The translations under genes were made by a program, and so were the position numbers. DNA of 64,000 nucleotides from an uncultured Roseobacter sp. (GTDB lineage: Bacteria > Pseudomonadota > Alphaproteobacteria > Rhodobacterales > Rhodobacteraceae). The stretch's first letter is position 1, and the number at the start of each line of letters is the position of its first letter. Below the pieces are notes generated by a model. It did no database searches. It saw only the letters and a list, made by a program, of their open reading frames with translations, and was not told where the DNA came from. Of this stretch, positions 1-64,000 are shown one piece after another. The stretch spans positions 62,001-126,000 of the forward strand of contig CANMWT010000009.1 of the NCBI GenBank assembly GCA_947501635.1, read 5' to 3'.

Positions 1-1
1 C

Positions 2-2236
2 TATTCAATGGGCGGCGGCAATGACACGGTCATCCTCGACTTTGATGTCACTGACGGCGGTGAAATCGGCTTTTCCGACAGTATCTACGCCTGGATGGGC
101 GATGACCACATTCGTATCGACAACCTCGATTCCACCATTTCCGCGGAATTTCCAAGCAGCGGACAAATGGGTTTTACTGGACTGATTGACGCAAGTTACG
201 GCGATGATGTCATTGACTTTTTCTGGCGCGCAAACACCGGCGAGAGCGCCAATGGTACCATCCGTGGCGGCTTGGGCGCCGACACGCTGAACCTGTGGGG
301 CAATCTCGCGGATTGGACAGTGGTCGAAAACACCGACACCTGGTCAACGTTTTCAAACGGCGGTCAAAGCATTGAAGTCATCGATGTTGAAATCATTAAC
401 GCCCAAGACGGCACCTTTACACCCGTAGACCAGAACGGCTTTTTGCCAGTCCTTGGCACGACGGGCAACGACTCGCTGATCGGTGGCGACAGTGCAGACA
501 ACCTGAAGGGCTATGCGGGCAACGACACCCTGCGCGGAGACGAAGGCGATGACCTGATCGAAGGCGGCGATGACACCGACCAGCTGCGCGGCGACGCCGG
601 CCATGACACGCTGATCGGCGGTTTGGGCAATGACAGCCTGTATGGCGGCACCGGCCACGACCTTCTGCAAGGCGAAGAAGGCGAAAACTACCTCGTGGGT
701 GACGATGGCAACGACTCAATCTTTGGAGGCGCCGCCCGCGACATCGCATATGGCATGAACGATCACGACTACATCGACCTCGGCGGGGGCAGCAACTTCG
801 GCTTTGGCGGTGCGGGAAATGATACCGTTATCGGCGGCGAAGGCGCTGATACGATCGACGGCGACGACGGGTCCGACAGCCTTGAAGGCGGCGGCGGCAA
901 CGACCGGTTGCAAGGCGGCGATAACGACGACCACCTAAACGGCGGGCTGGGCAGTGACAGTCTTTTCGGTGGATGGGGATTTGATACCGCATCGTATCAA
1001 GACGCGGCCACGGCGATCAGTGCAAGCCTGACAGCACCCGGCGCGAACACCGGCGAAGCCGCAGGCGACATTTACACCTCCATCGAAAGCCTCTTCGGGT
1101 CCGCCCACAACGACACGCTGGCGGGTGACTTTGCCGATAACAGCCTCTCCGGCCATCATGGCAATGACACCCTGCGCGGGGATACCGGCGACGATACCGT
1201 TGATGGGGGTGACGGACACGACCGGTTGGAAGGTGGGTCAGGGCTGGACCATCTGATAGGCGGCGATGGCAACGACACCGCCTTCGGAGGCGGCACAGAA
1301 GCTGATACGATTGACGGTGGTCGCGGCACCGACCTTCTTTTCGGTGAGCAGGGAAACGACCTGATGCATGGCGGAGACGGTTTCGACAACCTGCGCGGCG
1401 GCGGAGGCGACGACACGATCGACGGCGGGAACGGGAACGACGGTCTGTTCGGCGGCACCGGAAATGACAGCCTGATCGGCAACAATGGCAACGACACACT
1501 CTACGGCGGGCCCTCCGGCAATGACATCCTATTGGGCGGCGCCAACAATGACCTTCTGTTCGGCGAGGCCGGCAAAGACTACCTGCAAGGCGACGATGGC
1601 GATGACACGCTGAACGGCGGTGCCAACGACGACACGCTTCTGGGGGGCAATGGAGACGACAGCCTCGAAGGTGGCGCGGGCAACGACAGCCTGTTCGGTG
1701 GACCCGAAGGGGCTGACACGTTGAAGGGTGGGCAAGGCTCTGACTTTCTGTTTGCCGAAAGTGCGGATGATGTCCTTGATGGCGGTGACGGCTTTGACCT
1801 GCTGAACGGTGGCGCAGGTAACGACAGCATGACCGGCGGGAACGGCAACGACCGTCTTGAGGGCAATCTGGGCAGCGATACACTCGACGGCGGCGCAGGC
1901 GATGACACGCTATTCGGCGGCAATGGAGACTTCTCCGACACATTGATCGGCGGCAGCGGAAATGACACCATGTCCGGTGAAGGCGGTGCGGACATCTTTG
2001 TTTTTGACAACGGGTTTGGTCAGGATGTTGTCACCGATTTTGACGCTTTTTCTGCCGCAGAAAAGATCGACCTGTCGCGCGTCACCGCCATCACGGATTT
2101 CGCCGACCTGACGGCGAACCATCTGGACCAGAACGGCGCGGACGCCGTCATTACCGACGGCATCAACACAATCACACTCAACAACGTGCTGGTTGCCGAT
2201 CTCGGGGCGGACGATTTTGAGTTTGTTCTGGTCTGA
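2..2236 (+). CDS. RTX calcium-binding secreted protein, 3' part (5' end outside window)
   Basis: The reading frame is open at the left edge and starts directly in repeats, so the true start lies upstream; the ATG at 8 is probably internal. From about residue 150 to 660 the protein is almost entirely RTX nonapeptides of the GGxGxDxLx type (for example GGDGNDTLRG-like units), which fold into Ca2+-binding parallel beta-rolls after export. The last 90 residues form a serralysin-type C-terminal region (ADIFVFDNGFGQDVVTDF, then DLGADDFEFVLV), the usual uncleaved secretion signal for type I (ABC/HlyD/TolC) export. The function of the N-terminal part is not visible. Partners may be the type I exporter at 42960-46271 or one elsewhere. 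Extracellular, possibly adhesive or enzymatic. RTX/T1SS assignment is firm; specific role unknown. Confidence 0.9.
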   Translation, partial: YSMGGGNDTVILDFDVTDGGEIGFSDSIYAWMGDDHIRIDNLDSTISAEFPSSGQMGFTGLIDASYGDDVIDFFWRANTGESANGTIRGGLGADTLNLWGNLADWTVVENTDTWSTFSNGGQSIEVIDVEIINAQDGTFTPVDQNGFLPVLGTTGNDSLIGGDSADNLKGYAGNDTLRGDEGDDLIEGGDDTDQLRGDAGHDTLIGGLGNDSLYGGTGHDLLQGEEGENYLVGDDGNDSIFGGAARDIAYGMNDHDYIDLGGGSNFGFGGAGNDTVIGGEGADTIDGDDGSDSLEGGGGNDRLQGGDNDDHLNGGLGSDSLFGGWGFDTASYQDAATAISASLTAPGANTGEAAGDIYTSIESLFGSAHNDTLAGDFADNSLSGHHGNDTLRGDTGDDTVDGGDGHDRLEGGSGLDHLIGGDGNDTAFGGGTEADTIDGGRGTDLLFGEQGNDLMHGGDGFDNLRGGGGDDTIDGGNGNDGLFGGTGNDSLIGNNGNDTLYGGPSGNDILLGGANNDLLFGEAGKDYLQGDDGDDTLNGGANDDTLLGGNGDDSLEGGAGNDSLFGGPEGADTLKGGQGSDFLFAESADDVLDGGDGFDLLNGGAGNDSMTGGNGNDRLEGNLGSDTLDGGAGDDTLFGGNGDFSDTLIGGSGNDTMSGEGGADIFVFDNGFGQDVVTDFDAFSAAEKIDLSRVTAITDFADLTANHLDQNGADAVITDGINTITLNNVLVADLGADDFEFVLV

Positions 2237-2244
2237 TCCCCAGC

Positions 2245-2258
2245 AAGACGCGCGTCTT
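2245..2258. terminator. Short perfect palindrome after the RTX gene
   Basis: AAGACGCGCGTCTT is a perfect 14-base palindrome lying 9 bases after the RTX stop codon. It could form a short hairpin at the 3' end of the transcript. No T tract follows immediately; a run of seven T occurs about 50 bases later. Assignment as a terminator is weak. Confidence 0.3.
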
Positions 2259-2365
2259 TGAAGAAGACAATCGGGACAGGTCGACACATGTGGTTACTTG
2301 GCAAGAAGTTTTTTTGACAAGGGCTTAACAACTGTACCTAAAGTATCTAGGCATCCTCTTGGATG

Positions 2366-3127
2366 CTACATCGGCATGTAAACCTGAGTGCTCCACTCCC
2401 GGCAACGTGCGGCAAGGTCGGCTGGCAGCGGCTGATCTGTGAAAAGCGCATCTATCTGTGACAGCGATGCGATGCGACCCGGCGCGCTGCGGGTAAACTT
2501 GGAGTGATCCGCAACCAAAAAACTCTTGCGAGACCTGCTCAGGATCGTCTGGCTGACGCTGACTTCCTGAATATCAAAGTCCAGCAGATCGCCGTCTTCG
2601 TCCATAGCCGAACACCCGATCACAGCGATGTCGAATTTGAACTGTCGGATACTCTCAATCGTGATCGCGCCGACCAGACCTCCATCCGAACGCCGCAGCG
2701 CTCCACCGGTGAGAGTGATCTGGCAATCGGGGTTGGATACCAGAATATTCGCCACATTCATGTTGTTGGTTACAACAAGCAGACCAGAGTGACCCAGCAA
2801 CTCTCTGGCGACGGCCTCGGTACTGGTGCCAATATTCAGGAAAAGCGATGAGCCATCGGGAATGTGTTCGACACAAGCACGCGCGATACCGGCTTTCTCG
2901 ATTTCGTTCAGCGTTCGACGCTCTTCGTATTCGATGTTTGTCGTGCCTGACGGATGAATTGCGCCACCGTGCACCCGTTCCAGTTTGCCAGCCTCGGCAA
3001 GATCGCTCAGGTCGCGACGGATCGTCTGGAGCGTCACATTGAAATGGGCAGCAAGACTTTCGACGCTGACTTTGCCTTCACGCCTCGCAATATCGAGAAT
3101 CTCGGGCTGCCGGAATGATTGGGACAT
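2366..3127 (-). CDS. glpR: DeoR-family transcriptional regulator of glycerol utilisation
   Basis: A 253-residue DeoR/GlpR-type regulator. Residues 1-60 form the N-terminal winged helix-turn-helix (LAAHFNVTLQTIRRDLSDL, then RVHGGA). The remainder is the DeoR sensor domain related to sugar-phosphate isomerases (LFLNIGTSTEAVARELL, VTNNMNVANIL, TGGALRRSDGGLVG, FLVADHSKF). Members bind phosphorylated sugars or polyols; for GlpR the known inducer is glycerol-3-phosphate. It is divergent from glpD and the glycerol ABC transporter genes with a 286-base intergenic region carrying candidate operators, so it most likely represses that operon and itself. Length and start are typical of the family. The glp assignment rests mainly on context. 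Confidence 0.88.
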   Translation of the reverse strand: MSQSFRQPEILDIARREGKVSVESLAAHFNVTLQTIRRDLSDLAEAGKLERVHGGAIHPSGTTNIEYEERRTLNEIEKAGIARACVEHIPDGSSLFLNIGTSTEAVARELLGHSGLLVVTNNMNVANILVSNPDCQITLTGGALRRSDGGLVGAITIESIRQFKFDIAVIGCSAMDEDGDLLDFDIQEVSVSQTILSRSRKSFLVADHSKFTRSAPGRIASLSQIDALFTDQPLPADLAARCREWSTQVYMPM

Positions 3128-3152
3128 GATCGCGTTCCTTTGCGTTCGATTA

Positions 3153-3167
3153 TGCGCGATTAGCGCA
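3153..3167. promoter_or_regulatory. Candidate GlpR operator, inverted repeat
   Basis: TGCGC-GATTA-GCGCA is a perfect 5-base inverted repeat with a 5-base spacer, 26 bases upstream of the glpR start. Its position fits autoregulation or divergent control by the DeoR-type regulator. The match to a GlpR consensus was not tested. Confidence 0.35.
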
Positions 3168-3337
3168 CATTTTCAAGATCGCTTCGCGGCAATGACCCCA
3201 ATGGACCTGAGGAAAACCATATGCGCATGACTTAAAAGACCGCCATAAAGCCCTGATAAAAAACTGAAAAACCATGTCTTTTCTTGATCCGCAACGCCAG
3301 TGTTCTGAAGCGCATAAAACAGAAAAACGAAAAGTAA

Positions 3338-3353
3338 CGCAAATACTGTTGCG
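3338..3353. promoter_or_regulatory. Candidate GlpR operator near glpD
   Basis: CGCAA-ATACTG-TTGCG is an inverted repeat about 60 bases upstream of the glpD start, in an A-rich stretch containing AACGAAAAGTAACGC. It shares the GCGCA/CGCAA core with the repeat at 3153-3167, as expected if one regulator binds both. Inference only. Confidence 0.35.
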
Positions 3354-3413
3354 CTTTTATCAGCGATTGCCTAACAATACGCTCAAATTCGAACATCGAG
3401 GAAGGGGGACCCG

Positions 3414-5015
3414 TTGTCGAAGAACGAACAGCACGCTACAATTCGGGACCTGTTCATCATCGGTGGCGGTATCAACGGCTGCGGTATTGCGCGCGATGCC
3501 GTAGGGCGCGGCTTGTCGGTGTCACTGGCCGAAATGGGCGATCTGGCGTCAGCGACTTCTTCGGCGTCCACCAAGCTTTTCCATGGCGGCCTGCGCTATC
3601 TTGAGTACTTTGAGATCGGCCTCGTCCGACATGCACTGATCGAGCGGGAAACCCTGTTGCGGGCCATGCCCCACATAAGTTGGCCGATGCGCTTTGTGTT
3701 GCCTTACCACCGCGATATGCGGTTCGAAGGCGACACACCGACATCGAATATACTCAATGTTGTTATGCCCTGGATGAAGGGACGCAGACCCGCATGGCTG
3801 ATCCGACTGGGTCTGTTTATGTATGACAATCTGGGCGGTCGCAAAATCCTGCCGGGCACGACCACGATTAGCCTTAAGGACACAGCTGAAGGCGCACCGC
3901 TTGACGATAAATTCGAACAGGCCTTTGAATACTCCGATTGCTGGATCGAAGACTCGCGGCTGGTGGTGCTGAACGCGCGCGACGCGCAGGAACGGGGCGC
4001 GCACATCATGGTGAACACCAAAGTCGTCTCTGCCGCGCGCGTGGATGATCTGTGGGAGGTCATCACCGAAGACGTGCACACCGGCAAATCGACCAAACAC
4101 TACGCGCGCATGATCGTTAACGCGGGTGGTCCGTGGGTCGGCGACATCATTCAGACCAAGGTACGCATCAACTCTCGTGAAGGCGTCCGGCTTGTCCGCG
4201 GCAGTCACATCGTCGTAGACAAAGTCTATGATCATCCCAAGTGCTATTTCTTTCAGGGGACGGATGGGCGGATCATTTTTGCCATCCCCTACGAGACCGA
4301 TTTTACACTTATCGGCACAACAGATGCCGAACACGACGACCCGGCCGTCAAACCTGAATGTACAGAGACAGAACGCGACTATCTTCTGAACTTTGCCAAC
4401 AGTTACTTCAAAACAAAGCTAAGCAAGGAAGATGTGGTTTGGTCCTACTCGGGCGTGCGCCCGCTATATGACGACGGTGCATCCAGTGCGACCGCTGCGA
4501 CCCGCGACTATACGCTGAAAGTCGACAACACCGGCGGCGCGCCGATCCTTAATGTCTTTGGTGGCAAGATCACGACCTATCGCAAGCTTGCCGAAGACGC
4601 GATGGACAAGATCATCCCCTTCTTTGAAGGTACGCCGGGCCACTGGACAGCAGGCGTAGCGCTGCCCGGGGGCGATTTTCCTGTGGGCGACGTAGAGGCT
4701 TTGGTTAAAAACCTGTCTCAGGATTATCCGTTCCTGAATGAAAGGTGGTCGCGCCGCCTTATCCGCGCCTATGGGACGGACGCCTGGTCGATGTTGGGCG
4801 ACGCGCGCGACGTCAAAGAGCTGGGCAAATCTTTCGGCGCCAGTTTGACCGAGGCGGAAATACGGTGGCTGATGCAGCATGAATTTGCCCACTGCGCCGA
4901 AGACATCGTATGGCGCCGCAGCAAGCTTGGGTTGCGCCTGACAGAAACAGAAATATCGGAAATTGATAAGTGGATGACAAACCACGGCAATTTCTTAGCC
5001 GACGCGGCAGAATAA
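3414..5015 (+). CDS. glpD: Glycerol-3-phosphate dehydrogenase (FAD, respiratory)
   Basis: A 533-residue FAD-dependent dehydrogenase that oxidises sn-glycerol-3-phosphate to dihydroxyacetone phosphate and feeds electrons to membrane quinone. The N-terminal dinucleotide-binding motif is FIIGGGINGCGIARDAVGRG, followed by the GlpD signature SSASTKLFHGGLRYLE. FAD/DAO-family motifs recur (VNAGGPWVGD, IPYETDFTLIGTTD, YSGVRPLYDD, NVFGGKITTYRKLAE). The last 120 residues are the C-terminal GlpD helical domain. The start is TTG at 3414, chosen because a strong GAGGAAGGGG ribosome site lies 6 bases upstream and the protein begins just before the FAD motif. First gene of the glp operon, divergent from glpR. 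Confidence 0.96.
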   Translation: MSKNEQHATIRDLFIIGGGINGCGIARDAVGRGLSVSLAEMGDLASATSSASTKLFHGGLRYLEYFEIGLVRHALIERETLLRAMPHISWPMRFVLPYHRDMRFEGDTPTSNILNVVMPWMKGRRPAWLIRLGLFMYDNLGGRKILPGTTTISLKDTAEGAPLDDKFEQAFEYSDCWIEDSRLVVLNARDAQERGAHIMVNTKVVSAARVDDLWEVITEDVHTGKSTKHYARMIVNAGGPWVGDIIQTKVRINSREGVRLVRGSHIVVDKVYDHPKCYFFQGTDGRIIFAIPYETDFTLIGTTDAEHDDPAVKPECTETERDYLLNFANSYFKTKLSKEDVVWSYSGVRPLYDDGASSATAATRDYTLKVDNTGGAPILNVFGGKITTYRKLAEDAMDKIIPFFEGTPGHWTAGVALPGGDFPVGDVEALVKNLSQDYPFLNERWSRRLIRAYGTDAWSMLGDARDVKELGKSFGASLTEAEIRWLMQHEFAHCAEDIVWRRSKLGLRLTETEISEIDKWMTNHGNFLADAAE

Positions 5016-5028
5016 TGAGGCCATTGCA

Positions 5029-6117
5029 ATGACTTTATCGCTTAAAGGTGTTTCCAAAACGGTGGGAGGAGAAGTGCACATCCACCCCACCGACCTGACT
5101 TTGGAAAAGGGTACGATGAATGTTTTGCTCGGGCCGACCCTGTCGGGAAAAACCTCATTGATGCGCCTGATGGCGGGCCTCGACGTGCCGGCAACAGGAT
5201 CTGTGCACTGGGACGGCGAAGACGTGACCGGCATGCGGGTGCAGGACCGTAAGGTGGCCATGGTCTATCAGCAGTTCATCAACTATCCCTCAATGACAGT
5301 TTACGACAACATCGCCTCGCCGATGAAGCTGGTGGGCCGGTCCAAGTCCGAAATCGACAGTGCCGTGCGGGAAACGGCCGAACTGATGCAGCTGACACCG
5401 ATGCTAGATCGCAAACCGCTGGAATTGTCTGGCGGCCAGCAGCAACGCTGCGCTCTGGCCCGTGCTCTGGTCAAGAATGCCGGGCTGGTGCTGCTGGACG
5501 AACCATTGGCAAATCTGGACTACAAGCTGCGGGAAGAACTCCGCGAAGAAATCCCCAAAATTTTTGAACGCTCCGGCTCCATCTTTGTATATGCAACGAC
5601 CGAGCCGGAAGAGGCGCTTTTGCTTGGCGGGAATACCGCCACCCTTTGGGAGGGTCGCGTCACACAGTTCGGGCCCACGCCTTCGGTCTACCGTCAACCG
5701 GTCGATACCGCGACCGCCCGCGTTTTTTCCGACCCGCCGATGAATTTCCTGGAGATCACCAAGAGCGGCGATACGCTGCGCTTTGGCAAGGACACATCCG
5801 TGGCGTTGCCCGATGCGCTGTCTTCGCTGGACGATGGCACCTACACCGCGGGCTTCCGCCCCAACCATCTGGAACTTGCGGCGCGAGGCCCGGGGTCCAT
5901 TGCTTTTGACACTGTGCTGAACGTGACCGAAATCACAGGGTCCGAGACTTTCGTGCATCTCGACCACCATGGTGCACGCTGGGTGGGTCTGGTGCATGGT
6001 GTTCAGACACTTCAACCCGGACAGGCGCTGGATGTCTATCTGGACCCCGCGCACATCTATATATTCGCCGCTGATGGTACTTTGGTCTCAGCCGCCCGTT
6101 ATGCGGAGGCTGCATAA
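5029..6117 (+). CDS. glpS: Glycerol ABC transporter ATPase GlpS
   Basis: A 362-residue MalK/UgpC-like ATPase. The nucleotide-binding domain occupies residues 1-235: Walker A GPTLSGKTS, Q-loop YQQF, signature LSGGQQQR and Walker B LVLLDEPLANLD. A TOBE-like regulatory domain follows. The H-loop that normally reads THD is TTE (YATTEPEEALLLGG), so the switch histidine is absent. The paired ATPase GlpT has the opposite defect, suggesting one canonical and one degenerate ATP site in the heterodimer. It starts 13 bases after glpD and its stop overlaps the glpT start (TAATGG). Gene naming follows the Rhizobium leguminosarum glycerol importer glpSTPQ(U)V. Confidence 0.9.
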   Translation: MTLSLKGVSKTVGGEVHIHPTDLTLEKGTMNVLLGPTLSGKTSLMRLMAGLDVPATGSVHWDGEDVTGMRVQDRKVAMVYQQFINYPSMTVYDNIASPMKLVGRSKSEIDSAVRETAELMQLTPMLDRKPLELSGGQQQRCALARALVKNAGLVLLDEPLANLDYKLREELREEIPKIFERSGSIFVYATTEPEEALLLGGNTATLWEGRVTQFGPTPSVYRQPVDTATARVFSDPPMNFLEITKSGDTLRFGKDTSVALPDALSSLDDGTYTAGFRPNHLELAARGPGSIAFDTVLNVTEITGSETFVHLDHHGARWVGLVHGVQTLQPGQALDVYLDPAHIYIFAADGTLVSAARYAEAA

Positions 6118-7199
6118 TGGCCAAGATCACGCTGGACAACCTCGCGCATTCCTACTTGCCAAACCCCACCTCCGAAGAAGACTTCGCCTTGAAAGAGCTC
6201 AACCATGATTGGGTCGACGGCGAGGCCTACGCCCTTCTGGGCGCTTCAGGATGCGGCAAATCTACCCTGCTCAATATCATTTCGGGTCTGTTGCACCCCA
6301 GCCAGGGCCGTATCCTGTTTGATGACGAGGACGTCACCGAAGCACCAACCGCAGAGCGCAACATCGCGCAGGTGTTCCAGTTTCCAGTGGTCTACGACAC
6401 GATGACGGTACGCGACAATCTGGCGTTTCCGCTGCGCAATCGCGGCGCGGACGCAGGCTATGTGGCGCAGCGCGTTCAGCAGATCGCCAAGATGATCGGC
6501 ATGGAAGAGCAGTTGAACCGCAAGGCGCGTGGCCTGACAGCAGATGCAAAACAAAAGATTTCGCTGGGCCGCGGCATGGTCCGCGAGGATGTGAACGCGC
6601 TGTTGTTTGACGAACCGCTGACCGTGATTGATCCGCATATGAAGTGGGAGCTGCGCACACAGCTCAAGTCGCTGCATAACGAGTTTGGCCACACCATGAT
6701 CTACGTGACACATGACCAGACCGAAGCGCTGACTTTCGCCGACAAGGTTGTGGTGATGTATGATGGTCGCGTGGTGCAGATCGGCACACCACAAGAGCTG
6801 TTCGAACGCCCTGCCCATACTTTTGTCGGATACTTCATCGGATCGCCCGGGATGAACCTCTTTGAGGCACAGGTAGCGGGACAGACAGCCGAAATCGCGG
6901 GGGCATCCGTACCGCTTGGCGCAGGGTATGCACCGGTCGGTGGCAAGGTGCAGGTCGGGGTACGCCCCGAATTTGTCCGCCTGTCGGACAGCGGAATACC
7001 GGCACGCGTCACGCGGGTCGAAGACGTGGGACGTCACAAGGTTATCCGGTTGGACGTAGCCGGTCAGAAAGTCAGCGCCATCGCCGAAGAGGGCGCCCCC
7101 ATTCCAGATGGCGCAAGCCACATCACTTTCGACGCAGCAGGCATCAATGTCTATTCGGACGACTGGCGCGTTTCCGCCAAAGAGGAGGCAATCACGTGA
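6117..7199 (+). CDS. glpT: Glycerol ABC transporter ATPase GlpT
   Basis: A 360-residue ATPase partner of GlpS. Walker A is GASGCGKST, the Q-loop VFQFP, Walker B LLFDEPLTVIDP and the H-loop YVTHDQTEA, all intact. In place of the LSGGQ signature it has LTADAKQKISLGRG, so its own signature is degenerate. A TOBE/MalK-type C-terminal domain covers about residues 240-355. The gene overlaps glpS by one base and ends in a GTGA overlap with glpP, indicating translational coupling. It should not be confused with the unrelated E. coli GlpT antiporter. It energises glycerol import with GlpS at the cytoplasmic face of the GlpP-GlpQ channel. Confidence 0.9.
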   Translation: MAKITLDNLAHSYLPNPTSEEDFALKELNHDWVDGEAYALLGASGCGKSTLLNIISGLLHPSQGRILFDDEDVTEAPTAERNIAQVFQFPVVYDTMTVRDNLAFPLRNRGADAGYVAQRVQQIAKMIGMEEQLNRKARGLTADAKQKISLGRGMVREDVNALLFDEPLTVIDPHMKWELRTQLKSLHNEFGHTMIYVTHDQTEALTFADKVVVMYDGRVVQIGTPQELFERPAHTFVGYFIGSPGMNLFEAQVAGQTAEIAGASVPLGAGYAPVGGKVQVGVRPEFVRLSDSGIPARVTRVEDVGRHKVIRLDVAGQKVSAIAEEGAPIPDGASHITFDAAGINVYSDDWRVSAKEEAIT

Positions 7200-8068
7200 A
7201 TAAAACCGTAAACCAGAAAGCGTGGTTTCTCGTGTTGCCGGTGCTTGTGCTTGTAGCCTTTTCCGCCGTGATCCCGCTGATGACAGTTGTGAACTATTCG
7301 GTGCAGGACACCTTTGGAAACAACGAATTCTTCTGGGCGGGGCTGGAATGGTTCCGCGAGATGCTACAGGACGACCGCATGTGGGACGCTCTGTGGCGGC
7401 AGCTGATGTTCTCGGGGATCATTCTGGCGATTGAAATTCCCCTTGGCATTTTCATTGCGCTCAACATGCCGAAAAGCGGTTTCTGGGCATCCTTCTGTCT
7501 GGTGATGATGTCGCTTCCGTTGCTGATCCCGTGGAATGTGGTCGGCACGATCTGGCAAATTTTCGGGCGCGTGGACATCGGGCTTCTGGGTTATACGCTC
7601 AACCAGCTCGGCATCTCCTACAACTATACACAAGACGTCTTTGCAGCCTGGGTGACGGTGATTGTCATGGATGTCTGGCACTGGACCTCGCTGGTGGCCT
7701 TGCTGGCTTATGCCGGTCTGCAGTCCATTCCCAACGCATACTATCAGGCCGCCCGGATCGATCAGGCCAGTCGCTGGGCCGTCTTCCGCTATATCGAACT
7801 ACCCAAGATGGCGGGCGTGCTGATGATCGCGATCCTGTTGCGCTTTATGGACAGCTTCATGATCTACACAGAGCCCTTCGTGGTCACCGGGGGTGGTCCG
7901 GGCAGTGCTACGACCTTCCTGTCCATTGATCTGGTGAAAATGGCGCTTGGTCAGTTTGACCTTGGTCCGGCGGCGGCATTCTCAATCATGTACTTCTTGG
8001 TCATTCTGTTGATTTCATGGGTATTTTACACCGTTATGACAAACCTAGACAAACGGGATGGCGTCTGA
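7196..8068 (+). CDS. glpP: Glycerol ABC transporter permease GlpP
   Basis: A 290-residue integral membrane permease of the MalF/UgpA class with about six hydrophobic helices (VLPVLVLVAFSAVIPLMTVV, the helix around LMFSGIILAIEIPLGIFIAL, and others). The EAA-like coupling loop is YYQAARIDQASRWAVFRYIE, which contacts the ATPase subunits. The start is GTG at 7196, overlapping the glpT stop (GTGA). The stop overlaps glpQ (TGATG). With GlpQ it forms the transmembrane channel of the glycerol importer. Family assignment is firm; the substrate is inferred from glpD, glpK and glpR neighbours. Confidence 0.9.
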   Translation: MNKTVNQKAWFLVLPVLVLVAFSAVIPLMTVVNYSVQDTFGNNEFFWAGLEWFREMLQDDRMWDALWRQLMFSGIILAIEIPLGIFIALNMPKSGFWASFCLVMMSLPLLIPWNVVGTIWQIFGRVDIGLLGYTLNQLGISYNYTQDVFAAWVTVIVMDVWHWTSLVALLAYAGLQSIPNAYYQAARIDQASRWAVFRYIELPKMAGVLMIAILLRFMDSFMIYTEPFVVTGGGPGSATTFLSIDLVKMALGQFDLGPAAAFSIMYFLVILLISWVFYTVMTNLDKRDGV

Positions 8069-8949
8069 TGACCGATACAAGTGCACAACCGGCCCTGATG
8101 CGCCAGCCGGCCGCAAGCGAGACAAAGACCGCGCGTCGCAAGACACCTAAAATCAAAGGGTCCGTGGTGGTCATGGGGCTGTACCTGCTGTTTTTGTTGC
8201 TGCCGATTTATTGGCTGGTCAACATGAGCCTGAAGTCCAATACCGAAATCCTTGGCACGTTTTCGCTGTTCCCGCGCGAGCTGACGCTGGCCAACTATGT
8301 AAAAATCCTGACGGATGAAAGCTGGTATATCGGGTACATCAACTCGTTGATCTATGTGGTGATGAACACCGTCATCAGCCTCGCGGTGGCGCTGCCCGCG
8401 GCCTATGCCTTTAGCCGGTACAGCTTCATGGGCGACAAACATCTCTTTTTCTGGCTCCTCACGAACCGGATGGCCCCTCCTGCGGTATTCGCCCTGCCCT
8501 TTTTTCAGCTGTATTCTTCGGTCGGACTCTTTGATACGCATATTGCCGTAGCGCTGGCGCATTGTCTGTTCAACGTACCGCTCGCAGTCTGGATCCTTGA
8601 GGGTTTCATGCGGGGCGTGCCGAAGGAGATTGACGAAACCGCCTATCTGGACGGGTACTCCTTCCCACGGTTCTTTGTCAGCATTTTCACACCGCTGATT
8701 GCAAGCGGCATTGGTGTTGCAGCGTTCTTCTGCTTTATGTTCTCTTGGGTGGAACTGCTGCTCAGCCGGACACTGACAACCGTCGACGCCAAGCCCATCG
8801 CTGCGATCATGACACGCACCCAAGGGGCTGCCGGCATTGACTGGGGCGTCTTGGCTGCGGCGGGCGTGCTGACCATCGTACCGGGTGCCTTGGTGATCTA
8901 TTTCGTGCGCAACTACATCGCCAAGGGCTTTGCCCTCGGGCGCGTCTAA
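8068..8949 (+). CDS. glpQ: Glycerol ABC transporter permease GlpQ
   Basis: A 293-residue MalG-class permease. After a cytoplasmic leader rich in basic residues there are six predicted membrane segments beginning with VVMGLYLLFLLLPIYWLVNM. The coupling helix motif is EIDETAYLDGYSFPRFFVSI. The start at ATG 8068 was preferred to an upstream in-frame ATG (8017) because it forms a TGATG overlap with the glpP stop, as elsewhere in this operon, and gives the usual family length. It pairs with GlpP to form the glycerol pathway. Unrelated to the glycerophosphodiesterase also called GlpQ in enterobacteria. Confidence 0.9.
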   Translation: MTDTSAQPALMRQPAASETKTARRKTPKIKGSVVVMGLYLLFLLLPIYWLVNMSLKSNTEILGTFSLFPRELTLANYVKILTDESWYIGYINSLIYVVMNTVISLAVALPAAYAFSRYSFMGDKHLFFWLLTNRMAPPAVFALPFFQLYSSVGLFDTHIAVALAHCLFNVPLAVWILEGFMRGVPKEIDETAYLDGYSFPRFFVSIFTPLIASGIGVAAFFCFMFSWVELLLSRTLTTVDAKPIAAIMTRTQGAAGIDWGVLAAAGVLTIVPGALVIYFVRNYIAKGFALGRV

Positions 8950-8964
8950 AAGGAGGATCGACAC

Positions 8965-9237
8965 ATGGCATGGATGGCATGGACACTTCCGACCGCAATC
9001 TTTTTCGGGGTGATCGCCTGTCTGCTCATCACCTTCACGATTCTTGCAATCAAATTTCCCGAAACGCCCCGCGTGGGTATTCTTCGGATCGAAACAACAA
9101 GGGGTGATCGGCTTTTCATCACCCTGTTGGGCTCGGCCTTCATCAATTTGATCTGGCTGGGTTTGGAGGTGGCCCCGCAGCCCTATGCGCTGCTGGCCTG
9201 TCTGGTCTATGCCTTTGCGGTGTTTCGCTGGGTCTAG
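8965..9237 (+). CDS. glpU: Small DUF2160-type membrane protein of the glycerol transporter
   Basis: A 90-residue protein with two to three hydrophobic segments (LPTAIFFGVIACLLITFTIL near the N-terminus and a second pair in the C-terminal half, GLEVAPQPYALLACLVYAFAVF) separated by a polar loop. It follows glpQ by 15 bases with a strong AAAGGAGG ribosome site, and precedes the binding-protein gene. Small DUF2160 membrane proteins occupy this position in the rhizobial glycerol locus, where the gene has been named glpU; its role is unresolved, possibly an accessory membrane subunit. The symbol is given from conserved position rather than recognised function. Confidence 0.75.
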   Translation: MAWMAWTLPTAIFFGVIACLLITFTILAIKFPETPRVGILRIETTRGDRLFITLLGSAFINLIWLGLEVAPQPYALLACLVYAFAVFRWV

Positions 9238-9312
9238 ATCGAGAGAACAGCTCGTCCGGACGCATTCGGGCGGGCACATGCATAACGAAATCAACAGTCT
9301 GGGAGGACACCA

Positions 9313-11034
9313 ATGAAATATTCCCTTAAATCAACCACGGCCATGGGCGCGATGATCGCCTGTATGGCCCTGCCGGCCTGGGCCGACATGGAAGCCGCGA
9401 GGGCATTTCTTGACAATGAAATCGGCGGCCTGTCGGTGCTTGACCGTGCCGCACAGGAAGCTGAGATGCAGTTCTTTGTCGATGCCGCAGCTCCGTTCCA
9501 GGGTATGGAAATCAAGGTCGTTTCCGAGACCATCACGACCCATGAATACGAAAGCCAGGTGCTTGCTCCGGCCTTTACAGCCATCACCGGCATCAAGGTC
9601 ACTCACGACCTGATTGGCGAAGGTGACGTGGTTGAAAAGCTGCAGACACAGATGCAGTCAGGCGAGAACATCTATGACGCCTATGTCAACGACAGCGACC
9701 TGATCGGCACGCACTGGCGTTACCAGCAGGTGCGCAACCTCAGCGACTGGATGGCGGGCGAAGGTGCGGATGTCACGCTGCCGACGCTGGATGTCGACGA
9801 CTTTATCGGCACATCCTTTACCACCGGTCCTGACGGCAAGCTCTACCAGTTGCCAACGCAACAATTCGCGAACCTCTACTGGTTCCGCTACGACTGGTTC
9901 AACGACGAAAAGAACAAAGCGGACTTCAAGGCAGCTTATGGCTATGATCTTGGCGTTCCGGTGAACTGGTCCGCCTACGAAGATATCGCCGAGTTCTTTA
10001 CAGGTCGTGACCTGAGCCATCTGGGTGTGGAAGGCGAAGTCTTTGGCAACATGGACTACGGCAAGAAAGACCCGAGCCTTGGCTGGCGTTACACCGACGC
10101 GTGGATGTCCATGGCTGGCATGGGCGACGTAGGTGAGCCAAACGGCCTGCCAGTCGATGAATGGGGTATCCGTGTGAATGAAAACTCACAGCCGACGGGT
10201 TCCTGTGTCGCTCGTGGTGGCGCCACCAACTCGCCAGCTGCCGTTTACGCGGTGACCAAGGCCATCGAATGGCTGCAAAAGTACTCGCCACCCGCGGCGG
10301 CAGGTATGACATTCGGTGAAGCCGGTCCTATTCCGGCGCAAGGCAACGTGGCCCAACAGATGTTCTGGTACACCGCCTTTACCGCTGCAACGGTAGAGCC
10401 AGGCCTGCCTGTGATGAACGAAGATGGCACGCCCAAGTGGCGCATGGCACCTTCACCGCACGGTGTATACTGGAAAGAAGGCCAGAAGATCGGCTATCAG
10501 GATGCCGGCAGCTGGACGCTGATGGAATCCACACCCGTGGACCGGGCAAAAGCTGCATGGCTTTATGCACAGTTCGTGGTGTCCAAAACTGTGGACCTGA
10601 AGAAATCCGACGTTGGCCTGACCTTCATCCGTGAATCCACGATCGATTCCGATCACTTCACGGAGCGCGCGGACAAGCTGGGCGGTCTGGTGGAATTCTA
10701 CCGTTCGCCGGCGCGTGTTCAGTGGTCGCCCACAGGCACAAACGTTCCGGACTATCCGAAACTGGCACAACTGTGGTGGCAGAACATCGGCGACGCAATG
10801 TCCGGTGCCAAAACGCCTCAGGAAGCACTTGATGCACTTTGTGCCGATCAGGAACGTGTTCTTGAGCGTCTGGAACGCGCAGGCGTTCAGGGCGATCTTG
10901 GCCCGGTCATGAATGAGGAAATGAGCGCCGAGCACTGGTTTGCCCAGCCGGGTGCGCCTTATCCCAAGCTTGAGAACGAAGACGAAGAGCCAATGACCGT
11001 CAGCTACGACGAGCTGATCAAATCCTGGCAGTAA
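9313..11034 (+). CDS. glpV: Glycerol ABC transporter solute-binding protein GlpV
   Basis: A 573-residue periplasmic solute-binding protein of the extracellular family 1 (MalE-like) type, longer than most members. A Sec signal peptide ([24 protein letters not shown], two pieces either side of the hydrophobic core) is predicted to be cleaved before [10 protein letters not shown]. Typical binding-protein sequences follow ([31 protein letters not shown]). It is the last transporter gene before an intercistronic hairpin and glpK. A GGGAGG ribosome site precedes the ATG. It should deliver glycerol to GlpPQ-ST. The substrate is inferred from context; the SBP family is clear from length, signal and organisation. 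Confidence 0.88.
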
Positions 11035-11049
11035 GTCTTTAACACCGAT

Positions 11050-11076
11050 CCGGGGCGCACATTTTGTGCGCCCCGG
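11050..11076 (+). terminator. Strong hairpin between glpV and glpK
   Basis: CCGGGGCGCACA and TGTGCGCCCCGG form a perfect 12-base-pair stem with a TTT loop, starting 16 bases after the glpV stop. No T tract follows, so it may act as a 3' stabiliser or partial terminator that sets transporter and kinase levels apart, rather than a full terminator. Confidence 0.7.
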
Positions 11077-11125
11077 TCCTACTGTGGTAAGCCACGCTAC
11101 CAATTCTCGAAACCGAGAGACGCAT

Positions 11126-12613
11126 ATGACGTATATTCTTGCCATCGATCAGGGCACCACTTCTTCTCGCGCCATTCTTTTCGACAGCGACATGCAGGTC
11201 AAAGCCAGCGCGCAGGAAGAGTTCGAACAGCACTTTCCAGACAGCGGTTGGGTTGAACATGATCCGGCAGATCTATGGGCGACGACAGCAGCGACATGTC
11301 GTGCGGCGATTGAAAAGGCCGGGCTGGGCCCCGATGACATAGCGGCGATAGGGATTACCAACCAGCGCGAAACAACGCTGGTCTGGGATGCCAAGACCGG
11401 TCAGCCAATTTATAAGGCCATTGTCTGGCAGGACAGGCGCACCGCCGACTATTGTCGCGAACTGCGCGAAGCAGGCCACGCCGAGATGATTACCAACCGG
11501 ACAGGACTGCTGGCCGATCCCTATTTCTCAGGCACCAAACTGAAATGGATACTCGACCACGTCGAAGGCGCGCGCGCGCGGGCTGCAAAAGGCGAACTGC
11601 TGTTCGGCACAGTGGATAGTTATCTGATCTGGAAACTGACGGGTGGCGCGTCGCATGTGACGGACGCAACGAATGCCGCGCGCACCATGCTTTATGACAT
11701 CCACAAAGGGCGCTGGTCGACGACGATCTGTGACCTCTTCGGCGTGCCAATGGAAATGCTGCCACAGGTCAAGGACTGTGCGGCTGACTTTGGGATGACG
11801 CGACCCGATCTATTTGGAAAACCGCTGCCGATTTTGGGGGTTGCCGGTGACCAGCAGGCCGCCACCATTGGGCAGGCTTGCTTTGAGCCGGGCATGCTCA
11901 AGTCCACCTATGGAACAGGGTGTTTTGCGCTTCTCAATACCGGAGACGCGCCTGTTGCCTCAAAAAATCGGCTGTTGACCACCATCGCGTATCAGTTCGA
12001 CGGCAAACCAACCTATGCACTGGAAGGGTCTATCTTCGTCGCCGGCGCCGTCGTTCAGTGGCTGCGCGATGGTTTGCAGATTATCCGGCACGCCGCTGAA
12101 ACCCAATCTCTGGCAGAAACCGCTGACGACAGCCAGCAGGTTATCATCGTGCCCGCCTTCACGGGTCTGGGCGCGCCCTACTGGAACGCGGAATGCCGCG
12201 GCGCGGTATTTGGTCTGACGCGCGGGTCCGGTCCTGCGGAGTTCGTGCGCGCGGCGCTGGAAAGCGTGGGGTTCCAGACCCGTGATCTGATGGAGGCGAT
12301 GCACGCGGACTGGCAGGATAGCGGCGCTCAGCCAACGCTGCGGGTTGACGGCGGGATGAGCGCAAACGACCGTGCCATGCAATTCCTGTCCGACATTCTG
12401 AACGCGCCGGTTGACCGGCCTGCAGTACTTGAAACGACTGCGCTTGGTGCGGCTTGGCTGGCAGGGCAACGCGCGGGTCTCTACCCGGACATGGCCGGAT
12501 TTGCCGACGCTTGGGCAGTGGAGCGGACGTTTCAGCCAGACATGAGCGATGATCTGCGTGATAAAAAGTATGCCGCGTGGCAACGCGCAGTGCAGGCGAC
12601 CATGAGCGTTTGA
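11126..12613 (+). CDS. glpK: Glycerol kinase
   Basis: A 495-residue FGGY-family kinase converting glycerol and ATP to sn-glycerol-3-phosphate. Visible motifs are the phosphate-1 loop [47 protein letters not shown] and [17 protein letters not shown]. The start at 11126 was chosen over an in-frame ATG 60 bases upstream because the kinase fold begins at once ([10 protein letters not shown]) and GAGAGA precedes it. It completes the pathway: GlpSTPQV imports glycerol, GlpK phosphorylates it, GlpD oxidises it. The next gene begins one base after its stop. Confidence 0.97.
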
Positions 12614-12614
12614 C

Positions 12615-13760
12615 GTGACCCCCTTTAGCTTTATCAGCGCCGGTCAGATCATCTTTGGCCGTGGCGCATCACAGGAAGCGGTAAAGTCGATCCGCCCCTT
12701 TGGACAGCGCGTCTTACTGATCCGGGGATCCTCGGTGCAATGGGCCGATACGCTCACAGCAGAACTGCAAGCCGCGGGCTGCGAAGTTACCACTTTCATC
12801 GGCCATGGTGAGCCGGATGTTGCGACCGTAACACGCGCATTGGATTCCGGTCGTGCTGCGTCCGTAGATGTCGTCGTCGCCATCGGTGGAGGCGCGGTGG
12901 TTGACCTGGGCAAGGCGGCGGCAGCATTGCTGCCCGGCGCGACGGATATTCTGGATCATCTCGAGGGCGTGGGCCCGGCTGCACCGCTTGTCCTGCACCC
13001 CCTGCCCTTTGTCGCCATACCCACAACTTCGGGCACCGGCGCAGAAGTGACCAAGAACGCGGTGATATCGGTCCCTGAAGCCGGCCGGAAAGTGTCGCTC
13101 CGTGATGCGCGGATGGTGCCGGATGTGGCCCTGGTGGACCCTGCCCTTACAGACAACTGCCCAAAAGGCGTCACTCTCTCAAGCGGCTTCGACGCGATCA
13201 CGCAGTTGGTAGAACCCTACCTGTCCAGCAAGGCCAATCCCCTGACCGACGCGTTGGTACGCGCAGCACTTCCCAAAGGTCTGGAGGCGTTAAGCCGTCT
13301 CGCCGAAAGCGAAGAAAAAGAAGCGCGCGATGCGATGTCCTTCGCGAGCCTGATGGGCGGCTTGGCCTTGGCAAATGCCGGGCTCGGGGCCGTGCACGGG
13401 CTGGCTGGTGTTGTGGGCGGACGTTTTGCGGCCCCACATGGGGTGATCTGCGCTCGGCTACTGGGCCCAGTTCTGACTGAAAACAGACTGGCTCTTCAGT
13501 CCAGCGGCGCGGATATTTCCCGCTTTGACGAAATTGCACATTTGATCGCCAGCGCGTTTGATCTGCCGCCACAAGACTGTTTTGACAGCTTGGGGGGGCT
13601 GCTTGACCGCCTTGGCGTGCCGCGCCTGTCCGAGTGGATCAACTCGGACGCAGACCTTTACTCCGTCTGTGTCGAGGCGGCGGGCGCATCCTCAATGAAA
13701 GCGAACCCCTGCACTTTGGCACCCGCACGCCTGCACCAGATACTGCAGGCTGGCCTCTAA
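12615..13760 (+). CDS. Iron-type (group III) alcohol dehydrogenase
   Basis: A 381-residue member of the iron-containing alcohol dehydrogenase family. The N-terminal half binds NAD(P) (VVAIGGGAVVDLGKAAAAL, IPTTSGTGAEVTKNAV). The C-terminal helical domain carries the likely metal ligands: Asp in SSGFDAITQLVEPY and His residues in GLGAVHGLAGVVGG and APHGVICA. The GTG start at 12615 lies one base after the glpK stop, so it is almost certainly co-transcribed with glpK. It may oxidise or reduce a glycerol-related alcohol (glycerol, dihydroxyacetone, propanediol) or another short alcohol; maleylacetate-reductase-like activity is an alternative. Family certain, substrate unknown. Confidence 0.88.
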   Translation: MTPFSFISAGQIIFGRGASQEAVKSIRPFGQRVLLIRGSSVQWADTLTAELQAAGCEVTTFIGHGEPDVATVTRALDSGRAASVDVVVAIGGGAVVDLGKAAAALLPGATDILDHLEGVGPAAPLVLHPLPFVAIPTTSGTGAEVTKNAVISVPEAGRKVSLRDARMVPDVALVDPALTDNCPKGVTLSSGFDAITQLVEPYLSSKANPLTDALVRAALPKGLEALSRLAESEEKEARDAMSFASLMGGLALANAGLGAVHGLAGVVGGRFAAPHGVICARLLGPVLTENRLALQSSGADISRFDEIAHLIASAFDLPPQDCFDSLGGLLDRLGVPRLSEWINSDADLYSVCVEAAGASSMKANPCTLAPARLHQILQAGL

Positions 13761-14013
13761 TCTGCCCGGAGAGCCTGTCGATCATAGCCCGCGGGCGATC
13801 TTACGTTCGGCATTGTCGCGCGCGTACCTGCAGAACCAGCACGCCGTAGCAAGCAAGGTTCCAGTTTGAGCGGCAGACTGTCGCAGCACAGCCTTTGTTG
13901 TGAGCCACTACACATCAAAGTGTAGAAATTTTTGCAAAACACCCATAAGCTGTCTGCTTGTTGCCACTTTCTGCTCGTATGATTCCTTGTTTTGTTTTTT
14001 AAGAGGTTAAACA

Positions 14014-14682
14014 ATGCTGCCCCGTAGACACTTTATTCAATCCGCAACTGCGCTTTTTTCTGCTGCCGCCCTTAACGTACCCCTCAGTGGTCGCGCCATG
14101 GCCGCATCGGGAAACTGGGCGACCTGGGACGCGCGGGTCACACCCGCCAACTACAACCCCTCATCTTCCAATCCATGGGGGCTTCACCCACGGTTTTTGC
14201 CGACGCTGGTCGAGGCGAATTCAGGGCTCAAGCCGGGGGACATCCACGTGGATGCTGTCGCGCGGTACCTCTATCATGTCCGCGATGACGGAACCGCCAT
14301 GCGCTACGGCGTCGCGATTGCTCGCGGCAACCTTTATGAGCCCGGCGTCTACACGATCAGACGCAAGGCCAAATGGCCAAAATGGACGCCAACCAAAGAG
14401 ATGATCGAGCGCGATCCCGGGACCTACCAGCAACATGCCGACGGTATGCCAGGTGGCCCGCAGAACCCGTTGGGCGCGCGTGCACTGTACCTTTTTGAAG
14501 GTGGGCGCGACACCTATCTGCGCATTCATGGCACACCGTCGCCACGCTCCATCGGCAGTCGCGCAAGTTCTGGCTGTGTCCGTATGGTAATGGCGCATGT
14601 GATCGACCTCTATAAAGAAGTCCGCCTGTCATCGACTGCGCACCTGTATCCAGCAGAAACCGTGCTCGCGGCTTCAAGCTGA
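14014..14682 (+). CDS. YkuD-type L,D-transpeptidase
   Basis: A 222-residue periplasmic L,D-transpeptidase catalysing 3-3 crosslinks in peptidoglycan or attachment of proteins to it. The N-terminus MLPRRHFIQSATALFSAAAL has a twin-arginine-like signal (RRHFI). The YkuD catalytic motif is at about residues 171-191: IHGTP, then SRASSGCVRM with the nucleophilic Cys followed by Arg. Regions YGVAIARGNLYEPGVYTI and QNPLGARALYLF are also typical of the fold. It stands alone, 254 bases after the alcohol dehydrogenase and convergent with the small lipoprotein gene. Confidence 0.92.
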   Translation: MLPRRHFIQSATALFSAAALNVPLSGRAMAASGNWATWDARVTPANYNPSSSNPWGLHPRFLPTLVEANSGLKPGDIHVDAVARYLYHVRDDGTAMRYGVAIARGNLYEPGVYTIRRKAKWPKWTPTKEMIERDPGTYQQHADGMPGGPQNPLGARALYLFEGGRDTYLRIHGTPSPRSIGSRASSGCVRMVMAHVIDLYKEVRLSSTAHLYPAETVLAASS

Positions 14683-14692
14683 TACTACATCG

Positions 14693-14953
14693 TCAACTCT
14701 GAGCGCGCGCGCAGATTGGGTTGCCAGCGGCCGTGCGCAGAGGAAGCTCCGTTGTTTCGACGGGGCCTCTATGCGTGTACCAGTAGCACCCATCGCTGTC
14801 CCGCAGGCGCGCTGTCGACAAGTCCTGATTAGGTCCGGCAAGAGCCGCGACATTCTCTGGCAAGTTTCCTGCGGACGGCGAACCGGTCCCACTGGTTGTG
14901 CACCCGCCAACCGCTGCGGCAAGGACTATTGGAAGGTAGTGTTTCAGTCTCAT
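14693..14953 (-). CDS. Small predicted lipoprotein
   Basis: An 86-residue protein beginning MRLKHYLPIVLAAAVGGCTTSG, with a lipobox (VGGC) cleaved before Cys18 by signal peptidase II, so it is likely a membrane-anchored periplasmic lipoprotein. The mature part is Ser/Gly-rich at first and then contains DSDGCYWYTHRGPVETTELPL, a short Cys/Trp/Tyr segment that I do not recognise. The start at 14953 was chosen over 14968 because AAAAGGG sits five bases before it. Convergent with the transpeptidase gene. Function unknown. Confidence 0.7.
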   Translation of the reverse strand: MRLKHYLPIVLAAAVGGCTTSGTGSPSAGNLPENVAALAGPNQDLSTARLRDSDGCYWYTHRGPVETTELPLRTAAGNPICARAQS

Positions 14954-15238
14954 AACGCCCTTTTCCATAACAACTAATCATACTCTAGGTTTTTTCCGTA
15001 CAAATTAAAGGGGTCGGGTTGCGATGTCGATCTGCACAGGTGATCCCCTATGATCAGCAATGACCGCGCGTGCTTTTATGGCGGAACGCACCATACCTCA
15101 AAGCAGGCAAACATTCGGTTTGTTCAAATGGACTATGATAAGATGACGGATTAGGGTGATATGGCGCGACAGGGAACATCTGGCAGTTTTCAGCCCTGCT
15201 GCACGAATTATCAGTCTGGTGCCAACAGGGAGGCCGCA

Positions 15239-16315
15239 TTGAAAGCAGCGTCGCGCGAAATCCTCGAACGTTTTTTGCCATTTGCGACAATAGCCGTTGT
15301 CTTTCTGTTGGGATTGTTAACGCTTGCGCCTTTCGTGCCAGCCTTGTTGTGGTCCGTCTTCATGGCTGTGGCGCTCTACCCGCTTCATCAGGAACTGACG
15401 CGGAGACTGGGTGGCAAGCGCGGAATTGCCACCACAGTTGCGGTAATTGGCCTGCTGGCGGTTGTAATGTTTCCGATGCTCTTGCTGCTGCGGTCCGTGA
15501 TCGCAATTTTACCGGAACTGGCCGTTGCGCTTTTGCAAGAAGGTAAACTCAGCCAGTTCGGGCTCGAACTGCCGATGAACACCCCGCCCACATGGCAGGC
15601 GATCTGGACCGGTCTGCGGGATGACGTGGAAGGCATTCGGGACTTGATCGGGGATGAGATGCGCACCGTTTTGTCCTCTGTCGTGCTTGAAGGGCGTTTG
15701 ATCGGGCAGTTCGTTCTGGAGTTTCTGCTTGGTCTGATAATCGCAGCCATCCTGTTGCAAAATTCAGATACCCTCAAGAACACCGCCACACAGGCATTCC
15801 GCAAGCTTGGTGGTGACAAGGGGCTGCTTCTGGGCGAGCAGTCCGTGCTGACCATTCGCTACACTGTCATGGGCATATTGGGCTCGGCTGCGGTTCAGAC
15901 TGCTGTGGCAGCCTTTGCATATTGGGTCGTTGGTGCCGCCCACTGGCCACTTCTGGCGTTTGTCACCTTCTTTCTGGGCATGCTTCAGGTTGGCCCAATC
16001 CTGATATGGGGCCCTCTGGCGGTTTGGTTGTTTTGGGATGACCAGACGGGGATGGCGCTGTTTTTGGTGATATGGGGGCTGATCGTTGTGGGACTGTCCG
16101 ACAATCTGGTCAAGGCGGTCGTTGTGTCACGCGGGGCTAATCTGCCGCCAATACTGGTGTTTCTTGGCGCCGTGGGTGGCTTGCTGGTCTGGGGCGTTGT
16201 AGGCATTTTTCTGGGTCCTGTCATTCTGGCGCTCTGTCTGGAGCTTGTGTTGTGGTGGCTAGACGACGCGCAAGAGGCACCGCCACCGCAAGCACTTCAA
16301 AGCGAAAAGACCTGA
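15239..16315 (+). CDS. AI-2E family (PerM-like) transporter
   Basis: A 358-residue polytopic membrane protein of the AI-2E/PerM family, putative exporter or channel. About eight hydrophobic segments are visible, starting with ATIAVVFLLGLLTLAPFVPA and ending with LLVWGVVGIFLGPVILALCL. The hallmark LGMLQVGPILIWGPLAVWL region is present. I take the TTG at 15239 as start because GGGAGG lies six bases before it and the protein then begins just before the first helix. An in-frame ATG at 15161 would add 26 polar, Cys-containing residues and is an alternative. Substrate not deducible. Upstream of two small envelope-protein genes in the same direction. Confidence 0.85.
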   Translation: MKAASREILERFLPFATIAVVFLLGLLTLAPFVPALLWSVFMAVALYPLHQELTRRLGGKRGIATTVAVIGLLAVVMFPMLLLLRSVIAILPELAVALLQEGKLSQFGLELPMNTPPTWQAIWTGLRDDVEGIRDLIGDEMRTVLSSVVLEGRLIGQFVLEFLLGLIIAAILLQNSDTLKNTATQAFRKLGGDKGLLLGEQSVLTIRYTVMGILGSAAVQTAVAAFAYWVVGAAHWPLLAFVTFFLGMLQVGPILIWGPLAVWLFWDDQTGMALFLVIWGLIVVGLSDNLVKAVVVSRGANLPPILVFLGAVGGLLVWGVVGIFLGPVILALCLELVLWWLDDAQEAPPPQALQSEKT

Positions 16316-16356
16316 CAGGGGTGCCCTGTCCCTGCTTAAGAATGAAAGGAACAGCT

Positions 16357-16668
16357 ATGAGCGACACCGCCGGCACACCGGGACACGAAGATGTGGAACG
16401 ACATATCCGAACCATGCGCGATGACATCGCCACCCTGACGGATCTGCTGAAGGAAATTGGCAAGGCGCAGGGGCAGGAAAAGCGCGAAGCCGCACTCGCC
16501 GAAGCTGCGCAACTGCTTGAGAAGTCGCGCGCAGCCATCGATGACGGGCGCCTTAAAACACAAAAAGCCACCGCATCGATTGAAGACCATATCCGCAAAC
16601 AACCGGTACAATCAGCCCTGATCGCGCTTGGCGTCGGGCTTTTGTTCGGCATGATGACACGACGGTGA
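16357..16668 (+). CDS. DUF883/ElaB-like inner-membrane anchored protein
   Basis: A 103-residue protein with a long amphipathic helical region (DVERHIRTMRDDIATLTDLL to the Lys/Ala-rich helix), a conserved VEDHIRKQP-like stretch (IEDHIRKQPVQSALIALGVG) and a C-terminal transmembrane segment ending FGMMTRR. This layout matches DUF883 (ElaB/YgaM/YqjD) proteins, tail-anchored proteins some of which associate with ribosomes. The start at 16357 has AAAGGA six bases upstream; a longer frame starting at 16252 overlaps the preceding gene and is unlikely. Likely co-transcribed with the holin-like gene that follows by 8 bases. Confidence 0.8.
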   Translation: MSDTAGTPGHEDVERHIRTMRDDIATLTDLLKEIGKAQGQEKREAALAEAAQLLEKSRAAIDDGRLKTQKATASIEDHIRKQPVQSALIALGVGLLFGMMTRR

Positions 16669-16675
16669 GACCGAT

Positions 16676-17098
16676 ATGCTGGAAGATATCCTGAGCACAG
16701 TTTTACGCACGCAGTTTCGAGATGTCGGGCGCCGGACACGGGGTGCCCTGCTCGAGCTTGCAGGGCTTGGCATGATCGGTCTTGCGACGGTGTTTCTGTT
16801 TGCCGGCGTTTTCATCTGGTTGTCCAGCCGGATCGAACCGTGGCAAGCAGCGTTCATAATGGGCGGCGTTGCGCTGCTCGCAGCAGGAGCGCTTTTGCTC
16901 GTGGGCCGCTCGCTCATGCGTCGCAAAGAACCTGATCCCCACGAACAGGTAATGGCGACAATACAATCACTTGGACTGTTTTCCTCAACCGCGGCTGCAG
17001 GCACAGACAACAACGAAGACGGCCAAGAACCGGGGCCCGCAATGATCGCTTCGGCCCTGCTGGCAGGTTTGATGCTGGGACGTTCAATCATGCGCTAG
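16676..17098 (+). CDS. Phage holin superfamily III / YqjE-like membrane protein
   Basis: A 140-residue protein with two transmembrane helices (LAGLGMIGLATVFLFAGVFI and FIMGGVALLAAGALLLVG) and a basic cytoplasmic stretch, followed by a polar tail and a short hydrophobic C-terminus. This is the pattern of the YqjE/holin III group often encoded next to DUF883 (YqjD) genes, as here. The name reflects fold similarity only; it is not evidence of a prophage. Probably a stress-linked envelope protein. Confidence 0.75.
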   Translation: MLEDILSTVLRTQFRDVGRRTRGALLELAGLGMIGLATVFLFAGVFIWLSSRIEPWQAAFIMGGVALLAAGALLLVGRSLMRRKEPDPHEQVMATIQSLGLFSSTAAAGTDNNEDGQEPGPAMIASALLAGLMLGRSIMR

Positions 17099-17170
17099 GA
17101 CAAAGTGCACGCCTTTCATATCCAACTTGCCGCGCGAGCACCCGCGGCGAGATTACGCGCTGCCACGATT

Positions 17171-18469
17171 TCAGAACGCAACGCTCCGGGCGTCGTATTC
17201 TACCACCGCTTTTGTCGCGTGTTTTACCGCCTCACGGGTCAGCTCAAGATCGCCGGGCGTCAGGGCCAGAGACGGGTACAGCTTGCCCGGTGATTTGAAG
17301 ACACCCCGCGCCCGCAATTGCGCGTTCCAAATTTCGTTCAGCTTGGGATCGCGGTGTTTGGCACTGCGGTAATCCACCGGCTCTGCCGGCGTGAAAAAAA
17401 TGTCGAACAATGTCGGGTCGCCACATACCCGGTGCCCGATGCCCGCTTGCGTCAGTGCCTCGGATTGCATGTTCATCAACTGTTGGCCGATATCGCGCAG
17501 CCGGTCGTATTGTCCGGGGCGGCGGAGGATTTCCATCGTTTTCAGGCCAGCGGCCGCTGCGATCGGATTGCCCGACAATGTACCCAGCTGCATGAGCCAG
17601 TTTTCAGCCCCTACGGCATCCTTGTCAAAGTGCGACATGATCTCAGCCGACGCGCCGAGCGCTGCCAACGGGAAGCCGCCCCCGATGATCTTGCCCAGTG
17701 TCACGATATCAGGCGTTACACCATAGCGTTCCTGCGCACCGCCATATGCCAGACGAAAGCCTGTGACGATCTCATCAAACACCAGCAGAACGCTGTGTTT
17801 ATCGCATAGATCACGTAGCCCTTGCAGAAATCCCGGACGCGGGGGCACGATGCGCTGCAGCGGCTCCACGATAAGCGCGGCAACATCCCCATGCTCGGCC
17901 AGAAGCGACGCCACAGCATCCAGATCATTGAACGGAGCGATGAGCATTTCATCCGCCACCCCTTGCGGGATGCCAGCACTGTCAGGCACTGGCGTTGGAA
18001 AGTTGACTTCTCGGGCCGGGGCAAGGCTCATCTGTGCCTCGGCACTCATACCGTGATAGCCGCCCTCAAACTTGAGTATTTTCGATTTGCCCGTGAATGC
18101 CCGCGCAAGCCGCAGCGCATACATATCCGCTTCGCCTCCCGAGGTTACAAACCGAACCTGCTCGCAACAGGGCACCGCGTCGACGATGGCCTCCGCCAGT
18201 TCGATACCGCGCGCGTTGTTGGCAAAAAAGGTCATACCCTGGGGCAGTTGTTCCAGCACGGCCTCCATCACCTCCGGGTCGCCATGCCCCAAAAGCATCG
18301 GACCTGAGCCGATGAGATAGTCAACATACTCCTGTCCGTTCTCGTCCCAGACGCGACTGCCTGCGCCACGGGCGATCACGATGGAGGCGTCGAAGTTTCC
18401 GAAACCCGCAGCGGGCAAGACAGCGCGGGCGCGGTTGATCCATTCGGCTTGGGTGTGAATACGGTTCAT
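17171..18469 (-). CDS. Class III pyridoxal-phosphate aminotransferase (GSA-aminotransferase-like)
   Basis: A 432-residue fold-type I aminotransferase or aminomutase of class III. The substrate and cofactor region includes FVTSGGEADMYALRLARAFT, KFEGGYHG, the PLP-Asp region LLVFDEIVTGFRL and the Schiff-base lysine in VTLGKIIGGGFPLAALG. It resembles glutamate-1-semialdehyde aminomutase in architecture, but its position as the last gene of a catabolic operon argues for a catabolic role, for instance on an amino-acid-derived semialdehyde or oxo acid. It starts 4 bases after the enolase-superfamily gene upstream. Substrate unknown. Confidence 0.85.
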   Translation of the reverse strand: MNRIHTQAEWINRARAVLPAAGFGNFDASIVIARGAGSRVWDENGQEYVDYLIGSGPMLLGHGDPEVMEAVLEQLPQGMTFFANNARGIELAEAIVDAVPCCEQVRFVTSGGEADMYALRLARAFTGKSKILKFEGGYHGMSAEAQMSLAPAREVNFPTPVPDSAGIPQGVADEMLIAPFNDLDAVASLLAEHGDVAALIVEPLQRIVPPRPGFLQGLRDLCDKHSVLLVFDEIVTGFRLAYGGAQERYGVTPDIVTLGKIIGGGFPLAALGASAEIMSHFDKDAVGAENWLMQLGTLSGNPIAAAAGLKTMEILRRPGQYDRLRDIGQQLMNMQSEALTQAGIGHRVCGDPTLFDIFFTPAEPVDYRSAKHRDPKLNEIWNAQLRARGVFKSPGKLYPSLALTPGDLELTREAVKHATKAVVEYDARSVAF

Positions 18470-18473
18470 TTTC

Positions 18474-19619
18474 TCAATCCAGTATCATGTCTGGTTCTCC
18501 CAGCACATCGCTATCAATGGTTATGCCAAGGCCTGGGGCCTCGGGCGGCACAATGCGGCCGGCTTTGCGCGCTGGCGCTTCAGGTGCGATGCGCGGCGTG
18601 ACATACCCTGACAGGTCACACACATTCAGCACACGCGCCGGGTCGGTCGCGGCGGCCAGATGCAGGGCAGCAGCTGTCGCGATATCGCTGCCCCATGTGT
18701 CTTCAATGCACATTTTGGCCCCAAGATACTGACAAAGGTCGCGCGCACGGCGCAAGTTCGACAATCCGCCGAATTTTGACAGTTTCAATGCCACTGCATC
18801 CATGATGCCAAGTCGGTGCGCGTCCAACAAAGAGGCCGTGTCATGGGCAAGCTCATCCAGTTTCATAGGCAGTCCAGTGGCACTCAGCACACGGGCGCAA
18901 TCTGCAAGCGTGGCGCAGGGCTGTTCGAGCATCACGTCGAGATGTGCTGCACCGCGCCCGACACGGATTGCATCAAGCGATGTCGCGCCACAGTTCCAGT
19001 CGCCATAGACCAACGGACCGGACCCTACGGCCTCGCGCACCTTGGCAAGCCGCTCCACATCAGTTTGCCAGTCACCGCAGGCACCCAGTTTGACCTGGAA
19101 CTGCGTTATGCCCTCGGCTTGCACTGCGCGGGCAATACGGCCCATCTCATCAGGCTCGACACATGTGATGGAATGATAAAGTGGCAAATCGGCCGCGCGC
19201 CGTCCCCCCAGCAATACGTAAAGCGGCATACCTGTCAGTTTGCCGGTGATGTCCCAAAGTGCGATATCCAGCGCAGATTTTGCATAAAGATGGCCCGGCA
19301 GATGGGCATCTACCTTGGCCATCAGCGACTCTGATCCCAGTGGATCAGCACCGATCAGCACCGGTCTCAACTCTAGCAAAGCAGGCGCGACGCCGCGCGC
19401 GTATGCGGGCAAGTATTGGGGAATCGGACAGACCTCTCCCCAGCCGGTAACGCCGGCGTCCGTCTCAACCGCGATAACGACCGTTTCGACAGTATCGCAG
19501 GTTTTTCCCTCGGCCATGTAGTAAGCGGTATGGCTGGTCAAAGGGACATGCCACAGACGCAATGCCGTGACCTGCACCTCTGACCGGATGGTTATGGCGG
19601 GGTTGTGCACCAGCATCAT
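18474..19619 (-). CDS. Enolase-superfamily enzyme (mandelate racemase/MLE type), first copy
   Basis: A 381-residue enzyme with the N-terminal capping domain and the beta-barrel of the mandelate racemase/muconate lactonising group. Metal ligands are seen in order: Asp in YGDWNCG, Glu in MLEQPCAT and Asp in MKLDELAHD. Acid/base lysines are in FQVKLGA and ALKLSKFGG. This Lys/Lys arrangement is typical of racemases, epimerases and some dehydratases. The start at 19619 forms an ATGA overlap with the upstream enolase-like gene; a longer frame to 19769 lies inside that gene and is rejected. It is paralogous to the neighbour at 19616-20731. Substrate probably an N-methylated or hydroxylated proline-type compound, by context only. 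Confidence 0.85.
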   Translation of the reverse strand: MMLVHNPAITIRSEVQVTALRLWHVPLTSHTAYYMAEGKTCDTVETVVIAVETDAGVTGWGEVCPIPQYLPAYARGVAPALLELRPVLIGADPLGSESLMAKVDAHLPGHLYAKSALDIALWDITGKLTGMPLYVLLGGRRAADLPLYHSITCVEPDEMGRIARAVQAEGITQFQVKLGACGDWQTDVERLAKVREAVGSGPLVYGDWNCGATSLDAIRVGRGAAHLDVMLEQPCATLADCARVLSATGLPMKLDELAHDTASLLDAHRLGIMDAVALKLSKFGGLSNLRRARDLCQYLGAKMCIEDTWGSDIATAAALHLAAATDPARVLNVCDLSGYVTPRIAPEAPARKAGRIVPPEAPGLGITIDSDVLGEPDMILD

Positions 19620-20731
19620 CTGTTGTCCTCGTAGACTGCCACCGGCTCGCCCAATGCATCGGTATCGGGGTGCACCCCCAACCCCGGTGCCTCGGGCAAC
19701 TGCAAATGACCGTTCGCGTTTCGCGGGCCTCGGCCTCCGGCGATATCCAGTGTGATCATGTCCTGGCACGCCCAGACACCGCGACAGGCATGGTCCGGCA
19801 CGGTCGCCGCCAGATGCAGCGCCTCTGTATCCGCCAGCACAGTGCCGCCTGTGGCCATGACAAACATGTCAATGCCGTGGGCCAGCGCGATATCCCGCAT
19901 CCGCGCGGCTTTGGTCAGCCCGCCGACACGGTTCAGTTTAATGCCAAAGACTTCTGCCAGTCCCTCGCGCGCAATCCGTGTCGCGTCCTGAAGCGTGACC
20001 AGACTTTCATCCACAGACACCGGCGCCGCATGTTTGCCTGCAATCGCGGCGATGTCGTCAAGCGTCTCGCAGGGCTGCTCAAAGGTGGCGTTCAGGCTTT
20101 CGCAGGCGCGCATCACTTGCAGCGACTGCGCCCGTGACCAGCCTCGGTTGACGTCGTAAAGAATGATTTCGCCGTCCCGTTTGTTGGCTTCGACGTCGTG
20201 CACGCGTGCAATATCACGCGTCACATCACCACCGATTTTCACCGAATGCGCCACATAGCCCCGCGCGCGATACCGCTCCATCACCTCGCGGGTTTCCGCA
20301 ACCGTTTTGGCACCGACCGACGATGCGATAGGCCGCGGCCTGCGCGAGCCTCCCCCCATCAGATCGGCTATCGGCAGCCCCGCCGCCTGCCCCGCGATAT
20401 CCCAGCACGCCATGTCGATCGGTGATTTGGCATAAAGATGTCCGGGTAGCGCGAGGTCCATGGCGCGCTCGACCGTAAGGGTGCAGCGCGGATCGAGGCC
20501 CAGAACAAACGGAGCCATTGTCTGGATGCCTGCACGGATACCTGGGCCGTGGGCGGGTACATATGTGTGGCCCCAGGGCGTCCCTTCGCCCCAACCGGAC
20601 AAGCCCGCATCGGTTTCGACCTTGACCAGCGTCGCATCCAACGACTCGAATTTCAGCCGCCCGCCCGACAGCCAATAGGGATACTCCAGCGGCAATTCGA
20701 CATTAAAGACAGTGATGCGCGTGATCTTCAT
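19616..20731 (-). CDS. Enolase-superfamily enzyme, candidate cis-3-hydroxy-L-proline dehydratase-like
   Basis: A 371-residue enzyme of the enolase superfamily. Capping domain motifs are GWGEGTPWGHTYVPAHGPG and GHLYAKSPIDMACWD. Barrel residues are Lys in AHSVKIGGD, metal ligands in YDVNRGW, FEQPCETL and PVSVDESLV, and Lys in FGIKLNRVGG. From memory this pattern resembles the cis-3-hydroxy-L-proline dehydratase / hydroxyproline-betaine epimerase subgroup known from Labrenzia and Pelagibaca; I could not align it. The start at 20731 (MKITRITVF) gives an ATGA overlap with the dehydrogenase gene. It acts in the cytoplasm with the second enolase homologue and the FAD/GcvT enzyme. Confidence 0.8.
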   Translation of the reverse strand: MKITRITVFNVELPLEYPYWLSGGRLKFESLDATLVKVETDAGLSGWGEGTPWGHTYVPAHGPGIRAGIQTMAPFVLGLDPRCTLTVERAMDLALPGHLYAKSPIDMACWDIAGQAAGLPIADLMGGGSRRPRPIASSVGAKTVAETREVMERYRARGYVAHSVKIGGDVTRDIARVHDVEANKRDGEIILYDVNRGWSRAQSLQVMRACESLNATFEQPCETLDDIAAIAGKHAAPVSVDESLVTLQDATRIAREGLAEVFGIKLNRVGGLTKAARMRDIALAHGIDMFVMATGGTVLADTEALHLAATVPDHACRGVWACQDMITLDIAGGRGPRNANGHLQLPEAPGLGVHPDTDALGEPVAVYEDNR

Positions 20732-21810
20732 GGGCAAACAACGATATTGCCGGTATGCGTCTTGGCGATAAAGGCCGCCTGAGCCTCGCGCAGCTGATCC
20801 AGCGGATAGCTCGCTGCCAGCGCAGGTTGAATGTCTCCCGCCTCGATATAGCGGATCAGGTTTGGCATCACTTCCGGGTCAATCACCGTCGAGCCGGTAA
20901 AGGTGAGATCGCGAAGGTAAAACGTGCGTAGATCCATAGCCACCATAGGACCGGCAATCGCCCCCGAACAGGTATACCGCCCACCCCGCTCAAGAACATC
21001 GATCAGCCTGGCCCAGTGAGGCCCGCCAACGACATCGGCAACCACAGTAACCTTTTCAGCCCCCAAAGCCGCACGCAGATTTTCCGGTGCGCGGGGCAGC
21101 ACGACGTCAGGGCCGAAGCGCTTGACATCATTGTGTTTTGCCACGGAGGCGAGCGCAATCACACGCGCCCCGCGCCTTTTGGCCAATTGAACCAAGGCTC
21201 CGCCGACACCACCCGACGCACCGGGCACAAGCACCGTATCTTGTTTGGTTACGGCCGCCCGCGTCAGCATCCCTTCGGCAGTGGAATAGGAACATGAAAA
21301 CGTAGCGAGCTCTGCATCAGACAGGCCTGACCGCACGGCCAGCGCATTGCTTGAAGGGATGGTCGCATACTCGGCAAACCCGCCATCCCGCTCCGACCCG
21401 TAGTAGCCGGTTTTGTCCTTGTTCAAGGGGTCTTGCGGATCGCGCAGCCAGTTGTCGGTGATGACGCGCTCCCCGATGCGGGCGGGGTCCACCCCGGCAC
21501 CTACCGCTACAATCACTCCGCAGGCATCCGCGCCCTGAATGCGCGGAAAGGCCAGCGGCGCGCCTCCCCATGTCGGGTCCTCTTCATGCACGCTGTCGTA
21601 AGCGCCACCGGTCGTCGCTTCGGACACCGCCTTGGAATACCAACCCGTGCGGGTGTTGACATCGGTGTTGTTCAAGCCGCAGGCCTTTACGCGGATCAGC
21701 ACCTCATCGGCTGCAGGCTCAGGGCGCGGCCAGTCTTCATGCAACACGATCTGGTCAAGATCACCATGGCCGATTGTCACCATTGCCCGCATTGTCTTGG
21801 GCAGCGTCAT
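20728..21810 (-). CDS. Zinc-type (MDR) alcohol dehydrogenase / quinone-oxidoreductase-like
   Basis: A 360-residue medium-chain dehydrogenase/reductase. The N-terminal catalytic domain contains VLIRVKACGLNNTDVNTRTG and FPRIQGADACGVIVAVGAG; the nucleotide-binding domain has VLVPGASGGVGGALVQLAKRRG, a GxGGVG-type Rossmann motif. The Cys/His zinc ligands of classical alcohol dehydrogenases are only partly present, so it may be a zinc-free quinone-reductase-like member. It overlaps both neighbours by 4 bases, hence belongs to the 24263-17171 operon. Substrate not deducible. Confidence 0.85.
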   Translation of the reverse strand: MTLPKTMRAMVTIGHGDLDQIVLHEDWPRPEPAADEVLIRVKACGLNNTDVNTRTGWYSKAVSEATTGGAYDSVHEEDPTWGGAPLAFPRIQGADACGVIVAVGAGVDPARIGERVITDNWLRDPQDPLNKDKTGYYGSERDGGFAEYATIPSSNALAVRSGLSDAELATFSCSYSTAEGMLTRAAVTKQDTVLVPGASGGVGGALVQLAKRRGARVIALASVAKHNDVKRFGPDVVLPRAPENLRAALGAEKVTVVADVVGGPHWARLIDVLERGGRYTCSGAIAGPMVAMDLRTFYLRDLTFTGSTVIDPEVMPNLIRYIEAGDIQPALAASYPLDQLREAQAAFIAKTHTGNIVVCP

Positions 21811-24263
21811 TCCGCGGGCTCCCTCACGGCATCCGTGCGCGGCAAGAGGCTTTGCGGATCATAAGCCGGCTCCGCCAGGACACGGGCTGCGCGGGACTTG
21901 CCGTGGATGACGACCTCAAGTGAGGTACCGGGCACGGCGGCCTGCGGTTTGAGGTAGGCAAAGGCCAGTATCTTGCCGACCGTATGGCCATAGACAATCG
22001 ACGCCGTAGATCCAACAACCGCACCGTCCAGCAAGACCGCCTCGCCCCCGTGACCGTCAATCTGCCCGTCCGGTGCGACCTCCAAATACGCGCAGACCCA
22101 GCGTATGTTGGTGTCCAACGTCTTGTCGCGGCCAAGGTACATCTTGTCTTGCCGGGCGAACCGCAACACATCGGCCTCCGCCAGCGTGACCTCATTGGTC
22201 AACTCGCCGGCACCTTTAAACGCCTTCTCCATCCGCATCACATTCATGGCAAAGCTGCCGTAATCGATAATGCCATGGCGCGTGCCTGCCGACCACAATG
22301 CCTCATACACATCGCGCATCGCGGCAAACGGCATATGCAGCTCCCAGCCCAGCTCTCCTGCATACGACATGCGAAACGCCCAGACGCTGTGTCCAGCGAC
22401 CGATATCATCTGGGCTGAAAGCCATCGGAAGGATGCGTTATCAAGCCGCGTATCCGTGCAAGCGGCAAGGACATCCCGCGCCTTTGGGCCATTGAGTGAG
22501 AGCGCGGCCCAACTGTCCGACAAGGCGTCGACCGAGACATCCGATCCGCCCCGATGCGCCTCCAGATGATCCAGAAGACGCTGTTCGAAGAATGCCGCAC
22601 AGACAAGGTAAAAGCGATCTTCGGACATACGCACAATCGTCGTTTCAAGCTCGATCCGCCCTGCTTCGTTCAGGAAATGCGTAAGCGTGATCGAGCCTAC
22701 CTTTTGCGGCATCCGGTTGGCCGTCAAACGGTCCAGAAAATCATAGGCATCCGGCCCGCTGACAAGGACTTTGGTAAAGGCGGTCACATCCATTACGCCA
22801 ACACTGTCGCGAACGCCTTTGACCTCGGCTGCTACCATGTCATCGACCACGGTGCGCCGGAAAGAATAGTGATCGTGCTGGGCCACGTCCCCCCGTGCAA
22901 ACCATCGCGGACGCTCAAACCCATAGACTTCCTCGAATACGGCTCCTTTCGCCTTGAGCGTCTCGTGAAGCGGCGAGGGTTTGATCGGCCGCCCCGCAAG
23001 ACGGTTGAAATGCGGAAAAGGTATCTCATGACGCAGACAATAGTCTTCTTTCGCTTTCACGATCTGCCAGTCTTTCGTGGCATATGACCCAAAGCGGCGC
23101 GGATCATAGTCACGCATGGACACGTCCGCCGCCCCATGCACCATCCAGCGGGCCAATTCCCGCGTCAGACCGGGTCCCCAGCCGATACCGATCTGTGTCC
23201 CGCAGCAACACCAGTAGTTTCGCACCCCTGGCGCGGGCCCGATCAGGGGGTTGCCGTCCGGCGGATGCGAAATTGCGCCATGCACATCACGTGTGATCCC
23301 CAACTGCGCGAAAACAGGCATCCGGTTCAGGCTTTCCTCAAGCCACGGCATCACCCTGTCGAAATCCGCGTCGAACAGTTCGTTCTCGGCTTCCCAAGGG
23401 CAGTGATCCTCCCAAACCGTGTTGGGATTGGTTTTTTCGTAGATGCCGATCAGACCTTTTTTCTGCTCCATCCGGATGTAGCCGGACACCTTGCGGTCGT
23501 CTCGGATCACCGGCAATTCGCGTTCGAGGTCACGGAACTCGGGCACCTCTTCGGTGACAAAGTAGTGGTGTGTCATCGAGGTCATGGGCAGTTGCAAACC
23601 GGACCATTCACCCATCTGGCGTGCATAGGTGCCGCCGGCATTGACGACGTGCTCACAAGTGATCCTGCCCTGATCCGTGTCCACCCGCCATTCACCGTTT
23701 GGCGCTTGGGTGATGTTTGTGGCGCGGCACCGCCGGATGATACGCACACCCTTCGCCCGCGCTCCGGCGGCCATGGCCATCGTGACATTGGTCGGATCCA
23801 CATGACCGTCATCCGGCGTGTGCAAAGCCCCCAGAACCCCTTCGAGATTGTAAAACGGATGCAACTCTGCAACGCGGTCGGGCCCCACCAGTTCGATGTT
23901 GAACCCCAAAGAACGCGCGACGGATAAAGTATGGCGCAGCCAGTCCATCTCGTCTTCGGTATATGCCAAACGAAAGGACCCGCAGCCGTGCCAGGTCACA
24001 GACTGCCCTGTCTCCGCTTCAAGTGCGCCGGAATAGAGCCCAATGTTGTAATCAACGCATTTGCCCAGACTGAAGCTGCTGGTGGAATGGGTGATCTGCC
24101 CGGCAGCATGCCACGTACTGCCCGAAGTCAACTCGGCTTTCTCCAGCAAAACCGTGTCCGCCCCCCAGCCTTCATGCGCCAGATGGTAGGCCAGCCCGAC
24201 CCCCATGACACCACCGCCAACAATCACGACCCGGGCGTGTTGAGGGAATTGTTTGTCCGACAT
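21807..24263 (-). CDS. FAD-dependent dimethylglycine/sarcosine dehydrogenase-like protein with GcvT domain
   Basis: An 818-residue two-domain enzyme. Residues 1-420 are a DAO-type FAD domain (VVIVGGGVMGVGLAYHLA, SGSTWHAAGQITHST with the likely flavin-linking His, and GPAPGVRNYWCCCGTQIGIG). Residues 430-800 are a GcvT/aminomethyltransferase domain that in relatives passes the released one-carbon unit to tetrahydrofolate (ALSLNGPKARDVLAA, RMSYAGELGWELHMPF, KAFKGAGELTNEVTLAEA). Members oxidatively N-demethylate dimethylglycine, sarcosine or N-methylproline-type substrates. It is the first gene of the five-gene operon, divergent from rpiR-Rieske, fitting a betaine demethylation route. Exact substrate unknown. 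Confidence 0.9.
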   Translation of the reverse strand: MSDKQFPQHARVVIVGGGVMGVGLAYHLAHEGWGADTVLLEKAELTSGSTWHAAGQITHSTSSFSLGKCVDYNIGLYSGALEAETGQSVTWHGCGSFRLAYTEDEMDWLRHTLSVARSLGFNIELVGPDRVAELHPFYNLEGVLGALHTPDDGHVDPTNVTMAMAAGARAKGVRIIRRCRATNITQAPNGEWRVDTDQGRITCEHVVNAGGTYARQMGEWSGLQLPMTSMTHHYFVTEEVPEFRDLERELPVIRDDRKVSGYIRMEQKKGLIGIYEKTNPNTVWEDHCPWEAENELFDADFDRVMPWLEESLNRMPVFAQLGITRDVHGAISHPPDGNPLIGPAPGVRNYWCCCGTQIGIGWGPGLTRELARWMVHGAADVSMRDYDPRRFGSYATKDWQIVKAKEDYCLRHEIPFPHFNRLAGRPIKPSPLHETLKAKGAVFEEVYGFERPRWFARGDVAQHDHYSFRRTVVDDMVAAEVKGVRDSVGVMDVTAFTKVLVSGPDAYDFLDRLTANRMPQKVGSITLTHFLNEAGRIELETTIVRMSEDRFYLVCAAFFEQRLLDHLEAHRGGSDVSVDALSDSWAALSLNGPKARDVLAACTDTRLDNASFRWLSAQMISVAGHSVWAFRMSYAGELGWELHMPFAAMRDVYEALWSAGTRHGIIDYGSFAMNVMRMEKAFKGAGELTNEVTLAEADVLRFARQDKMYLGRDKTLDTNIRWVCAYLEVAPDGQIDGHGGEAVLLDGAVVGSTASIVYGHTVGKILAFAYLKPQAAVPGTSLEVVIHGKSRAARVLAEPAYDPQSLLPRTDAVREPAE

Positions 24264-24312
24264 AGTGGCATCCTTTCGGCGGGAGTCGCAAAACCTGTGG
24301 ACAGGCTAAGTG

Positions 24313-24355
24313 TACATATGTATCACTGTCAATCATGAATGGGACAAATGTATCA
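24313..24355. promoter_or_regulatory. Candidate RpiR operator region
   Basis: The 71-base divergent intergenic region holds TACATATGTA (24313-24322), a perfect palindrome, and the heptamer TGTATCA twice (24319-24325 and 24349-24355), exactly 30 bases apart on the same strand. The second copy lies inside the start of the regulator gene. This is a plausible operator for the adjacent RpiR-family regulator controlling both divergent transcripts. Inference. Confidence 0.4.
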
Positions 24356-25222
24356 TCCGCTGTATTGGAACGCCTGAGCGACGAATGGGACGCCTTGACA
24401 CCCGAAGCGCAAAAAGCCGCGCGCTACGTTCTGGAAAACCCCGTCGATGTCGGCGTATCAACCGTGCGCGAGATTGCACAGGCTGCCAATGTCAAACCCA
24501 ACACCTTTGTGCGTATGGCGCGGCAAGCCGGCTTTGAGGGCTACGAAGACTTTCGCGCCCCTTTTCGCGAAGCCATTCGCCAAGGGGCGCTCAGTTTTCC
24601 CGAGCGGGCACGCTGGCTGCAGGATGTCAGCAAATCCGGCAATCTGGGGGCCCTCTATGCCGACATGGCCGAGGGTGCGATCCGCAATCTCGAAGACACA
24701 TTTGCCAATATAGACGCAGAGGCTCTCAAAACTGCAGCCGAAGCGATCTGGCAGTCGCGTCAGGTCTTCACGCTGGGCGTCGGTGTGAACCATTCAAACG
24801 CCCGCAACTTCACCTATCTGGCCTCAACCGGGATGACGCAGTTTCACGCCATCCCGCGGCCCGGTTCCACTGCGGTGGATGATCTTGCCTGGGCCGACGG
24901 CCGGGATGTGTTGATCGCAATGACTTGCCGCCCCTATCGTTCCGAAGTCGTCGAGGCTGTACGCATCGCCCGCACTCAGGGCATGACCATCGTCAGCATC
25001 AGCGACAGTCCGGCCAGCCCGATTATCCGTTCAGCCCACCATGGTTTTATCGTGGCCGCCGACACACCTCAGTTCTTCCCCTCATCGGTGTCGACAATCG
25101 CCCTGCTGGAAACACTGCTAAGCTTTGTGATTGCCGTCGCCTCGGACAAAATTGTCGCGCGGGTCGAGACCTTTCACCGACGCCGGCATCAATTAGGCAT
25201 CTATTCGGAGGAGCCTGAATGA
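24335..25222 (+). CDS. MurR/RpiR-family transcriptional regulator with SIS domain
   Basis: A 295-residue regulator. Residues 1-90 form the RpiR-type helix-turn-helix domain (LTPEAQKAARYVLENPVDVG, STVREIAQAANVKPNTFVRM, AGFEGYEDFRAPFREA). Residues 125-270 are a SIS domain (VFTLGVGVNHSNARNFTYLA, VLIAMTCRPYRSEVVEAVRI, TIVSISDSPASPI) that normally senses a phosphosugar or amino compound. It is divergent from the FAD/GcvT operon, and its stop overlaps the Rieske oxygenase start (ATGA), so the two are co-translated. Probable local regulator of the catabolic cluster. Confidence 0.9.
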   Translation: MNGTNVSSAVLERLSDEWDALTPEAQKAARYVLENPVDVGVSTVREIAQAANVKPNTFVRMARQAGFEGYEDFRAPFREAIRQGALSFPERARWLQDVSKSGNLGALYADMAEGAIRNLEDTFANIDAEALKTAAEAIWQSRQVFTLGVGVNHSNARNFTYLASTGMTQFHAIPRPGSTAVDDLAWADGRDVLIAMTCRPYRSEVVEAVRIARTQGMTIVSISDSPASPIIRSAHHGFIVAADTPQFFPSSVSTIALLETLLSFVIAVASDKIVARVETFHRRRHQLGIYSEEPE

Positions 25223-26307
25223 ACAAAATGTCCCACCCTGTGCGCTCGCTGGATGCGCGATACTACATCGACCCGCAGGTGTTCGACGTTGAAAAAAGAG
25301 GACTTCTTGCAAAAACGTGGCAATTTGCCTGCCATGCCAGCCAACTGGAAAACGCCGGTGACTACGTCGCTTTTGACATGGCCGACGAAAGCCTGTTTTC
25401 CATCAAGGGCCGCGATGGGGTCATCCGCACCTTTTACAACGTGTGCCAACATCGCGCGCACCAACTCGTCTCCGGCTCCGGTTCGACCCGTGTTGTGGTA
25501 TGCCCCTATCATGCCTGGACCTATGAGCTTTCGGGGCAACTGCGCGCGGCACCCAACGCCAAATCGGTCCCGGGCTTTGACGCATCAAGTATTTGTCTGA
25601 CCGAAGTCCGCACAGAGGTGTTTTTGGGGTTCGTCTTTGTCAACCTTGACCGTGACGCCGCCCCGATGGATACGTGGTTTCCCGCTGCCCGCACGGAGTT
25701 GGAAGCCTTTGTCCCGAACTGGTCAGAACTTAAGCCACTGGAATGGGTAGAAATCTCGGAGAATTGCAATTGGAAGGTCTCGGTCGAGAACTATTCGGAG
25801 TGTTATCATTGCAGCCTGAACCATCCGACATTCGCCAGCGGCGTAATCCGACCTGAAACCTATGACATCCAACCGCAAGGCTATTGTCTGCGCCACACGA
25901 CAGAGTGCAACGATCTCAGCCAGATGAGCTACGACATCGAAAGCGGCTTTGAAAACAATCACAAGTATTCGTCGTGGTTCTTGTGGCCCATGTTCTCTTT
26001 TCAGGTTTACCCGGGCAACCTGCTGAACACCTATCACTGGCGGGCCGTCGACACCGACCGTGTCATTGTATGGCGCGGGTGGTATTCGGTTGGCGGATGT
26101 GATGATGAAACGGTTCGCCGCATGGCGCAACAGGATCGCGCAACCACTGTCGAAGAGGACATCCATCTGGTGGAGAGCGTGCAGCGCGGTCTGAAAAGCC
26201 GTGGTTATGTTCCCGGGCCTCTTGTGGTTGACCCCGCCTGTGGCGTGAATTCCGAACACTCAGTCATGCATTTGCAACGCTGGATGCGCGAAGCGATTGA
26301 CGGCTGA
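25219..26307 (+). CDS. Rieske oxygenase alpha subunit, GbcA/stachydrine-demethylase type
   Basis: A 362-residue ring-hydroxylating-type oxygenase. The Rieske [2Fe-2S] motif is CQHRAH, then CPYHAWTYE (C-x-H and C-x2-H). The mononuclear iron motif is ENYSECYHCSLNHP with two His, and the acidic third ligand is probably in EEDIHLVES. The Glu in place of the bridging Asp and the overall pattern resemble glycine-betaine monooxygenase GbcA and proline-betaine (stachydrine) demethylase, which remove one N-methyl as formaldehyde. It is coupled by a 4-base overlap to the RpiR gene and divergent from a DMGDH-like gene that could take the second methyl. No reductase gene adjoins it. Convergent with the BMP transporter operon. 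Confidence 0.88.
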   Translation: MNKMSHPVRSLDARYYIDPQVFDVEKRGLLAKTWQFACHASQLENAGDYVAFDMADESLFSIKGRDGVIRTFYNVCQHRAHQLVSGSGSTRVVVCPYHAWTYELSGQLRAAPNAKSVPGFDASSICLTEVRTEVFLGFVFVNLDRDAAPMDTWFPAARTELEAFVPNWSELKPLEWVEISENCNWKVSVENYSECYHCSLNHPTFASGVIRPETYDIQPQGYCLRHTTECNDLSQMSYDIESGFENNHKYSSWFLWPMFSFQVYPGNLLNTYHWRAVDTDRVIVWRGWYSVGGCDDETVRRMAQQDRATTVEEDIHLVESVQRGLKSRGYVPGPLVVDPACGVNSEHSVMHLQRWMREAIDG

Positions 26308-26335
26308 CGGGTCTGTCAGGGCCGCCCCCCGCCAG

Positions 26336-27211
26336 TCAGGCAGAGCGGAGTTTGCGCCGCGAGATCACCACCAGCATCAATATGGTCACAAAGTAGGGCA
26401 AGCTGGACAAAACCTGCGAGGGCAGACCAATGCCCATGGCCTGAGCGGTCAGTTCACCAAGCGACAGGATGCCAAACAGCAAGGCGCCAAAAGCGACGCG
26501 CCCTGTCTGCCAGGTGCCGAAGACGACAAGCGCCAGCGCAATCCAGCCGCGACCTGCAATCATGCCATCAGCCCAAAGAGGTGTGTAAACCGTCGAAGCA
26601 TAGGCCCCCGCTATCCCGCACATTGCGCCGCCAAAGGCGACCGCATAAAGCCGGATCAATGACACAGGATAGCCGATTGCGCGCGCAGCTTCGGGGTTTT
26701 CGCCAACGGCAGTAATGACCAACCCCAGCTTGGTCCGGTTCAATACCCACCAAAGCCCGAAAGTCATGCCGATAGACACCCAGACGACGATATCCTGCGT
26801 CAGCAAGGTCGGCCCTATCAACGGAATTTCAGACAGGCCCAGCAACCCGAGCTTGGGCAGCCCTTGTATCGTCAGACTTTCGTAGGACTTTCCGAAAAGC
26901 GCCGACAGCCCCAGGCCCAGAACTCCGATCGCTAGCCCCGATGCCACCTGATTGGCCTGTACGCCGATCACCAGTGCCGCAAACAGCAGGGCGGTGAGGG
27001 TGCTGACCGCCGCCGCCCCCAGAAATCCCACAAAATGTGATCCCGTATGATAGACGCAGATAAAGGCGATGGCCGCGCCAATCGCCATCATGCCTTCCAG
27101 CCCAAGGTTCAAGAGCCCCGCTTTTTCGACGACCATCTCACCCAGCGCCGCCAGCAGAAGCGGCAGGGCGGCAGCCAAAGTCCCCGCCAGCAGAAACTCC
27201 AGCCCGCTCAT
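26336..27211 (-). CDS. BMP-type ABC transporter permease (NupQ/YufQ-like)
   Basis: A 291-residue permease of the branched-chain/simple-sugar/nucleoside class with about nine hydrophobic segments. Features include LLAALGEMVVEKAGLLNLGL and EGMMAIGAA, the conserved start of this group, and the loop AVGENPEAARAIGYPVSLIR. It is the last gene of the eight-gene minus-strand operon and overlaps the second permease by 4 bases. With it, the two-NBD ATPase and the BMP-family lipoprotein-like binding protein it forms a complete importer of the purine-nucleoside class. The real substrate is likely a purine-like molecule given the neighbouring deaminase. Confidence 0.9.
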   Translation of the reverse strand: MSGLEFLLAGTLAAALPLLLAALGEMVVEKAGLLNLGLEGMMAIGAAIAFICVYHTGSHFVGFLGAAAVSTLTALLFAALVIGVQANQVASGLAIGVLGLGLSALFGKSYESLTIQGLPKLGLLGLSEIPLIGPTLLTQDIVVWVSIGMTFGLWWVLNRTKLGLVITAVGENPEAARAIGYPVSLIRLYAVAFGGAMCGIAGAYASTVYTPLWADGMIAGRGWIALALVVFGTWQTGRVAFGALLFGILSLGELTAQAMGIGLPSQVLSSLPYFVTILMLVVISRRKLRSA

Positions 27212-28278
27212 GCCGGCACCTTTCGGTCAAGTTCGACGCGGTAGCGGATCAGCGTAAAGGTCAGAAGGTAGAAAAACAGCAGCAGACCCTGAAAAACCTC
27301 GACCGCCGCGACCGGCAACCCCGCCGAAACAGTCGCACTGTCGCCGCCGATGTAGATCACAGAGATCAGAAAACTCGACGCAATAATGCCCAGCGGGTTC
27401 AGCCCGCCCACGTACGCCACGATAATCGCGGCATAGCCATAGCCGGACGTGACCGAGCGCTGCAACTGCCCCAGAGGGCCCGCGACCTCGCTCGCGCCTG
27501 CGATGCCGGCGGCCAGTCCGCCGATCCCAAGCCCCAGCCAGACCATACGAGGCGCTGAAAACCCAGCGTAAAGTGCTGCGCGCGGGGCAAGGCCAGCCGT
27601 GCGTAACTGATAGCCCCGGAAGTGATGTTGCATGATAAGATAGGCAAAAACGCTCGCCAGCAGGGAGAAGATCAGCGAAATGTTGGTCCGCGTACCGTCA
27701 AACAAAATAGGCAAGAGTGCGTTATCAGGAAACATCACGGTTTGTGGAAAATTGAACCCGCGCGGATCCTTCCAGGGCCCCAGAAGCAGATAGTTGAGTA
27801 TCTGAACCGCAATAAGCGCCATCATGAGGGTGACAAGGATTTCGGACGCGCCAAAGCGCGTGCGCAAGGCCGCGGCGATCAAGGCATAGACCGTTCCGCC
27901 CAAGGCACCTGCTGCAATCATCGTGGGCAACATCAACGGTAAATCACCCTGCGGGAAATAGACCGGCATTGCAGACGCACAGAGCGCGCCGACGATGAAC
28001 TGGCCCTCTGCACCGATGTTGAACACATTGGCGCGAAACCCGATCGCCAGCCCCTGCGCAATCAGCAAGAGCGGCGCCATCTTCAGCAAAACTTCGGAAA
28101 AACTGTACCAGCTCAGAAAAGGTTTGAGCAGCAGCGCATGTAGGGCTGCACCCGCAGGTTTGCCCAAAGCGGCAAAGAGCACCAGACTGGCCAGACAGGT
28201 CAAGGCCAACGCCAGCACGGGTGATGCAAACATGGCAAGGCGCGAGGCTGCGTCGCGCCGGATAAGACGGAGTTTCAT
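27208..28278 (-). CDS. BMP-type ABC transporter permease (NupP/YufP-like)
   Basis: A 356-residue permease with about nine to ten membrane helices. The conserved coupling and core motifs are APLLLIAQGLAIGFRANVFN followed by IGAEGQFIVGAL, and FGASEILVTLMMALIAVQIL. A G-rich GLGIGGLAAGIAGASEVAG segment lies towards the C-terminus. It overlaps the next permease gene by 4 bases and follows the ATPase gene by 10 bases. Pairs with the 26336-27211 product in the inner membrane. Confidence 0.9.
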   Translation of the reverse strand: MKLRLIRRDAASRLAMFASPVLALALTCLASLVLFAALGKPAGAALHALLLKPFLSWYSFSEVLLKMAPLLLIAQGLAIGFRANVFNIGAEGQFIVGALCASAMPVYFPQGDLPLMLPTMIAAGALGGTVYALIAAALRTRFGASEILVTLMMALIAVQILNYLLLGPWKDPRGFNFPQTVMFPDNALLPILFDGTRTNISLIFSLLASVFAYLIMQHHFRGYQLRTAGLAPRAALYAGFSAPRMVWLGLGIGGLAAGIAGASEVAGPLGQLQRSVTSGYGYAAIIVAYVGGLNPLGIIASSFLISVIYIGGDSATVSAGLPVAAVEVFQGLLLFFYLLTFTLIRYRVELDRKVPA

Positions 28279-28288
28279 AGGCGTGACT

Positions 28289-29788
28289 TCAACTCTGGGC
28301 CCCGATCATGTAGCGGCCAATTTCCTGCGGGGTTGTCTGGGCGGCCTCCAGTGCCGCGGACAAAGTGCCGTGGTTCAGCACATGCAGCTTGCTGCACATC
28401 TCGAAAAGCTCGTCCATCTCCTCGGATATCACAAGGATCGCGCAGCCCTGATCGCGCATGTCAAGCAAGCGGCGGCGGATCGCTGTCGCCGCGCCGATAT
28501 CAACGCCCCATGTTGGCTGTGAAACAAGCATCACATCCGGCTGCAACATGATCTCGCGCCCCAGAATGAACTTTTGCAAATTACCGCCAGACATCGCACC
28601 TGCCTCGGCATCGGGCCCCGGCGTGCGCACGTCAAACGCTTCGATACAATCGCGGGTAAAGGCACGCTCGACCTTTCGTCTGATAAAGCCGCGGCTGAGC
28701 ATGTTGCGCCCATGGGCTGTCAGCAGACTGTTGTCCGCAAGTGACATTTCAGGCACCGCACCGCGCCCCAACCGCTCTTCCGGTACAAAAGAAAATCCCA
28801 GCCTGCGCCGGGCCATGGGCCCAAGGTGACCTGCCTTTTTTCCCATGATTTCGATCATACCGGGGTCTTGCGCACGCGTCTCGCCCGAGACCAGCGCAGC
28901 CAACTCCTGTTGTCCATTGCCCGAGATGCCCGCGATACCGATGATCTCGCCGCTGTGGAGTTTCAGGTCGATACCCTTGAGCGTCGTGCCAAACCGGCTG
29001 GCGCGCGGGTGGCTCAGGCCATTGAGACGTAATCGCTCCTGCCCCGGTGGGCGCGGTGCTGCATGTGCGACATTGGGCATCTCGCGTCCGATCATCAGTT
29101 GCGCCAGTGACCGCGCATCATGCTCGCGCGGGTCCACACGCCCGGTCACTTCACCGCCCCGCAACACGCTGGCAGTGTCGCAAAGCTCGCGTATCTCGTC
29201 CAGCTTGTGCGAAATGAACAGGATTGCCATGCCCTCCGCCTGAAGCTTGCGCAATGTCTCAAACAACCTGCGCGCACTTTGAGGCGGCAGCACAGACGTA
29301 GGCTCGTCAAGGATAAGCAGCTTGGGGTTCAGCAGCAGGCAGCGGATGATTTCCACCCTCTGACGTTCTCCGACCGACAGGCGATGCACCATCGCGTGCG
29401 GATCGACAGACAGCCCGAACTGATCGCCAAGGTCTTGTATCTTCCGCGCCAGCTCCACCGGTCGTCCTGGGATCATCAGCGATACGTTCTGCACCACGCT
29501 CAGCGTCTCGAACAGCGAAAAGTGCTGGAAAACCATTCCGATGCCAAGTGATTGCGCATCGGAAGGACGGGCAAGATGAACCTCTTGCCCCTTCCAGCAG
29601 ATACGTCCTGCATCCGGCTGCTCGACCCCGTAGATGAGTTTCATCAGGGTCGATTTGCCAGCACCGTTTTCGCCCAGAACCGCGTGGATGGACCCTGCGC
29701 GAACGCTTAGGTCTATCTGGCGGTTTGCCTGAACGCTGCCATAACGCTTTGAGACTTTGTCCAGCCTCAGCAGCGCCGGCTGGCTCAT
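28289..29788 (-). CDS. BMP-type ABC transporter ATPase with two nucleotide-binding domains
   Basis: A 499-residue ATPase of the sugar/nucleoside (MglA/NupO/YufO) class with two fused ABC domains. Domain 1 has Walker A VLGENGAGKSTLMKLI, signature RLSVGERQRVEI and Walker B LLILDEPTSVLPP. Domain 2 has the usual degenerate Walker A (GIAGISGNGQQELAAL), signature AMSGGNLQKFILGREI and VSQPTWGVDIGAA. The 4-base overlap with the binding-protein gene indicates coupling. Energises import through the two permeases downstream. Confidence 0.92.
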   Translation of the reverse strand: MSQPALLRLDKVSKRYGSVQANRQIDLSVRAGSIHAVLGENGAGKSTLMKLIYGVEQPDAGRICWKGQEVHLARPSDAQSLGIGMVFQHFSLFETLSVVQNVSLMIPGRPVELARKIQDLGDQFGLSVDPHAMVHRLSVGERQRVEIIRCLLLNPKLLILDEPTSVLPPQSARRLFETLRKLQAEGMAILFISHKLDEIRELCDTASVLRGGEVTGRVDPREHDARSLAQLMIGREMPNVAHAAPRPPGQERLRLNGLSHPRASRFGTTLKGIDLKLHSGEIIGIAGISGNGQQELAALVSGETRAQDPGMIEIMGKKAGHLGPMARRRLGFSFVPEERLGRGAVPEMSLADNSLLTAHGRNMLSRGFIRRKVERAFTRDCIEAFDVRTPGPDAEAGAMSGGNLQKFILGREIMLQPDVMLVSQPTWGVDIGAATAIRRRLLDMRDQGCAILVISEEMDELFEMCSKLHVLNHGTLSAALEAAQTTPQEIGRYMIGAQS

Positions 29789-30879
29789 GAAGGCAGCGGC
29801 GTGGTGACGCCGGCGACATGCCAGTCCATGCCGATGATTTCACCATCAGTCATGGCGACCCCTTCAGCCACACGTTCCGCACCTGATTGATCGGTCAGCG
29901 GGCCTTTGAACACAACGAAGTCACCTGTGGCGATCTCGGCTTCCTTGGCCTTGATCTGTGCGACCATCTCCGCCGGAATGTCGGGGTTCCAGTCGGCGGT
30001 GAAGACCACATCGTCTTCCATGCCCAGCCAGTAGTTCGCGCCCGGGAAATCACCGGCAACATGACCGTCCACAAGCCGTTTGAAATGCGGGCCCCAGTCC
30101 GTACCAACCACGCCGAGGTACTTGGTCGGCGCATAGCTCTTCATGGAAGAGTTCAGGTTGTAAGCGTAGATGCCCGCCTCTTCGGCGACGGCAATCACAG
30201 ACGGCGTGTCCTGCGCGTTCGAGAACAGAATGTCCACATCCTGCGAGATCAAAGCCTTGGCCGCTTCCTGTTCCGACGCGGGGTCAAACCAGCTGTTCAC
30301 CCAGACAACGCTCATGGTGATTTCGGGGTCCACAGACAACGCGCCCAGCATGAAGGCGTTGATCGAGGTGATGAGTTCGGGGATTGCAAATGCGCCAACA
30401 CAGCCGATTTTCTTAGACTTGGTCAGCGATGCGGCGGCCATCCCCATCAGATAGGTGCCCTGCCAGTACTTTGCGGTAAAGGGTGCAAAATTCGGCTCGA
30501 CCATGAAGCCAGAAGCATGGATAAGCGACACATTGCGATTGCGCTTGGCAATCTGAATGCCCCCATTCTGGTATCCGAAAGAGCCCAGCAGCAGCACTTC
30601 GTTGCCCTCGGCGACCAGCCCGTTTGCAATGCGATCCGCATCCGGGCCTTCGGCAATGTTTTCCAGAACCGTCACTTCCAGTTTGTCGCCATAGGCTTCT
30701 TTGACGGTGTTTACGCCTTCCATGAGGGTGTGCGACCAGCCCACATCAGCAATGGGCGACGGCAAGACCACACCCATCTTAAGCACGTCTTGCGCAGAGG
30801 CGCGCATCGGCAGGGCGAGCGCTGTTGTAGCGGCAAGTGAACCTTTCAGAAATTTCCGGCGTTTAAGTGTATCAGACAT
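29785..30879 (-). CDS. BMP-family (PnrA-like) solute-binding protein
   Basis: A 364-residue periplasmic binding protein of the BMP/PnrA (Med) family. The N-terminus MSDTLKRRKFLKGSLAATTA carries a twin-arginine signal, so the protein is probably exported folded. The start of the mature domain, LKMGVVLPSPIADVGWSHTL, is family-typical (G-x-x-D-x-G/S-W region), as is LLLGSFGYQNGGIQIAKRN. Known members bind purine nucleosides or related bases. Overlaps the amidohydrolase gene by 8 bases. Its placement suggests import of a purine-like compound that is processed by the deaminase and oxygenase. Confidence 0.9.
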   Translation of the reverse strand: MSDTLKRRKFLKGSLAATTALALPMRASAQDVLKMGVVLPSPIADVGWSHTLMEGVNTVKEAYGDKLEVTVLENIAEGPDADRIANGLVAEGNEVLLLGSFGYQNGGIQIAKRNRNVSLIHASGFMVEPNFAPFTAKYWQGTYLMGMAAASLTKSKKIGCVGAFAIPELITSINAFMLGALSVDPEITMSVVWVNSWFDPASEQEAAKALISQDVDILFSNAQDTPSVIAVAEEAGIYAYNLNSSMKSYAPTKYLGVVGTDWGPHFKRLVDGHVAGDFPGANYWLGMEDDVVFTADWNPDIPAEMVAQIKAKEAEIATGDFVVFKGPLTDQSGAERVAEGVAMTDGEIIGMDWHVAGVTTPLPS

Positions 30880-32269
30880 GAGTATCCCCGTTGTTGGTGT
30901 TAGGCAGTATGGTGTGAAGTGTTTCTTCGGCTGCAGCGAACAATGCGCCCTCGTCGATCCCCGGGAACTCTCCGTTCCGCCAGACGACGCGGCCGTTAAT
31001 CAATGTCAAATCCGTCGGAGCGCCCACGCCCACCTTTGCCAGAAGGCTTTTGGGATCATGGCGAGTGCCGACGTAGTCAAGCTTGCGGGTATCGATTGCG
31101 AAAAGGTCCGCGGCCATGCCTGGTCGCAGCGCGCCAATGTCGCGACGCCCCAATAGCGACGCGCCGCCTTCGGTTGCGTAGTGCAAAAAACGGTCTGGCA
31201 TCGGCACGCCGTCCTGGCGCGTCGCGGCGACAAGGCATTGCAGCATATAGGCAGAGTGCACGCAGTGCATCAGGTTGGAGTTGTCGTTTGACGCCGCCCC
31301 GTCGCATCCCAGCCCGACGCGCACGCCCAGAGCCTCCATCGCGGGAATATCCGTGACTTCGGCACCGACGAGATACACAGGCTCTGGACAATGGGAAACG
31401 CCGGTACCGTTTGCTGCGAGCGACTTCAACTCTTCGCGCGTCAGTTCCCACCCATGAGCATAGAATGTGTCCGGACCAGCAAAGCCTACGTCGGCGCAGT
31501 AATCAACGGTACGCATGCCGTGCACTTGTTCGATGACCGGGCTTTCGCCCTCACCCACATGGCTGTGCAGGATCACACACTTGTCCCGGGCGAGCGCTAC
31601 AGATTGCTCGAAAGTTTCGCGGTAGCAATTGACCGGCTGACAAGGTGCCACCGCTACCTGCCGCATGGAGAGTGCGGCAGGGTCATGATAGGCGTCTATG
31701 GCACGTTCACAATCCGCGATGAAAGCATCGGTGCTTTCCAGCATCTGATCGGGAATGGTGCTGCCTTCGGACTTGGGCAGTGTATTGCCACCGCGGCCCG
31801 CATGAAACCGCATGCCCAAAAGCTCTGCCGCCTCAAACTGGCGATCGATAATGCGCGAGCCCGCATGGCGTGGAAAGCAATATTGGTGGTCAAAGGCCGT
31901 CGTGCATCCGTGTTTGATCAACTCGGCCATGGCCACCACAGAACTATGGTAAAAGCAGTCTTCTGTCAGGCGCGAGAAAATCGGGTAAATTCGGTCGAGC
32001 CATTCGATGACAGAATAGCGTGTCCAGTCCAGCTCCGCACGGTTGCGCACAAAACACTGGAAAAAGTGATGATGCGTGTTCACCAATCCCGGAAAGACAA
32101 AATGGCCCGCAGCGTCGATAACCTCGCACCCGTCCGGCACGCTGCGCGACAGGTCCGGACCAATGGCCGAGATTGCACCGTTTTCGCAAAGAATATCTTG
32201 CATGCGCAGCACCGGGTCGCTGGCCGAGGTCACGATCGCCTCACAAGACTTTAGCAAGACTGCGCTCAT
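30872..32269 (-). CDS. Amidohydrolase, 8-oxoguanine-deaminase-like (ATZ/TRZ family)
   Basis: A 465-residue metal-dependent aminohydrolase. Metal and catalytic residues are visible in order: HxH in GLVNTHHHFFQCF, His in ILHSHVGEGES, His in FYAHGWELTREELK and Asp in VGLGCDGAASNDNSN. The region HGCTTAFDHQYCFPRHAGSR and the stretch GMRFHAGRGGNTLPKSEG resemble 8-oxoguanine deaminases (Pa0142 type) more than hydroxyatrazine hydrolases; the assignment is from memory. The reaction would deaminate a guanine- or isoguanine-like base to the keto form. It is encoded between the importer and the split oxygenase and overlaps both neighbours (4 and 8 bases), so it probably acts on the same substrate. Confidence 0.82.
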   Translation of the reverse strand: MSAVLLKSCEAIVTSASDPVLRMQDILCENGAISAIGPDLSRSVPDGCEVIDAAGHFVFPGLVNTHHHFFQCFVRNRAELDWTRYSVIEWLDRIYPIFSRLTEDCFYHSSVVAMAELIKHGCTTAFDHQYCFPRHAGSRIIDRQFEAAELLGMRFHAGRGGNTLPKSEGSTIPDQMLESTDAFIADCERAIDAYHDPAALSMRQVAVAPCQPVNCYRETFEQSVALARDKCVILHSHVGEGESPVIEQVHGMRTVDYCADVGFAGPDTFYAHGWELTREELKSLAANGTGVSHCPEPVYLVGAEVTDIPAMEALGVRVGLGCDGAASNDNSNLMHCVHSAYMLQCLVAATRQDGVPMPDRFLHYATEGGASLLGRRDIGALRPGMAADLFAIDTRKLDYVGTRHDPKSLLAKVGVGAPTDLTLINGRVVWRNGEFPGIDEGALFAAAEETLHTILPNTNNGDTHV

Positions 32270-32880
32270 GCCGGGTGCGCCAGTTCATGCAGACGGTGGA
32301 TGCCAGGCATTTCAATAAAACCCGGCAGCGACCGGATCGCGCGCATCCACAGCCGCAAAGATGGATATGCATCCAGCACAACGCCTCCGTCAGGTGCCAG
32401 AGCGGTGTTCGGGAAACATGCGATATCGGCGATCGTGGGCGTTGCGCCGGTCAGAAATCCAACACCATCGAACCGCTGGTCGGTCAGGTGCGCCTCCAGC
32501 TCTCGCAAGGCAGTGACGCCGGATGCGCGCGCAGCGTCGATGTCAGCCTCATAGCCCAGAATGTCATGCAAACGCGCCAGCCCGAGGCTGTCATTCAGAC
32601 CGGACGCAAAGGCCAGCCATTGGTCATCCTGTGGGCTGCGCCATTCCCGCCGGTCCGCCGTCAGATAACGCAGCATATCGGCGCTGTCCGTGAGGACCAG
32701 ATCATCGTCTTGCAAGACAGGTAACGTGCCCTTGGGGTTCAACGCCAGCATTTCGGCCGATTTGTGTTCCCGCGCGGGGTGAAAATTGACGGCACGCAGC
32801 GACAACGGTTTTCCCAGCACCGCAGCCATCAGGCGGATCTTGTAGCAGCTGGCACTAAGCACGTAGTCGTAAAGGATCAT
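32266..32880 (-). CDS. Glutathione S-transferase-like protein (NdmE-like candidate)
   Basis: A 204-residue GST fold. The thioredoxin-like N-terminal domain is MILYDYVLSASCYKIRLMAA with the Ser/Cys-containing active-site loop, then NPKGTLPVLQDDD (cis-Pro) and LTDSADMLRYL. The C-terminal helical domain has FLTGATPTIADIACFP, the conserved N-capping Asp motif. It overlaps the oxygenase catalytic gene (4 bases) and the deaminase gene (4 bases). In the caffeine degrader Pseudomonas putida CBB5 a GST-like protein, NdmE, is a structural part of the NdmCDE N7-demethylase, whose catalytic subunit also lacks a Rieske centre. The same three-part arrangement here suggests a scaffolding rather than detoxifying role. 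Inference. Confidence 0.82.
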   Translation of the reverse strand: MILYDYVLSASCYKIRLMAAVLGKPLSLRAVNFHPAREHKSAEMLALNPKGTLPVLQDDDLVLTDSADMLRYLTADRREWRSPQDDQWLAFASGLNDSLGLARLHDILGYEADIDAARASGVTALRELEAHLTDQRFDGVGFLTGATPTIADIACFPNTALAPDGGVVLDAYPSLRLWMRAIRSLPGFIEMPGIHRLHELAHPA

Positions 32881-33713
32881 GCAGCCACCAATTGCGCACC
32901 GTAGGTGTAGCCGATCTTTTTCAGCCAGCGTCGATAGGCCACCGACGTCATATCCGCCTGCGTCGGCACTTCCATGCCCGGATCAAGCGGCAGCTTTCGC
33001 GGGATCTGGTTTTCAAGGATTGACCTGTCCTGCATAAAGATCAACTGCTGAAAACTCACCATTTCCGCCATGGTCGACGCATCATCATAAAGCGCCATCC
33101 AAGGCCAAACCTCGCACCACTCCTCGGTTAACGGTTGCACGAACAGCGTAATGATATCCCACTCCCCCGGGCGCGGCGGGCAGGTCTTGTAAAGCACCGC
33201 ACAGGTGGGTGCGGGAACTCTGTACATGTATTCCGTTGTGATCCCGCCAGATGCGGACTTGGCAGCCTGGGGTTGAAAGAACTTCACCTTGGTGGCCCAT
33301 ACCTCGTCAACATCTTCAGCGATCCGCACATCGTAACGATCCACTTCTGTATGCGGCTCAGCCCCCAGAATATCGGTATGCACAAAGGGAAAATGCGCGA
33401 TATCAAGAAAATTTTCCACCGCCCGCAGCGGAGAACACTTTACGCGAACAGATCCGACATCTACCAACCGACGCCCCGGCGTGTCTGCCTCGGGAATGGT
33501 AAAAAGGGCACGATTTGGCTGTCCCGGGCTGGTCCAAAGATGGCCAAAACGCTCGGTCACAGTCAGCGGATTTCCGGCGGCGTCGCGCACCCAGCACGCG
33601 CCGTTGTCCCTGCCCAGCGTTATCTTCTTGCCCAAAAGCCATGTTTCACGCGGCGCATCAATGCCCGAGACCATCGCCACGGGATACCAGTGATTGTCCG
33701 TTGCCGCGGTCAT
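32877..33713 (-). CDS. Rieske-oxygenase catalytic subunit lacking the Rieske cluster (NdmC-like)
   Basis: A 278-residue oxygenase subunit with the mononuclear iron domain only. Iron ligands are in ENFLDIAHFPFVH (two His plus bridging Asp) and IFMQDRSILENQ (third ligand Asp). The N-terminal 75 residues follow the beta-strands that flank a Rieske domain (HWYPVAMVSGI, ITLGRDNGACWVRDAAGNP, TERFGHLWTSPG) but the cluster-binding part with C-x-H and C-x2-H is cleanly absent. The adjacent gene supplies exactly that domain. Overlaps of 4 bases on both sides show coupling. The family (VanA/DdmC/Ndm type) performs O- or N-demethylation. NdmC is the closest described precedent. Substrate likely an N-methylated purine-like base. 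Confidence 0.85.
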   Translation of the reverse strand: MTAATDNHWYPVAMVSGIDAPRETWLLGKKITLGRDNGACWVRDAAGNPLTVTERFGHLWTSPGQPNRALFTIPEADTPGRRLVDVGSVRVKCSPLRAVENFLDIAHFPFVHTDILGAEPHTEVDRYDVRIAEDVDEVWATKVKFFQPQAAKSASGGITTEYMYRVPAPTCAVLYKTCPPRPGEWDIITLFVQPLTEEWCEVWPWMALYDDASTMAEMVSFQQLIFMQDRSILENQIPRKLPLDPGMEVPTQADMTSVAYRRWLKKIGYTYGAQLVAA

Positions 33714-34312
33714 GGTGCACTCTCCTCAAGGTCGGATCGCAGCGCCTCAAGCCAGCGCGACACAGCCTTGCGGTCTGCCCCTCGCGCGGCAAGCGCATGC
33801 ACGACGCAATGCGCCGCAGTGCAGGGTTGCAGGGCCAAAGCCACATCAAAGTCTGATCCTATCTCAAGGAAAGTGGACTGCGGCGCGTTAAAATACGCGG
33901 CAATCGCACGCGCAGACCGAGCAACCGGCATTGAACGCACCGGACGGCGCGACGAAACGGCGGGGGGCGCGCCCAAAGGTTTCTGCAATGCGGCCCAGAT
34001 CACACCGTCGGTTTCGGCGCAATCATAGGTCGGCACGCAAATCGTATCTGGCGGTGTCAGTTTGGGATGCGCCGGGATATACGCACAAGAGCCGTTTTCT
34101 GAATATTGCCACCCATGATAGATGCATGACAGAGCATTCCCCCGGACAAACCCGTGCGACAGGCGCATGCCCCGGTGCGGGCAGCGGTCTGACCATGCGC
34201 GAACTTCGCCCGAAGCACTGCGCCAGATCGCGAGTTCCGTGTCTTCGATACGACTTGGAATGACAACACCTAGGGGCAGGTCCTGCTTCAATCCAACAGC
34301 TATCCAATTCAT
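33710..34312 (-). CDS. Stand-alone Rieske [2Fe-2S] protein pairing with the split oxygenase
   Basis: A 200-residue protein whose first 115 residues are a complete Rieske domain: DRCPHRGMRLSHG (C-x-H), CIYHGWQYSENG (C-x2-H) and CAYIPAHP. The remaining 85 residues (from LGAPPAVSS) are a non-catalytic extension containing YFNAPQSTFLEIGSDFDVAL and a CTAAHCVVHA segment; the iron-binding His pair of oxygenases is not present. It is therefore either an electron-transfer subunit for the Rieske-less catalytic protein encoded next, or a truncated oxygenase. NdmD carries such a domain fused to its reductase; here it is free and no reductase gene is nearby. First gene of the eight-gene operon. Confidence 0.85.
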   Translation of the reverse strand: MNWIAVGLKQDLPLGVVIPSRIEDTELAIWRSASGEVRAWSDRCPHRGMRLSHGFVRGNALSCIYHGWQYSENGSCAYIPAHPKLTPPDTICVPTYDCAETDGVIWAALQKPLGAPPAVSSRRPVRSMPVARSARAIAAYFNAPQSTFLEIGSDFDVALALQPCTAAHCVVHALAARGADRKAVSRWLEALRSDLEESAP

Positions 34313-34440
34313 AGTCGCTCCCAGCCCGTCAGCCAGATTAATACAGAGCCGAATTGGCTAATCAATAACGGCAGGGTTGAAACGAAGCTCGCAACCGAAA
34401 ATTTTGCCTAAAATCTGCGCAGGCGATGAAATTGCAAGCC

Positions 34441-34701
34441 TCAAAGAGGCGAACTGCTTGTATCGGTCGTGATAGCCACCCTGTCGACAAGCACGCTTTC
34501 GGGGCCCAGACTCGCGCCAAGTGCCAGCGCATGCAGCATTTCCTCCGACCCTTTCGCCCGCACCTCGATCCCGTCCGCAAGCTCTTGGATTGAGACCTCT
34601 GAAATCCCCAGCTTTTGCGCATGCCGCGCGATCCATTCGGGAAAATCGCGGGTCGCAACGTTGCCGGTCAAAAGAATGGTTGCCGTCGTGCTATCGGACA
34701 T
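34441..34701 (-). CDS. Acylphosphatase-like protein without catalytic residues
   Basis: An 86-residue protein that aligns by eye with acylphosphatases: LLTGNVATRDFPEWIARHAQ corresponds to the G-x-V-Q-G-V-G-F-R loop, and ELADGIEVRAKGSEEMLHAL to the second half, ending GPESVLVDRVAIT. The catalytic Arg of the loop aligns with Pro, and the essential Asn of the second motif is Gln, so it is probably a non-catalytic member. The start at 34701 (MSDST) is preferred to 34722 because the domain begins just after it. It lies 128 bases upstream of the split Rieske operon, same strand. Function unknown. Confidence 0.65.
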   Translation of the reverse strand: MSDSTTATILLTGNVATRDFPEWIARHAQKLGISEVSIQELADGIEVRAKGSEEMLHALALGASLGPESVLVDRVAITTDTSSSPL

Positions 34702-34829
34702 GCCGCCTCGTGTCAGAGCCATCGCCGTTTCGCCGCACAGTATGCGCGGTCCGGACAGGTTTCACAACACGGGCACCTTCCCTGCCCGGCTCAGGTTAGC
34801 ATTCTCCCGCGCAGATTTGGCAGCAGCGC

Positions 34830-35654
34830 TCAGACGGCAAGCGCTCGCCGACGCCGGAGGCTTTCGGCTGCGCGCGCAAAACACTTGCGTACTGTGGCCG
34901 CCTCGATCCGGTCCTGTTTGTCACCGTAAAATTGCGACAGGGCGGCATCGCAGATCAGGTTGATAACGGACGCGTTGCCTTTAGCATATTTGACGATGAT
35001 CTCCAAAGCATCATCGCTGAACAGGACCGATTTATACTCGGCACAAGCCAACCGGTGACGGATGTAATCTGCGGAATCCTCATCGGACATGTTTTCAAGC
35101 CGCACCGCAGGCCCGATCAGTGCGGAAAAACTGGCGCTCAGACGGTCTGGCAGCCCCACATCGCCCACCAGAACAATCTTGAACAGCGCGTCGTCAGCCG
35201 TCTTGGCAATACCCGCAATTTCGAGAAGTGTCGCCAGTTCATGTTGCTCAATATCATGTGCGCGGTCCACGAAAAGTGTCGGCGCGGGATAGTGTTTCCG
35301 AGCCGCCAGAAAACTGTTTTTGAAAACCGAAAGCGAGATATCCCCCTCATCCTGTGGCACCTCCGCTCCGAAGGCCGACAAAACCGCAGCGCAAGGCTTG
35401 CTTTGCAGTGCCGATAGGTCAGCCAACTGTCCCAGCAGATGCGCCTTTGACAGCTCTTCCACAACGCTGCGCAAGACTATTGACTTGCCCACGCCACTCT
35501 GTCCCGTGAACAAGGTCAGCGGAAGGGAGCTGTTGACGACAAAGCCAAGTTGCTCGGCCGCAAGACAATGCGCGTCACTCCAGAAATCATACAAAGGATC
35601 ATTGGATACAAAGGGGCTATCGGCAAATTCGTCTTCTGTCGCGACCAATGTCAT
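34830..35654 (-). CDS. ExeA/GspA-like AAA ATPase
   Basis: A 274-residue P-loop ATPase. Walker A is FTGQSGVGKSIVL, the Walker B-like strand TLFVDRAHDIEQHELATLLE has the usual D of ExeA-type ATPases, and sensor-like FKIVLVGDVGLPDRL follows. The C-terminal helical lid is CDAALSQFYGDKQDRIEAAT. The N-terminal DPLYDFWSDAHCLAAEQLGF precedes the P-loop as in ExeA proteins. It is the last of three minus-strand genes (LuxR, HEPN-like, ATPase) divergent from the type I secretion operon, so it may assist envelope assembly or regulation of that system. No membrane segment is seen. Role inferred from position only. Confidence 0.75.
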   Translation of the reverse strand: MTLVATEDEFADSPFVSNDPLYDFWSDAHCLAAEQLGFVVNSSLPLTLFTGQSGVGKSIVLRSVVEELSKAHLLGQLADLSALQSKPCAAVLSAFGAEVPQDEGDISLSVFKNSFLAARKHYPAPTLFVDRAHDIEQHELATLLEIAGIAKTADDALFKIVLVGDVGLPDRLSASFSALIGPAVRLENMSDEDSADYIRHRLACAEYKSVLFSDDALEIIVKYAKGNASVINLICDAALSQFYGDKQDRIEAATVRKCFARAAESLRRRRALAV

Positions 35655-35735
35655 GGGTTACTCCGTCACTTGCGATCTTTTCACTGTCGGCCCCGGGGCA
35701 CGCCCCAGATCAACTCCCTGCTCTCTTCAACTTTG

Positions 35736-36266
35736 TCATATGGGATAAGCGTAGCGCCGGATGACCTGCCAGACCGCACGGTTTGCGACCGCAAGGTCAT
35801 CAAGCGACCTCTCAATGCCCTGGATCGCCTCTCTGTCCAGAGGCTTCATCTCGCCTACTTTGATCCTGTTTTTGCGGTCGGCCACGCGCATCTGGATGGT
35901 AGAAAGGTCCCCGCTGTCATTGTCGAACGAATAGATGCAATGATTGTACCTGTTGCGCAGCCCCGCCAGTCGCTGGACCTTGCCGGTGACCGCCAGCACG
36001 GCCTCTCGTTCTTCTTGCGGCACGCGCTCGAGTTTGGACAACCGCTCAACCAGATCGATCCGCGCGCGCGTCGTGTTCAGGGTCAGAAAAGTAACGACCG
36101 CCGTTTCCTTGTCGGTGTTGGAAAGCCCTGCGATCAGATGGATGAGCAGGCTTTCGGTATTCGTCCAGCTGTAATTGAGCTGACCCAACAGCAGCAAAAA
36201 CCGGTCGAAAGCGGGCTCAGACGTTTTTTCCGCAGCGGGCTGACTTGATTTCAGTGTCACATCCAT
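35736..36266 (-). CDS. Helical protein with HEPN-like Rx4H motif
   Basis: A 176-residue predicted all-helical protein, not recognised with certainty. It contains LRNRYNHCIYSFD, an R-x4-H motif like the active site of HEPN ribonuclease/nucleotide-binding domains, preceded by a long helix pair (ESLLIHLIAGLSNTDKETAV, VERLSKLERVPQEEREAVLA). It has no signal or membrane segment. It starts 18 bases after the LuxR gene and precedes the ExeA-like ATPase, so it is probably in one operon with both. HEPN proteins often act in toxin-antitoxin or defence modules; here a cognate MNT nucleotidyltransferase is not seen. Low certainty. Confidence 0.5.
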   Translation of the reverse strand: MDVTLKSSQPAAEKTSEPAFDRFLLLLGQLNYSWTNTESLLIHLIAGLSNTDKETAVVTFLTLNTTRARIDLVERLSKLERVPQEEREAVLAVTGKVQRLAGLRNRYNHCIYSFDNDSGDLSTIQMRVADRKNRIKVGEMKPLDREAIQGIERSLDDLAVANRAVWQVIRRYAYPI

Positions 36267-36284
36267 TGCTCCTGCCTCATCAGA

Positions 36285-37079
36285 TCAGGGCAACGGGTTT
36301 TGCGATAAATACATGCTTGTCGCGCTGGTCCGATTGTCCACACCGAGTTTGCCGAAAATATTATGCACATGAAGCTTTACCGTATGCACGGACAGGCCAA
36401 GCTCGTTCGCTATCGTTCTGTTCTTGTTGCCGCGCGCAATCAAAGCAATGATTTGCCGTTCTCTGGCAGTCAGTCGCTCCAGCTGCGGGTATTGCCGCGT
36501 GCTGGTCACGGCAGGCCGGGCAATACTTTCAGAAGTATCGCGCTGACAGGGTGTTTTTGGCGGCGGTCGTTGCGGTTGCATGAATTGCCCGCTCAGAATC
36601 TCAGACGGTACGAAAGCTTCGCCCAAAACAAGCAGGCGCAATGTGGCGATCCATGCCTCGATATCAACGTTCATCGAAAGAAAACGAATAGAGCTTTGCA
36701 TCGCACTGTTTTGACCGACAAGAAAAAGCTCCCGCGCTTTTTCGACACTTCGGTACGCCAGCACCATTTGGATGCCTGTTTCCATCTGCCGGGCCGCAGC
36801 CATCAGCTCGGCAGGGAGCGGAGCCGAGGTTTCATCAACAATGACCAACGACACGGCTGAACGCATCAGCGGATCCAAACGGTCGAGTTGTGAAAGATGT
36901 GCCAGATGCACAACCTCCACCCCGGCGATTTCAGATTTTACAAGTTGCAGCAAACGGTCAGAAAAAACGACGCTGCTGCCCACAAAAACGAGAACCGATT
37001 CAAACTTATCTGTAGCATCCTGCACAGAAAACGTTCTGGTCAGAAACTCACTCTGCGCGACATCTGACTTGAAATTCAC
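36285..37079 (-). CDS. LuxR-family response-regulator-like transcription factor
   Basis: A 264-residue regulator. The C-terminal DNA-binding domain is clear: LTARERQIIALIARGNKNRT, then IANELGLSVHTVKLHVHNIF and GKLGVDNRTSA. The N-terminal part is receiver-like in layout (VLVFVGSSVVFSDRLLQLVK, SLVIVDETSAPLPAELMA) but lacks a clear phosphorylatable Asp cluster, as in CsgD/BcsR-like pseudo-receivers. I chose GTG at 37079, with GGGGGGG five bases before it, over a TTG at 37184 without ribosome site. It heads a three-gene minus-strand group divergent from the secretion operon and is the most likely regulator of it. Confidence 0.75.
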   Translation of the reverse strand: MNFKSDVAQSEFLTRTFSVQDATDKFESVLVFVGSSVVFSDRLLQLVKSEIAGVEVVHLAHLSQLDRLDPLMRSAVSLVIVDETSAPLPAELMAAARQMETGIQMVLAYRSVEKARELFLVGQNSAMQSSIRFLSMNVDIEAWIATLRLLVLGEAFVPSEILSGQFMQPQRPPPKTPCQRDTSESIARPAVTSTRQYPQLERLTARERQIIALIARGNKNRTIANELGLSVHTVKLHVHNIFGKLGVDNRTSATSMYLSQNPLP

Positions 37080-37795
37080 AACTACCCCCCCGAGAAACAA
37101 TCGAGCAAACAAACGAAGCTTACCATGGATACTGGTACTGCAATGCACACGGCCAAAGCGCATACATTGATACAGGGTCTTCAAATTGGAATTATCACAA
37201 CACCTTAAAGTTTACATGAATTAACAATCTCGAGCAAGTTTTTGCGGATTTTAACGCTAAACCTAACCCTTTGTATTAATCGAATTATCTAGAAACTAAG
37301 CCGCCTGCTCTGCCGGCCTGTCGAATCCTACTTTGGGTTTAGTACAAACGCACGGATTCGATTTCAATGCGACGTATCCGCGAAAAATCACAAGATATGC
37401 CCCCGGCCATTTGCCAGAAAATCCTTGAGATACAAAAGCGTAAACAGGATTAGATATTTGGTGCGATTGTAACAGAGCTTTGTGAAGAGCACGATGATCG
37501 GGCGCTGCAAGGCAGTGCGTCATTAATTGCGAAAATCAAATTGTCAGAACCAGCGCCGTTGTCCGCTCCCGTGGACAGGCTCAACCCATTTTGCGGGTCG
37601 ATTAGCTGCGCCGGTTGAACAAAAGAAAGGGAGGTGTTGCCGGGCACAAAAGCATGATCACTCGAGCGTGCAAAACATGGCATCACGCCGCTTTCCGCTC
37701 GAAATCTCTGAAAATCCAACCTTAAACAAGCCTGTGGCTGGCCACTTTGGAAATGACTGGTGGCGTCACCGGGCCTCAATGAGAGGATTAGACAC
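37080..37795. other. Intergenic region between luxR-like gene and the Gly-rich gene
   Basis: About 700 bases without a convincing gene. The part at 37190-37310 is AT-rich (TTTACATGAATTAACAATC, TTGTATTAATCGAATTATC) and is the likely site of divergent promoters. The ribosome site GAGAGGA of the Gly-rich gene lies at 37781. Short frames here have no coding character that I can see. A long 5' leader for the secretion operon is possible. Confidence 0.5.
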
Positions 37796-40700
37796 ATGTC
37801 TAAGGAAAGAGGTCATAATACGACACAGATGGTGTTCGACGATATTAACGTGGATACCGCAAACATTGATGTAGACGCAGACATCGACATCGAAGAAGCC
37901 GAAGTCGATCTGGATCAACAGCAACAACAGCAAAAGCAGCACACCGACACTGACGTCGATCAGGGGCAAGATCAGGACCAGGGACAGGATCAGGACCAAG
38001 GTCAGGATCAAGACCAGGGGCAGGATCAGGGTCAGCAACAGCAGACCAGCTCCAACGCCCAGCAGCGCAATGGCGGTGATGACAGCAACGACAATTCGAC
38101 GGAAGTGAACATCGACTTTGGCGGGGGTGAATGGATCCCGCGCGATGATGATGACGTCGATATCGATGTCAAAGACGGCTCTGTCGGCAATGTCGTAAAT
38201 GCCGGCGGCGATATCGTTGTTGATCTCGATCCCGGCGACGACGTGAATTTCGGCGACATTCTTGACGATGCGCTGAACGGTGACGGTAACAACACAGGTA
38301 TCGTCAACATTCAGGAAATCGGTCTGGTCGACAATGACGAAATCGGCGATGCCAGTGTCGTCAATGAAGGCCGCTTCAGCAACTCCGGCAGCGCCCATGG
38401 CGGGCTCGCCTACGCCGAAGAAGGCATTGATGCCGAAACCCACTCGGGCGACGGTGGCAGCAACGCCTCCGCAGATGGCGGCAGCGCGACCGGCGGTAAA
38501 GCGTTCGGTGGCAATTCGATGGCCAAAGGCGGCGAAAGCGGTGACAATGACGAAGTTGAATCCGAAGGCGGCGACAGTGGTGACGGCGGCGACGCCGGCG
38601 CAATTGGGTTGGGCCTCGGCCTCGGCATAACGGGTAACAACAGTGACACCGATGGCGGCAGCTCCGGCAAGGCCGACAGCAGCAGTGGCGACACAACCGG
38701 CAATGCCAGCACCGACAACACCACCAAGGGAACCGGCGGTGACAGCGGAAACTCTGACTCCGAAAGTGACGCCAACGACGGAAGCACGACAACCCGCGCG
38801 GACGGCTATGCCGACGGCGGCAAAGGCTATGGCGGTGACGGCGGCGACGGATCCGGTGGTGATGGCGGCGACGGCGGCGACGGCGACGGCGGCAAAGGCA
38901 GCGGTGGCGACGGCGGCGACGGCGGATTCGCAATCGGCGGTCTGGCCGGCGGTGGCGACGGCGGCGACGGCGGTGACGGCGACGGCGGCAAAGCCTCTGG
39001 TGGCTCCGGTGGTAACGGCGGGTCCGGCTCTGGCGGCAGCACAACCACCGGCGACGGCGGCGACGGCGGTCAAGCCTCAGGCGGCGACGGCGACGGTGGC
39101 AAAGGCTACGGCGGCGACGGCGGCGATGGCGGCTCAGGGTCCGGCGGCAGCAGCACAACCGGCGACGGTGGTGATGGCGGTCAAGCCTCGGGCGGCGACG
39201 GCGACGGCGGCAAGGGCTACGGCGGTGACGGCGGCGACGGTGGCGAAGGCACCGGCGGCGAAGCAACCGGCGGCAAGGGCTCTGGCGGCGACGGCGGAGA
39301 TGGCGCACGCGGCGACGGCGGCGACGGCGGCAGTGCCGACGGTGACGGCGGTGACGGAGGCGACAACAACGCCAACTCCAACACCCAAAACACCGGCTCC
39401 AGCGACAATGACGCGGACACCGACAACGACGCTGACACCGACAACGATGCGAACGGAACAGGCGGCGATGCCAATGCGAACAATACCGCAACCGCGACAT
39501 CCGGCGGCGGCCTCGACGACTTCGAGGACGACGAAGAGCTCGCGTCGCAAATCGCAGATGCCGGTGCAGCGACAGCCACATCGGGCAACGGTCCGGCAGA
39601 TGCCGGCGGTGCTGCAGATGCGGGTGGTTCCGCGACAACCGACGGTGACGGCAGCTCGGGCGGCAGCTCGGACGCCAGCGGCGATGCCGGCGACGGCTCC
39701 AACGGCGGTGGCGCAGGCGGCTCAGGCAGCGGCGGCAACGGCGGTAACGGTGCACAGGGTGCAACCGGCTCCGGTGCACAAGGCACTGGCGGCGGCGGCC
39801 TCGGCGGTGCCGGTGCGACAGGTGCCACGGGCACTGGCGGCAGCGGTGACGGTGCCTCCGGCAATGCCGGCGACGGCGCTGGTGCCAATGGTGCCGAAGG
39901 TGGCACCGGCCCAGGTGGTGCCGGCGCATCCGGCGCGACCGGAACCGGCGGCAGCGGCGACGGTGCTGTAGGCAATGCCGGAGACGGCGCGGCGGCAAAC
40001 GGTGCCGCGGGCGGTTCCGGCGACGGTGGCGCAGGCGCTGTCGGTCAGGGCGGCGAGGCCGGCGACGGCACAGGTGCCGCAGGTGCCATGGGAGACGGTG
40101 GCGAAGCGACCGGAACCGGTGGAACCGGCGCTGTTGGTGACGGTGGACTTGGCGGCTCCGGCGACGGTGGCGCAGGTGCAACCGGAGACGCTGGAGACGG
40201 TGCTGCTGGCGCCATGGGCGACGGTGGTGACGCCGACGGTCGTGCGGATGCTCTCAGCGACGTCGACGGCACTGCGGATGCGCAATCCGATACGGGCGAC
40301 GGCGGACTTGCCGATGTCTTCTCGGATGCCTACACCGACGGGTCTGCCGAAAGCATGGCCGAAGCCATTTCCGGCTACGGCGGCGATGCCTCCGGAGATC
40401 AGGATGCGGCCACGAATGCCGGCAACAACACGGGCGGCGCCAATACTGCCTCGTCCGGCGCAACCGGCACAGGCGGTGCTGCCAACACGGTCGGCGGAAC
40501 CACAGGCAACGCCACGGGCGGTATGTCCGAAGGCGGTGCGGCCGACATCGGTGACGTCATCGGCGGCATGGGAGGCACGGCCTCCAATGGTGCCGGCGGT
40601 GCGGCCGATAACGGCTCGTGGGGGTCAAACAACGGTGACGACGGTTATGTCACCGGTGAATCCTACGCATCCGCCGCAGCCGGCGTCGAAACCATGGCGT

Positions 40701-40810
40701 TCAACCAAAGCATCGTCATGGGTGCGAATGTCCTGGGGAATTCGGTCGATATGACTGTCGTCGGCGGCTCCATGAGCTCCAACTACGTTGGCGACGATAA
40801 CGACGCGTAA
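37796..40810 (+). CDS. Giant Gly/Asp-rich repeat protein, probable type I secretion substrate
   Basis: A 1004-residue, extremely acidic and glycine-rich protein. Residues 1-85 have Asp/Ile repeats (NVDTANIDVDADIDIEEAEV) and a Gln/Asp run (repeats of GQDQDQ). Residues 100-200 are Asp/Val-rich. Residues 210-560 are GGDGGDG-type repeats with a 37-residue period visible twice (111 bases in DNA, 39071 and 39182). Residues 580-830 have a second Gly/Ala repeat also of 37 residues (GATGTGGSGDGA, NAGDGA). The C-terminus VETMAFNQSIVMGANVLGNS, then VVGGSMSSNYVGDD, shares a motif with the next gene. No N-terminal signal peptide, as expected for type I export. The start has GAGAGGA upstream. Possible adhesin, matrix or ice-binding-like role; not recognised. 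Confidence 0.75.
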   Translation: MSKERGHNTTQMVFDDINVDTANIDVDADIDIEEAEVDLDQQQQQQKQHTDTDVDQGQDQDQGQDQDQGQDQDQGQDQGQQQQTSSNAQQRNGGDDSNDNSTEVNIDFGGGEWIPRDDDDVDIDVKDGSVGNVVNAGGDIVVDLDPGDDVNFGDILDDALNGDGNNTGIVNIQEIGLVDNDEIGDASVVNEGRFSNSGSAHGGLAYAEEGIDAETHSGDGGSNASADGGSATGGKAFGGNSMAKGGESGDNDEVESEGGDSGDGGDAGAIGLGLGLGITGNNSDTDGGSSGKADSSSGDTTGNASTDNTTKGTGGDSGNSDSESDANDGSTTTRADGYADGGKGYGGDGGDGSGGDGGDGGDGDGGKGSGGDGGDGGFAIGGLAGGGDGGDGGDGDGGKASGGSGGNGGSGSGGSTTTGDGGDGGQASGGDGDGGKGYGGDGGDGGSGSGGSSTTGDGGDGGQASGGDGDGGKGYGGDGGDGGEGTGGEATGGKGSGGDGGDGARGDGGDGGSADGDGGDGGDNNANSNTQNTGSSDNDADTDNDADTDNDANGTGGDANANNTATATSGGGLDDFEDDEELASQIADAGAATATSGNGPADAGGAADAGGSATTDGDGSSGGSSDASGDAGDGSNGGGAGGSGSGGNGGNGAQGATGSGAQGTGGGGLGGAGATGATGTGGSGDGASGNAGDGAGANGAEGGTGPGGAGASGATGTGGSGDGAVGNAGDGAAANGAAGGSGDGGAGAVGQGGEAGDGTGAAGAMGDGGEATGTGGTGAVGDGGLGGSGDGGAGATGDAGDGAAGAMGDGGDADGRADALSDVDGTADAQSDTGDGGLADVFSDAYTDGSAESMAEAISGYGGDASGDQDAATNAGNNTGGANTASSGATGTGGAANTVGGTTGNATGGMSEGGAADIGDVIGGMGGTASNGAGGAADNGSWGSNNGDDGYVTGESYASAAAGVETMAFNQSIVMGANVLGNSVDMTVVGGSMSSNYVGDDNDA

Positions 40811-40818
40811 TCAGGATA

Positions 40819-40844
40819 TCAGGGGCCGGGAAACCGGCCCCTGA
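40819..40844 (+). terminator. Hairpin after the Gly-rich gene
   Basis: TCAGGGGCCGG and CCGGCCCCTGA form a perfect 11-base-pair stem closed by a stable GAAA tetraloop, 8 bases after the stop codon. No T tract follows, so partial read-through into the next gene at 40903 is likely; the hairpin may protect the upstream mRNA and raise substrate production over that of the exporter. Confidence 0.7.
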
Positions 40845-40902
40845 TGCACCATCAAGACATCGAAATTCGGTTTTTCCATACGGTAGCTGACAGGATGCGA
40901 AC

Positions 40903-42936
40903 ATGACCCTCGACAGAACATCAGAGTCCATCGCCCATTTCTCCGGTCTGTTCTCCAAGACACTCGAAGAAGCGCGGTTGCGACAGGAATACTCTGAATT
41001 CAAATCCATCAAAAAAAAAGAAACCGATGACGCGGGATTTGACTTTGCAGCGCCCCGTTTGAAAACCAGTTTTGAGATCGGGGAGTATGATCCCGGCGTA
41101 CAGTTTGCGCCAAAAGACGCCCCTGCCCCCGCCCAATCCCCGCAAGCAACACCACAGGTGCCAGCCACCTCCGAGATCGCGCTGTCGGCCAGTTTTTCCT
41201 TGCCCCCGTTTTCTCAGGCGCCGGACGTGGGCGACGACTCTGTCGGCGCTGGTCCGAACCTGATTTTCTTGCCCTTTGTGGCGATCCCTGCATCTGTAGC
41301 TACGGTGACAGTGCAAACCATTCGCCTGCAAGATGACGATGTCTTCGGCGACATAAGCGGAACCGGATTTCTACCCGTCGAAGTGTTTCACGGTCTGTTA
41401 AAGGCGGCCATTCAAGTGGCAGAAGCACTGGCGCCCTGGTCCAGTGAAACTCTGGCGCAGGATATTTTGTCCGCACCGGAAGCGGTCCACACCTTTTTAG
41501 CCCAGCTTGATGCAGTTGGTCCCGACAATGTGCCGCTGGCCAAAGTGGCGATTGCGCGCGCAGAAGACGTTGACGGATCGCATGTCAACGGCGCGGTGGT
41601 GGAAGAAAAGCCTCAGTTCGACAGCCTGCTGCCAGCGTACATCAAGGCCAAACACGCCGATGCGCTGGCCGCGCAGGAAGCCGAAGAAACCCCGGCTCTC
41701 GCGGGCGACAACAAGGGCGAGACCGGCCTCTTTGACGCGCTCGACCATCCTGTTACCTCCTATGCGAATTCCGGACATAATGTGATTGCCGGCGCAAACG
41801 AAGCCATCAATGTAGTCGATATCCAAACCAGTTGGATCGACGCTGCGGTAATTGCTGTCGCCGGCGACTATGTCAGCCTGAACGCGGTCTCGCAGATCAA
41901 TATCCTGTCAGATCATAACTATGTGGACGGTTACAGGCAGGACGACGCGGATGCCGCATCCAAGGCCTACAACATCGCCACGGTTACAGAAGAAGCGGTA
42001 GAGAGCGCAAAACCGACCTCCACCGACCAGCCCGAAGCCTGGAACACGGTCCATTATGAAGGCGATGTGACGGTCACAAATGTGGTCAAGCAACACACCT
42101 ACGCCACGGACAACGATCAGCTGCAACTGACCTTTACAGCCAATTCCACGGCCATCGTTACCGGCGAGAACCAGACAACAAACTACGCGCATGCGGACGC
42201 ATTTGGCTCGGACTATGATCTGATTGTCGTCGGCGGCTCGATGGTGTCGCTCAATGTGGTCAATCAAACCAACCTGCTGCTGGACGATGATTACCTCTCC
42301 GGGTCAGGATTAAGCACCGCCGCAATCTCGGATGGCGACAACCTTCTGCACAACAAGGCCGAGATTCGAAAGCAAGGTGCAGACACGCACAAGAAAATGG
42401 CCAAGGAGTTCAAAGATACGCTTAAGGAGCTGAAAAAAAGCGCATCAGACGTGATGAAGGCTGTGGCCAAGCACGAAGCCTTTGAAGGGATGAAGGCGCT
42501 CAAAGTGCTGAAAATCGACGGCAATCTGACCCAGATGAACATCGTCGACCAGATAAACTATCTGGGCGATCAGGATCAGGTGCATATGGCGCAGGACGCG
42601 ATGCAATCCGCAATCGACACTGTGCCGGTCAGCATCACAACGGGGTCGAACCTTCTGTCCAACGAAACCATCATCGAAACAGACGGCTACGATTCCGAGA
42701 TCATGACCGCAGGGAACTTTTACGATGACGCGTTTTTGTATCAGGCCGACCTGATTGACACGGCCGCAGACCCTCTTGGCGTCAAGATAAACGAACTGGC
42801 AAGCGAGGCCGTTGCCTTTCTTGCCGACGATATGATCGCAAAGTCGATTTCGGAACAACTGGAAGCCGCCGGCTTCACGTTCGATGCCGATACCGGCGGC
42901 CACACACTCGACGTTTTGCAAACAATGACCGCCTGA
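40903..42936 (+). CDS. Companion protein of the Gly-rich substrate, with repeated VAGDYVSLN-type motifs
   Basis: A 677-residue protein of unrecognised family, probably also exported by the adjacent type I system. The N-terminal 250 residues include a charged start, a Pro/Ala-rich linker (DAPAPAQSPQATPQVPATSE) and a helical part. The C-terminal half has three copies of a beta motif: VAGDYVSLNAVSQINILSD, VVGGSMVSLNVVNQTNLLLD and IDGNLTQMNIVDQINYLGD, each followed by a DxxV/L-type loop. The second copy matches VVGGSMSSN at the end of the Gly-rich protein. No signal peptide. Encoded between substrate and exporter genes. Could be a second substrate, a surface anchor or a secretion chaperone. Confidence 0.65.
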   Translation: MTLDRTSESIAHFSGLFSKTLEEARLRQEYSEFKSIKKKETDDAGFDFAAPRLKTSFEIGEYDPGVQFAPKDAPAPAQSPQATPQVPATSEIALSASFSLPPFSQAPDVGDDSVGAGPNLIFLPFVAIPASVATVTVQTIRLQDDDVFGDISGTGFLPVEVFHGLLKAAIQVAEALAPWSSETLAQDILSAPEAVHTFLAQLDAVGPDNVPLAKVAIARAEDVDGSHVNGAVVEEKPQFDSLLPAYIKAKHADALAAQEAEETPALAGDNKGETGLFDALDHPVTSYANSGHNVIAGANEAINVVDIQTSWIDAAVIAVAGDYVSLNAVSQINILSDHNYVDGYRQDDADAASKAYNIATVTEEAVESAKPTSTDQPEAWNTVHYEGDVTVTNVVKQHTYATDNDQLQLTFTANSTAIVTGENQTTNYAHADAFGSDYDLIVVGGSMVSLNVVNQTNLLLDDDYLSGSGLSTAAISDGDNLLHNKAEIRKQGADTHKKMAKEFKDTLKELKKSASDVMKAVAKHEAFEGMKALKVLKIDGNLTQMNIVDQINYLGDQDQVHMAQDAMQSAIDTVPVSITTGSNLLSNETIIETDGYDSEIMTAGNFYDDAFLYQADLIDTAADPLGVKINELASEAVAFLADDMIAKSISEQLEAAGFTFDADTGGHTLDVLQTMTA

Positions 42937-42959
42937 TTTAACCATCAACGAGGGTTCCA

Positions 42960-44921
42960 GTGAAAGACACAGCAGATCACAGTCACGACCGCCAAAGCGG
43001 CGACGACAGCCCCTTTGTATTGCGCCAACGTGACAGGATTACCGACACCGAAGCACCTCAAAAACACGACAGCCGCCCGCGGCTGAGCGTGACAATTGAT
43101 GCCGAAGTGGATGCGCCTCTGCCCGCAGGTGGCAGCGCACCGCCCGGTGGCACAGGTGGTACGGGACGCGGCGGTGGCGGCGGCGGTAACTTCCACAAAC
43201 GGATCGAGCCGCAGGACTTTTCACAAAGCCTCAAGTCGGGCAAGGCCGCTGTCAGCCGCAACCTTGGCATTGTCATGGTGCTTACCTGCGCGACCAACGT
43301 TCTGATACTCGCGATACCGGTTTATCTTTTCCAAATTTCCGACCGCGTTCTCACCAGCCGGTCCACCGACACGCTTATCATGCTTACCGTGGTGATCGCG
43401 GGCGCGGTCATCATGCAGGCCGTTTTCGACGCGATCCGGCGCTTTATCCTGATGCGCACCGCGGTCGAAGTTGCCGCCAAACTGGGCGCGCCGATCCTGA
43501 GTGCTGCCGCGGCGGCATCCCTGAACGGATCAGGACGCGAGTACCAAACCCTTGGCGATTTGCAGCAGGTGCGCGGCTTTCTTGTGTCAGGCACATTGAT
43601 CTCTTTTCTGGACGTGCCCTTCGCACCGCTGTTCATCCTCGCCATTTTTCTGGTTCACCCTGACCTTGGGTGGATTGTCGTGGTCACGTCCTTGCTGCTT
43701 TTCGTCATCGCAATGATCAACCAGCGCGCGACTGAAAAACCTTTTGCACAGGCCAATCTGGCACAGGCTAAAGCAAACATGCACCTCGACTCCATGTCGC
43801 GCAACAGCCAGATCATCAACGCGCTGGCGATGATCCCCGAAGCGGTTGTCCTCTGGGGTAAAGACACTGCGGCCTCGCTAACCGCACAGGTCAGAGCGCA
43901 GGACCGCAACATCGTATCCGCCGCCTTTTCGCGCGCCATTCGTCTTTTGACGCAGGTCGGCATGTTGGGATGGGGCGCATTTCTTGCCATACAGGGTGAA
44001 ATCACCGGCGGCATGGTCATTGCAGCATCCATAATTGCAGGCCGCGCATTGGCACCCATCGAAGGGGCGATCGAAGGCTGGAACGGCTTTGTCGTGTCAC
44101 GTGGCGCCTACGGGCGCATCGTCACCCTTTTGCGCAACTCCCGACTTCAGTTTGAAAAGCTGCGCCTGCCAAACCCCGAAGGGCGGTTGGATGTGGAGAG
44201 GCTTCTCTATGTCCCCGCGGGGACAAAGCAGGTTGTGCTGAACGGCCTGAGCTTTCATCTCAACCCCGGTGAAACGCTCGCTGTGATCGGCAACTCGGGC
44301 GCAGGCAAAACCACGCTCGGCAAAATGCTGGTGGGGTCCATTCTGCCCACGTCCGGAAACGTCCGGCTTGACCTGATGGACCTGCGCAACTGGGATCCGC
44401 GTCAGTTTGGTGAAAACATCGGATACCTGCCACAAGACGTGCAACTCTTTCCCGGCTCGATCAAGGACAATATCGGCCGTATGCGCCGCGACGCGTCCGA
44501 CGAAGACATCTATGCAGCCGCCAAGCTCGCGGATGTGCACGAGATGATTGCCACCCTGCCACAGGGATATGAGACGATGGTTGCCGCAGACGGCTCACCG
44601 TTGTCAGGCGGGCAGAAGCAACGCATCGCGCTGGCCCGCGCCTTCTTTGGAAACCCCCGGCTGGTCGTGCTGGACGAGCCGAACTCCAACCTTGATACCG
44701 CAGGCGACAAGGCGCTCGCCCGGGCTATCGAGCATGCCCGTCAGAACCGGATCACCGTGGTGGTCATTACCCAAAAGCCCGCGCTTTTGGACGTGGTCGA
44801 CAAGGTGATGCTGCTCACCGATGGCTCGATCGCGCTCTTTGGCGAGCGGGATGTCGTGATGCAGCGCATCCGTCAGGACGCGCAAAAACGCAACCAACCG
44901 CCAAAACCGATCGGGGAGTAA
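42960..44921 (+). CDS. Type I secretion ABC transporter (PrtD-like)
   Basis: A 653-residue exporter. A 90-residue hydrophilic, Gly-rich N-terminal extension (GGTGGTGRGGGGGG) precedes the six-helix transmembrane domain (IVMVLTCATNVLILAIPVYL, ILAIFLVHPDLGWIVVVTSL). The nucleotide-binding domain has Walker A VIGNSGAGKTTLGKML, signature LSGGQKQRIALARAF, Walker B LVVLDEPNSNLD and H-loop VITQKP, where His is replaced by Gln. There is no C39 peptidase domain, as in PrtD/LipB exporters of RTX-type substrates. The start is GTG at 42960, 23 bases after the previous gene. It pairs with the HlyD protein that follows after 6 bases. Exports the Gly-rich protein, its companion, or both. Confidence 0.93.
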   Translation: MKDTADHSHDRQSGDDSPFVLRQRDRITDTEAPQKHDSRPRLSVTIDAEVDAPLPAGGSAPPGGTGGTGRGGGGGGNFHKRIEPQDFSQSLKSGKAAVSRNLGIVMVLTCATNVLILAIPVYLFQISDRVLTSRSTDTLIMLTVVIAGAVIMQAVFDAIRRFILMRTAVEVAAKLGAPILSAAAAASLNGSGREYQTLGDLQQVRGFLVSGTLISFLDVPFAPLFILAIFLVHPDLGWIVVVTSLLLFVIAMINQRATEKPFAQANLAQAKANMHLDSMSRNSQIINALAMIPEAVVLWGKDTAASLTAQVRAQDRNIVSAAFSRAIRLLTQVGMLGWGAFLAIQGEITGGMVIAASIIAGRALAPIEGAIEGWNGFVVSRGAYGRIVTLLRNSRLQFEKLRLPNPEGRLDVERLLYVPAGTKQVVLNGLSFHLNPGETLAVIGNSGAGKTTLGKMLVGSILPTSGNVRLDLMDLRNWDPRQFGENIGYLPQDVQLFPGSIKDNIGRMRRDASDEDIYAAAKLADVHEMIATLPQGYETMVAADGSPLSGGQKQRIALARAFFGNPRLVVLDEPNSNLDTAGDKALARAIEHARQNRITVVVITQKPALLDVVDKVMLLTDGSIALFGERDVVMQRIRQDAQKRNQPPKPIGE

Positions 44922-44927
44922 GCCTGC

Positions 44928-46271
44928 ATGTCAGACAGCAACACCGCACTTGCACCAGTCGAATGGCACTATGATGTGCCGCGGTCCATCAAATACCAAA
45001 CCGTTATCGGCCTGCTGCTGATTGTCCTCACCTTCGGCGGCTTTAGTCTTTGGGCCTTTCGCGCCCCACTCGCCGCTGCGGTTATTGCGCAAGGCAGCTT
45101 TGTCGCGACCGGTCAGAACAAAATTGTTCAACACTTGGAAGGCGGTGTGATCGAAGAAATCCTCGTCAACGAAGGTGACGAGGTAGAGGCCGGGCAAATG
45201 ATCCTGCAGCTTGAGCAGACCGCTGCAAAAGCAAACAAACGCGAATTGGCGATCCGGAAAGCCCGCCTTGAAGCCACCGCGACACGTCTGCTGGCCGAAT
45301 ACGCCGGACTGGAACAGCTTGCCTACAGTGATAGTCTGATCGAGCAAGCGCAAAAAGACCCCGAAATAAACAACATCCTGCAAAACCAGTCGCTGGCTTT
45401 CAGCCTCGCGAAATCCTCGCTGGAGAACGATCTCACTCTGTTGGAAAGCAATATCAGCGCGCTGGATATCCGTGCCATCGGATATAAGACGCAACTGTCG
45501 TCGCATAACCGGCTGGTCGATCTGCTGCGCGAGGAATTCGAAGACAAGTCGCAACTGCTTGAAGAAGGTTTGCTCCGACGCTCAGAGGTCAACGCGCTGC
45601 ACCGCGCATTGATCGAAGCCGAGGGTCAGGTGGGCCGTCTTGACGCACAAGTACACGAGATTGAACAGCTGCGTCTCAAGCATGAAACGCAAATCAAAAA
45701 AGCAAAAAGCATCTACCGCGAAACCGCTTTGGACGAGTTGCATGTCATCCAGAGCGAGCTGGAAAGCGTGCGGGAGAAATGGCGCAAAGCGGAAAACGTC
45801 CTGACCCGTTCTTTCGTGACGGCCCCGGTTTCAGGCACAGTCGTCAGACTGCACTATTTTACAGCAGGCGGCGTGATTGAAACCGGCAAACCGATTGCCG
45901 AAATTCTGCCCGCGAAAGCGCCCTTGATTGTGGAAACACTGGTGTCGCGGACCGACATCGACAGTGTGAAACCAGGTCAGCCGGCAATGGTCAGATTGTC
46001 GGCTTTAAATGCGCGCACGACCCCCGTTTTGAATGGCACCGTCGAATATGTCTCGGCCGACTCCATCACCGATGCGTCCGAAGGCTATGCGCGCGAAGTG
46101 TATGTCGCCCGCATTTCACTGACGCCTGAAGAATTGGCGCGCGCAAAAGACTTCGTACCGACGCCCGGCATGCCCGCGGAAATCATGATCGAAACCGCGG
46201 AACGCACCTTCGCGCAATACCTTGCGAAACCGGTTGTCGACAGTATGAGCCGCGCCTTTCGCGAGCAATAA
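44928..46271 (+). CDS. Type I secretion membrane fusion protein (HlyD/PrtE family)
   Basis: A 447-residue periplasmic adaptor. A single N-terminal membrane anchor (YQTVIGLLLIVLTFGGFSLW) is followed by the first half of a lipoyl-like domain (GGVIEEILVNEGDEVEAGQ), long coiled-coil helices (residues about 95-300, LESVREKWRKAENVLTRSF) and the second half of the lipoyl domain (VTAPVSGTVVRLHYFTAGGV), then a beta-barrel domain. It links the ABC exporter at 42960 to an outer-membrane factor. Translation starts 6 bases after the ABC stop. Convergent with the outer-membrane factor gene. Confidence 0.95.
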   Translation: MSDSNTALAPVEWHYDVPRSIKYQTVIGLLLIVLTFGGFSLWAFRAPLAAAVIAQGSFVATGQNKIVQHLEGGVIEEILVNEGDEVEAGQMILQLEQTAAKANKRELAIRKARLEATATRLLAEYAGLEQLAYSDSLIEQAQKDPEINNILQNQSLAFSLAKSSLENDLTLLESNISALDIRAIGYKTQLSSHNRLVDLLREEFEDKSQLLEEGLLRRSEVNALHRALIEAEGQVGRLDAQVHEIEQLRLKHETQIKKAKSIYRETALDELHVIQSELESVREKWRKAENVLTRSFVTAPVSGTVVRLHYFTAGGVIETGKPIAEILPAKAPLIVETLVSRTDIDSVKPGQPAMVRLSALNARTTPVLNGTVEYVSADSITDASEGYAREVYVARISLTPEELARAKDFVPTPGMPAEIMIETAERTFAQYLAKPVVDSMSRAFREQ

Positions 46272-46331
46272 CCGCAGGTTTCAGGTGCCGGCGGACGGCG
46301 ATGATTACCACAGTCCACCGCGCCGGAGTGT

Positions 46332-47708
46332 CTAATTCGCAGCCACGGTAACTTCCGGTACACCTGCCAGCCATCCCTTGCCGACCGAAACCTGCAACCT
46401 TGTCCAGCTTGCGGCCCAATCCCGTGTCGACAGCGCCAGCTCAAGTTGATTGAACAGAAGATTTCTTTCTGCATCCAACAGGTCGATGATCGTCACGGCG
46501 TTGTTTTCGTAACTGGTACGCGACAAGTCGACCACTTCCCGCGCCGTACTCGCAGCCACACCATAAGAATTGACTTGCCGGCGCTGGAAATTGGTGAATG
46601 CCAGCGATGTCTGGGTTTCTTCAACCGACCGCAGCACTTGTTGTCGGTACAAAAGTTCGGCTTCGCGCGCACGCGAAATCGCAATATCCCTGTTGGCAGA
46701 CCGCAATGGCAGACTAAGAAGCGGCACAGTGATCGACGGGCCAAAAGACCAACTGCTGCCCGGCCCGAGGGAAGTGACATTTCCCAAAATTTCAAGCGAT
46801 GGATACAGCTGCGCTTCGGCCACGCCAATATCGGCAACAGTTGCGGCAAAGTTCCGTTCCGCCGCTTTCACATCCGGTCGGTTGCGCAGCAAATCCGCCG
46901 GAATGCCCGCAGACATATTGCGCAGTGGACGTGGCTGCCGACCGCCTCTGTTCATGCGGTTCAGCAAATTTACAGCAGGTTGATTCACCAATGTCGCCAT
47001 ACGGAAAACATTCGCCTGATAATTCGCTTCAAGAACGGGCAAGGACGCTTCGGCCGTGGCCAGCAAAGATCTTGCCTGTGCACTCTCCAGGCTCGTTGCC
47101 TCTTCTCTGGCCAGTCGCCGTTCCACGAAATCAAGGGTTTCGCGCCGGCTTGCTATGGATTGCCGCGTGATCCGCGCCGCGGTCTGGAAATACCGCGCGG
47201 AAATGTAGCTGCCGACCACGTCAGCCAGATAAGCCAGCCGGACCGTTCCAACATCAAGGTTGGCTGCATCAAGTCGCGCGAGGCTTGCTTCGCGCCCTCT
47301 TCGAAATCCGCCGAAAAGATCAAAAACAAATGCTGCATCCGCTGTCGAGAATGTATCCTCATCGATGTTTCCATCCGCAATTCTGCCACGACGGGCATCT
47401 GCAGAGACATCGCCTTCCACCTGCGCATTCAACCCGGTGCGACGTATACCGGCCTCGGCCGCTTTTATGCGTTCCAGTGCAATTCGGATATCGAAGTTTT
47501 GTCGCAATCCGATATCGACAATCTCGTTCAGCAGCGGATCTCCAAGATCGCGCCACCACGTGATGCTTGCGGCCTCCATCAATGGAGTTGCCTGTGCTCC
47601 AACGAAAGTCGGTGGAACGGTTATTTTTGGTTCTTGATAGTCTTGACCGGCAATCGTGCAACCCATTACCGAAGACATCAGAACCACACCCAATGGCTGT
47701 GCTTTCAT
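46332..47708 (-). CDS. NodT/TolC-family outer-membrane factor lipoprotein
   Basis: A 458-residue outer-membrane factor. The start at 47708 gives MKAQPLGVVLMSSVMGCTIA, a lipoprotein signal with lipobox VMGC; an upstream in-frame ATG at 47792 adds 28 residues and is rejected. Two repeats of helical hairpins follow (for example ALERIKAAEAGIRRTGLNAQ and LLRNRPDVKAAERNFAATVA, the latter typical of NodT). It forms the outer-membrane duct, most simply for the type I exporter encoded convergently 60 bases away. A role with an RND pump is possible, since NodT relatives often serve those. Confidence 0.9.
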   Translation of the reverse strand: MKAQPLGVVLMSSVMGCTIAGQDYQEPKITVPPTFVGAQATPLMEAASITWWRDLGDPLLNEIVDIGLRQNFDIRIALERIKAAEAGIRRTGLNAQVEGDVSADARRGRIADGNIDEDTFSTADAAFVFDLFGGFRRGREASLARLDAANLDVGTVRLAYLADVVGSYISARYFQTAARITRQSIASRRETLDFVERRLAREEATSLESAQARSLLATAEASLPVLEANYQANVFRMATLVNQPAVNLLNRMNRGGRQPRPLRNMSAGIPADLLRNRPDVKAAERNFAATVADIGVAEAQLYPSLEILGNVTSLGPGSSWSFGPSITVPLLSLPLRSANRDIAISRAREAELLYRQQVLRSVEETQTSLAFTNFQRRQVNSYGVAASTAREVVDLSRTSYENNAVTIIDLLDAERNLLFNQLELALSTRDWAASWTRLQVSVGKGWLAGVPEVTVAAN

Positions 47709-48207
47709 GATGTTATTCTTTCTTAAATCGGTTCGTGCAGACCAAAATGACAAGTCGGGTCCGCTTGCTAAGACAGCATAACACAAAATCATGTAAATTT
47801 ACATGTATTTTGATTATTTTCAATTAGTTATATGTTTTTATTGAAGCGTTGAGGCTTCCGTTCTGCAAGTGATTTCAACAGGCCCCGCCAGTCGACGGTT
47901 GGGCAGCTGAGAATACCCCACGGCAACGTGATCCAAATCCCGGATCATCCTTGTTTTGGGATGCGATGCGGTCTCGTGTACTGATTTCACTGTTACGCCA
48001 AGCCAAAAAAGCAAAGCTTGGACCGGGCACAAGAAAAGACTGGGCACAAGAAAGCAAGACAGCTCGCGCGCCGCGCGCAGCAACTGCCACCGCACAAATA
48101 CAAAAAGGGGCTGACGAACCGCATCACTGGCCGTCAGCCCAAAGCACAAATAATGATTTAATACAGGTAATTACCCGCTCAAGCTAAAGTTAAATCCTAA
48201 GCAGATT
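47709..48207. other. Intergenic region with AT-rich palindrome, no convincing gene
   Basis: About 500 bases between the divergently placed outer-membrane factor gene and the end of the puc operon. It holds an AT-rich segment (47780-47830) with the perfect 16-base palindrome listed separately. A 103-codon minus-strand frame at 47838-48149 has no ribosome site or recognisable family. No terminator hairpin with T tract was found for the puc operon here. Confidence 0.5.
47790..47805. promoter_or_regulatory. Perfect 16-base palindrome upstream of the outer-membrane factor gene
   Basis: CATGTAAATTTACATG is a perfect inverted repeat about 82 bases upstream of the outer-membrane factor start, in an AT-rich promoter-like stretch. 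It contains TGT-N6-ACA, not the TGT-N12-ACA spacing of PpsR sites, so it is more likely a site for another dimeric regulator. Confidence 0.45.
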
Positions 48208-49251
48208 TTACCGCCGCTTTAACGTCGACAGCCCAAACAGCTTGGAGAAAGAAAACGCTCTTTCGCCCGCGGTCGAGGATTCGCCATGCTTGACCACCAG
48301 CGGCAAGATGGCATCCGCCATCCGTGCATGGCGTGGAAAGGCATAAGGATCGGACGGCTTGCGCTTGCTGAGAAGCGGAATTGGGAAACTGGCCATACGC
48401 GCATGCCGCGGGAAGGCATAAGGATCCGCCGGCTTGCGCTTGCTTATCAGCCGGATCGGGAAATTGGCCATGCGTGGCCCGCCCGGGATCAGCGCGTTTG
48501 TCCCAGTCTTGCCGTTGATAAGATGCGGGAACGGCCAGTTGGCCATCCGTGTGTGTCGGCCAATCACCGAACCGGTGTAGGGCTTGCGGCGGCTGGTCAG
48601 TGGGATGGGGAAATTCGCCATCCGCGCATGGCGCGGGAAAGCGAATTTATCCGACGGTTTACGCTTGCTTATCAGGGGGATAGGATAATTTGCCATGCGC
48701 GCGTGGCGCGGGAAAGCGAAATTGTCGGCAGGTTTGCGACGGCTTATCAGCGGGATGGGGAAATTCGCCATCCGTGCGTGACGCGGGAAGACAAACGCAT
48801 CCGACGGCTTACGACGACTGATAAGTGGGATGGGCCAATCCGCCATGTAATACCCAGCTGGCGTGCGGTCTCGCGACCGGCTGAGCATAAGCGGGTGATC
48901 GTTGAGAATTGTCGCTGTCCGACCAGGGCGGTCTTTGACATAGACCTCTTCCACCAAGTCGCCCATGTCAGCGGCACCAAGTTCGGCTGTGACCTGACGG
49001 GTCAGCTTTGCAACACCCAGAGGCTTGTAAGTCGCTTTCGCCAGCAATACCGAACCACCTGATTTCAGACGCTCGGCATAGGCTTTGGCCGTATCTTCAT
49101 TGACATGCTCAGCTGTGAGCGCTTCGACAACTTCCGCTGGATCAGTGAAGATCAGCAAGTCTTTTCTGGGAAACCCTTCAAACTGCAGCGTTCGCTTGAC
49201 GTCCAAGCAGGTTGATGCGCTTTCGAAGTACCGCGTTATCACTTGTGTCAT
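48208..49251 (-). CDS. puc-operon protein with seven 25-residue tandem repeats
   Basis: A 347-residue protein coupled to pucC by a 4-base overlap. Residues 1-110 form a small alpha/beta domain (VITRYFESASTCLDVKRTLQ, FPRKDLLIFTDPAEVVEALT) that looks like stress-protein 17M/YflT-type domains, weakly. Residues 136-310 are seven repeats of exactly 25 residues, consensus MANFPIPLISRRKP followed by SDxFAFPRHAR, with a partial eighth copy (MADAILPLV). Copies 4 and 5 are the most divergent. The DNA repeats (75 bases, 48322-48846) are diverged, so the peptide is under selection. A Ser/Phe/Leu-rich tail with KRR ends it. No signal or clear membrane span. Position suggests a role in LH2 assembly or membrane organisation; family unknown to me. 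Confidence 0.72.
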   Translation of the reverse strand: MTQVITRYFESASTCLDVKRTLQFEGFPRKDLLIFTDPAEVVEALTAEHVNEDTAKAYAERLKSGGSVLLAKATYKPLGVAKLTRQVTAELGAADMGDLVEEVYVKDRPGRTATILNDHPLMLSRSRDRTPAGYYMADWPIPLISRRKPSDAFVFPRHARMANFPIPLISRRKPADNFAFPRHARMANYPIPLISKRKPSDKFAFPRHARMANFPIPLTSRRKPYTGSVIGRHTRMANWPFPHLINGKTGTNALIPGGPRMANFPIRLISKRKPADPYAFPRHARMASFPIPLLSKRKPSDPYAFPRHARMADAILPLVVKHGESSTAGERAFSFSKLFGLSTLKRR

Positions 49252-50708
49252 GTCAGCTCCATTGATTTGGGTTGTTGCTCTGACCCGGCTATTTTGTAAG
49301 CGTCAGGGTCGGCAACACTGTTGTTTTTCCGTCGGTCCTTCAAGAATGGCAACGTGACCAGCATTGCCAGTAACAAAAATACGATCTCTACCGAGAATAC
49401 AAAATTGTAGGGCGTTTGCGGCGCGTTTCCAGCGATATGCTGGAGCCCTACAATCAGGTCGCGCACAATCCCCGCAAGCGCGATACCAACGCCCGCAGCT
49501 GTGGCCTGCACAGCGCCCCAGGCACCAAGAGACAGGCCGATCTGATGCGCCGGCGCAGACCTGATGGTCGCCGTCAGCGTTGCATGGCCAAAAAGGCCCG
49601 TGCCCAGACCAATCAGAAAAGTGCCCAGCAAAAACAGCGGTATCACGGAAAGCGTGGACGACAGAATGATCGCGAAAAAACCCGGTATCCCTATGGCCGC
49701 ACCGATGATTGAATAACGCACGGGCGACGCGCCCTGCCCCAGGACCTTTGACGCTACGCCAAAGCCAATCAGGGTCCCAAGCGCAAACAGGGCGGTCAGC
49801 TTGGTTGTGTTGGCAACCGAAAGCCCCAACACCTGACCGCCGTAAGGCTCCAGCAGCACATCGGCCATTCCGAACCCAAACGTTCCCAACCCGATGATGA
49901 CCAGCAAACGGATCATGCCCGGGCGCTGGATCAATGCGTTCCAGGCTTCACCAAACTGCATGGGGCGCGCTTCTTTCATGGCGCGGGCACGCCCGCGATC
50001 GCGGGCCTCCTGCTGCCACATCGCGACCAGGTTCAGCACCGCCGTTGTGACTGCAACACCTTGAATAACCTGAATAAGCCGTCCAGGCGTGTAGTTCTCA
50101 AGCAGGGCGCCAAAAACCAGAGCGCTGAACACCATGCCAAAGAGCAGCATGACATACATCAGACCCACGACTTTGGGCTGGTCTTCCTGAGCTACAAGAT
50201 CAGTGGCCAGCGCCAGACCAACCGTCTGGACGATATGAACGCCTGCACCGACCAACAAAAAGGACAAAGCGGCAGAGCCATATCCCAGCCAGAGCGGCGC
50301 ATCATAGGACTCTCCGTAGCCCGACAAGACAAGAAGCGCGAAAGGCATGATTGCGAAGCCACCGAACTGGTAAAGTGTCCCTTTCCAGATATAGGGCACG
50401 CGGCGCAACCCGAGAGCGGAGACATGCACATCGGACTTAAAGCCGATCAAAGTCCGGAACGGCGCAAATAGCAACGGCAGTGCAAGCATGACGGCCACCA
50501 GCGATGCGGGCACTTCCAGCTCTACGATCATCACGCGGTTCAGGGTCCCCACAATGAGAACCAGCGCCATACCAACCGTGATCTGGAACAGTGAGAGCCG
50601 CAGCAATCGCGACAGGGGAACATCTTTGCTGGCGACATCCGCAAAAGGCAGATACTTCGGGCCGATCGCCGAAAGCTTCCGCGTTGCGAATGCACGATAG
50701 TCAAACAT
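49248..50708 (-). CDS. pucC: PucC, light-harvesting 2 assembly MFS-type protein
   Basis: A 486-residue member of the BCH/PucC family of the major facilitator superfamily, with about twelve hydrophobic helices. Characteristic stretches include RLLRLSLFQITVGMALVLIV, GTLNRVMIVELEVPASLVA, PFRTLIGFKSDVH, GLRRVPYIWKGTLYQFGGF and GLFGHATLTATIRSAPAHQI. PucC is needed for LH2 assembly or bacteriochlorophyll delivery in the intracytoplasmic membrane. It lies downstream of pucA, separated by a strong hairpin, and overlaps the repeat-protein gene by 4 bases. Expression probably follows the puc promoter via partial read-through. Confidence 0.93.
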   Translation of the reverse strand: MFDYRAFATRKLSAIGPKYLPFADVASKDVPLSRLLRLSLFQITVGMALVLIVGTLNRVMIVELEVPASLVAVMLALPLLFAPFRTLIGFKSDVHVSALGLRRVPYIWKGTLYQFGGFAIMPFALLVLSGYGESYDAPLWLGYGSAALSFLLVGAGVHIVQTVGLALATDLVAQEDQPKVVGLMYVMLLFGMVFSALVFGALLENYTPGRLIQVIQGVAVTTAVLNLVAMWQQEARDRGRARAMKEARPMQFGEAWNALIQRPGMIRLLVIIGLGTFGFGMADVLLEPYGGQVLGLSVANTTKLTALFALGTLIGFGVASKVLGQGASPVRYSIIGAAIGIPGFFAIILSSTLSVIPLFLLGTFLIGLGTGLFGHATLTATIRSAPAHQIGLSLGAWGAVQATAAGVGIALAGIVRDLIVGLQHIAGNAPQTPYNFVFSVEIVFLLLAMLVTLPFLKDRRKNNSVADPDAYKIAGSEQQPKSMELT

Positions 50709-50770
50709 GTTCCAAGCCGTTTTTCGCAGGACTACCAGCCTGCGAGGCCGGCCCCTGCGGTGAAAGAAGG

Positions 50771-50796
50771 GGGCCCGCGAAAATAACCGCGGGCCC
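50771..50796 (-). terminator. Strong hairpin between pucA and pucC
   Basis: GGGCCCGCG and CGCGGGCCC form a perfect 9-base-pair G/C stem with an 8-base loop, directly after the pucA stop. In Rhodobacter puc operons a similar hairpin stabilises the abundant pucBA message and reduces pucC transcription; the same role is likely here. Confidence 0.75.
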
Positions 50797-50801
50797 AGTT
50801 T

Positions 50802-51155
50802 TTATTGAGTAACAACCGAGTAGGTTTCGGCCGTCGCCGAGGTCGCATGGACCTCCGGCGGCGCAAGGATCGCTTTGACCGGTGTGCCGTCTGACAGGAT
50901 AATGGTCACTTCGCGTGCCCCATCCACAGACTGCGTCGTATAAGACGCCTTGGCCGCATCCGGATTATCCAGCATCGTCGCCGCTGCCGTCTGATCACCT
51001 GAACCCAGTTCTTTGCCCGACAGGAAGTCAGACACCCACGATGTATTGCTGAGAACAGCAACATGCACCGCGAACGATCCAACAGCTACCGCGCTCAAAA
51101 ACAGTGGTACACCCACAGTTGGCTTAACAACGAGCCACATCTTTGCATTATTCAT
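50802..51155 (-). CDS. pucA: Light-harvesting 2 alpha polypeptide with long C-terminal extension
   Basis: A 117-residue protein. Residues 1-47 are a standard LH2 alpha chain: MNNAKMWLVVKPTVGVPLFL starts the single membrane helix, and the axial His of bacteriochlorophyll is in SFAVHVAVLSNTSW. The helix ends near FLSGKELG. The following 65 residues (TAAATMLDNPDAAKASYTTQ and onwards) form a periplasmic-side extension rich in Thr/Ala/Val, not seen in the usual 54-60-residue chains. Extended alpha chains are known in Rhodobacter sphaeroides puc2A, which is much longer. Encoded after pucB with a 12-base gap; AGGCAC precedes the ATG. Assembles with PucB. Confidence 0.9.
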   Translation of the reverse strand: MNNAKMWLVVKPTVGVPLFLSAVAVGSFAVHVAVLSNTSWVSDFLSGKELGSGDQTAAATMLDNPDAAKASYTTQSVDGAREVTIILSDGTPVKAILAPPEVHATSATAETYSVVTQ

Positions 51156-51167
51156 GACGTGCCTCCT

Positions 51168-51323
51168 CTATCCCAGCCACGGGGTCGCTGCCGCGACCAG
51201 TACATGAGCCAGCAACGCGATCGCGCCAAAAACGCGCGTCCCGTCTATGAGGTAGCTATGCACCTCCTCGGCCTCTTCTAAAGTCAGCCCTGTTGGCCAG
51301 ACCTTGTCTTCGTCGTCCGCCAT
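51168..51323 (-). CDS. pucB: Light-harvesting 2 beta polypeptide
   Basis: A 51-residue LH2 beta chain. It reads [20 protein letters not shown] then [20 protein letters not shown], with the B800-side His in EEVHSYL and the B850 axial His in [15 protein letters not shown]. The start at 51323 has GGAGG seven bases before it; an upstream in-frame ATG at 51377 would add 18 unrelated residues. First gene of the puc operon, under two PpsR-type sites. Binds bacteriochlorophyll a and carotenoid with PucA as an alpha/beta pair in the photosynthetic membrane. Confidence 0.93.
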
Positions 51324-51412
51324 ATCCGGTCCTCCGCTTATTGACGTACATGAGCGTTTCCAGACGACGTGCCTCATCCGGGAAACAAGTTAGGCGCACA
51401 GTAGGAGAAGAG

Positions 51413-51456
51413 TGTCAGTATTTATTTACATAATCAAGTGTAAACTAGTGATTACA
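51413..51456. promoter_or_regulatory. Tandem PpsR/CrtJ-type operators in the puc promoter
   Basis: Two TGT-N12-ACA elements are seen: 51413-51430 (TGTCAGTATTTATTTACA) and 51439-51456 (TGTAAACTAGTGATTACA), separated by 8 bases, 90-130 bases upstream of pucB. This spacing and sequence match the known pairs bound cooperatively by PpsR/CrtJ, the aerobic repressor of photosynthesis genes. They overlap an AT-rich stretch able to serve as promoter for the minus strand (TTTACA then AATACT, 16-base spacer). Confidence 0.75.
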
Positions 51457-51787
51457 TCTTTATTTGCGCTCTCACATGTGAAGGACAAGTCACCGTGCGC
51501 ACAGAATTTGTCTTTGTGCGACCCGTCGCCCGGCACCTTTGGAAAACAACCTTTTTCTATTACCTTTAGGTAGTTGCCTGCAAAAAGAGCACTGGAAACC
51601 AGCTCAGCTAACTTGCCTGCCCAAAGTTTCAGCAAATGGCGGAAGTCACTGCGGTCTTGCACTATCCCCGTCTAAAGTGGCCATCTGGGCCGCGCTTTCG
51701 GTGTGGCTTAAGAACCAGTCAGCAGAATCAAAGCCCCTGGCACAGCGTGACGCGGCACCGCGACGTCCCTCCGGCGAGCGCACCCGC
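51457..51787. other. Intergenic region upstream of the puc promoter
   Basis: About 330 bases between the puc operators and the ABC ATPase stop. There is a CACATGTG palindrome at 51473-51480 near the puc promoter. Frames crossing this region continue into the ATPase gene antisense and carry no family signature. No gene is called. Confidence 0.5.
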
Positions 51788-52519
51788 TCACTTCAGCGCC
51801 CGGGCCAAAAACGCGCGCGTTTCTGGCTTTTTCGGCGCACCGAACATGTCTTGTGGTGTGCCCTCTTCCAAAACCCGACCGTTGTGCAGAAAACAGACCT
51901 TGTCAGCGGCTTCGGCGGCAAATCCCATCTCATGCGTTGCCAAGACCATCGTCATGCCCTGATGTTTCAACGTGACCAGAACGTCCAGTACTTCGCCAAC
52001 CAGCTGCGGGTCGAGCGCAGAGGTGATTTCGTCAAACAACATCACCTCGGGCCGCATCGCCAACGCGCGGACGATCGCAACCCGCTGTTGCTGACCGCCG
52101 GAAAGCTGGTCGGGATACTGCGCCATGTGCTCAGACAGGCCAAAGCGTTCGAACAGTTCTGATACTTCAGGCACAAGTTCCCCGCGCGTGCGTCCGTGCA
52201 CGCGTCTCGGGGCGAGCATGGCGTTGTCAAGCGCGGTCATATGCGGAAACAGGTTGTAGCTTTGGAATACCATGCCGATGCGCGCGCGCACGTTCTGCGG
52301 GTTCAGACCGGGTACCGAGATATCCTCGCCATCGAGATAAATCGCCCCATCCTCTATCGGCTCCAGCAGGTTCACGCAGCGCAACAGCGTGGATTTGCCC
52401 GCACCGGACGCGCCGATCAGACAGACCATCTGCCCTGCCTTTACCACAAGATCAATTCCGTCGCATACTGCTTTGTTTCCGAAGCGCTTTACAACTCCTT
52501 CCAGCACCAGTTTTTCCAT
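51788..52519 (-). CDS. Polar amino-acid-type ABC transporter ATPase
   Basis: A 243-residue ATPase of the GlnQ/HisP group. Walker A is LIGASGAGKSTLLRCV, Q-loop MVFQSYNLFPHMT, signature LSGGQQQRVAIVRAL, Walker B VMLFDEITSALDP (with I instead of P after the catalytic Glu, unusual but known) and H-loop LATHEMGFA. The start at 52519 shares one base with the permease stop (TGATG); a longer frame to 52927 lies inside the permease gene and is rejected. Last gene of a three-gene importer operon. Substrate unknown, probably an amino acid or opine-like compound. Confidence 0.92.
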   Translation of the reverse strand: MEKLVLEGVVKRFGNKAVCDGIDLVVKAGQMVCLIGASGAGKSTLLRCVNLLEPIEDGAIYLDGEDISVPGLNPQNVRARIGMVFQSYNLFPHMTALDNAMLAPRRVHGRTRGELVPEVSELFERFGLSEHMAQYPDQLSGGQQQRVAIVRALAMRPEVMLFDEITSALDPQLVGEVLDVLVTLKHQGMTMVLATHEMGFAAEAADKVCFLHNGRVLEEGTPQDMFGAPKKPETRAFLARALK

Positions 52520-53352
52520 CAGCGCCGATCCCGCATTTGCCGCGCCATCAGATGGTCCGCATAGCGCGTTGCCGGAATTGTCACGACCAGAAAAATAAGT
52601 GCCGCCCCCACATAGGGTGTGAAGTTGGCAAGCAGTGATTTGAAGACACCGGCTTGCCGAAAGATTTCGACCGGCCCGATAAAGCTCAGCAGCGAGACAT
52701 CCTTTTGCAAAGCGATCAGCATGTTCATCTGGGACGGGACAACATTGCGCACCGCCTGTGGCAACACCACATCGCGCATCACCTGCCGTTCGGACAGGCC
52801 CAGCGACAAGGCAGCCGCGCGCTGGCTGTGATGCACGCTGTCGATCCCCGCGCGGAATATTTCGGCGACATAGGCTGAATACGTCAGGATAAGCGCCAAA
52901 GATCCCCAGATGTAGGGAGAGTTCCAAGGCCGCGGCAACCCCAGCCCCGGAATTCCAAAACCGATAAGGTAGACCGTCAGAATGACAGGAACACCGCGAA
53001 AGATGTCAGTAAAGGCGGCACCGAAGATGCGCAGCGGAAACAGCGCGGGTGATTTCACATCGCGCGCAAGGGCGATCAGCAGCCCCAGCACCGCGATGGC
53101 GGGCGCGCACCACGCAAAGATCATCACGTTGACCCAGAATGCCTCCAGAAGTTTCGGGAAGGACTTGGCAAACACCTCTGCATTGAAAAAGCTGTTCCGG
53201 ACCTTGTCCCACCCCGGTGCAAGCGGCACCAGAACTACAAGTGCCGCAACCACGCCAGCCGTGCTTGCCGAGGCGACGATCAGCGCCCGGCGGCGCTGCT
53301 GTGCCTCATAGCGTTCGCGACGGGTCAAACCCGTGGCTGACGGCCTGAACAT
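52519..53352 (-). CDS. Polar amino-acid-type ABC transporter permease
   Basis: A 277-residue permease of the HisM/GlnP class. A positively charged N-terminus (FRPSATGLTRRERYEAQQRR) precedes about five membrane helices (FWVNVMIFAWCAPAIAVLGL, WGSLALILTYSAYVAEIFRA). The EAA coupling loop is SQRAAALSLGLSERQVMRDV followed by VLPQAVRNVVPSQMN. It follows the binding-protein gene by one base and is coupled to the ATPase gene. A single permease gene suggests a homodimeric channel. Confidence 0.92.
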   Translation of the reverse strand: MFRPSATGLTRRERYEAQQRRRALIVASASTAGVVAALVVLVPLAPGWDKVRNSFFNAEVFAKSFPKLLEAFWVNVMIFAWCAPAIAVLGLLIALARDVKSPALFPLRIFGAAFTDIFRGVPVILTVYLIGFGIPGLGLPRPWNSPYIWGSLALILTYSAYVAEIFRAGIDSVHHSQRAAALSLGLSERQVMRDVVLPQAVRNVVPSQMNMLIALQKDVSLLSFIGPVEIFRQAGVFKSLLANFTPYVGAALIFLVVTIPATRYADHLMARQMRDRR

Positions 53353-53353
53353 A

Positions 53354-54169
53354 TTATTCGATCAAAGGGACACCTGTTGTGTCCTGCAACCATTCCGCTT
53401 CAATACCCGCAAGCGCACCACTGGCCTTCAAAGCGGCCAGCGCATCATCCACACAAGGCTTGAGCGGGCTACCTTCTTCCATAAGCATGCCGAATTGGTC
53501 AGGATTATCGCTTTGATCGGGTGCGAACTGGCCAATCACCTTTGATCCTTCGATCATCACCGCGCTGAGAAACAGTGCCGTGGGCAGATCGAACAAGGCA
53601 GCGTCAATCTGGTTGGCGGTGATCGCTGCATTGACGTCGGCATTGTCGCCGTACAGCAAAGGATCGCTTTGGGGCGCAATAACGTTCGCCAGTTTAGGCA
53701 CCGCCGTGGTCGTGCCAACAGCCCCCCATTTCAAAGCGCGCAGCGCCTCCAGCGTCGCGGGCGTGTCAGCCGCGTTCGCGCCCACAAGAACCGCCATGGG
53801 CGCTGTATAATAGGGCTCGGAGAAGTCAACGACCTGATCGCGTTCTGCGGTGATGGAATACTGCTGGATGTTAAGGTCGAAATTCTTGGCGCCAGGCTGG
53901 ATCGCCTCGTCAAAAGAAGACCTGACCCAAACGACATCTTCCGCCGCAAACCCCATTTCCGCAGCAACCGCAAAGGCAACAGCGGCTTCAAACCCCTTGC
54001 CGGCTTCGGGGGCATCGTCCAGGACCCAGGGAAAATAGGCGGGATTGCCGGTCGCGATGGTCAGCTTGCCATCAGTCAGCGTCTTCCCCGCCGCGCAATG
54101 CCCATCCGCGAAAGCAGCCGTCGTCGTGATCGCACATACGCTTAGCGCAAAAGCCAGCATTTTTGACAT
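53354..54169 (-). CDS. Amino-acid-type ABC solute-binding protein
   Basis: A 271-residue family 3 binding protein. The signal peptide MSKMLAFALSVCAITTTAAF is cleaved after AFA, before DGHCAAGKTL. The two-lobed domain starts with LTIATGNPAYFPWVLDD; the ligand-binding Asp/Ser region is FDLNIQQYSITAERDQVVDF, followed by SEPYYTAPMAVLV. Two Cys residues in the mature part (HCAAGKT, KPCVDD) could form a disulfide. First gene of the operon. Ligand not deducible. Confidence 0.9.
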   Translation of the reverse strand: MSKMLAFALSVCAITTTAAFADGHCAAGKTLTDGKLTIATGNPAYFPWVLDDAPEAGKGFEAAVAFAVAAEMGFAAEDVVWVRSSFDEAIQPGAKNFDLNIQQYSITAERDQVVDFSEPYYTAPMAVLVGANAADTPATLEALRALKWGAVGTTTAVPKLANVIAPQSDPLLYGDNADVNAAITANQIDAALFDLPTALFLSAVMIEGSKVIGQFAPDQSDNPDQFGMLMEEGSPLKPCVDDALAALKASGALAGIEAEWLQDTTGVPLIE

Positions 54170-54392
54170 GTCTCAGAACCTTCCTGTCGCGTTGTTTCAG
54201 ACAGGTTAGTAAGCGCCGCAATAGGTGTCCAGCGGCTTGCCACACGAAGCGATGCGATCAGCACAACACGCGATGCCCGCGATCAACAGTCCAGAACGAT
54301 TGCAGGGTTCACCCTGCCCCCCAGACAGCGTAGGCTGGCCCGCGCGAGCCCCCTCGGCGCCCCTTCCGCTCACGGCAGGGGCCCGCCCAAGC

Positions 54393-55319
54393 ATGAGAAC
54401 CGTTTTGACCAACGCCCTCCCCCGTCAGACATCCGGCGCAGATGCCAAAGCCTCTGATCCAGACGTGCCGCCGTTCAAGACACAGCTGCTCAAGTGGGTA
54501 GGCAACAAACAAAAGTTTGCGCATGACATCATCCGGCACTTCCCGACAGGCTTTGGCACCTACTACGAGCCCTTTTTGGGCTCAGGTGCGGTCATGGCCA
54601 CACTTTCCCCCCGCCGCGCCGTAGGATCAGATGTTTTCAAGCCACTGATCGAGATTTGGTGCACGCTCTCGGAGAACCCGCAGCAGCTTGTTGACTGGTA
54701 CAGCAGCAGGTATGCGCGCTACATGCAGGGTGATCGCATCATGCAATATGAGCAGATCAAGGCGGATTACAACGCGCAGCCGAACGGCGCGGATTTTCTG
54801 TTTCTGAGCCGCGCATGCTATGGCGGTGTCGTCAGGTTTCGCAAAAAAGACGGCTATATGTCCACACCGTGCGGCGCGCATATGCCGATCAAACCCGCTG
54901 CTTTTGCAAAACGCGTGGCGTTATGGTCAGACCGTCTTGCCGGCGCAAGCTTCGAACACTGCTCGTATCAAAGCATCATGGCGCGGGCAAAGCCGGGTGA
55001 CCTTGTATATTGCGACCCACCCTACGCGGACAGCCAGTCTATTCTCTATGGTGCGCAGGCGTTCAAGATGACAGAGCTGTTCGACGCGATCGAAGACTGC
55101 AAAGCACGGGGCGTATATGTCGCGCTCAGCCTTGATGGCACTAAAAAATCGGGACGGCATCTGTGCGCAGTCGATGTCCCGCATGGGCTTTTTGAAGAGG
55201 AAATCACGGTCAATCTGGGCAGATCCATGCTCAGACGGTTTCAGCTTGCCGGAAAGAGCCTCGAAGACGAGCTGGTAAGTGACCGGCTGCTGCTGAACTA
55301 CCAGCGGTGCGCGCGGTGA
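54393..55319 (+). CDS. D12-class N6-adenine DNA methyltransferase (Dam-like), no cognate nuclease seen
   Basis: A 308-residue methyltransferase. The AdoMet-binding motifs are LLKWVGNKQKFAHDII and YYEPFLGSGAVMATL (F-x-G-x-G), and the catalytic motif is YCDPPYADSQSI (DPPY). This order (motif X, I, target domain, IV) is that of the Dam/DpnM alpha group. The start at 54393 was chosen because the homologous part begins soon after; the frame runs open to 54225. No restriction endonuclease gene is adjacent. It ends 65 bases before tRNA-Ser, so it could lie just outside the island or be cargo of an older insertion. Target sequence unknown. Confidence 0.85.
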   Translation: MRTVLTNALPRQTSGADAKASDPDVPPFKTQLLKWVGNKQKFAHDIIRHFPTGFGTYYEPFLGSGAVMATLSPRRAVGSDVFKPLIEIWCTLSENPQQLVDWYSSRYARYMQGDRIMQYEQIKADYNAQPNGADFLFLSRACYGGVVRFRKKDGYMSTPCGAHMPIKPAAFAKRVALWSDRLAGASFEHCSYQSIMARAKPGDLVYCDPPYADSQSILYGAQAFKMTELFDAIEDCKARGVYVALSLDGTKKSGRHLCAVDVPHGLFEEEITVNLGRSMLRRFQLAGKSLEDELVSDRLLLNYQRCAR

Positions 55320-55384
55320 AACTTGCTTGAGAAAGCCGCGATTTGGACTTGTTTTCCACTTGGCCGACAGATAGACCGACCGGC

Positions 55385-55474
55385 GGAGACGTGGCCGAGT
55401 GGTCGAAGGCGCTCCCCTGCTAAGGGAGTAGGCGAGGAATCGTCTCGAGGGTTCGAATCCCTTCGTCTCCGCCA
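55385..55474 (+). tRNA. tRNA-Ser (anticodon GCT), CCA encoded
   Basis: A 90-base type II tRNA. The acceptor stem GGAGACG pairs with CGTCTCC, followed by discriminator G and encoded CCA (55472-55474). The anticodon loop CTGCTAA sits on a CTCCC/GGGAG stem. A long variable arm is present, and the T arm reads GGGTTCGAATCCC. It reads serine AGC/AGU codons. Its 3' end adjoins a tyrosine-integrase gene, marking the island attachment site. Confidence 0.97.
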
Positions 55475-55530
55475 TATTTTCACCTTAAGTCACTATATTT
55501 GCGTGTTTTTTTCGCACAATCAACGTAAGG

Positions 55531-55552
55531 GTTCCCACACATGTTCCCACAC
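55531..55552. repeat. Direct repeat GTTCCCACAC near the integrase, probable arm-type site
   Basis: GTTCCCACAC occurs at 55531-55540 and again at 55543-55552, a 12-base period, between the tRNA 3' end and the integrase gene. Direct repeats of this kind next to a tRNA attachment site are typical integrase arm-type binding sites. Interpretation by position. Confidence 0.5.
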
Positions 55553-55574
55553 CCAACCATCAGTCGATGGTGTA

Positions 55575-56612
55575 TTATTCAATCAAGTCGTCTGGGTCTT
55601 CACCTGTCACAAGCTTACGCTGGTCGTCCCGGTTGATTTGACCATAGTTGCGCAAAGTCGTCAGAACGTCGGTATGCCCAAGATTCTGTGACGTAGCGAC
55701 CAACTCCGCAACCGATTTGCAATTCCGGGCAATGTGACGGGAGAGCATGTGTCGGAACGAATGCGGACCGAACGCCTGCAAGCCTGCAGCCTTGAAAGCA
55801 GCGTTGACAATCTTGCGGACGGGTTCTGTCGTTGTCCAGTTGCGGCGCTTAAATCCGCTTGCCTTAAAGCCGTCGTTGCCCTCTGCTTCAAGCGCCGTCG
55901 CCGGAAAGAGCGGGTCATCAGGGCCAAAAAGCGCCACTTCGTCGAGATACGTCAACCATCTGGCGAGGACCTCTTCGGCCTCCTTGAAGCCTTTGGCGAA
56001 AAACGTGTCGATGGACTTGCCGCGCTTCGTGGCGACCTCACGCGGGTTTTGAGTGACGGATTTATCCTCAACGTCCACATGCTTGATTTTAAGCGAGATC
56101 AGCGCGCCCACGCGGATGCCAGTCAGACAAAGAAGGGCGAAAATTGCCTTGTCCCGCAATTCGCGTGGCGTGGCGTCAGGCATCATGGCGAGAGTGCGTT
56201 GCGCCTGCTTCATGCTCGGAGCCGGGCGATGCGGCGCCGCGCGGGCCTCCGCCTCATCGCGCAGGGACAGGCGGAAGTATTCGGCATCCGCGAGTTTGAC
56301 CCGCCGACGAAACCCGTCTTGCTGAGACAGCCAGATCACGAACTCACGCATAGTTGCCATGATCGCTCTGCGGGTGGACTTGCTGAGAGACTGTCCGGTT
56401 GCCGTCTTCGCCTGTTCGAGATGTGCGCGAAAACCCATTGCCCAGTCGATGTGGAATTTGGCAAAATCTTTGCGCCCGTTCCACACATCGAAGCGTTCGA
56501 GTGCGGAAATCTCGCGGTCCAGAGTTCTTTCGGAAAGCTGCTTGGCGTGCTTGCGGTAATTCAGAAAGTCGCGCTTGGTGCGCTCGTTCTTCTCGTTCGG
56601 ACGTTTGGTCAT
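55575..56612 (-). CDS. Tyrosine recombinase/integrase of the tRNA-Ser island
   Basis: A 345-residue integrase. The N-terminal half is an arm/core-binding domain (ALERFDVWNGRKDFAKFHID, STRRAIMATMREFVIWLSQQ). The catalytic domain has the expected residues: Arg in CLTGIRVGALISLK, Lys in the ATKRGKS segment, HSFRHMLSRH (H-x-x-R), His in NLGHTDVLTTL, and Tyr in LRNYGQIN. It is directed toward the tRNA and would integrate at its 3' end. All catalytic residues are intact, so the element may still be mobile if its right end is present. Confidence 0.92.
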   Translation of the reverse strand: MTKRPNEKNERTKRDFLNYRKHAKQLSERTLDREISALERFDVWNGRKDFAKFHIDWAMGFRAHLEQAKTATGQSLSKSTRRAIMATMREFVIWLSQQDGFRRRVKLADAEYFRLSLRDEAEARAAPHRPAPSMKQAQRTLAMMPDATPRELRDKAIFALLCLTGIRVGALISLKIKHVDVEDKSVTQNPREVATKRGKSIDTFFAKGFKEAEEVLARWLTYLDEVALFGPDDPLFPATALEAEGNDGFKASGFKRRNWTTTEPVRKIVNAAFKAAGLQAFGPHSFRHMLSRHIARNCKSVAELVATSQNLGHTDVLTTLRNYGQINRDDQRKLVTGEDPDDLIE

Positions 56613-56790
56613 CTCGGCGCCTTTCTGCTGCGAATATGAAGGTCACAAAGTGGGGTATTGGATGGGAGCATGAAGTGGAAATTCAGGGGGGCCAGTGTCC
56701 ACCACCTTAATGTTGAGTCTTGTGCTGGAATTGCAGGCGGAGGCCCGGCGCAATTGCGGCGTTCGAGATGGCGGGCAAGTGGCTTTCCCC

Positions 56791-57201
56791 TTAGTCTTCA
56801 TCAATCAGCTCCAGCTTGTTGCGCAGGGCAGAAAGCTGCGATTTGGCGACCGGTTTGTTCATCACGCCCTCGCACTCGATACAGATCGCCTTCAGGGCGA
56901 CGCGCGTCCCATTCGACCGGCACGTCGCGAAACCGCCCGCAGCGGCGCGCGATTGTCGGCACCGCAAACAGAAAAACTCATGCAAAGCCACTTCAGTCTT
57001 TCGGTCGGCGCGTTTCTTCTTGATAAAGGCGATCAGATCGTCTCCACGAACTAGCGCGGGACGCTCAACCGCAAAAACCGGCAAACCCTGCTTGATCCAG
57101 CTGCGAACGGTGCGGGTTGTAACGCCTGTCACCTCCGCGACTTCCGGGACCTGGTAGCAGCGGAGGGACTTGATACCCGTCAGGCGTGCTGACTTCGGCA
57201 T
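56791..57201 (-). CDS. Helix-turn-helix protein with Cys-rich C-terminal segment
   Basis: A 136-residue protein. The N-terminal MerR/excisionase-like HTH is CYQVPEVAEVTGVTTRTVRS followed by WIKQGLPV. A middle part with FIKKKRADRKTEVALHEFFC leads to a cysteine-rich stretch (CLRCRQSRAA, then CIECEGVMN) that could bind zinc, as CxxC pairs about 40 residues apart. Encoded 10 bases after the small AlpA-like protein, so the two form an operon near the integrase. It probably regulates excision or island genes. Not recognised beyond the HTH. Confidence 0.7.
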   Translation of the reverse strand: MPKSARLTGIKSLRCYQVPEVAEVTGVTTRTVRSWIKQGLPVFAVERPALVRGDDLIAFIKKKRADRKTEVALHEFFCLRCRQSRAAAGGFATCRSNGTRVALKAICIECEGVMNKPVAKSQLSALRNKLELIDED

Positions 57202-57211
57202 GACCGGGCCC

Positions 57212-57424
57212 CTATGCTTTGGGGCCGGTTTCGTTACGGATCAGCCACTCGCGGATCGCGTCCACCCGGATCAGGCGGCGGGTGCCGATCTTGATGCTGG
57301 GCAGGTCGCCTTTCGCAAGGGCTGCGTAAAACGTCGTGCGCCCCACGCCGGCAAGGCGCGCACCCTCGTCTGGCGAGACGGCGATCGGAGGTAGCGGGCG
57401 GTTCGGTTCAACAGTGTTCGTCAT
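57212..57424 (-). CDS. AlpA/excisionase-like HTH protein
   Basis: A 70-residue protein of the AlpA/MerR excisionase type: SPDEGARLAGVGRTTFYAAL, then LPSIKIGTRRLIRVDAIREW. Small proteins of this type control integrase expression or act as recombination directionality factors in tRNA-integrated islands. Located between the integrase and the two-gene module, same strand as both. Initiator ATG at 57424 with AGGAGAATG context. Confidence 0.8.
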   Translation of the reverse strand: MTNTVEPNRPLPPIAVSPDEGARLAGVGRTTFYAALAKGDLPSIKIGTRRLIRVDAIREWLIRNETGPKA

Positions 57425-57505
57425 GGCTCATTCTCCTGTGTAAGAGCATGAGCGGACCCTGACGGACGCAAGTCAGACAGGAACAGAAGCGAGGTTTCCG
57501 TCCAG

Positions 57506-58324
57506 TTATTGTCCAGTTCGTATCTTGCTGACGTAGTCGCGGACGAGAGAGGTTGATGGAGGCTTTTGACCGGGGTTCAACTCAATGAATTTGGATAGAA
57601 CAGCTTTGGCTTCCGCATTCCGGCCGTCGAAAGCCATGCCGCTCGTCATGCGCTCATTGATTAAACTGGTAAGCGTTTCACCGTAGCGGTTCGGTGCGCC
57701 GCCTGGGTTCTTGCGCGCAGCGCCCACCAGATCCCGGAGATCGGCAATGGACCGAAATCCTGCGCCCAAAGTGTCGAGTTCGATCGCATCGGATAATGGC
57801 ACGGTCTTCATTCCCGGCACTTGCAAAATACCGATCGCCGACAGGATCAGTTGATAGGTCGATCGAGGTTCACGTGCCAGCACAGCCGAAACCTCTGCTG
57901 CATCGTCTTCGGTTTGCAAGGTGCCATGGAAATAGATCGCTATATCGCAAGCTTCACTTGTTACCCTACCCACACGGCACGTGGCGCCTGCCAAAGGCGA
58001 GGGCTTGCGCGCGCGACACTCGAAGGCGTCGGCCAACGCTGCGATGATCTTGGGCACATTGGCGCGCACTGCAGCAATCTCGCTCATATCGACCGGAACG
58101 AACCCCGCTTCAGCACAAAAGTACCCGTCGCGCCCGTCATGATGAACGATCTCGGCATCGTGTAAAGCGTCGCAGTTTGGACAAGGCATGGACTGGATCA
58201 CACCGGCTGCTTCAAGAAATCCATCGGTCAAAAGAGCCTCGAAACATGGTTCATCAATGTAAGCCGAGGCGGCAACCTTCCGCCCTTGTGCTGCGATTTC
58301 GCAAAGCAACGCGATAGGTTGCAC
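57506..58324 (-). CDS. Island protein of unknown function with CPNC zinc-like motif
   Basis: A 272-residue protein not recognised. It has a CPNCDALHDAE segment resembling a zinc knuckle, with a further HH and Cys (EIVHHDGRDGYFC) that could complete a metal site. The middle includes PSTYQLILSAIG-like (RSTYQLILSAIGILQVPGMK) and the end is SLVRDYVSKIRTGQ. GTG start at 58324 sits directly against the stop of the next-upstream gene (TGA then GTG), so the two proteins are made together. Located between island integrase/regulators and an empty region; likely cargo. No signal peptide or membrane segment. Function unknown; a defence or regulatory role would be speculation. Confidence 0.6.
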   Translation of the reverse strand: MQPIALLCEIAAQGRKVAASAYIDEPCFEALLTDGFLEAAGVIQSMPCPNCDALHDAEIVHHDGRDGYFCAEAGFVPVDMSEIAAVRANVPKIIAALADAFECRARKPSPLAGATCRVGRVTSEACDIAIYFHGTLQTEDDAAEVSAVLAREPRSTYQLILSAIGILQVPGMKTVPLSDAIELDTLGAGFRSIADLRDLVGAARKNPGGAPNRYGETLTSLINERMTSGMAFDGRNAEAKAVLSKFIELNPGQKPPSTSLVRDYVSKIRTGQ

Positions 58325-59545
58325 TCACCCTGCCTCCAGAACATCGAACTCTTCGAAAGCAGGAGCGAGAAGGCCCCATCGCTCCAGCAAACCAAAGATA
58401 AACTGCCTGTCACTTTCGGTTGTGTTCGGAGAGGTAGTGGTGTTTGGCAGGCGCAGGGTCACTGTCAGGGTGCGTTGGCGTTTGCCCTCCTGAGCGGCGA
58501 GAATGATCCGGATCGTTGCCGCAAGGATCGTCCAGCTGCCCGCTCGCAACGGTGATGTGTTTCCGAAACGCCTATCCAGAAATTCGTGGATTGATTCAAC
58601 CTCGCCGCGCTTTTCAAATCGTGCGATACCGCCGTTCGTGTCCGCGAAATCCAGCGATGATATTTCGACCCGTGCGATGCCGTCCGACGGGACGACTTCG
58701 AAGTCAGGTTCCCTCTTCAAGAGTTTCAAAAAAACGTCCCGACGCGGGACTTCGACAGGCGGCTTTGAATGTGGCGCAAAGTTCTTTGAAAACACCGTTG
58801 AGAATTGGTCGCGCACCTTTTTGCCGCCGCGCGCGCAAATCTCGACAAGCCGTGACTTCGGATCGCAGGCGACGCCCACTTCCAACACCTTCGCAACAAC
58901 CTGCCGCTCCAGTGTATCTGACACTCCGAAGCCCAACTCACTTTCGGCGCGCTCTTCAACGTAGATCGTCGCGTGTGTGAATGTCGTCTCTTCGCCGGTG
59001 ACGGCGTGCGTGCGAACAGTTTCGTACCAATCCGCAACGTGCTTTCGATGCTTGGGCAGGTCTAGCACGGCTAAAGTATCCGCTAGGAATGCAGCGCGTG
59101 CGCCTTCGTTTTCGAGGGTCCAAGGCCGCCCATCGTCATCAAATTGAAAGGTAGACCAGTTTTGCCCACCGTGCCGCCGCGACATCGACGCCTGCACCTC
59201 AATGCGGTTGAGCAGGATCGGGTGCTCAATTGCGATAAACAACAAGATGTCCTGAATGCCATGCAGCCCTTCGATGTCGATCTCCTCGCCGGAGCAGACC
59301 TGCTCTGCCGCGATCAAACCAACCTTGTCTGACAGTGTCGCCAGCAAATCTAGTTCAGCCTTTATCGCGTCCTGGCGTTTTTCGGGGAGTTCTGCGATCA
59401 ACTGCTCTATCGAGCGCACCAGTTCAGTTCCTCGACCCGCGCCCCTCCAATCGAAGTCGACGGACGCGGGCACGTCTTTGGACCCGAAATAGCGTTTTAG
59501 CCGTTCGGCGGGAGACTTTCGAATAAAGCCACTGAATGACGCCAT
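58325..59545 (-). CDS. Island protein of unknown function, coupled to the CPNC protein
   Basis: A 406-residue soluble protein not recognised. The first 100 residues are helical (RGTELVRSIEQLIAELPEKR, DAIKAELDLLATLSDK). The central part has mixed alpha/beta character (THATIYVEERAESELGFGVS), and the last third is charged (VEISSLDFADTNGGIARFEK) with LTVTLRLPNTTTSPNTTESD near the end. The start at 59545 (MASFSGFIRK) has AAAGGC upstream and is preferred to a longer TTG form. Followed with no gap by the CPNC protein. The pair behaves as a single module. No nuclease, helicase or toxin signature is visible to me. Confidence 0.6.
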   Translation of the reverse strand: MASFSGFIRKSPAERLKRYFGSKDVPASVDFDWRGAGRGTELVRSIEQLIAELPEKRQDAIKAELDLLATLSDKVGLIAAEQVCSGEEIDIEGLHGIQDILLFIAIEHPILLNRIEVQASMSRRHGGQNWSTFQFDDDGRPWTLENEGARAAFLADTLAVLDLPKHRKHVADWYETVRTHAVTGEETTFTHATIYVEERAESELGFGVSDTLERQVVAKVLEVGVACDPKSRLVEICARGGKKVRDQFSTVFSKNFAPHSKPPVEVPRRDVFLKLLKREPDFEVVPSDGIARVEISSLDFADTNGGIARFEKRGEVESIHEFLDRRFGNTSPLRAGSWTILAATIRIILAAQEGKRQRTLTVTLRLPNTTTSPNTTESDRQFIFGLLERWGLLAPAFEEFDVLEAG

Positions 59546-59987
59546 ATATTGTGCCTTTTGCAAATTGCGCCGTATATATGGGGTTAATTAGTTTCCATTA
59601 CAAGCTGCGCATATTCGTTTGGGTTCTGTCGAGGCAGCTTCGGAATGCGAGAGTGCGATCTTCGATCTGATCGGTTTCTGAGCGCCTAATCAGGATTCAA
59701 GCGTGGCGCTAAGCATCGCGTGAGCATGTCTTCGATCGCAAGTGCGGCTAACGACAAGCCGATGCTGTTAGCCGCGATGCAGCGAAAAAAGCGGCCGACT
59801 GTTTAAAACGCAGCGAGTTTTAAAGCCCCAATTTCCGATTTGCGGACAAAGCAGCCGCTCGCTACGAGAACGTTTGGACTAAAAGAGTGCCGCCTGCCGC
59901 TAGATATTTGACAGTTGACCTTACAATCTAGTCTAGGATTAACCTTCTCTACCGTAACGCGTGCACCAACCTGGAGGGCAAAGGGTC
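59546..59987. other. Intergenic region without identifiable gene
   Basis: About 440 bases between the two-gene module and the MFS gene. The stretch near 59560 (CCGTATATATGGGG) is promoter-like for the minus strand. A 72-codon minus-strand frame (59803-60021) overlaps the MFS start and has no support. No repeat of the tRNA end was found here by eye. Confidence 0.5.
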
Positions 59988-61118
59988 TTGAAAACAGATG
60001 AAGACCGGGGATGGCGGGCAATTATCGGGTCTTCGTCGATTATGTCTTTGGCGCTTCTGGGTGATGCGCTGCTTTACGCCGTCCTACCAGCATACGCATC
60101 TGACTTCGGGCTCACTTTGCCTTGGGTTGGCGTCATGCTGTCCGCAAACCGGTTTGTCCGAGTGTTTGCTTATGGCTTAATCGCGCGTCTGGCCGTTGGT
60201 TTGGGTTTGCGAAAAACGTGCTTATGGGCGGCTGTCACAGCGACTATATCAACGGCAGCTTATGGTCTTGTCGAGGGTCCCGCTTTGCTACTCGGCGCGC
60301 GAATACTATGGGGTCTTACTTACGCCAGTCTTGTACTGGCTACTTTGTCTTACGCATTAGAGTATCGCGAAAAAGTCGGAACCCGTGTTGGTGTCGGGCA
60401 GGCTATTCAAAGAACTGGACCTATCTTGGCATTGTTCGGTGGTGCATGGCTGGTCGGACAATCCGGACCTCAAATGGCCTTTGTAATTTTGGCCATTCCT
60501 ACAGCTTTAGGTATTTTTATCGCATTGAAACTGCCGCGAGATGTTTCGAAGACAAAAGCTGCAACGAAACCCCCGGCCCTTTCACGCCCCAAGCCAATTG
60601 ACGTGCTGTTCTTCTTACAGGGCTATGGAGTGGACGGAGTATTCGCAATTACAATCACATTGATCTTTGCGCGGGAGGCAGATCTTTCTACCGCAGTAAT
60701 GAGCGGTAGCGCACTGCTGGCCATGCGGCATTTTGGTGAGGCCATTGCGGCACCGGTATTCGGAGCAATCGCAGACAAGTTCGGAGCACGAAAGGTATTC
60801 ATAATTGCTGCCATTTTAACAATGCTCGGGTTTGTCCTTGTCGCAGTCGGGGTCACGGTGATTGGTGCTTTGGTGATGCTACTTTTTCGAGGTGCATTGG
60901 CCTCCCTTGGGCCCGCAGCGATTGCAGCCGATCTAAATACAGAAGAGGATGCAATTGGCCCACTAGCCCGAATGCAGGCATGGCGAGACTTGGGGGCTGC
61001 GCTCGGACCTTTGGCTACAGGGTTTTTGCTTGCCTATTTGTCCGCTGAGGTTCAGCACGGGATTGTCGCATCCGCTTTGACATTCGGAATACTCTATTGG
61101 ATAACTACGCGGCGCTGA
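59988..61118 (+). CDS. Major facilitator superfamily transporter
   Basis: A 376-residue polytopic membrane protein with about eleven to twelve helices. The first segment is SSSIMSLALLGDALLYAVLP; the conserved loop after helix 2 is degenerate (ANRFVRVFAYGLIARLAVGL); a second-half counterpart is GAIADKFGARKVFIIAA, the MFS signature loop. Likely a small-molecule exporter or permease; substrate unknown. The start TTG at 59988 follows GGAGGG closely; a GTG at 59961 is an alternative. Base composition looks lower in G+C than in the preceding operons, suggesting acquired DNA. No partner gene adjoins it. Confidence 0.82.
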   Translation: MKTDEDRGWRAIIGSSSIMSLALLGDALLYAVLPAYASDFGLTLPWVGVMLSANRFVRVFAYGLIARLAVGLGLRKTCLWAAVTATISTAAYGLVEGPALLLGARILWGLTYASLVLATLSYALEYREKVGTRVGVGQAIQRTGPILALFGGAWLVGQSGPQMAFVILAIPTALGIFIALKLPRDVSKTKAATKPPALSRPKPIDVLFFLQGYGVDGVFAITITLIFAREADLSTAVMSGSALLAMRHFGEAIAAPVFGAIADKFGARKVFIIAAILTMLGFVLVAVGVTVIGALVMLLFRGALASLGPAAIAADLNTEEDAIGPLARMQAWRDLGAALGPLATGFLLAYLSAEVQHGIVASALTFGILYWITTRR

Positions 61119-61151
61119 CATTTGGAACGCGACTCGGCAAACCGCTGATAA

Positions 61152-61379
61152 TCAGCACAGTGTCGCATTTAGGTCGGTCTGTTCAGTCAGCAGTTCCGAG
61201 ACGTTGGCTTTGAGAATGGCATAACTGACATTGCCAAAAAGAACCTGCCGACCTTCATTTAGAATGTAAGTCGGGCTGCCGCGAACGTTGATCGACTGTG
61301 CAAGTTCATAGTCAGCAGCTACCCGAACACAACTCTCTTCTTGTCGAAGGGATCGCAAAATCCAGGGTATGATCCCCAA
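61152..61379 (-). pseudogene. Thioredoxin/DsbA-fold C-terminal remnant
   Basis: A 75-residue frame whose C-terminal part, AADYELAQSINVRGSPTYIL followed by NEGRQVLFG, matches the cis-Pro region of DsbA/thioredoxin-type oxidoreductases (G-[ST]-P-T). The N-terminal active-site Cys pair is missing. Upstream on the same strand (61380-61705) other frames have short plausible pieces broken by stop codons, so an ancestral gene has probably decayed by truncation and frameshift. Lies between the island-side MFS gene and the DUF4105 gene, in a plausible island-end scar. Confidence 0.5.
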
Positions 61380-61705
61380 TCGGAGTCAGCACCAACAGCC
61401 TAGCGGCCAACTGAGCGAAGTTATCAGCTATTGGTCGGCTTTGTCCGCACCTCCGGCGCACGACCAGATTTTTCGAACGACAGGTGCTGCTGGAAAGCGC
61501 GTCGACAATCAGCAGGGAGGTGCGTTGCAAGGTACAGCCACGAATACACAGAAATCCGCTACTGCAAGCATGACTTGCCCATACAGTTTGGAGCCGAATT
61601 ATTGGGCTGCAACAGTTATGTGAGGATACGCCGATTGCGCCATGCGACTTCAGAAAAGCGTGAAGCCGCTTATTCCTCCAACCTCCTTTTGTTTCCGAAG
61701 AACGA
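61380..61705. other. Gene-free stretch upstream of the thioredoxin-fold remnant
   Basis: About 320 bases with no intact gene. Minus-strand frames contain stops in all three registers; pieces read as remnants of the upstream part of the decayed oxidoreductase, but the match is too weak to assign. No terminator or repeat was seen. Confidence 0.4.
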
Positions 61706-62701
61706 TCACGGGGACGGAACACCCTTGCGTATCGCTTTGGAGTATCCCGCCGTAAGTCCTTCGCTCTCAGCGCGTTCTGCGATGCGGCCGAGTTGGCGCA
61801 ACTCTTCCACAGAATACTCGGTATTCAGAACACCGTGTTCGTACAGATAATCCGGCAGGTATCCGTTCACAATTATGCGCCAGTCGAAGGGTGCATTCAG
61901 CCCCAGTGCGGCCATCGTTTTGAAGACCACGGTCGTGCAGTTCGTAAATATGGAATTGTACCACTCTGGTTGCGCGGCAAGGCTGTTCGCATCGGCGACG
62001 TAGCCTTCCAGCAAACGCCGAAGATTGTCCGGATTGGCCTTTATCCGGAAAATATGCACGTCGTCCTGCCTTATGTTGGAGCGCATTCCGACAACATCGA
62101 ATTCTTCTGCTGCAACGATCACCAACGGGTTTTCCTTGAAAAAGTCCGCCAGGGGCGAATAGGTTCCCGTTGTCAATCGCCGTACTTCGACCGACCAGGC
62201 AAGATATGTGTCATCGCCGAAGCCGAAACTGAGGATGAAGTGCGCCATGCGAGGATCACCCCAGTAGGACAGAAAAAGATCCAGCGTTTCCAGGCGAGAA
62301 AGATCGTATGTGCGATTTGACCAGACTTCGGTGAAATCATCCTGCGTGCGCCATTCGAAAGCCCTTACACCTTCGAGGGTCAGTTCATCATCTGAAATGG
62401 TGCCTGTGACCTGCCGGGCAACTTCGGGAGCCCAATCGTCGGCCGTCGGCGGAGTGAGACTGTTCCACCATACCATCAGCAGGACAAAGCCGGCTATGTA
62501 GACCAGAATACTGCGCCAGGTCTTGCCGTTGAATAGATGTATCGACGCAAAGACACCGGGTACGAGAAAGACTGCAATCACCGCGAGTTTCAGCGCCGGC
62601 ATATCCGGCAGACGAAACCAGAGAGCCAGCGCGCCCCAAAGCATAGAATAGCCAAGCAAAAGAAACGCCAGAATTTTAAGAAGATACACTGCTGCACGCA
62701 T
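61706..62701 (-). CDS. DUF4105-like membrane protein
   Basis: A 331-residue protein. The first 110 residues hold three hydrophobic helices (AAVYLLKILAFLLLGYSMLW, ALKLAVIAVFLVPGVFASIH, SILVYIAGFVLLMVWWNSLT). The remainder is a periplasmic/extracytoplasmic domain matching DUF4105 in pattern (HFILSFGFGDDTYLAWSVEV, then YNSIFTNCTTVVFKTMAALG with an NC-T motif, and a tail IIVNGYLPDYLYEHGVL). The start at 62701 (MRAAVYLLK) is preferred over 62755. Function unknown; relatives are cell-envelope proteins. Followed upstream by a MipA-like gene on the same strand 247 bases away. Confidence 0.8.
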   Translation of the reverse strand: MRAAVYLLKILAFLLLGYSMLWGALALWFRLPDMPALKLAVIAVFLVPGVFASIHLFNGKTWRSILVYIAGFVLLMVWWNSLTPPTADDWAPEVARQVTGTISDDELTLEGVRAFEWRTQDDFTEVWSNRTYDLSRLETLDLFLSYWGDPRMAHFILSFGFGDDTYLAWSVEVRRLTTGTYSPLADFFKENPLVIVAAEEFDVVGMRSNIRQDDVHIFRIKANPDNLRRLLEGYVADANSLAAQPEWYNSIFTNCTTVVFKTMAALGLNAPFDWRIIVNGYLPDYLYEHGVLNTEYSVEELRQLGRIAERAESEGLTAGYSKAIRKGVPSP

Positions 62702-62947
62702 GATGCGGATCAATGCCTCGCATTGGTTTCGACGTTTCAGCCCTGAGCGTACCAAGAAAGCACAACATAGCGAAACCCGCCGAATGCAAAAAGAACCTGA
62801 AAGAAACTCTATGCGGTCAGATGAATCTCTGAGGTGCCGGAAACTGTTTGTATTGTTTCAAGGATGCATCGTGATCGCGGCGTTGGAGCGACGGATATTT
62901 TCAATCGATGCCGCCGTAATCCGGCCATCGGCAGTTTGCCCCGAATT

Positions 62948-63778
62948 CTAGAACGCGCGCGAAATACCAAACCCGAAAACAATCTGATTGCGGTCGCCAC
63001 GTTCCGAAACAATCGGACTATCTGCAGCGTCGTTCAGAAGTCTGGAGACCAAAAACCCACCTCCGATCTGCCACTCACGACTGAGGGGCTGTATATAAAC
63101 CACCGATAGGCGCACATCGCGGATACCGGATCCGGCCTGAAAAACGGGTAAGCCACTGTCAGCCGAACCTTGTGAACCAACTGAAAAATATGTGTCCATG
63201 TAGTCCGATGACCCGTAACTAGCACCTGCGTAGAAACCGAGTGCGGAGAACTGACCTATGGGCATCCAGCGCCGCGCAGATACGGCAATCGTATAACCAT
63301 CGTTGTCACCTGAAACGCCATGTATGAAACTTGAGCCAATCGACCAGCGGTCTCTTGGATCATCGCCGACAATTTGATACGAGACGAAACCGCCCAAGTC
63401 GATAGAGCCGTCGATTTCCGGCAAACGATCCACCACCGGATCATCCACATCGTCCCTGCCAAATCGATACATGCCAGCAGGCCCGGCGCGCCAGTTCCGG
63501 TCCTCGATCAGGTTGATCCTCGCAAAGTTTGCTTCGAGCGCGATATAGCGCTGCTCACCAAAGGAGTAGCGGCCAAAAGGGGCGACGCCAAATGATGAGT
63601 TATCTGACCCCAAATAGTCGGGATAGCTTCCAAAACCGAGACCGAAATAGCTCGGGAGGTAGGTTGGGGTCAAAGAGAGAAATTCGGTTTCTGCCAAGGC
63701 TGGGCTTGTACAAATCGAAAGGCAGACCGCGAGTGCTGCACAAGAACGTTGTAAACTTCGATACATTGTGGCCCGCAT
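62948..63778 (-). CDS. MipA/OmpV-family outer-membrane protein
   Basis: A 276-residue outer-membrane beta-barrel protein of the MipA/OmpV type. A signal peptide (MYRSLQRSCAALAVCLSICT) ends near SPALAETEF. The barrel has the family start YLPSYFGLGFGSYPDYLGSD and alternating aromatic strands (FGRYSFGEQRYIALEANFAR, YGSSDYMDTYFSVGS), ending in Phe (FGFGISRAF), typical of outer-membrane barrels. Start choice between 63778 and 63766 is uncertain. Members scaffold peptidoglycan enzymes or act as porins. Confidence 0.85.
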   Translation of the reverse strand: MRATMYRSLQRSCAALAVCLSICTSPALAETEFLSLTPTYLPSYFGLGFGSYPDYLGSDNSSFGVAPFGRYSFGEQRYIALEANFARINLIEDRNWRAGPAGMYRFGRDDVDDPVVDRLPEIDGSIDLGGFVSYQIVGDDPRDRWSIGSSFIHGVSGDNDGYTIAVSARRWMPIGQFSALGFYAGASYGSSDYMDTYFSVGSQGSADSGLPVFQAGSGIRDVRLSVVYIQPLSREWQIGGGFLVSRLLNDAADSPIVSERGDRNQIVFGFGISRAF

Positions 63779-63836
63779 TAGATTTTGAAAACTTACCTCA
63801 CATATAAAGACACTTTGCAAAGCAAGTGAAGTCTAC

Positions 63837-64000
63837 ATGCAATCATGTGCCACGCTCGTCGTTTTCTTTTCCAACAGACCCGTCAATATGAATTGGACGA
63901 GGCTTGCAATGCTCAGACAATATTCTGGCAATGCCAGTCTAGAAGTGCGCGACAATCTCGCGGCACATCTAGACTTGAAGGGTTCCCCCCGCCTTAAAAG
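63837..64000 (+). CDS. Possible 5' part of a gene cut by the window edge
   Basis: An open frame of about 54 codons from ATG 63837 (alternative ATG 63888, MNWTRLAMLRQYSGNASLEV) to the window end. There is no clear ribosome site and no recognisable domain. Listed only because it runs off the edge and the region otherwise has no gene. Confidence 0.2.
   Translation, partial: MQSCATLVVFFSNRPVNMNWTRLAMLRQYSGNASLEVRDNLAAHLDLKGSPRLK

What the first reader, a model, noticed from the sequence alone, without database searches (positions are those of the whole stretch)
32266..34312. Rieske oxygenase split into a Rieske-less catalytic subunit, a free Rieske protein and a GST-like partner
Three genes with 4-base overlaps encode a Rieske domain alone (DRCPHRG, CIYHGW), an oxygenase catalytic domain whose cluster-binding part is cleanly missing (ENFLDIAHFPFVH, IFMQDRS retained) and a GST-fold protein. 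The only close precedent I know is NdmC/NdmD/NdmE of Pseudomonas putida CBB5, where NdmC lacks a Rieske centre, NdmD supplies it fused to a reductase and NdmE is GST-like. Here the Rieske domain is free and no reductase is adjacent, so this would be a new arrangement. Seen: domains and overlaps. Known: NdmCDE. Inferred: functional equivalence.
Basis: partly seen in the sequence, partly recalled or inferred. Interest (0 to 1): 0.88.

Follow-up and report, generated by a model that had tools for sequence, protein, structure and literature searches.

The report
Split Rieske oxygenase for modified purines
A bacterium related to marine Marivita has a set of neighbouring genes that seem to import and break down a modified purine, probably a methylated guanine, using an oxygenase whose electron-carrying and catalytic halves are separate proteins partnered by a third; relatives are common in alphaproteobacteria, but I found no description of this free-Rieske form.

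Summary
Three overlapping genes encode a free Rieske protein (RSK), a catalytic subunit without a Rieske cluster (CAT) and a GST-like protein, followed by a deaminase and a BMP-type ABC transporter. It is a conserved module: all 80 loci kept (of 459) carry RSK, CAT and GST, 79 the deaminase, none an adjacent VanB/NdmD-type reductase. CAT is 43% identical to an NdmC-type protein encoded beside an NdmD-type fusion and a GST. The split is not a clean cut: CAT aligns end to end with full-length Rieske oxygenases apart from one gapped region of about 50 residues holding the cluster ligands, and RSK seems to carry a shrunken remnant of the catalytic domain. The two look like reciprocally degenerate copies of one oxygenase. 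Some related loci also hold guanine or 8-oxoguanine deaminases. Best reading: N-demethylation of an imported methylated purine, probably a methylguanine, driven by a non-dedicated reductase; the substrate is inferred. NdmCDE is known and wider occurrence of such clusters has been noted, so this is a new variant of a known kind.

The parts
33710..34312 (-). RSK: free Rieske protein, 200 aa; complete Rieske domain (C44, H46, C63, H66) plus a C-terminal ~80 aa stretch read as a shrunken catalytic-domain remnant without iron ligands
32877..33713 (-). CAT: Rieske-less catalytic subunit, 278 aa; keeps the Rieske-barrel N-terminus and the 2-His-1-Asp iron site (H107, H112, D229; D104), lacks the ~50-residue cluster-binding part
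   Evidence: the roles of the residues are recalled family knowledge
32266..32880 (-). GST: NdmE-like GST-fold protein, 204 aa, probable scaffold (role inferred)
30872..32269 (-). DEAM: amidohydrolase; best family 8-oxoguanine deaminase (373 bits, below the curated 532-bit cut-off), predicted to deaminate the modified purine
29785..30879 (-). BMP/PnrA-type substrate-binding protein of an ABC transporter
28289..29788 (-). ABC transporter ATP-binding protein
   Evidence: annotated homologue in pRL10
27208..28278 (-). ABC transporter permease 1
26336..27211 (-). ABC transporter permease 2
34441..34722 (-). acylphosphatase-like ORF upstream of RSK on the same strand; a match lies at this place in 71 of 80 relatives; role unknown

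Best explanation
The locus is a purine-uptake and catabolism operon built round a split Rieske oxygenase of the NdmC family. Shown by sequence: RSK has the Rieske ligands, CAT the mononuclear iron ligands, and a GST-fold protein is encoded with them in all 80 kept loci and 40 of 41 survey loci. Inferred: RSK docks on CAT in place of the missing cluster-binding part, with the GST as clamp (as proposed for NdmE), and passes electrons from a non-dedicated cellular reductase to the CAT iron, which oxidises an N-methyl group and releases formaldehyde. Inferred: the BMP-type ABC system imports a methylated purine base or nucleoside, the 8-oxoguanine-deaminase-like enzyme removes the exocyclic amine and CAT-RSK-GST the methyl group, so that for example 7-methylguanine becomes 7-methylxanthine and then xanthine, which the host's xanthine dehydrogenase can oxidise. 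Evolution, supported but not proven: RSK and CAT each arose once, as two copies of one full-length oxygenase that lost complementary parts; the free Rieske form is probably older than the NdmD fusion.
For: Domains and ligands. Conserved module: of 80 kept loci, RSK, CAT and GST in 80, DEAM in 79, BMP in 78, a VanB/NdmD-type reductase in 0. Kinship with the NdmC type: 43% identity, neighbours NdmD-type fusion and GST, one clade. Purine context: ten amidohydrolases from eight related loci were scanned; guanine deaminase above cut-off in L208, L120 and L121 and just below it in L210 and L212; 8-oxoguanine deaminase above cut-off in L096, L196 and L212. Full-length oxygenases 39-40% like one beside hpxO in L094 lie in L203 and L208; hpxO in L094 is above its cut-off. 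The host has guanine deaminase and xanthine dehydrogenase elsewhere, both above cut-off, so DEAM need not be the housekeeping guanine deaminase and xanthine has an outlet. Reciprocal degeneration: CAT aligns 5-273 with full-length oxygenases with 48 gap columns in one region, broken by four aligned residues; RSK aligns 1-137; its model reaches query-normalised TM 0.78-0.83 against the 24 best chains, all full-length SxtT or GxtA, more than residues 1-137 alone (at most 0.69) could give; the RSK C-terminal profile scores 38.0 against the CAT catalytic profile, 30 column-shuffled controls 7.0-17.1. Single clades.
Against: No substrate, complex or activity is shown. Relatives named HpxD are annotated as ring hydroxylases, so CAT could be one. 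DEAM falls well below the 8-oxoguanine deaminase cut-off. Only 19 of 41 survey loci have a deaminase match in the stretch, and 1 of the 10 with an NdmD-type fusion, so the deaminase link is not general. NdmA and NdmB were not looked for by name. L095 has a CAT without partners in the stretch, and no Rieske match was found on its plasmid (an empty answer without positive control). The CAT model is moderate (pLDDT 71; residues 108-123 and 226-250, which hold iron ligands, under 50). Alignments of RSK with full-length oxygenases stop at residue 137 or 141, and a second alignment further on is worthless (score 15.7, 0.2%); the link of the RSK C-terminus appears only against the CAT set, over 38 columns at 80% probability. 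Foldseek matches of RSK have rmsd of 5.3-6.8 angstrom (24 best).
Confidence: 0.6

Rival explanations
1. CAT-RSK-GST is a purine ring hydroxylase, not a demethylase: a molybdenum-free enzyme that turns guanine (or a derivative) into 8-oxoguanine, which the 8-oxoguanine-deaminase-like enzyme converts to urate.
For: Distant relatives of CAT on plasmids (28-30% identical) are annotated HpxD, molybdenum-cofactor-independent xanthine hydroxylase; DEAM is closest to 8-oxoguanine deaminase in NCBIfam and the PDB; 8-oxoguanine deaminases above cut-off lie in related loci L096, L196 and L212.
Against: The one characterised Rieske-less relative I know, NdmC, is an N7-demethylase (PMC4408171, passages); the host already has guanine deaminase and xanthine dehydrogenase, which makes such a bypass redundant; other relatives lie near guanine deaminase instead.
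Confidence: 0.2
2. RSK is an ordinary Rieske ferredoxin that happens to be next to a degenerate, inactive oxygenase subunit; the trio is not a working split enzyme.
For: RSK is a stand-alone Rieske protein; no VanB/NdmD-type reductase is adjacent; CAT has lost its cluster.
Against: RSK matches oxygenase Rieske domains better than ferredoxins (97 bits to SxtT, 34 bits to the best ferredoxin chain); the CAT iron ligands are kept in 63 of 63 rows; the genes stay together in 80 kept loci, mostly with 4-base overlaps.
Confidence: 0.05
3. The system is a split demethylase for a non-purine nitrogen compound (for example a methylated pyrimidine, pterin or alkaloid) that also carries a hydrolysable amine.
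For: DEAM belongs to a broad amidohydrolase group; in L212 the second CAT sits beside an amidohydrolase whose best families are N-ethylammeline chlorohydrolase and 5'-deoxyadenosine deaminase, below cut-off; I know of no rule that BMP-type transporters are purine-specific.
Against: Several relatives lie near guanine or 8-oxoguanine deaminases; the characterised NdmC acts on a purine.
Confidence: 0.15

Closest known systems
NdmCDE, N7-demethylase of 7-methylxanthine, Pseudomonas putida CBB5 (PMC4408171, passages; PMC13237722, part 1 of 2 of the text; original paper Summers 2013 not held, recalled)
   Same: Rieske-less catalytic subunit, Rieske centre on another protein, GST-like partner (essential in NdmCDE); purine substrate there, purine-like context here
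   Different: Here the Rieske protein is free, no such reductase is adjacent, and a BMP-type ABC transporter and an 8-oxoguanine-deaminase-like enzyme are in the gene set
Paracoccus alcaliphilus plasmid locus L096 (RSK, CAT, GST, separate VanB-type reductase, ABC transporter, acylphosphatase, 8-oxoguanine deaminase)
   Same: Free Rieske protein and a similar gene set
   Different: Has its own unfused reductase and a deaminase above the 8-oxoguanine deaminase cut-off
HpxD-type full-length Rieske oxygenases (xanthine hydroxylases by record annotation)
   Same: Full-length relatives (28-30% identical to CAT); a profile of eight full-length oxygenases, one beside hpxO, aligns with both halves
   Different: Both iron centres in one chain; named as ring hydroxylases
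SxtT and GxtA, best solved structures for both halves
   Same: Best matches by sequence and fold to RSK and to CAT
   Different: Full-length enzymes with another substrate class
Rhizobium johnstonii 3841 plasmid pRL10 locus RL_RS29065-RL_RS29105
   Same: Gene order acylphosphatase, RSK, CAT, GST, amidohydrolase, BMP, ATPase, two permeases
   Different: CAT 70% identical; a LysR-type regulator lies just upstream there

Membership tests
NdmCDE-type split Rieske oxygenase | catalytic subunit with the 2-His-1-carboxylate iron site but no Rieske cluster | tested here: met
NdmCDE-type split Rieske oxygenase | GST-like third component encoded with the catalytic subunit | tested here: met
   GST present in 80 of 80 kept loci and 40 of 41 survey loci
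NdmCDE-type split Rieske oxygenase | Rieske centre fused to the reductase (NdmD) | tested here: not met
   RSK is 200 aa and free; a VanB/NdmD-type reductase lies in 0 of 80 kept loci
NdmCDE-type split Rieske oxygenase | direct homology to NdmC, NdmD and NdmE of strain CBB5 | tested here: inconclusive
   not compared directly; 43% identity to an NdmC-type protein with NdmD-type and GST neighbours
NdmCDE-type split Rieske oxygenase | N7-demethylation of 7-methylxanthine | not testable with these tools
   needs an enzyme assay
Ordinary (full-length) Rieske oxygenase alpha subunit | Rieske cluster and mononuclear iron in one polypeptide | tested here: not met
Rieske ferredoxin of a three-component dioxygenase (for RSK) | closest to ferredoxin-type Rieske proteins | tested here: not met
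   97 bits to SxtT against 34 bits to the best ferredoxin chain among the 60 shown of 68
8-oxoguanine deaminase (for DEAM) | score above the NCBIfam NF006055 cut-off of 532 bits | tested here: not met
   373.4 bits; still its best family

The most novel reading that the evidence does not exclude
A previously undescribed bacterial route for methylguanine released by RNA turnover (7-methylguanine first candidate), carried out by a Rieske oxygenase that evolved by duplication and reciprocal loss: one copy became a pure electron carrier, the other a pure catalyst, both keeping fossil remains of the lost half, with a GST as the clamp. The free Rieske protein draws electrons from a general cellular reductase and in some genomes serves two different catalytic subunits.
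Probability: 0.3. Interest if true: 0.8.

Novelty: new variant of a known kind. Interest (0 to 1): 0.6.

Why it matters
If right, it shows how a two-centre enzyme can be divided by complementary decay of duplicate copies rather than by cutting a gene, and makes the NdmCDE oddity one derived member of a wide family. With Rieske and catalytic subunits as separate proteins, electron transfer between the two centres could be studied with the parts mixed at will, which a one-chain oxygenase does not allow. It also predicts substrate, transporter and pathway for operons found in many rhizobia and Rhodobacterales (record titles), possibly for methylated guanine, a product of RNA turnover.

Tried and rejected
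Direct comparison with CBB5 NdmC/D/E was not made; a P. putida plasmid locus with that architecture served instead. A dedicated reductase in the host: the VanB-type query found one place, a 1069-aa ORF with 4Fe-4S, DmmA-like and Fer2 domains (reductive-dehalogenase-like is my reading by eye). Of 2 PF00175 places, one is a ferric-reductase-type membrane protein and one a 282-aa protein with only that domain. Of 10 Fer2 places, one is that 1069-aa ORF, one a lone ferredoxin-like protein, and the other eight have the domains of other enzymes: NuoG type, xanthine-dehydrogenase types, RACo type and molybdopterin type. One FAD-type ferredoxin reductase exists. None is linked to this operon. The PF00175 search did not report the 1069-aa ORF, so such searches can miss reductases. 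Riboswitch: at gathering score Rfam found one tRNA in the window and two tRNAs in eight loci. A first profile comparison of the RSK C-terminus (124 rows) held full-length oxygenases from L205 and L206; I discarded it and repeated it without them and without L209_10767 (121 rows). Paper searches found no description of this operon (open-licence papers only, mostly seen as listings). Fusion polarity was judged by eye on a tree of 112 columns. The CAT tree leaves L118 and L121 unresolved at the base and warns of long branches; the RSK tree puts them near NdmD fusions.
Full report
WHAT IS THERE. On the minus strand, ORFs at 33710-34312 (RSK), 32877-33713 (CAT), 32266-32880 (GST), 30872-32269 (DEAM), 29785-30879 (BMP), 28289-29788 (ATPase), 27208-28278 and 26336-27211 (permeases) follow each other with overlaps or small gaps. 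An acylphosphatase-like ORF lies upstream at 34441-34722. Pfam gives Rieske on RSK, VanA_C on CAT (no Rieske), GST_N and GST_C on GST, Amidohydro_1 on DEAM and Bmp on the binding protein. NCBIfam has no family for CAT at E 0.01, and the best family for DEAM is 8-oxoguanine deaminase at 373 bits, under the 532-bit cut-off.

CONSERVATION. A protein-guided scan of genome contigs matched 471 stretches, 459 with a relative of CAT; the best 80 were kept. All 80 hold RSK, CAT and GST; 79 DEAM; 78 BMP; 77 the ATPase; 77 and 78 the two permeases; 71 an acylphosphatase match, which in 64 of the 71 ends 150-249 bases before RSK. The missing DEAM, BMP, ATPase and permease matches are all in L041, L050 and L082, whose held stretches are 10.7 kb or less. 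None of the 80 has a VanB/NdmD-type reductase match in the stretch. With starts picked by a script, RSK and CAT overlap by 4 bases in 71 of 80, CAT and GST in 76 of 80. The kept set is the best-scoring part of 459 and says little about the rest; the loci are related, not independent. In kin of the host the module is patchy: of 59 genomes 12 had a match at E 0.001, but only the own genome and G003 a strong one; of 390 genomes of the order 23 at E 1e-30; of 385 of the class 10 at E 1e-20, two of them weak matches in frames of 377 and 427 aa. The counts include the own genome.

ARCHITECTURES. I surveyed 43 further loci (L094-L099, L114-L121, L191-L219), taken from plasmid hits and from most, not all, places (left out: G368, G369, G590, G639, G724, G747, G788, G830, G879, G886, G904 and G003; also outside are L093, the same place as L079, and L100, a full-length oxygenase on a plasmid). 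41 have a split CAT; L205 and L206 have only full-length oxygenases. Of the 41: 10 have an NdmD-type Rieske-reductase fusion; L192 has Rieske plus Fer2 in one 418-aa ORF, with no NAD-binding match in Pfam; 4 have a free Rieske with a separate reductase (L096, L204, L209, L215); L099 has a free Rieske and the reductase fused to CAT; L095 has CAT alone; 24 have a Rieske protein not fused to a reductase and no reductase in the stretch (in L195 it ends a 595-aa open frame that I did not resolve). Nine of the 41 carry two CATs over 150 bits with one Rieske protein (L097, L120, L193, L194, L196, L197, L212, L213, L214), four of the nine with an NdmD-type fusion. In L212 one CAT lies between an 8-oxoguanine deaminase and a guanine-deaminase-type enzyme, the other beside a different amidohydrolase. 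This suggests one electron-transfer module serving two catalysts; copies elsewhere in those genomes were not sought. A deaminase match is in 19 of the 41, but in only 1 of the 10 with an NdmD-type fusion.

RECIPROCAL DEGENERATION. Against a profile of eight full-length oxygenases (A3) CAT aligns from residue 5 to 273 with one gapped region (48 gap columns broken by four aligned residues) that contains all four cluster ligands; it keeps the barrel strands, modelled with block means of 91-97 pLDDT in residues 11-70, while the whole model has 71. CAT is thus a full oxygenase with an internal deletion, not the second half of a cut gene. RSK aligns over residues 1-137. Its model (pLDDT 95.5, pTM 0.90) matches SxtT/GxtA chains with query-normalised TM 0.78-0.83 in the 24 best, over 264-279 columns, rmsd 5.3-6.8 angstrom; residues 1-137 alone could give at most 0.69. 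A profile of the RSK C-terminus from 121 rows (free and fused) scores 38.0 (probability 80%, E 1.5e-5, 38 columns) against the CAT catalytic profile; 30 column-shuffled controls score 7.0 to 17.1. The matched stretch is the hairpin and the start of the helix before the aspartate ligand, and the pattern is seen by eye in free and fused forms. Against this, alignments with full-length oxygenases stop at residue 137 or 141, and a second one beyond is worthless (score 15.7, 0.2%). RSK (53 rows, 99/91, against 19 full-length oxygenases) and CAT (63 rows, 99/96, against 8) are each one clade. In the RSK tree the fusions lie inside free forms, so a free ancestor looks likelier; the tree has 112 columns and this was not formally tested.

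FUNCTION. The ligands of both centres are invariant in the rows used, so activity is expected. The best solved relatives of both halves are the same, SxtT/GxtA, then NdmA. NdmCDE, the one characterised Rieske-less precedent I know, demethylates 7-methylxanthine, and NdmE is postulated to align the Rieske cluster of NdmD with NdmC (PMC4408171, passages); its role is called structural and the complex unsolved in PMC13237722 (part 1 of 2). The GSTs share a signature across architectures (R16 and P54 in 123 of 123 rows), with the usual glutathione-contact pair less strictly kept (S66 in 89 of 123). Of ten amidohydrolases scanned from eight related loci, three pass the guanine deaminase cut-off, two fall just below it and three pass the 8-oxoguanine deaminase cut-off. 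Full-length oxygenases 39-40% like the one beside hpxO in L094 occur in L203 and L208 (HpxD-like is my label, no such model is among their NCBIfam matches). A xanthine riboswitch study (PMC7373994, passages) links Rieske oxygenases, 8-hydroxyguanine and guanine deaminases and purine oxidation; no such riboswitch was found here. The host has guanine deaminase and xanthine dehydrogenase genes above cut-off. I infer a methylated purine, most likely a methylguanine, as substrate; 7-methylguanine is first candidate because NdmC acts at N7. That last step is inference only.

ELECTRONS. No VanB/NdmD-type reductase is in the operon. Host candidates are a FAD-type ferredoxin reductase, a 282-aa protein with an NAD-binding domain, the 1069-aa multidomain ORF and a small ferredoxin-like protein. 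The other eight Fer2 places belong to other enzymes. Nothing ties any of them to RSK.

NOVELTY. Split oxygenase/GST clusters were reported as broader than NdmCDE (Summers 2013 abstract, recalled), and homologues in Sinorhizobium and Mesorhizobium are mentioned in the 2015 review. What I did not find in print (open-licence papers only, mostly listings) is the free-Rieske form without reductase, the catalytic-domain remnant in RSK, one Rieske protein beside two catalysts, and the deaminase and transporter context.

Noticed in passing
window 25219-26307 (+): A second, complete Rieske oxygenase (362 aa; best NCBIfam match glycine betaine monooxygenase GbcA, 151 bits against a cut-off of 670) follows an ORF at 24335-25222 that looks like an RpiR-type regulator (by eye), convergent with the operon.
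   Followed up: partly
window 17171-24263 (-): A run of ORFs that look (by eye, no family search) like an 818-aa dimethylglycine/sarcosine-dehydrogenase-type protein, an alcohol dehydrogenase, two enolase-superfamily proteins and a class-III aminotransferase; they may go with the GbcA-like oxygenase rather than with the purine operon.
   Followed up: no
window 34441-34722 (-): Acylphosphatase-like ORF with a match at the same place in 71 of 80 relatives and in the Paracoccus locus L096; its role in a purine operon is unexplained.
   Followed up: partly
window 37760-40810 (+): 1016-aa ORF made largely of Gly/Asp-rich repeats, followed by a 677-aa ORF at 40903-42936; unusual low-complexity protein.
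   Followed up: no
L113 4684-7893 (-), host genome contig C7: 1069-aa ORF with 4Fe-4S, DmmA-like and Fer2 domains, reductive-dehalogenase-like by eye; holds the only VanB-type reductase match of the genome.
   Followed up: partly
L209 2622-13179: A locus with two split-oxygenase sets (one CAT under 150 bits but with VanA_C), a separate reductase and two full-length oxygenases side by side.
   Followed up: partly
L192 5104-6360 (-): A Rieske domain and a plant-type Fer2 domain in one 418-aa ORF, with no NAD-binding match: another possible electron-transfer layout.
   Followed up: partly
L205 and L206: Full-length oxygenases next to BMP-type transporters that are the nearest full-length rows to the split CAT clade (98/96).
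   Followed up: partly
L095 8914-9780: Orphan CAT on a Roseicitreum plasmid with no Rieske or GST match in the stretch; no Rieske match was found on that plasmid (no positive control).
   Followed up: partly
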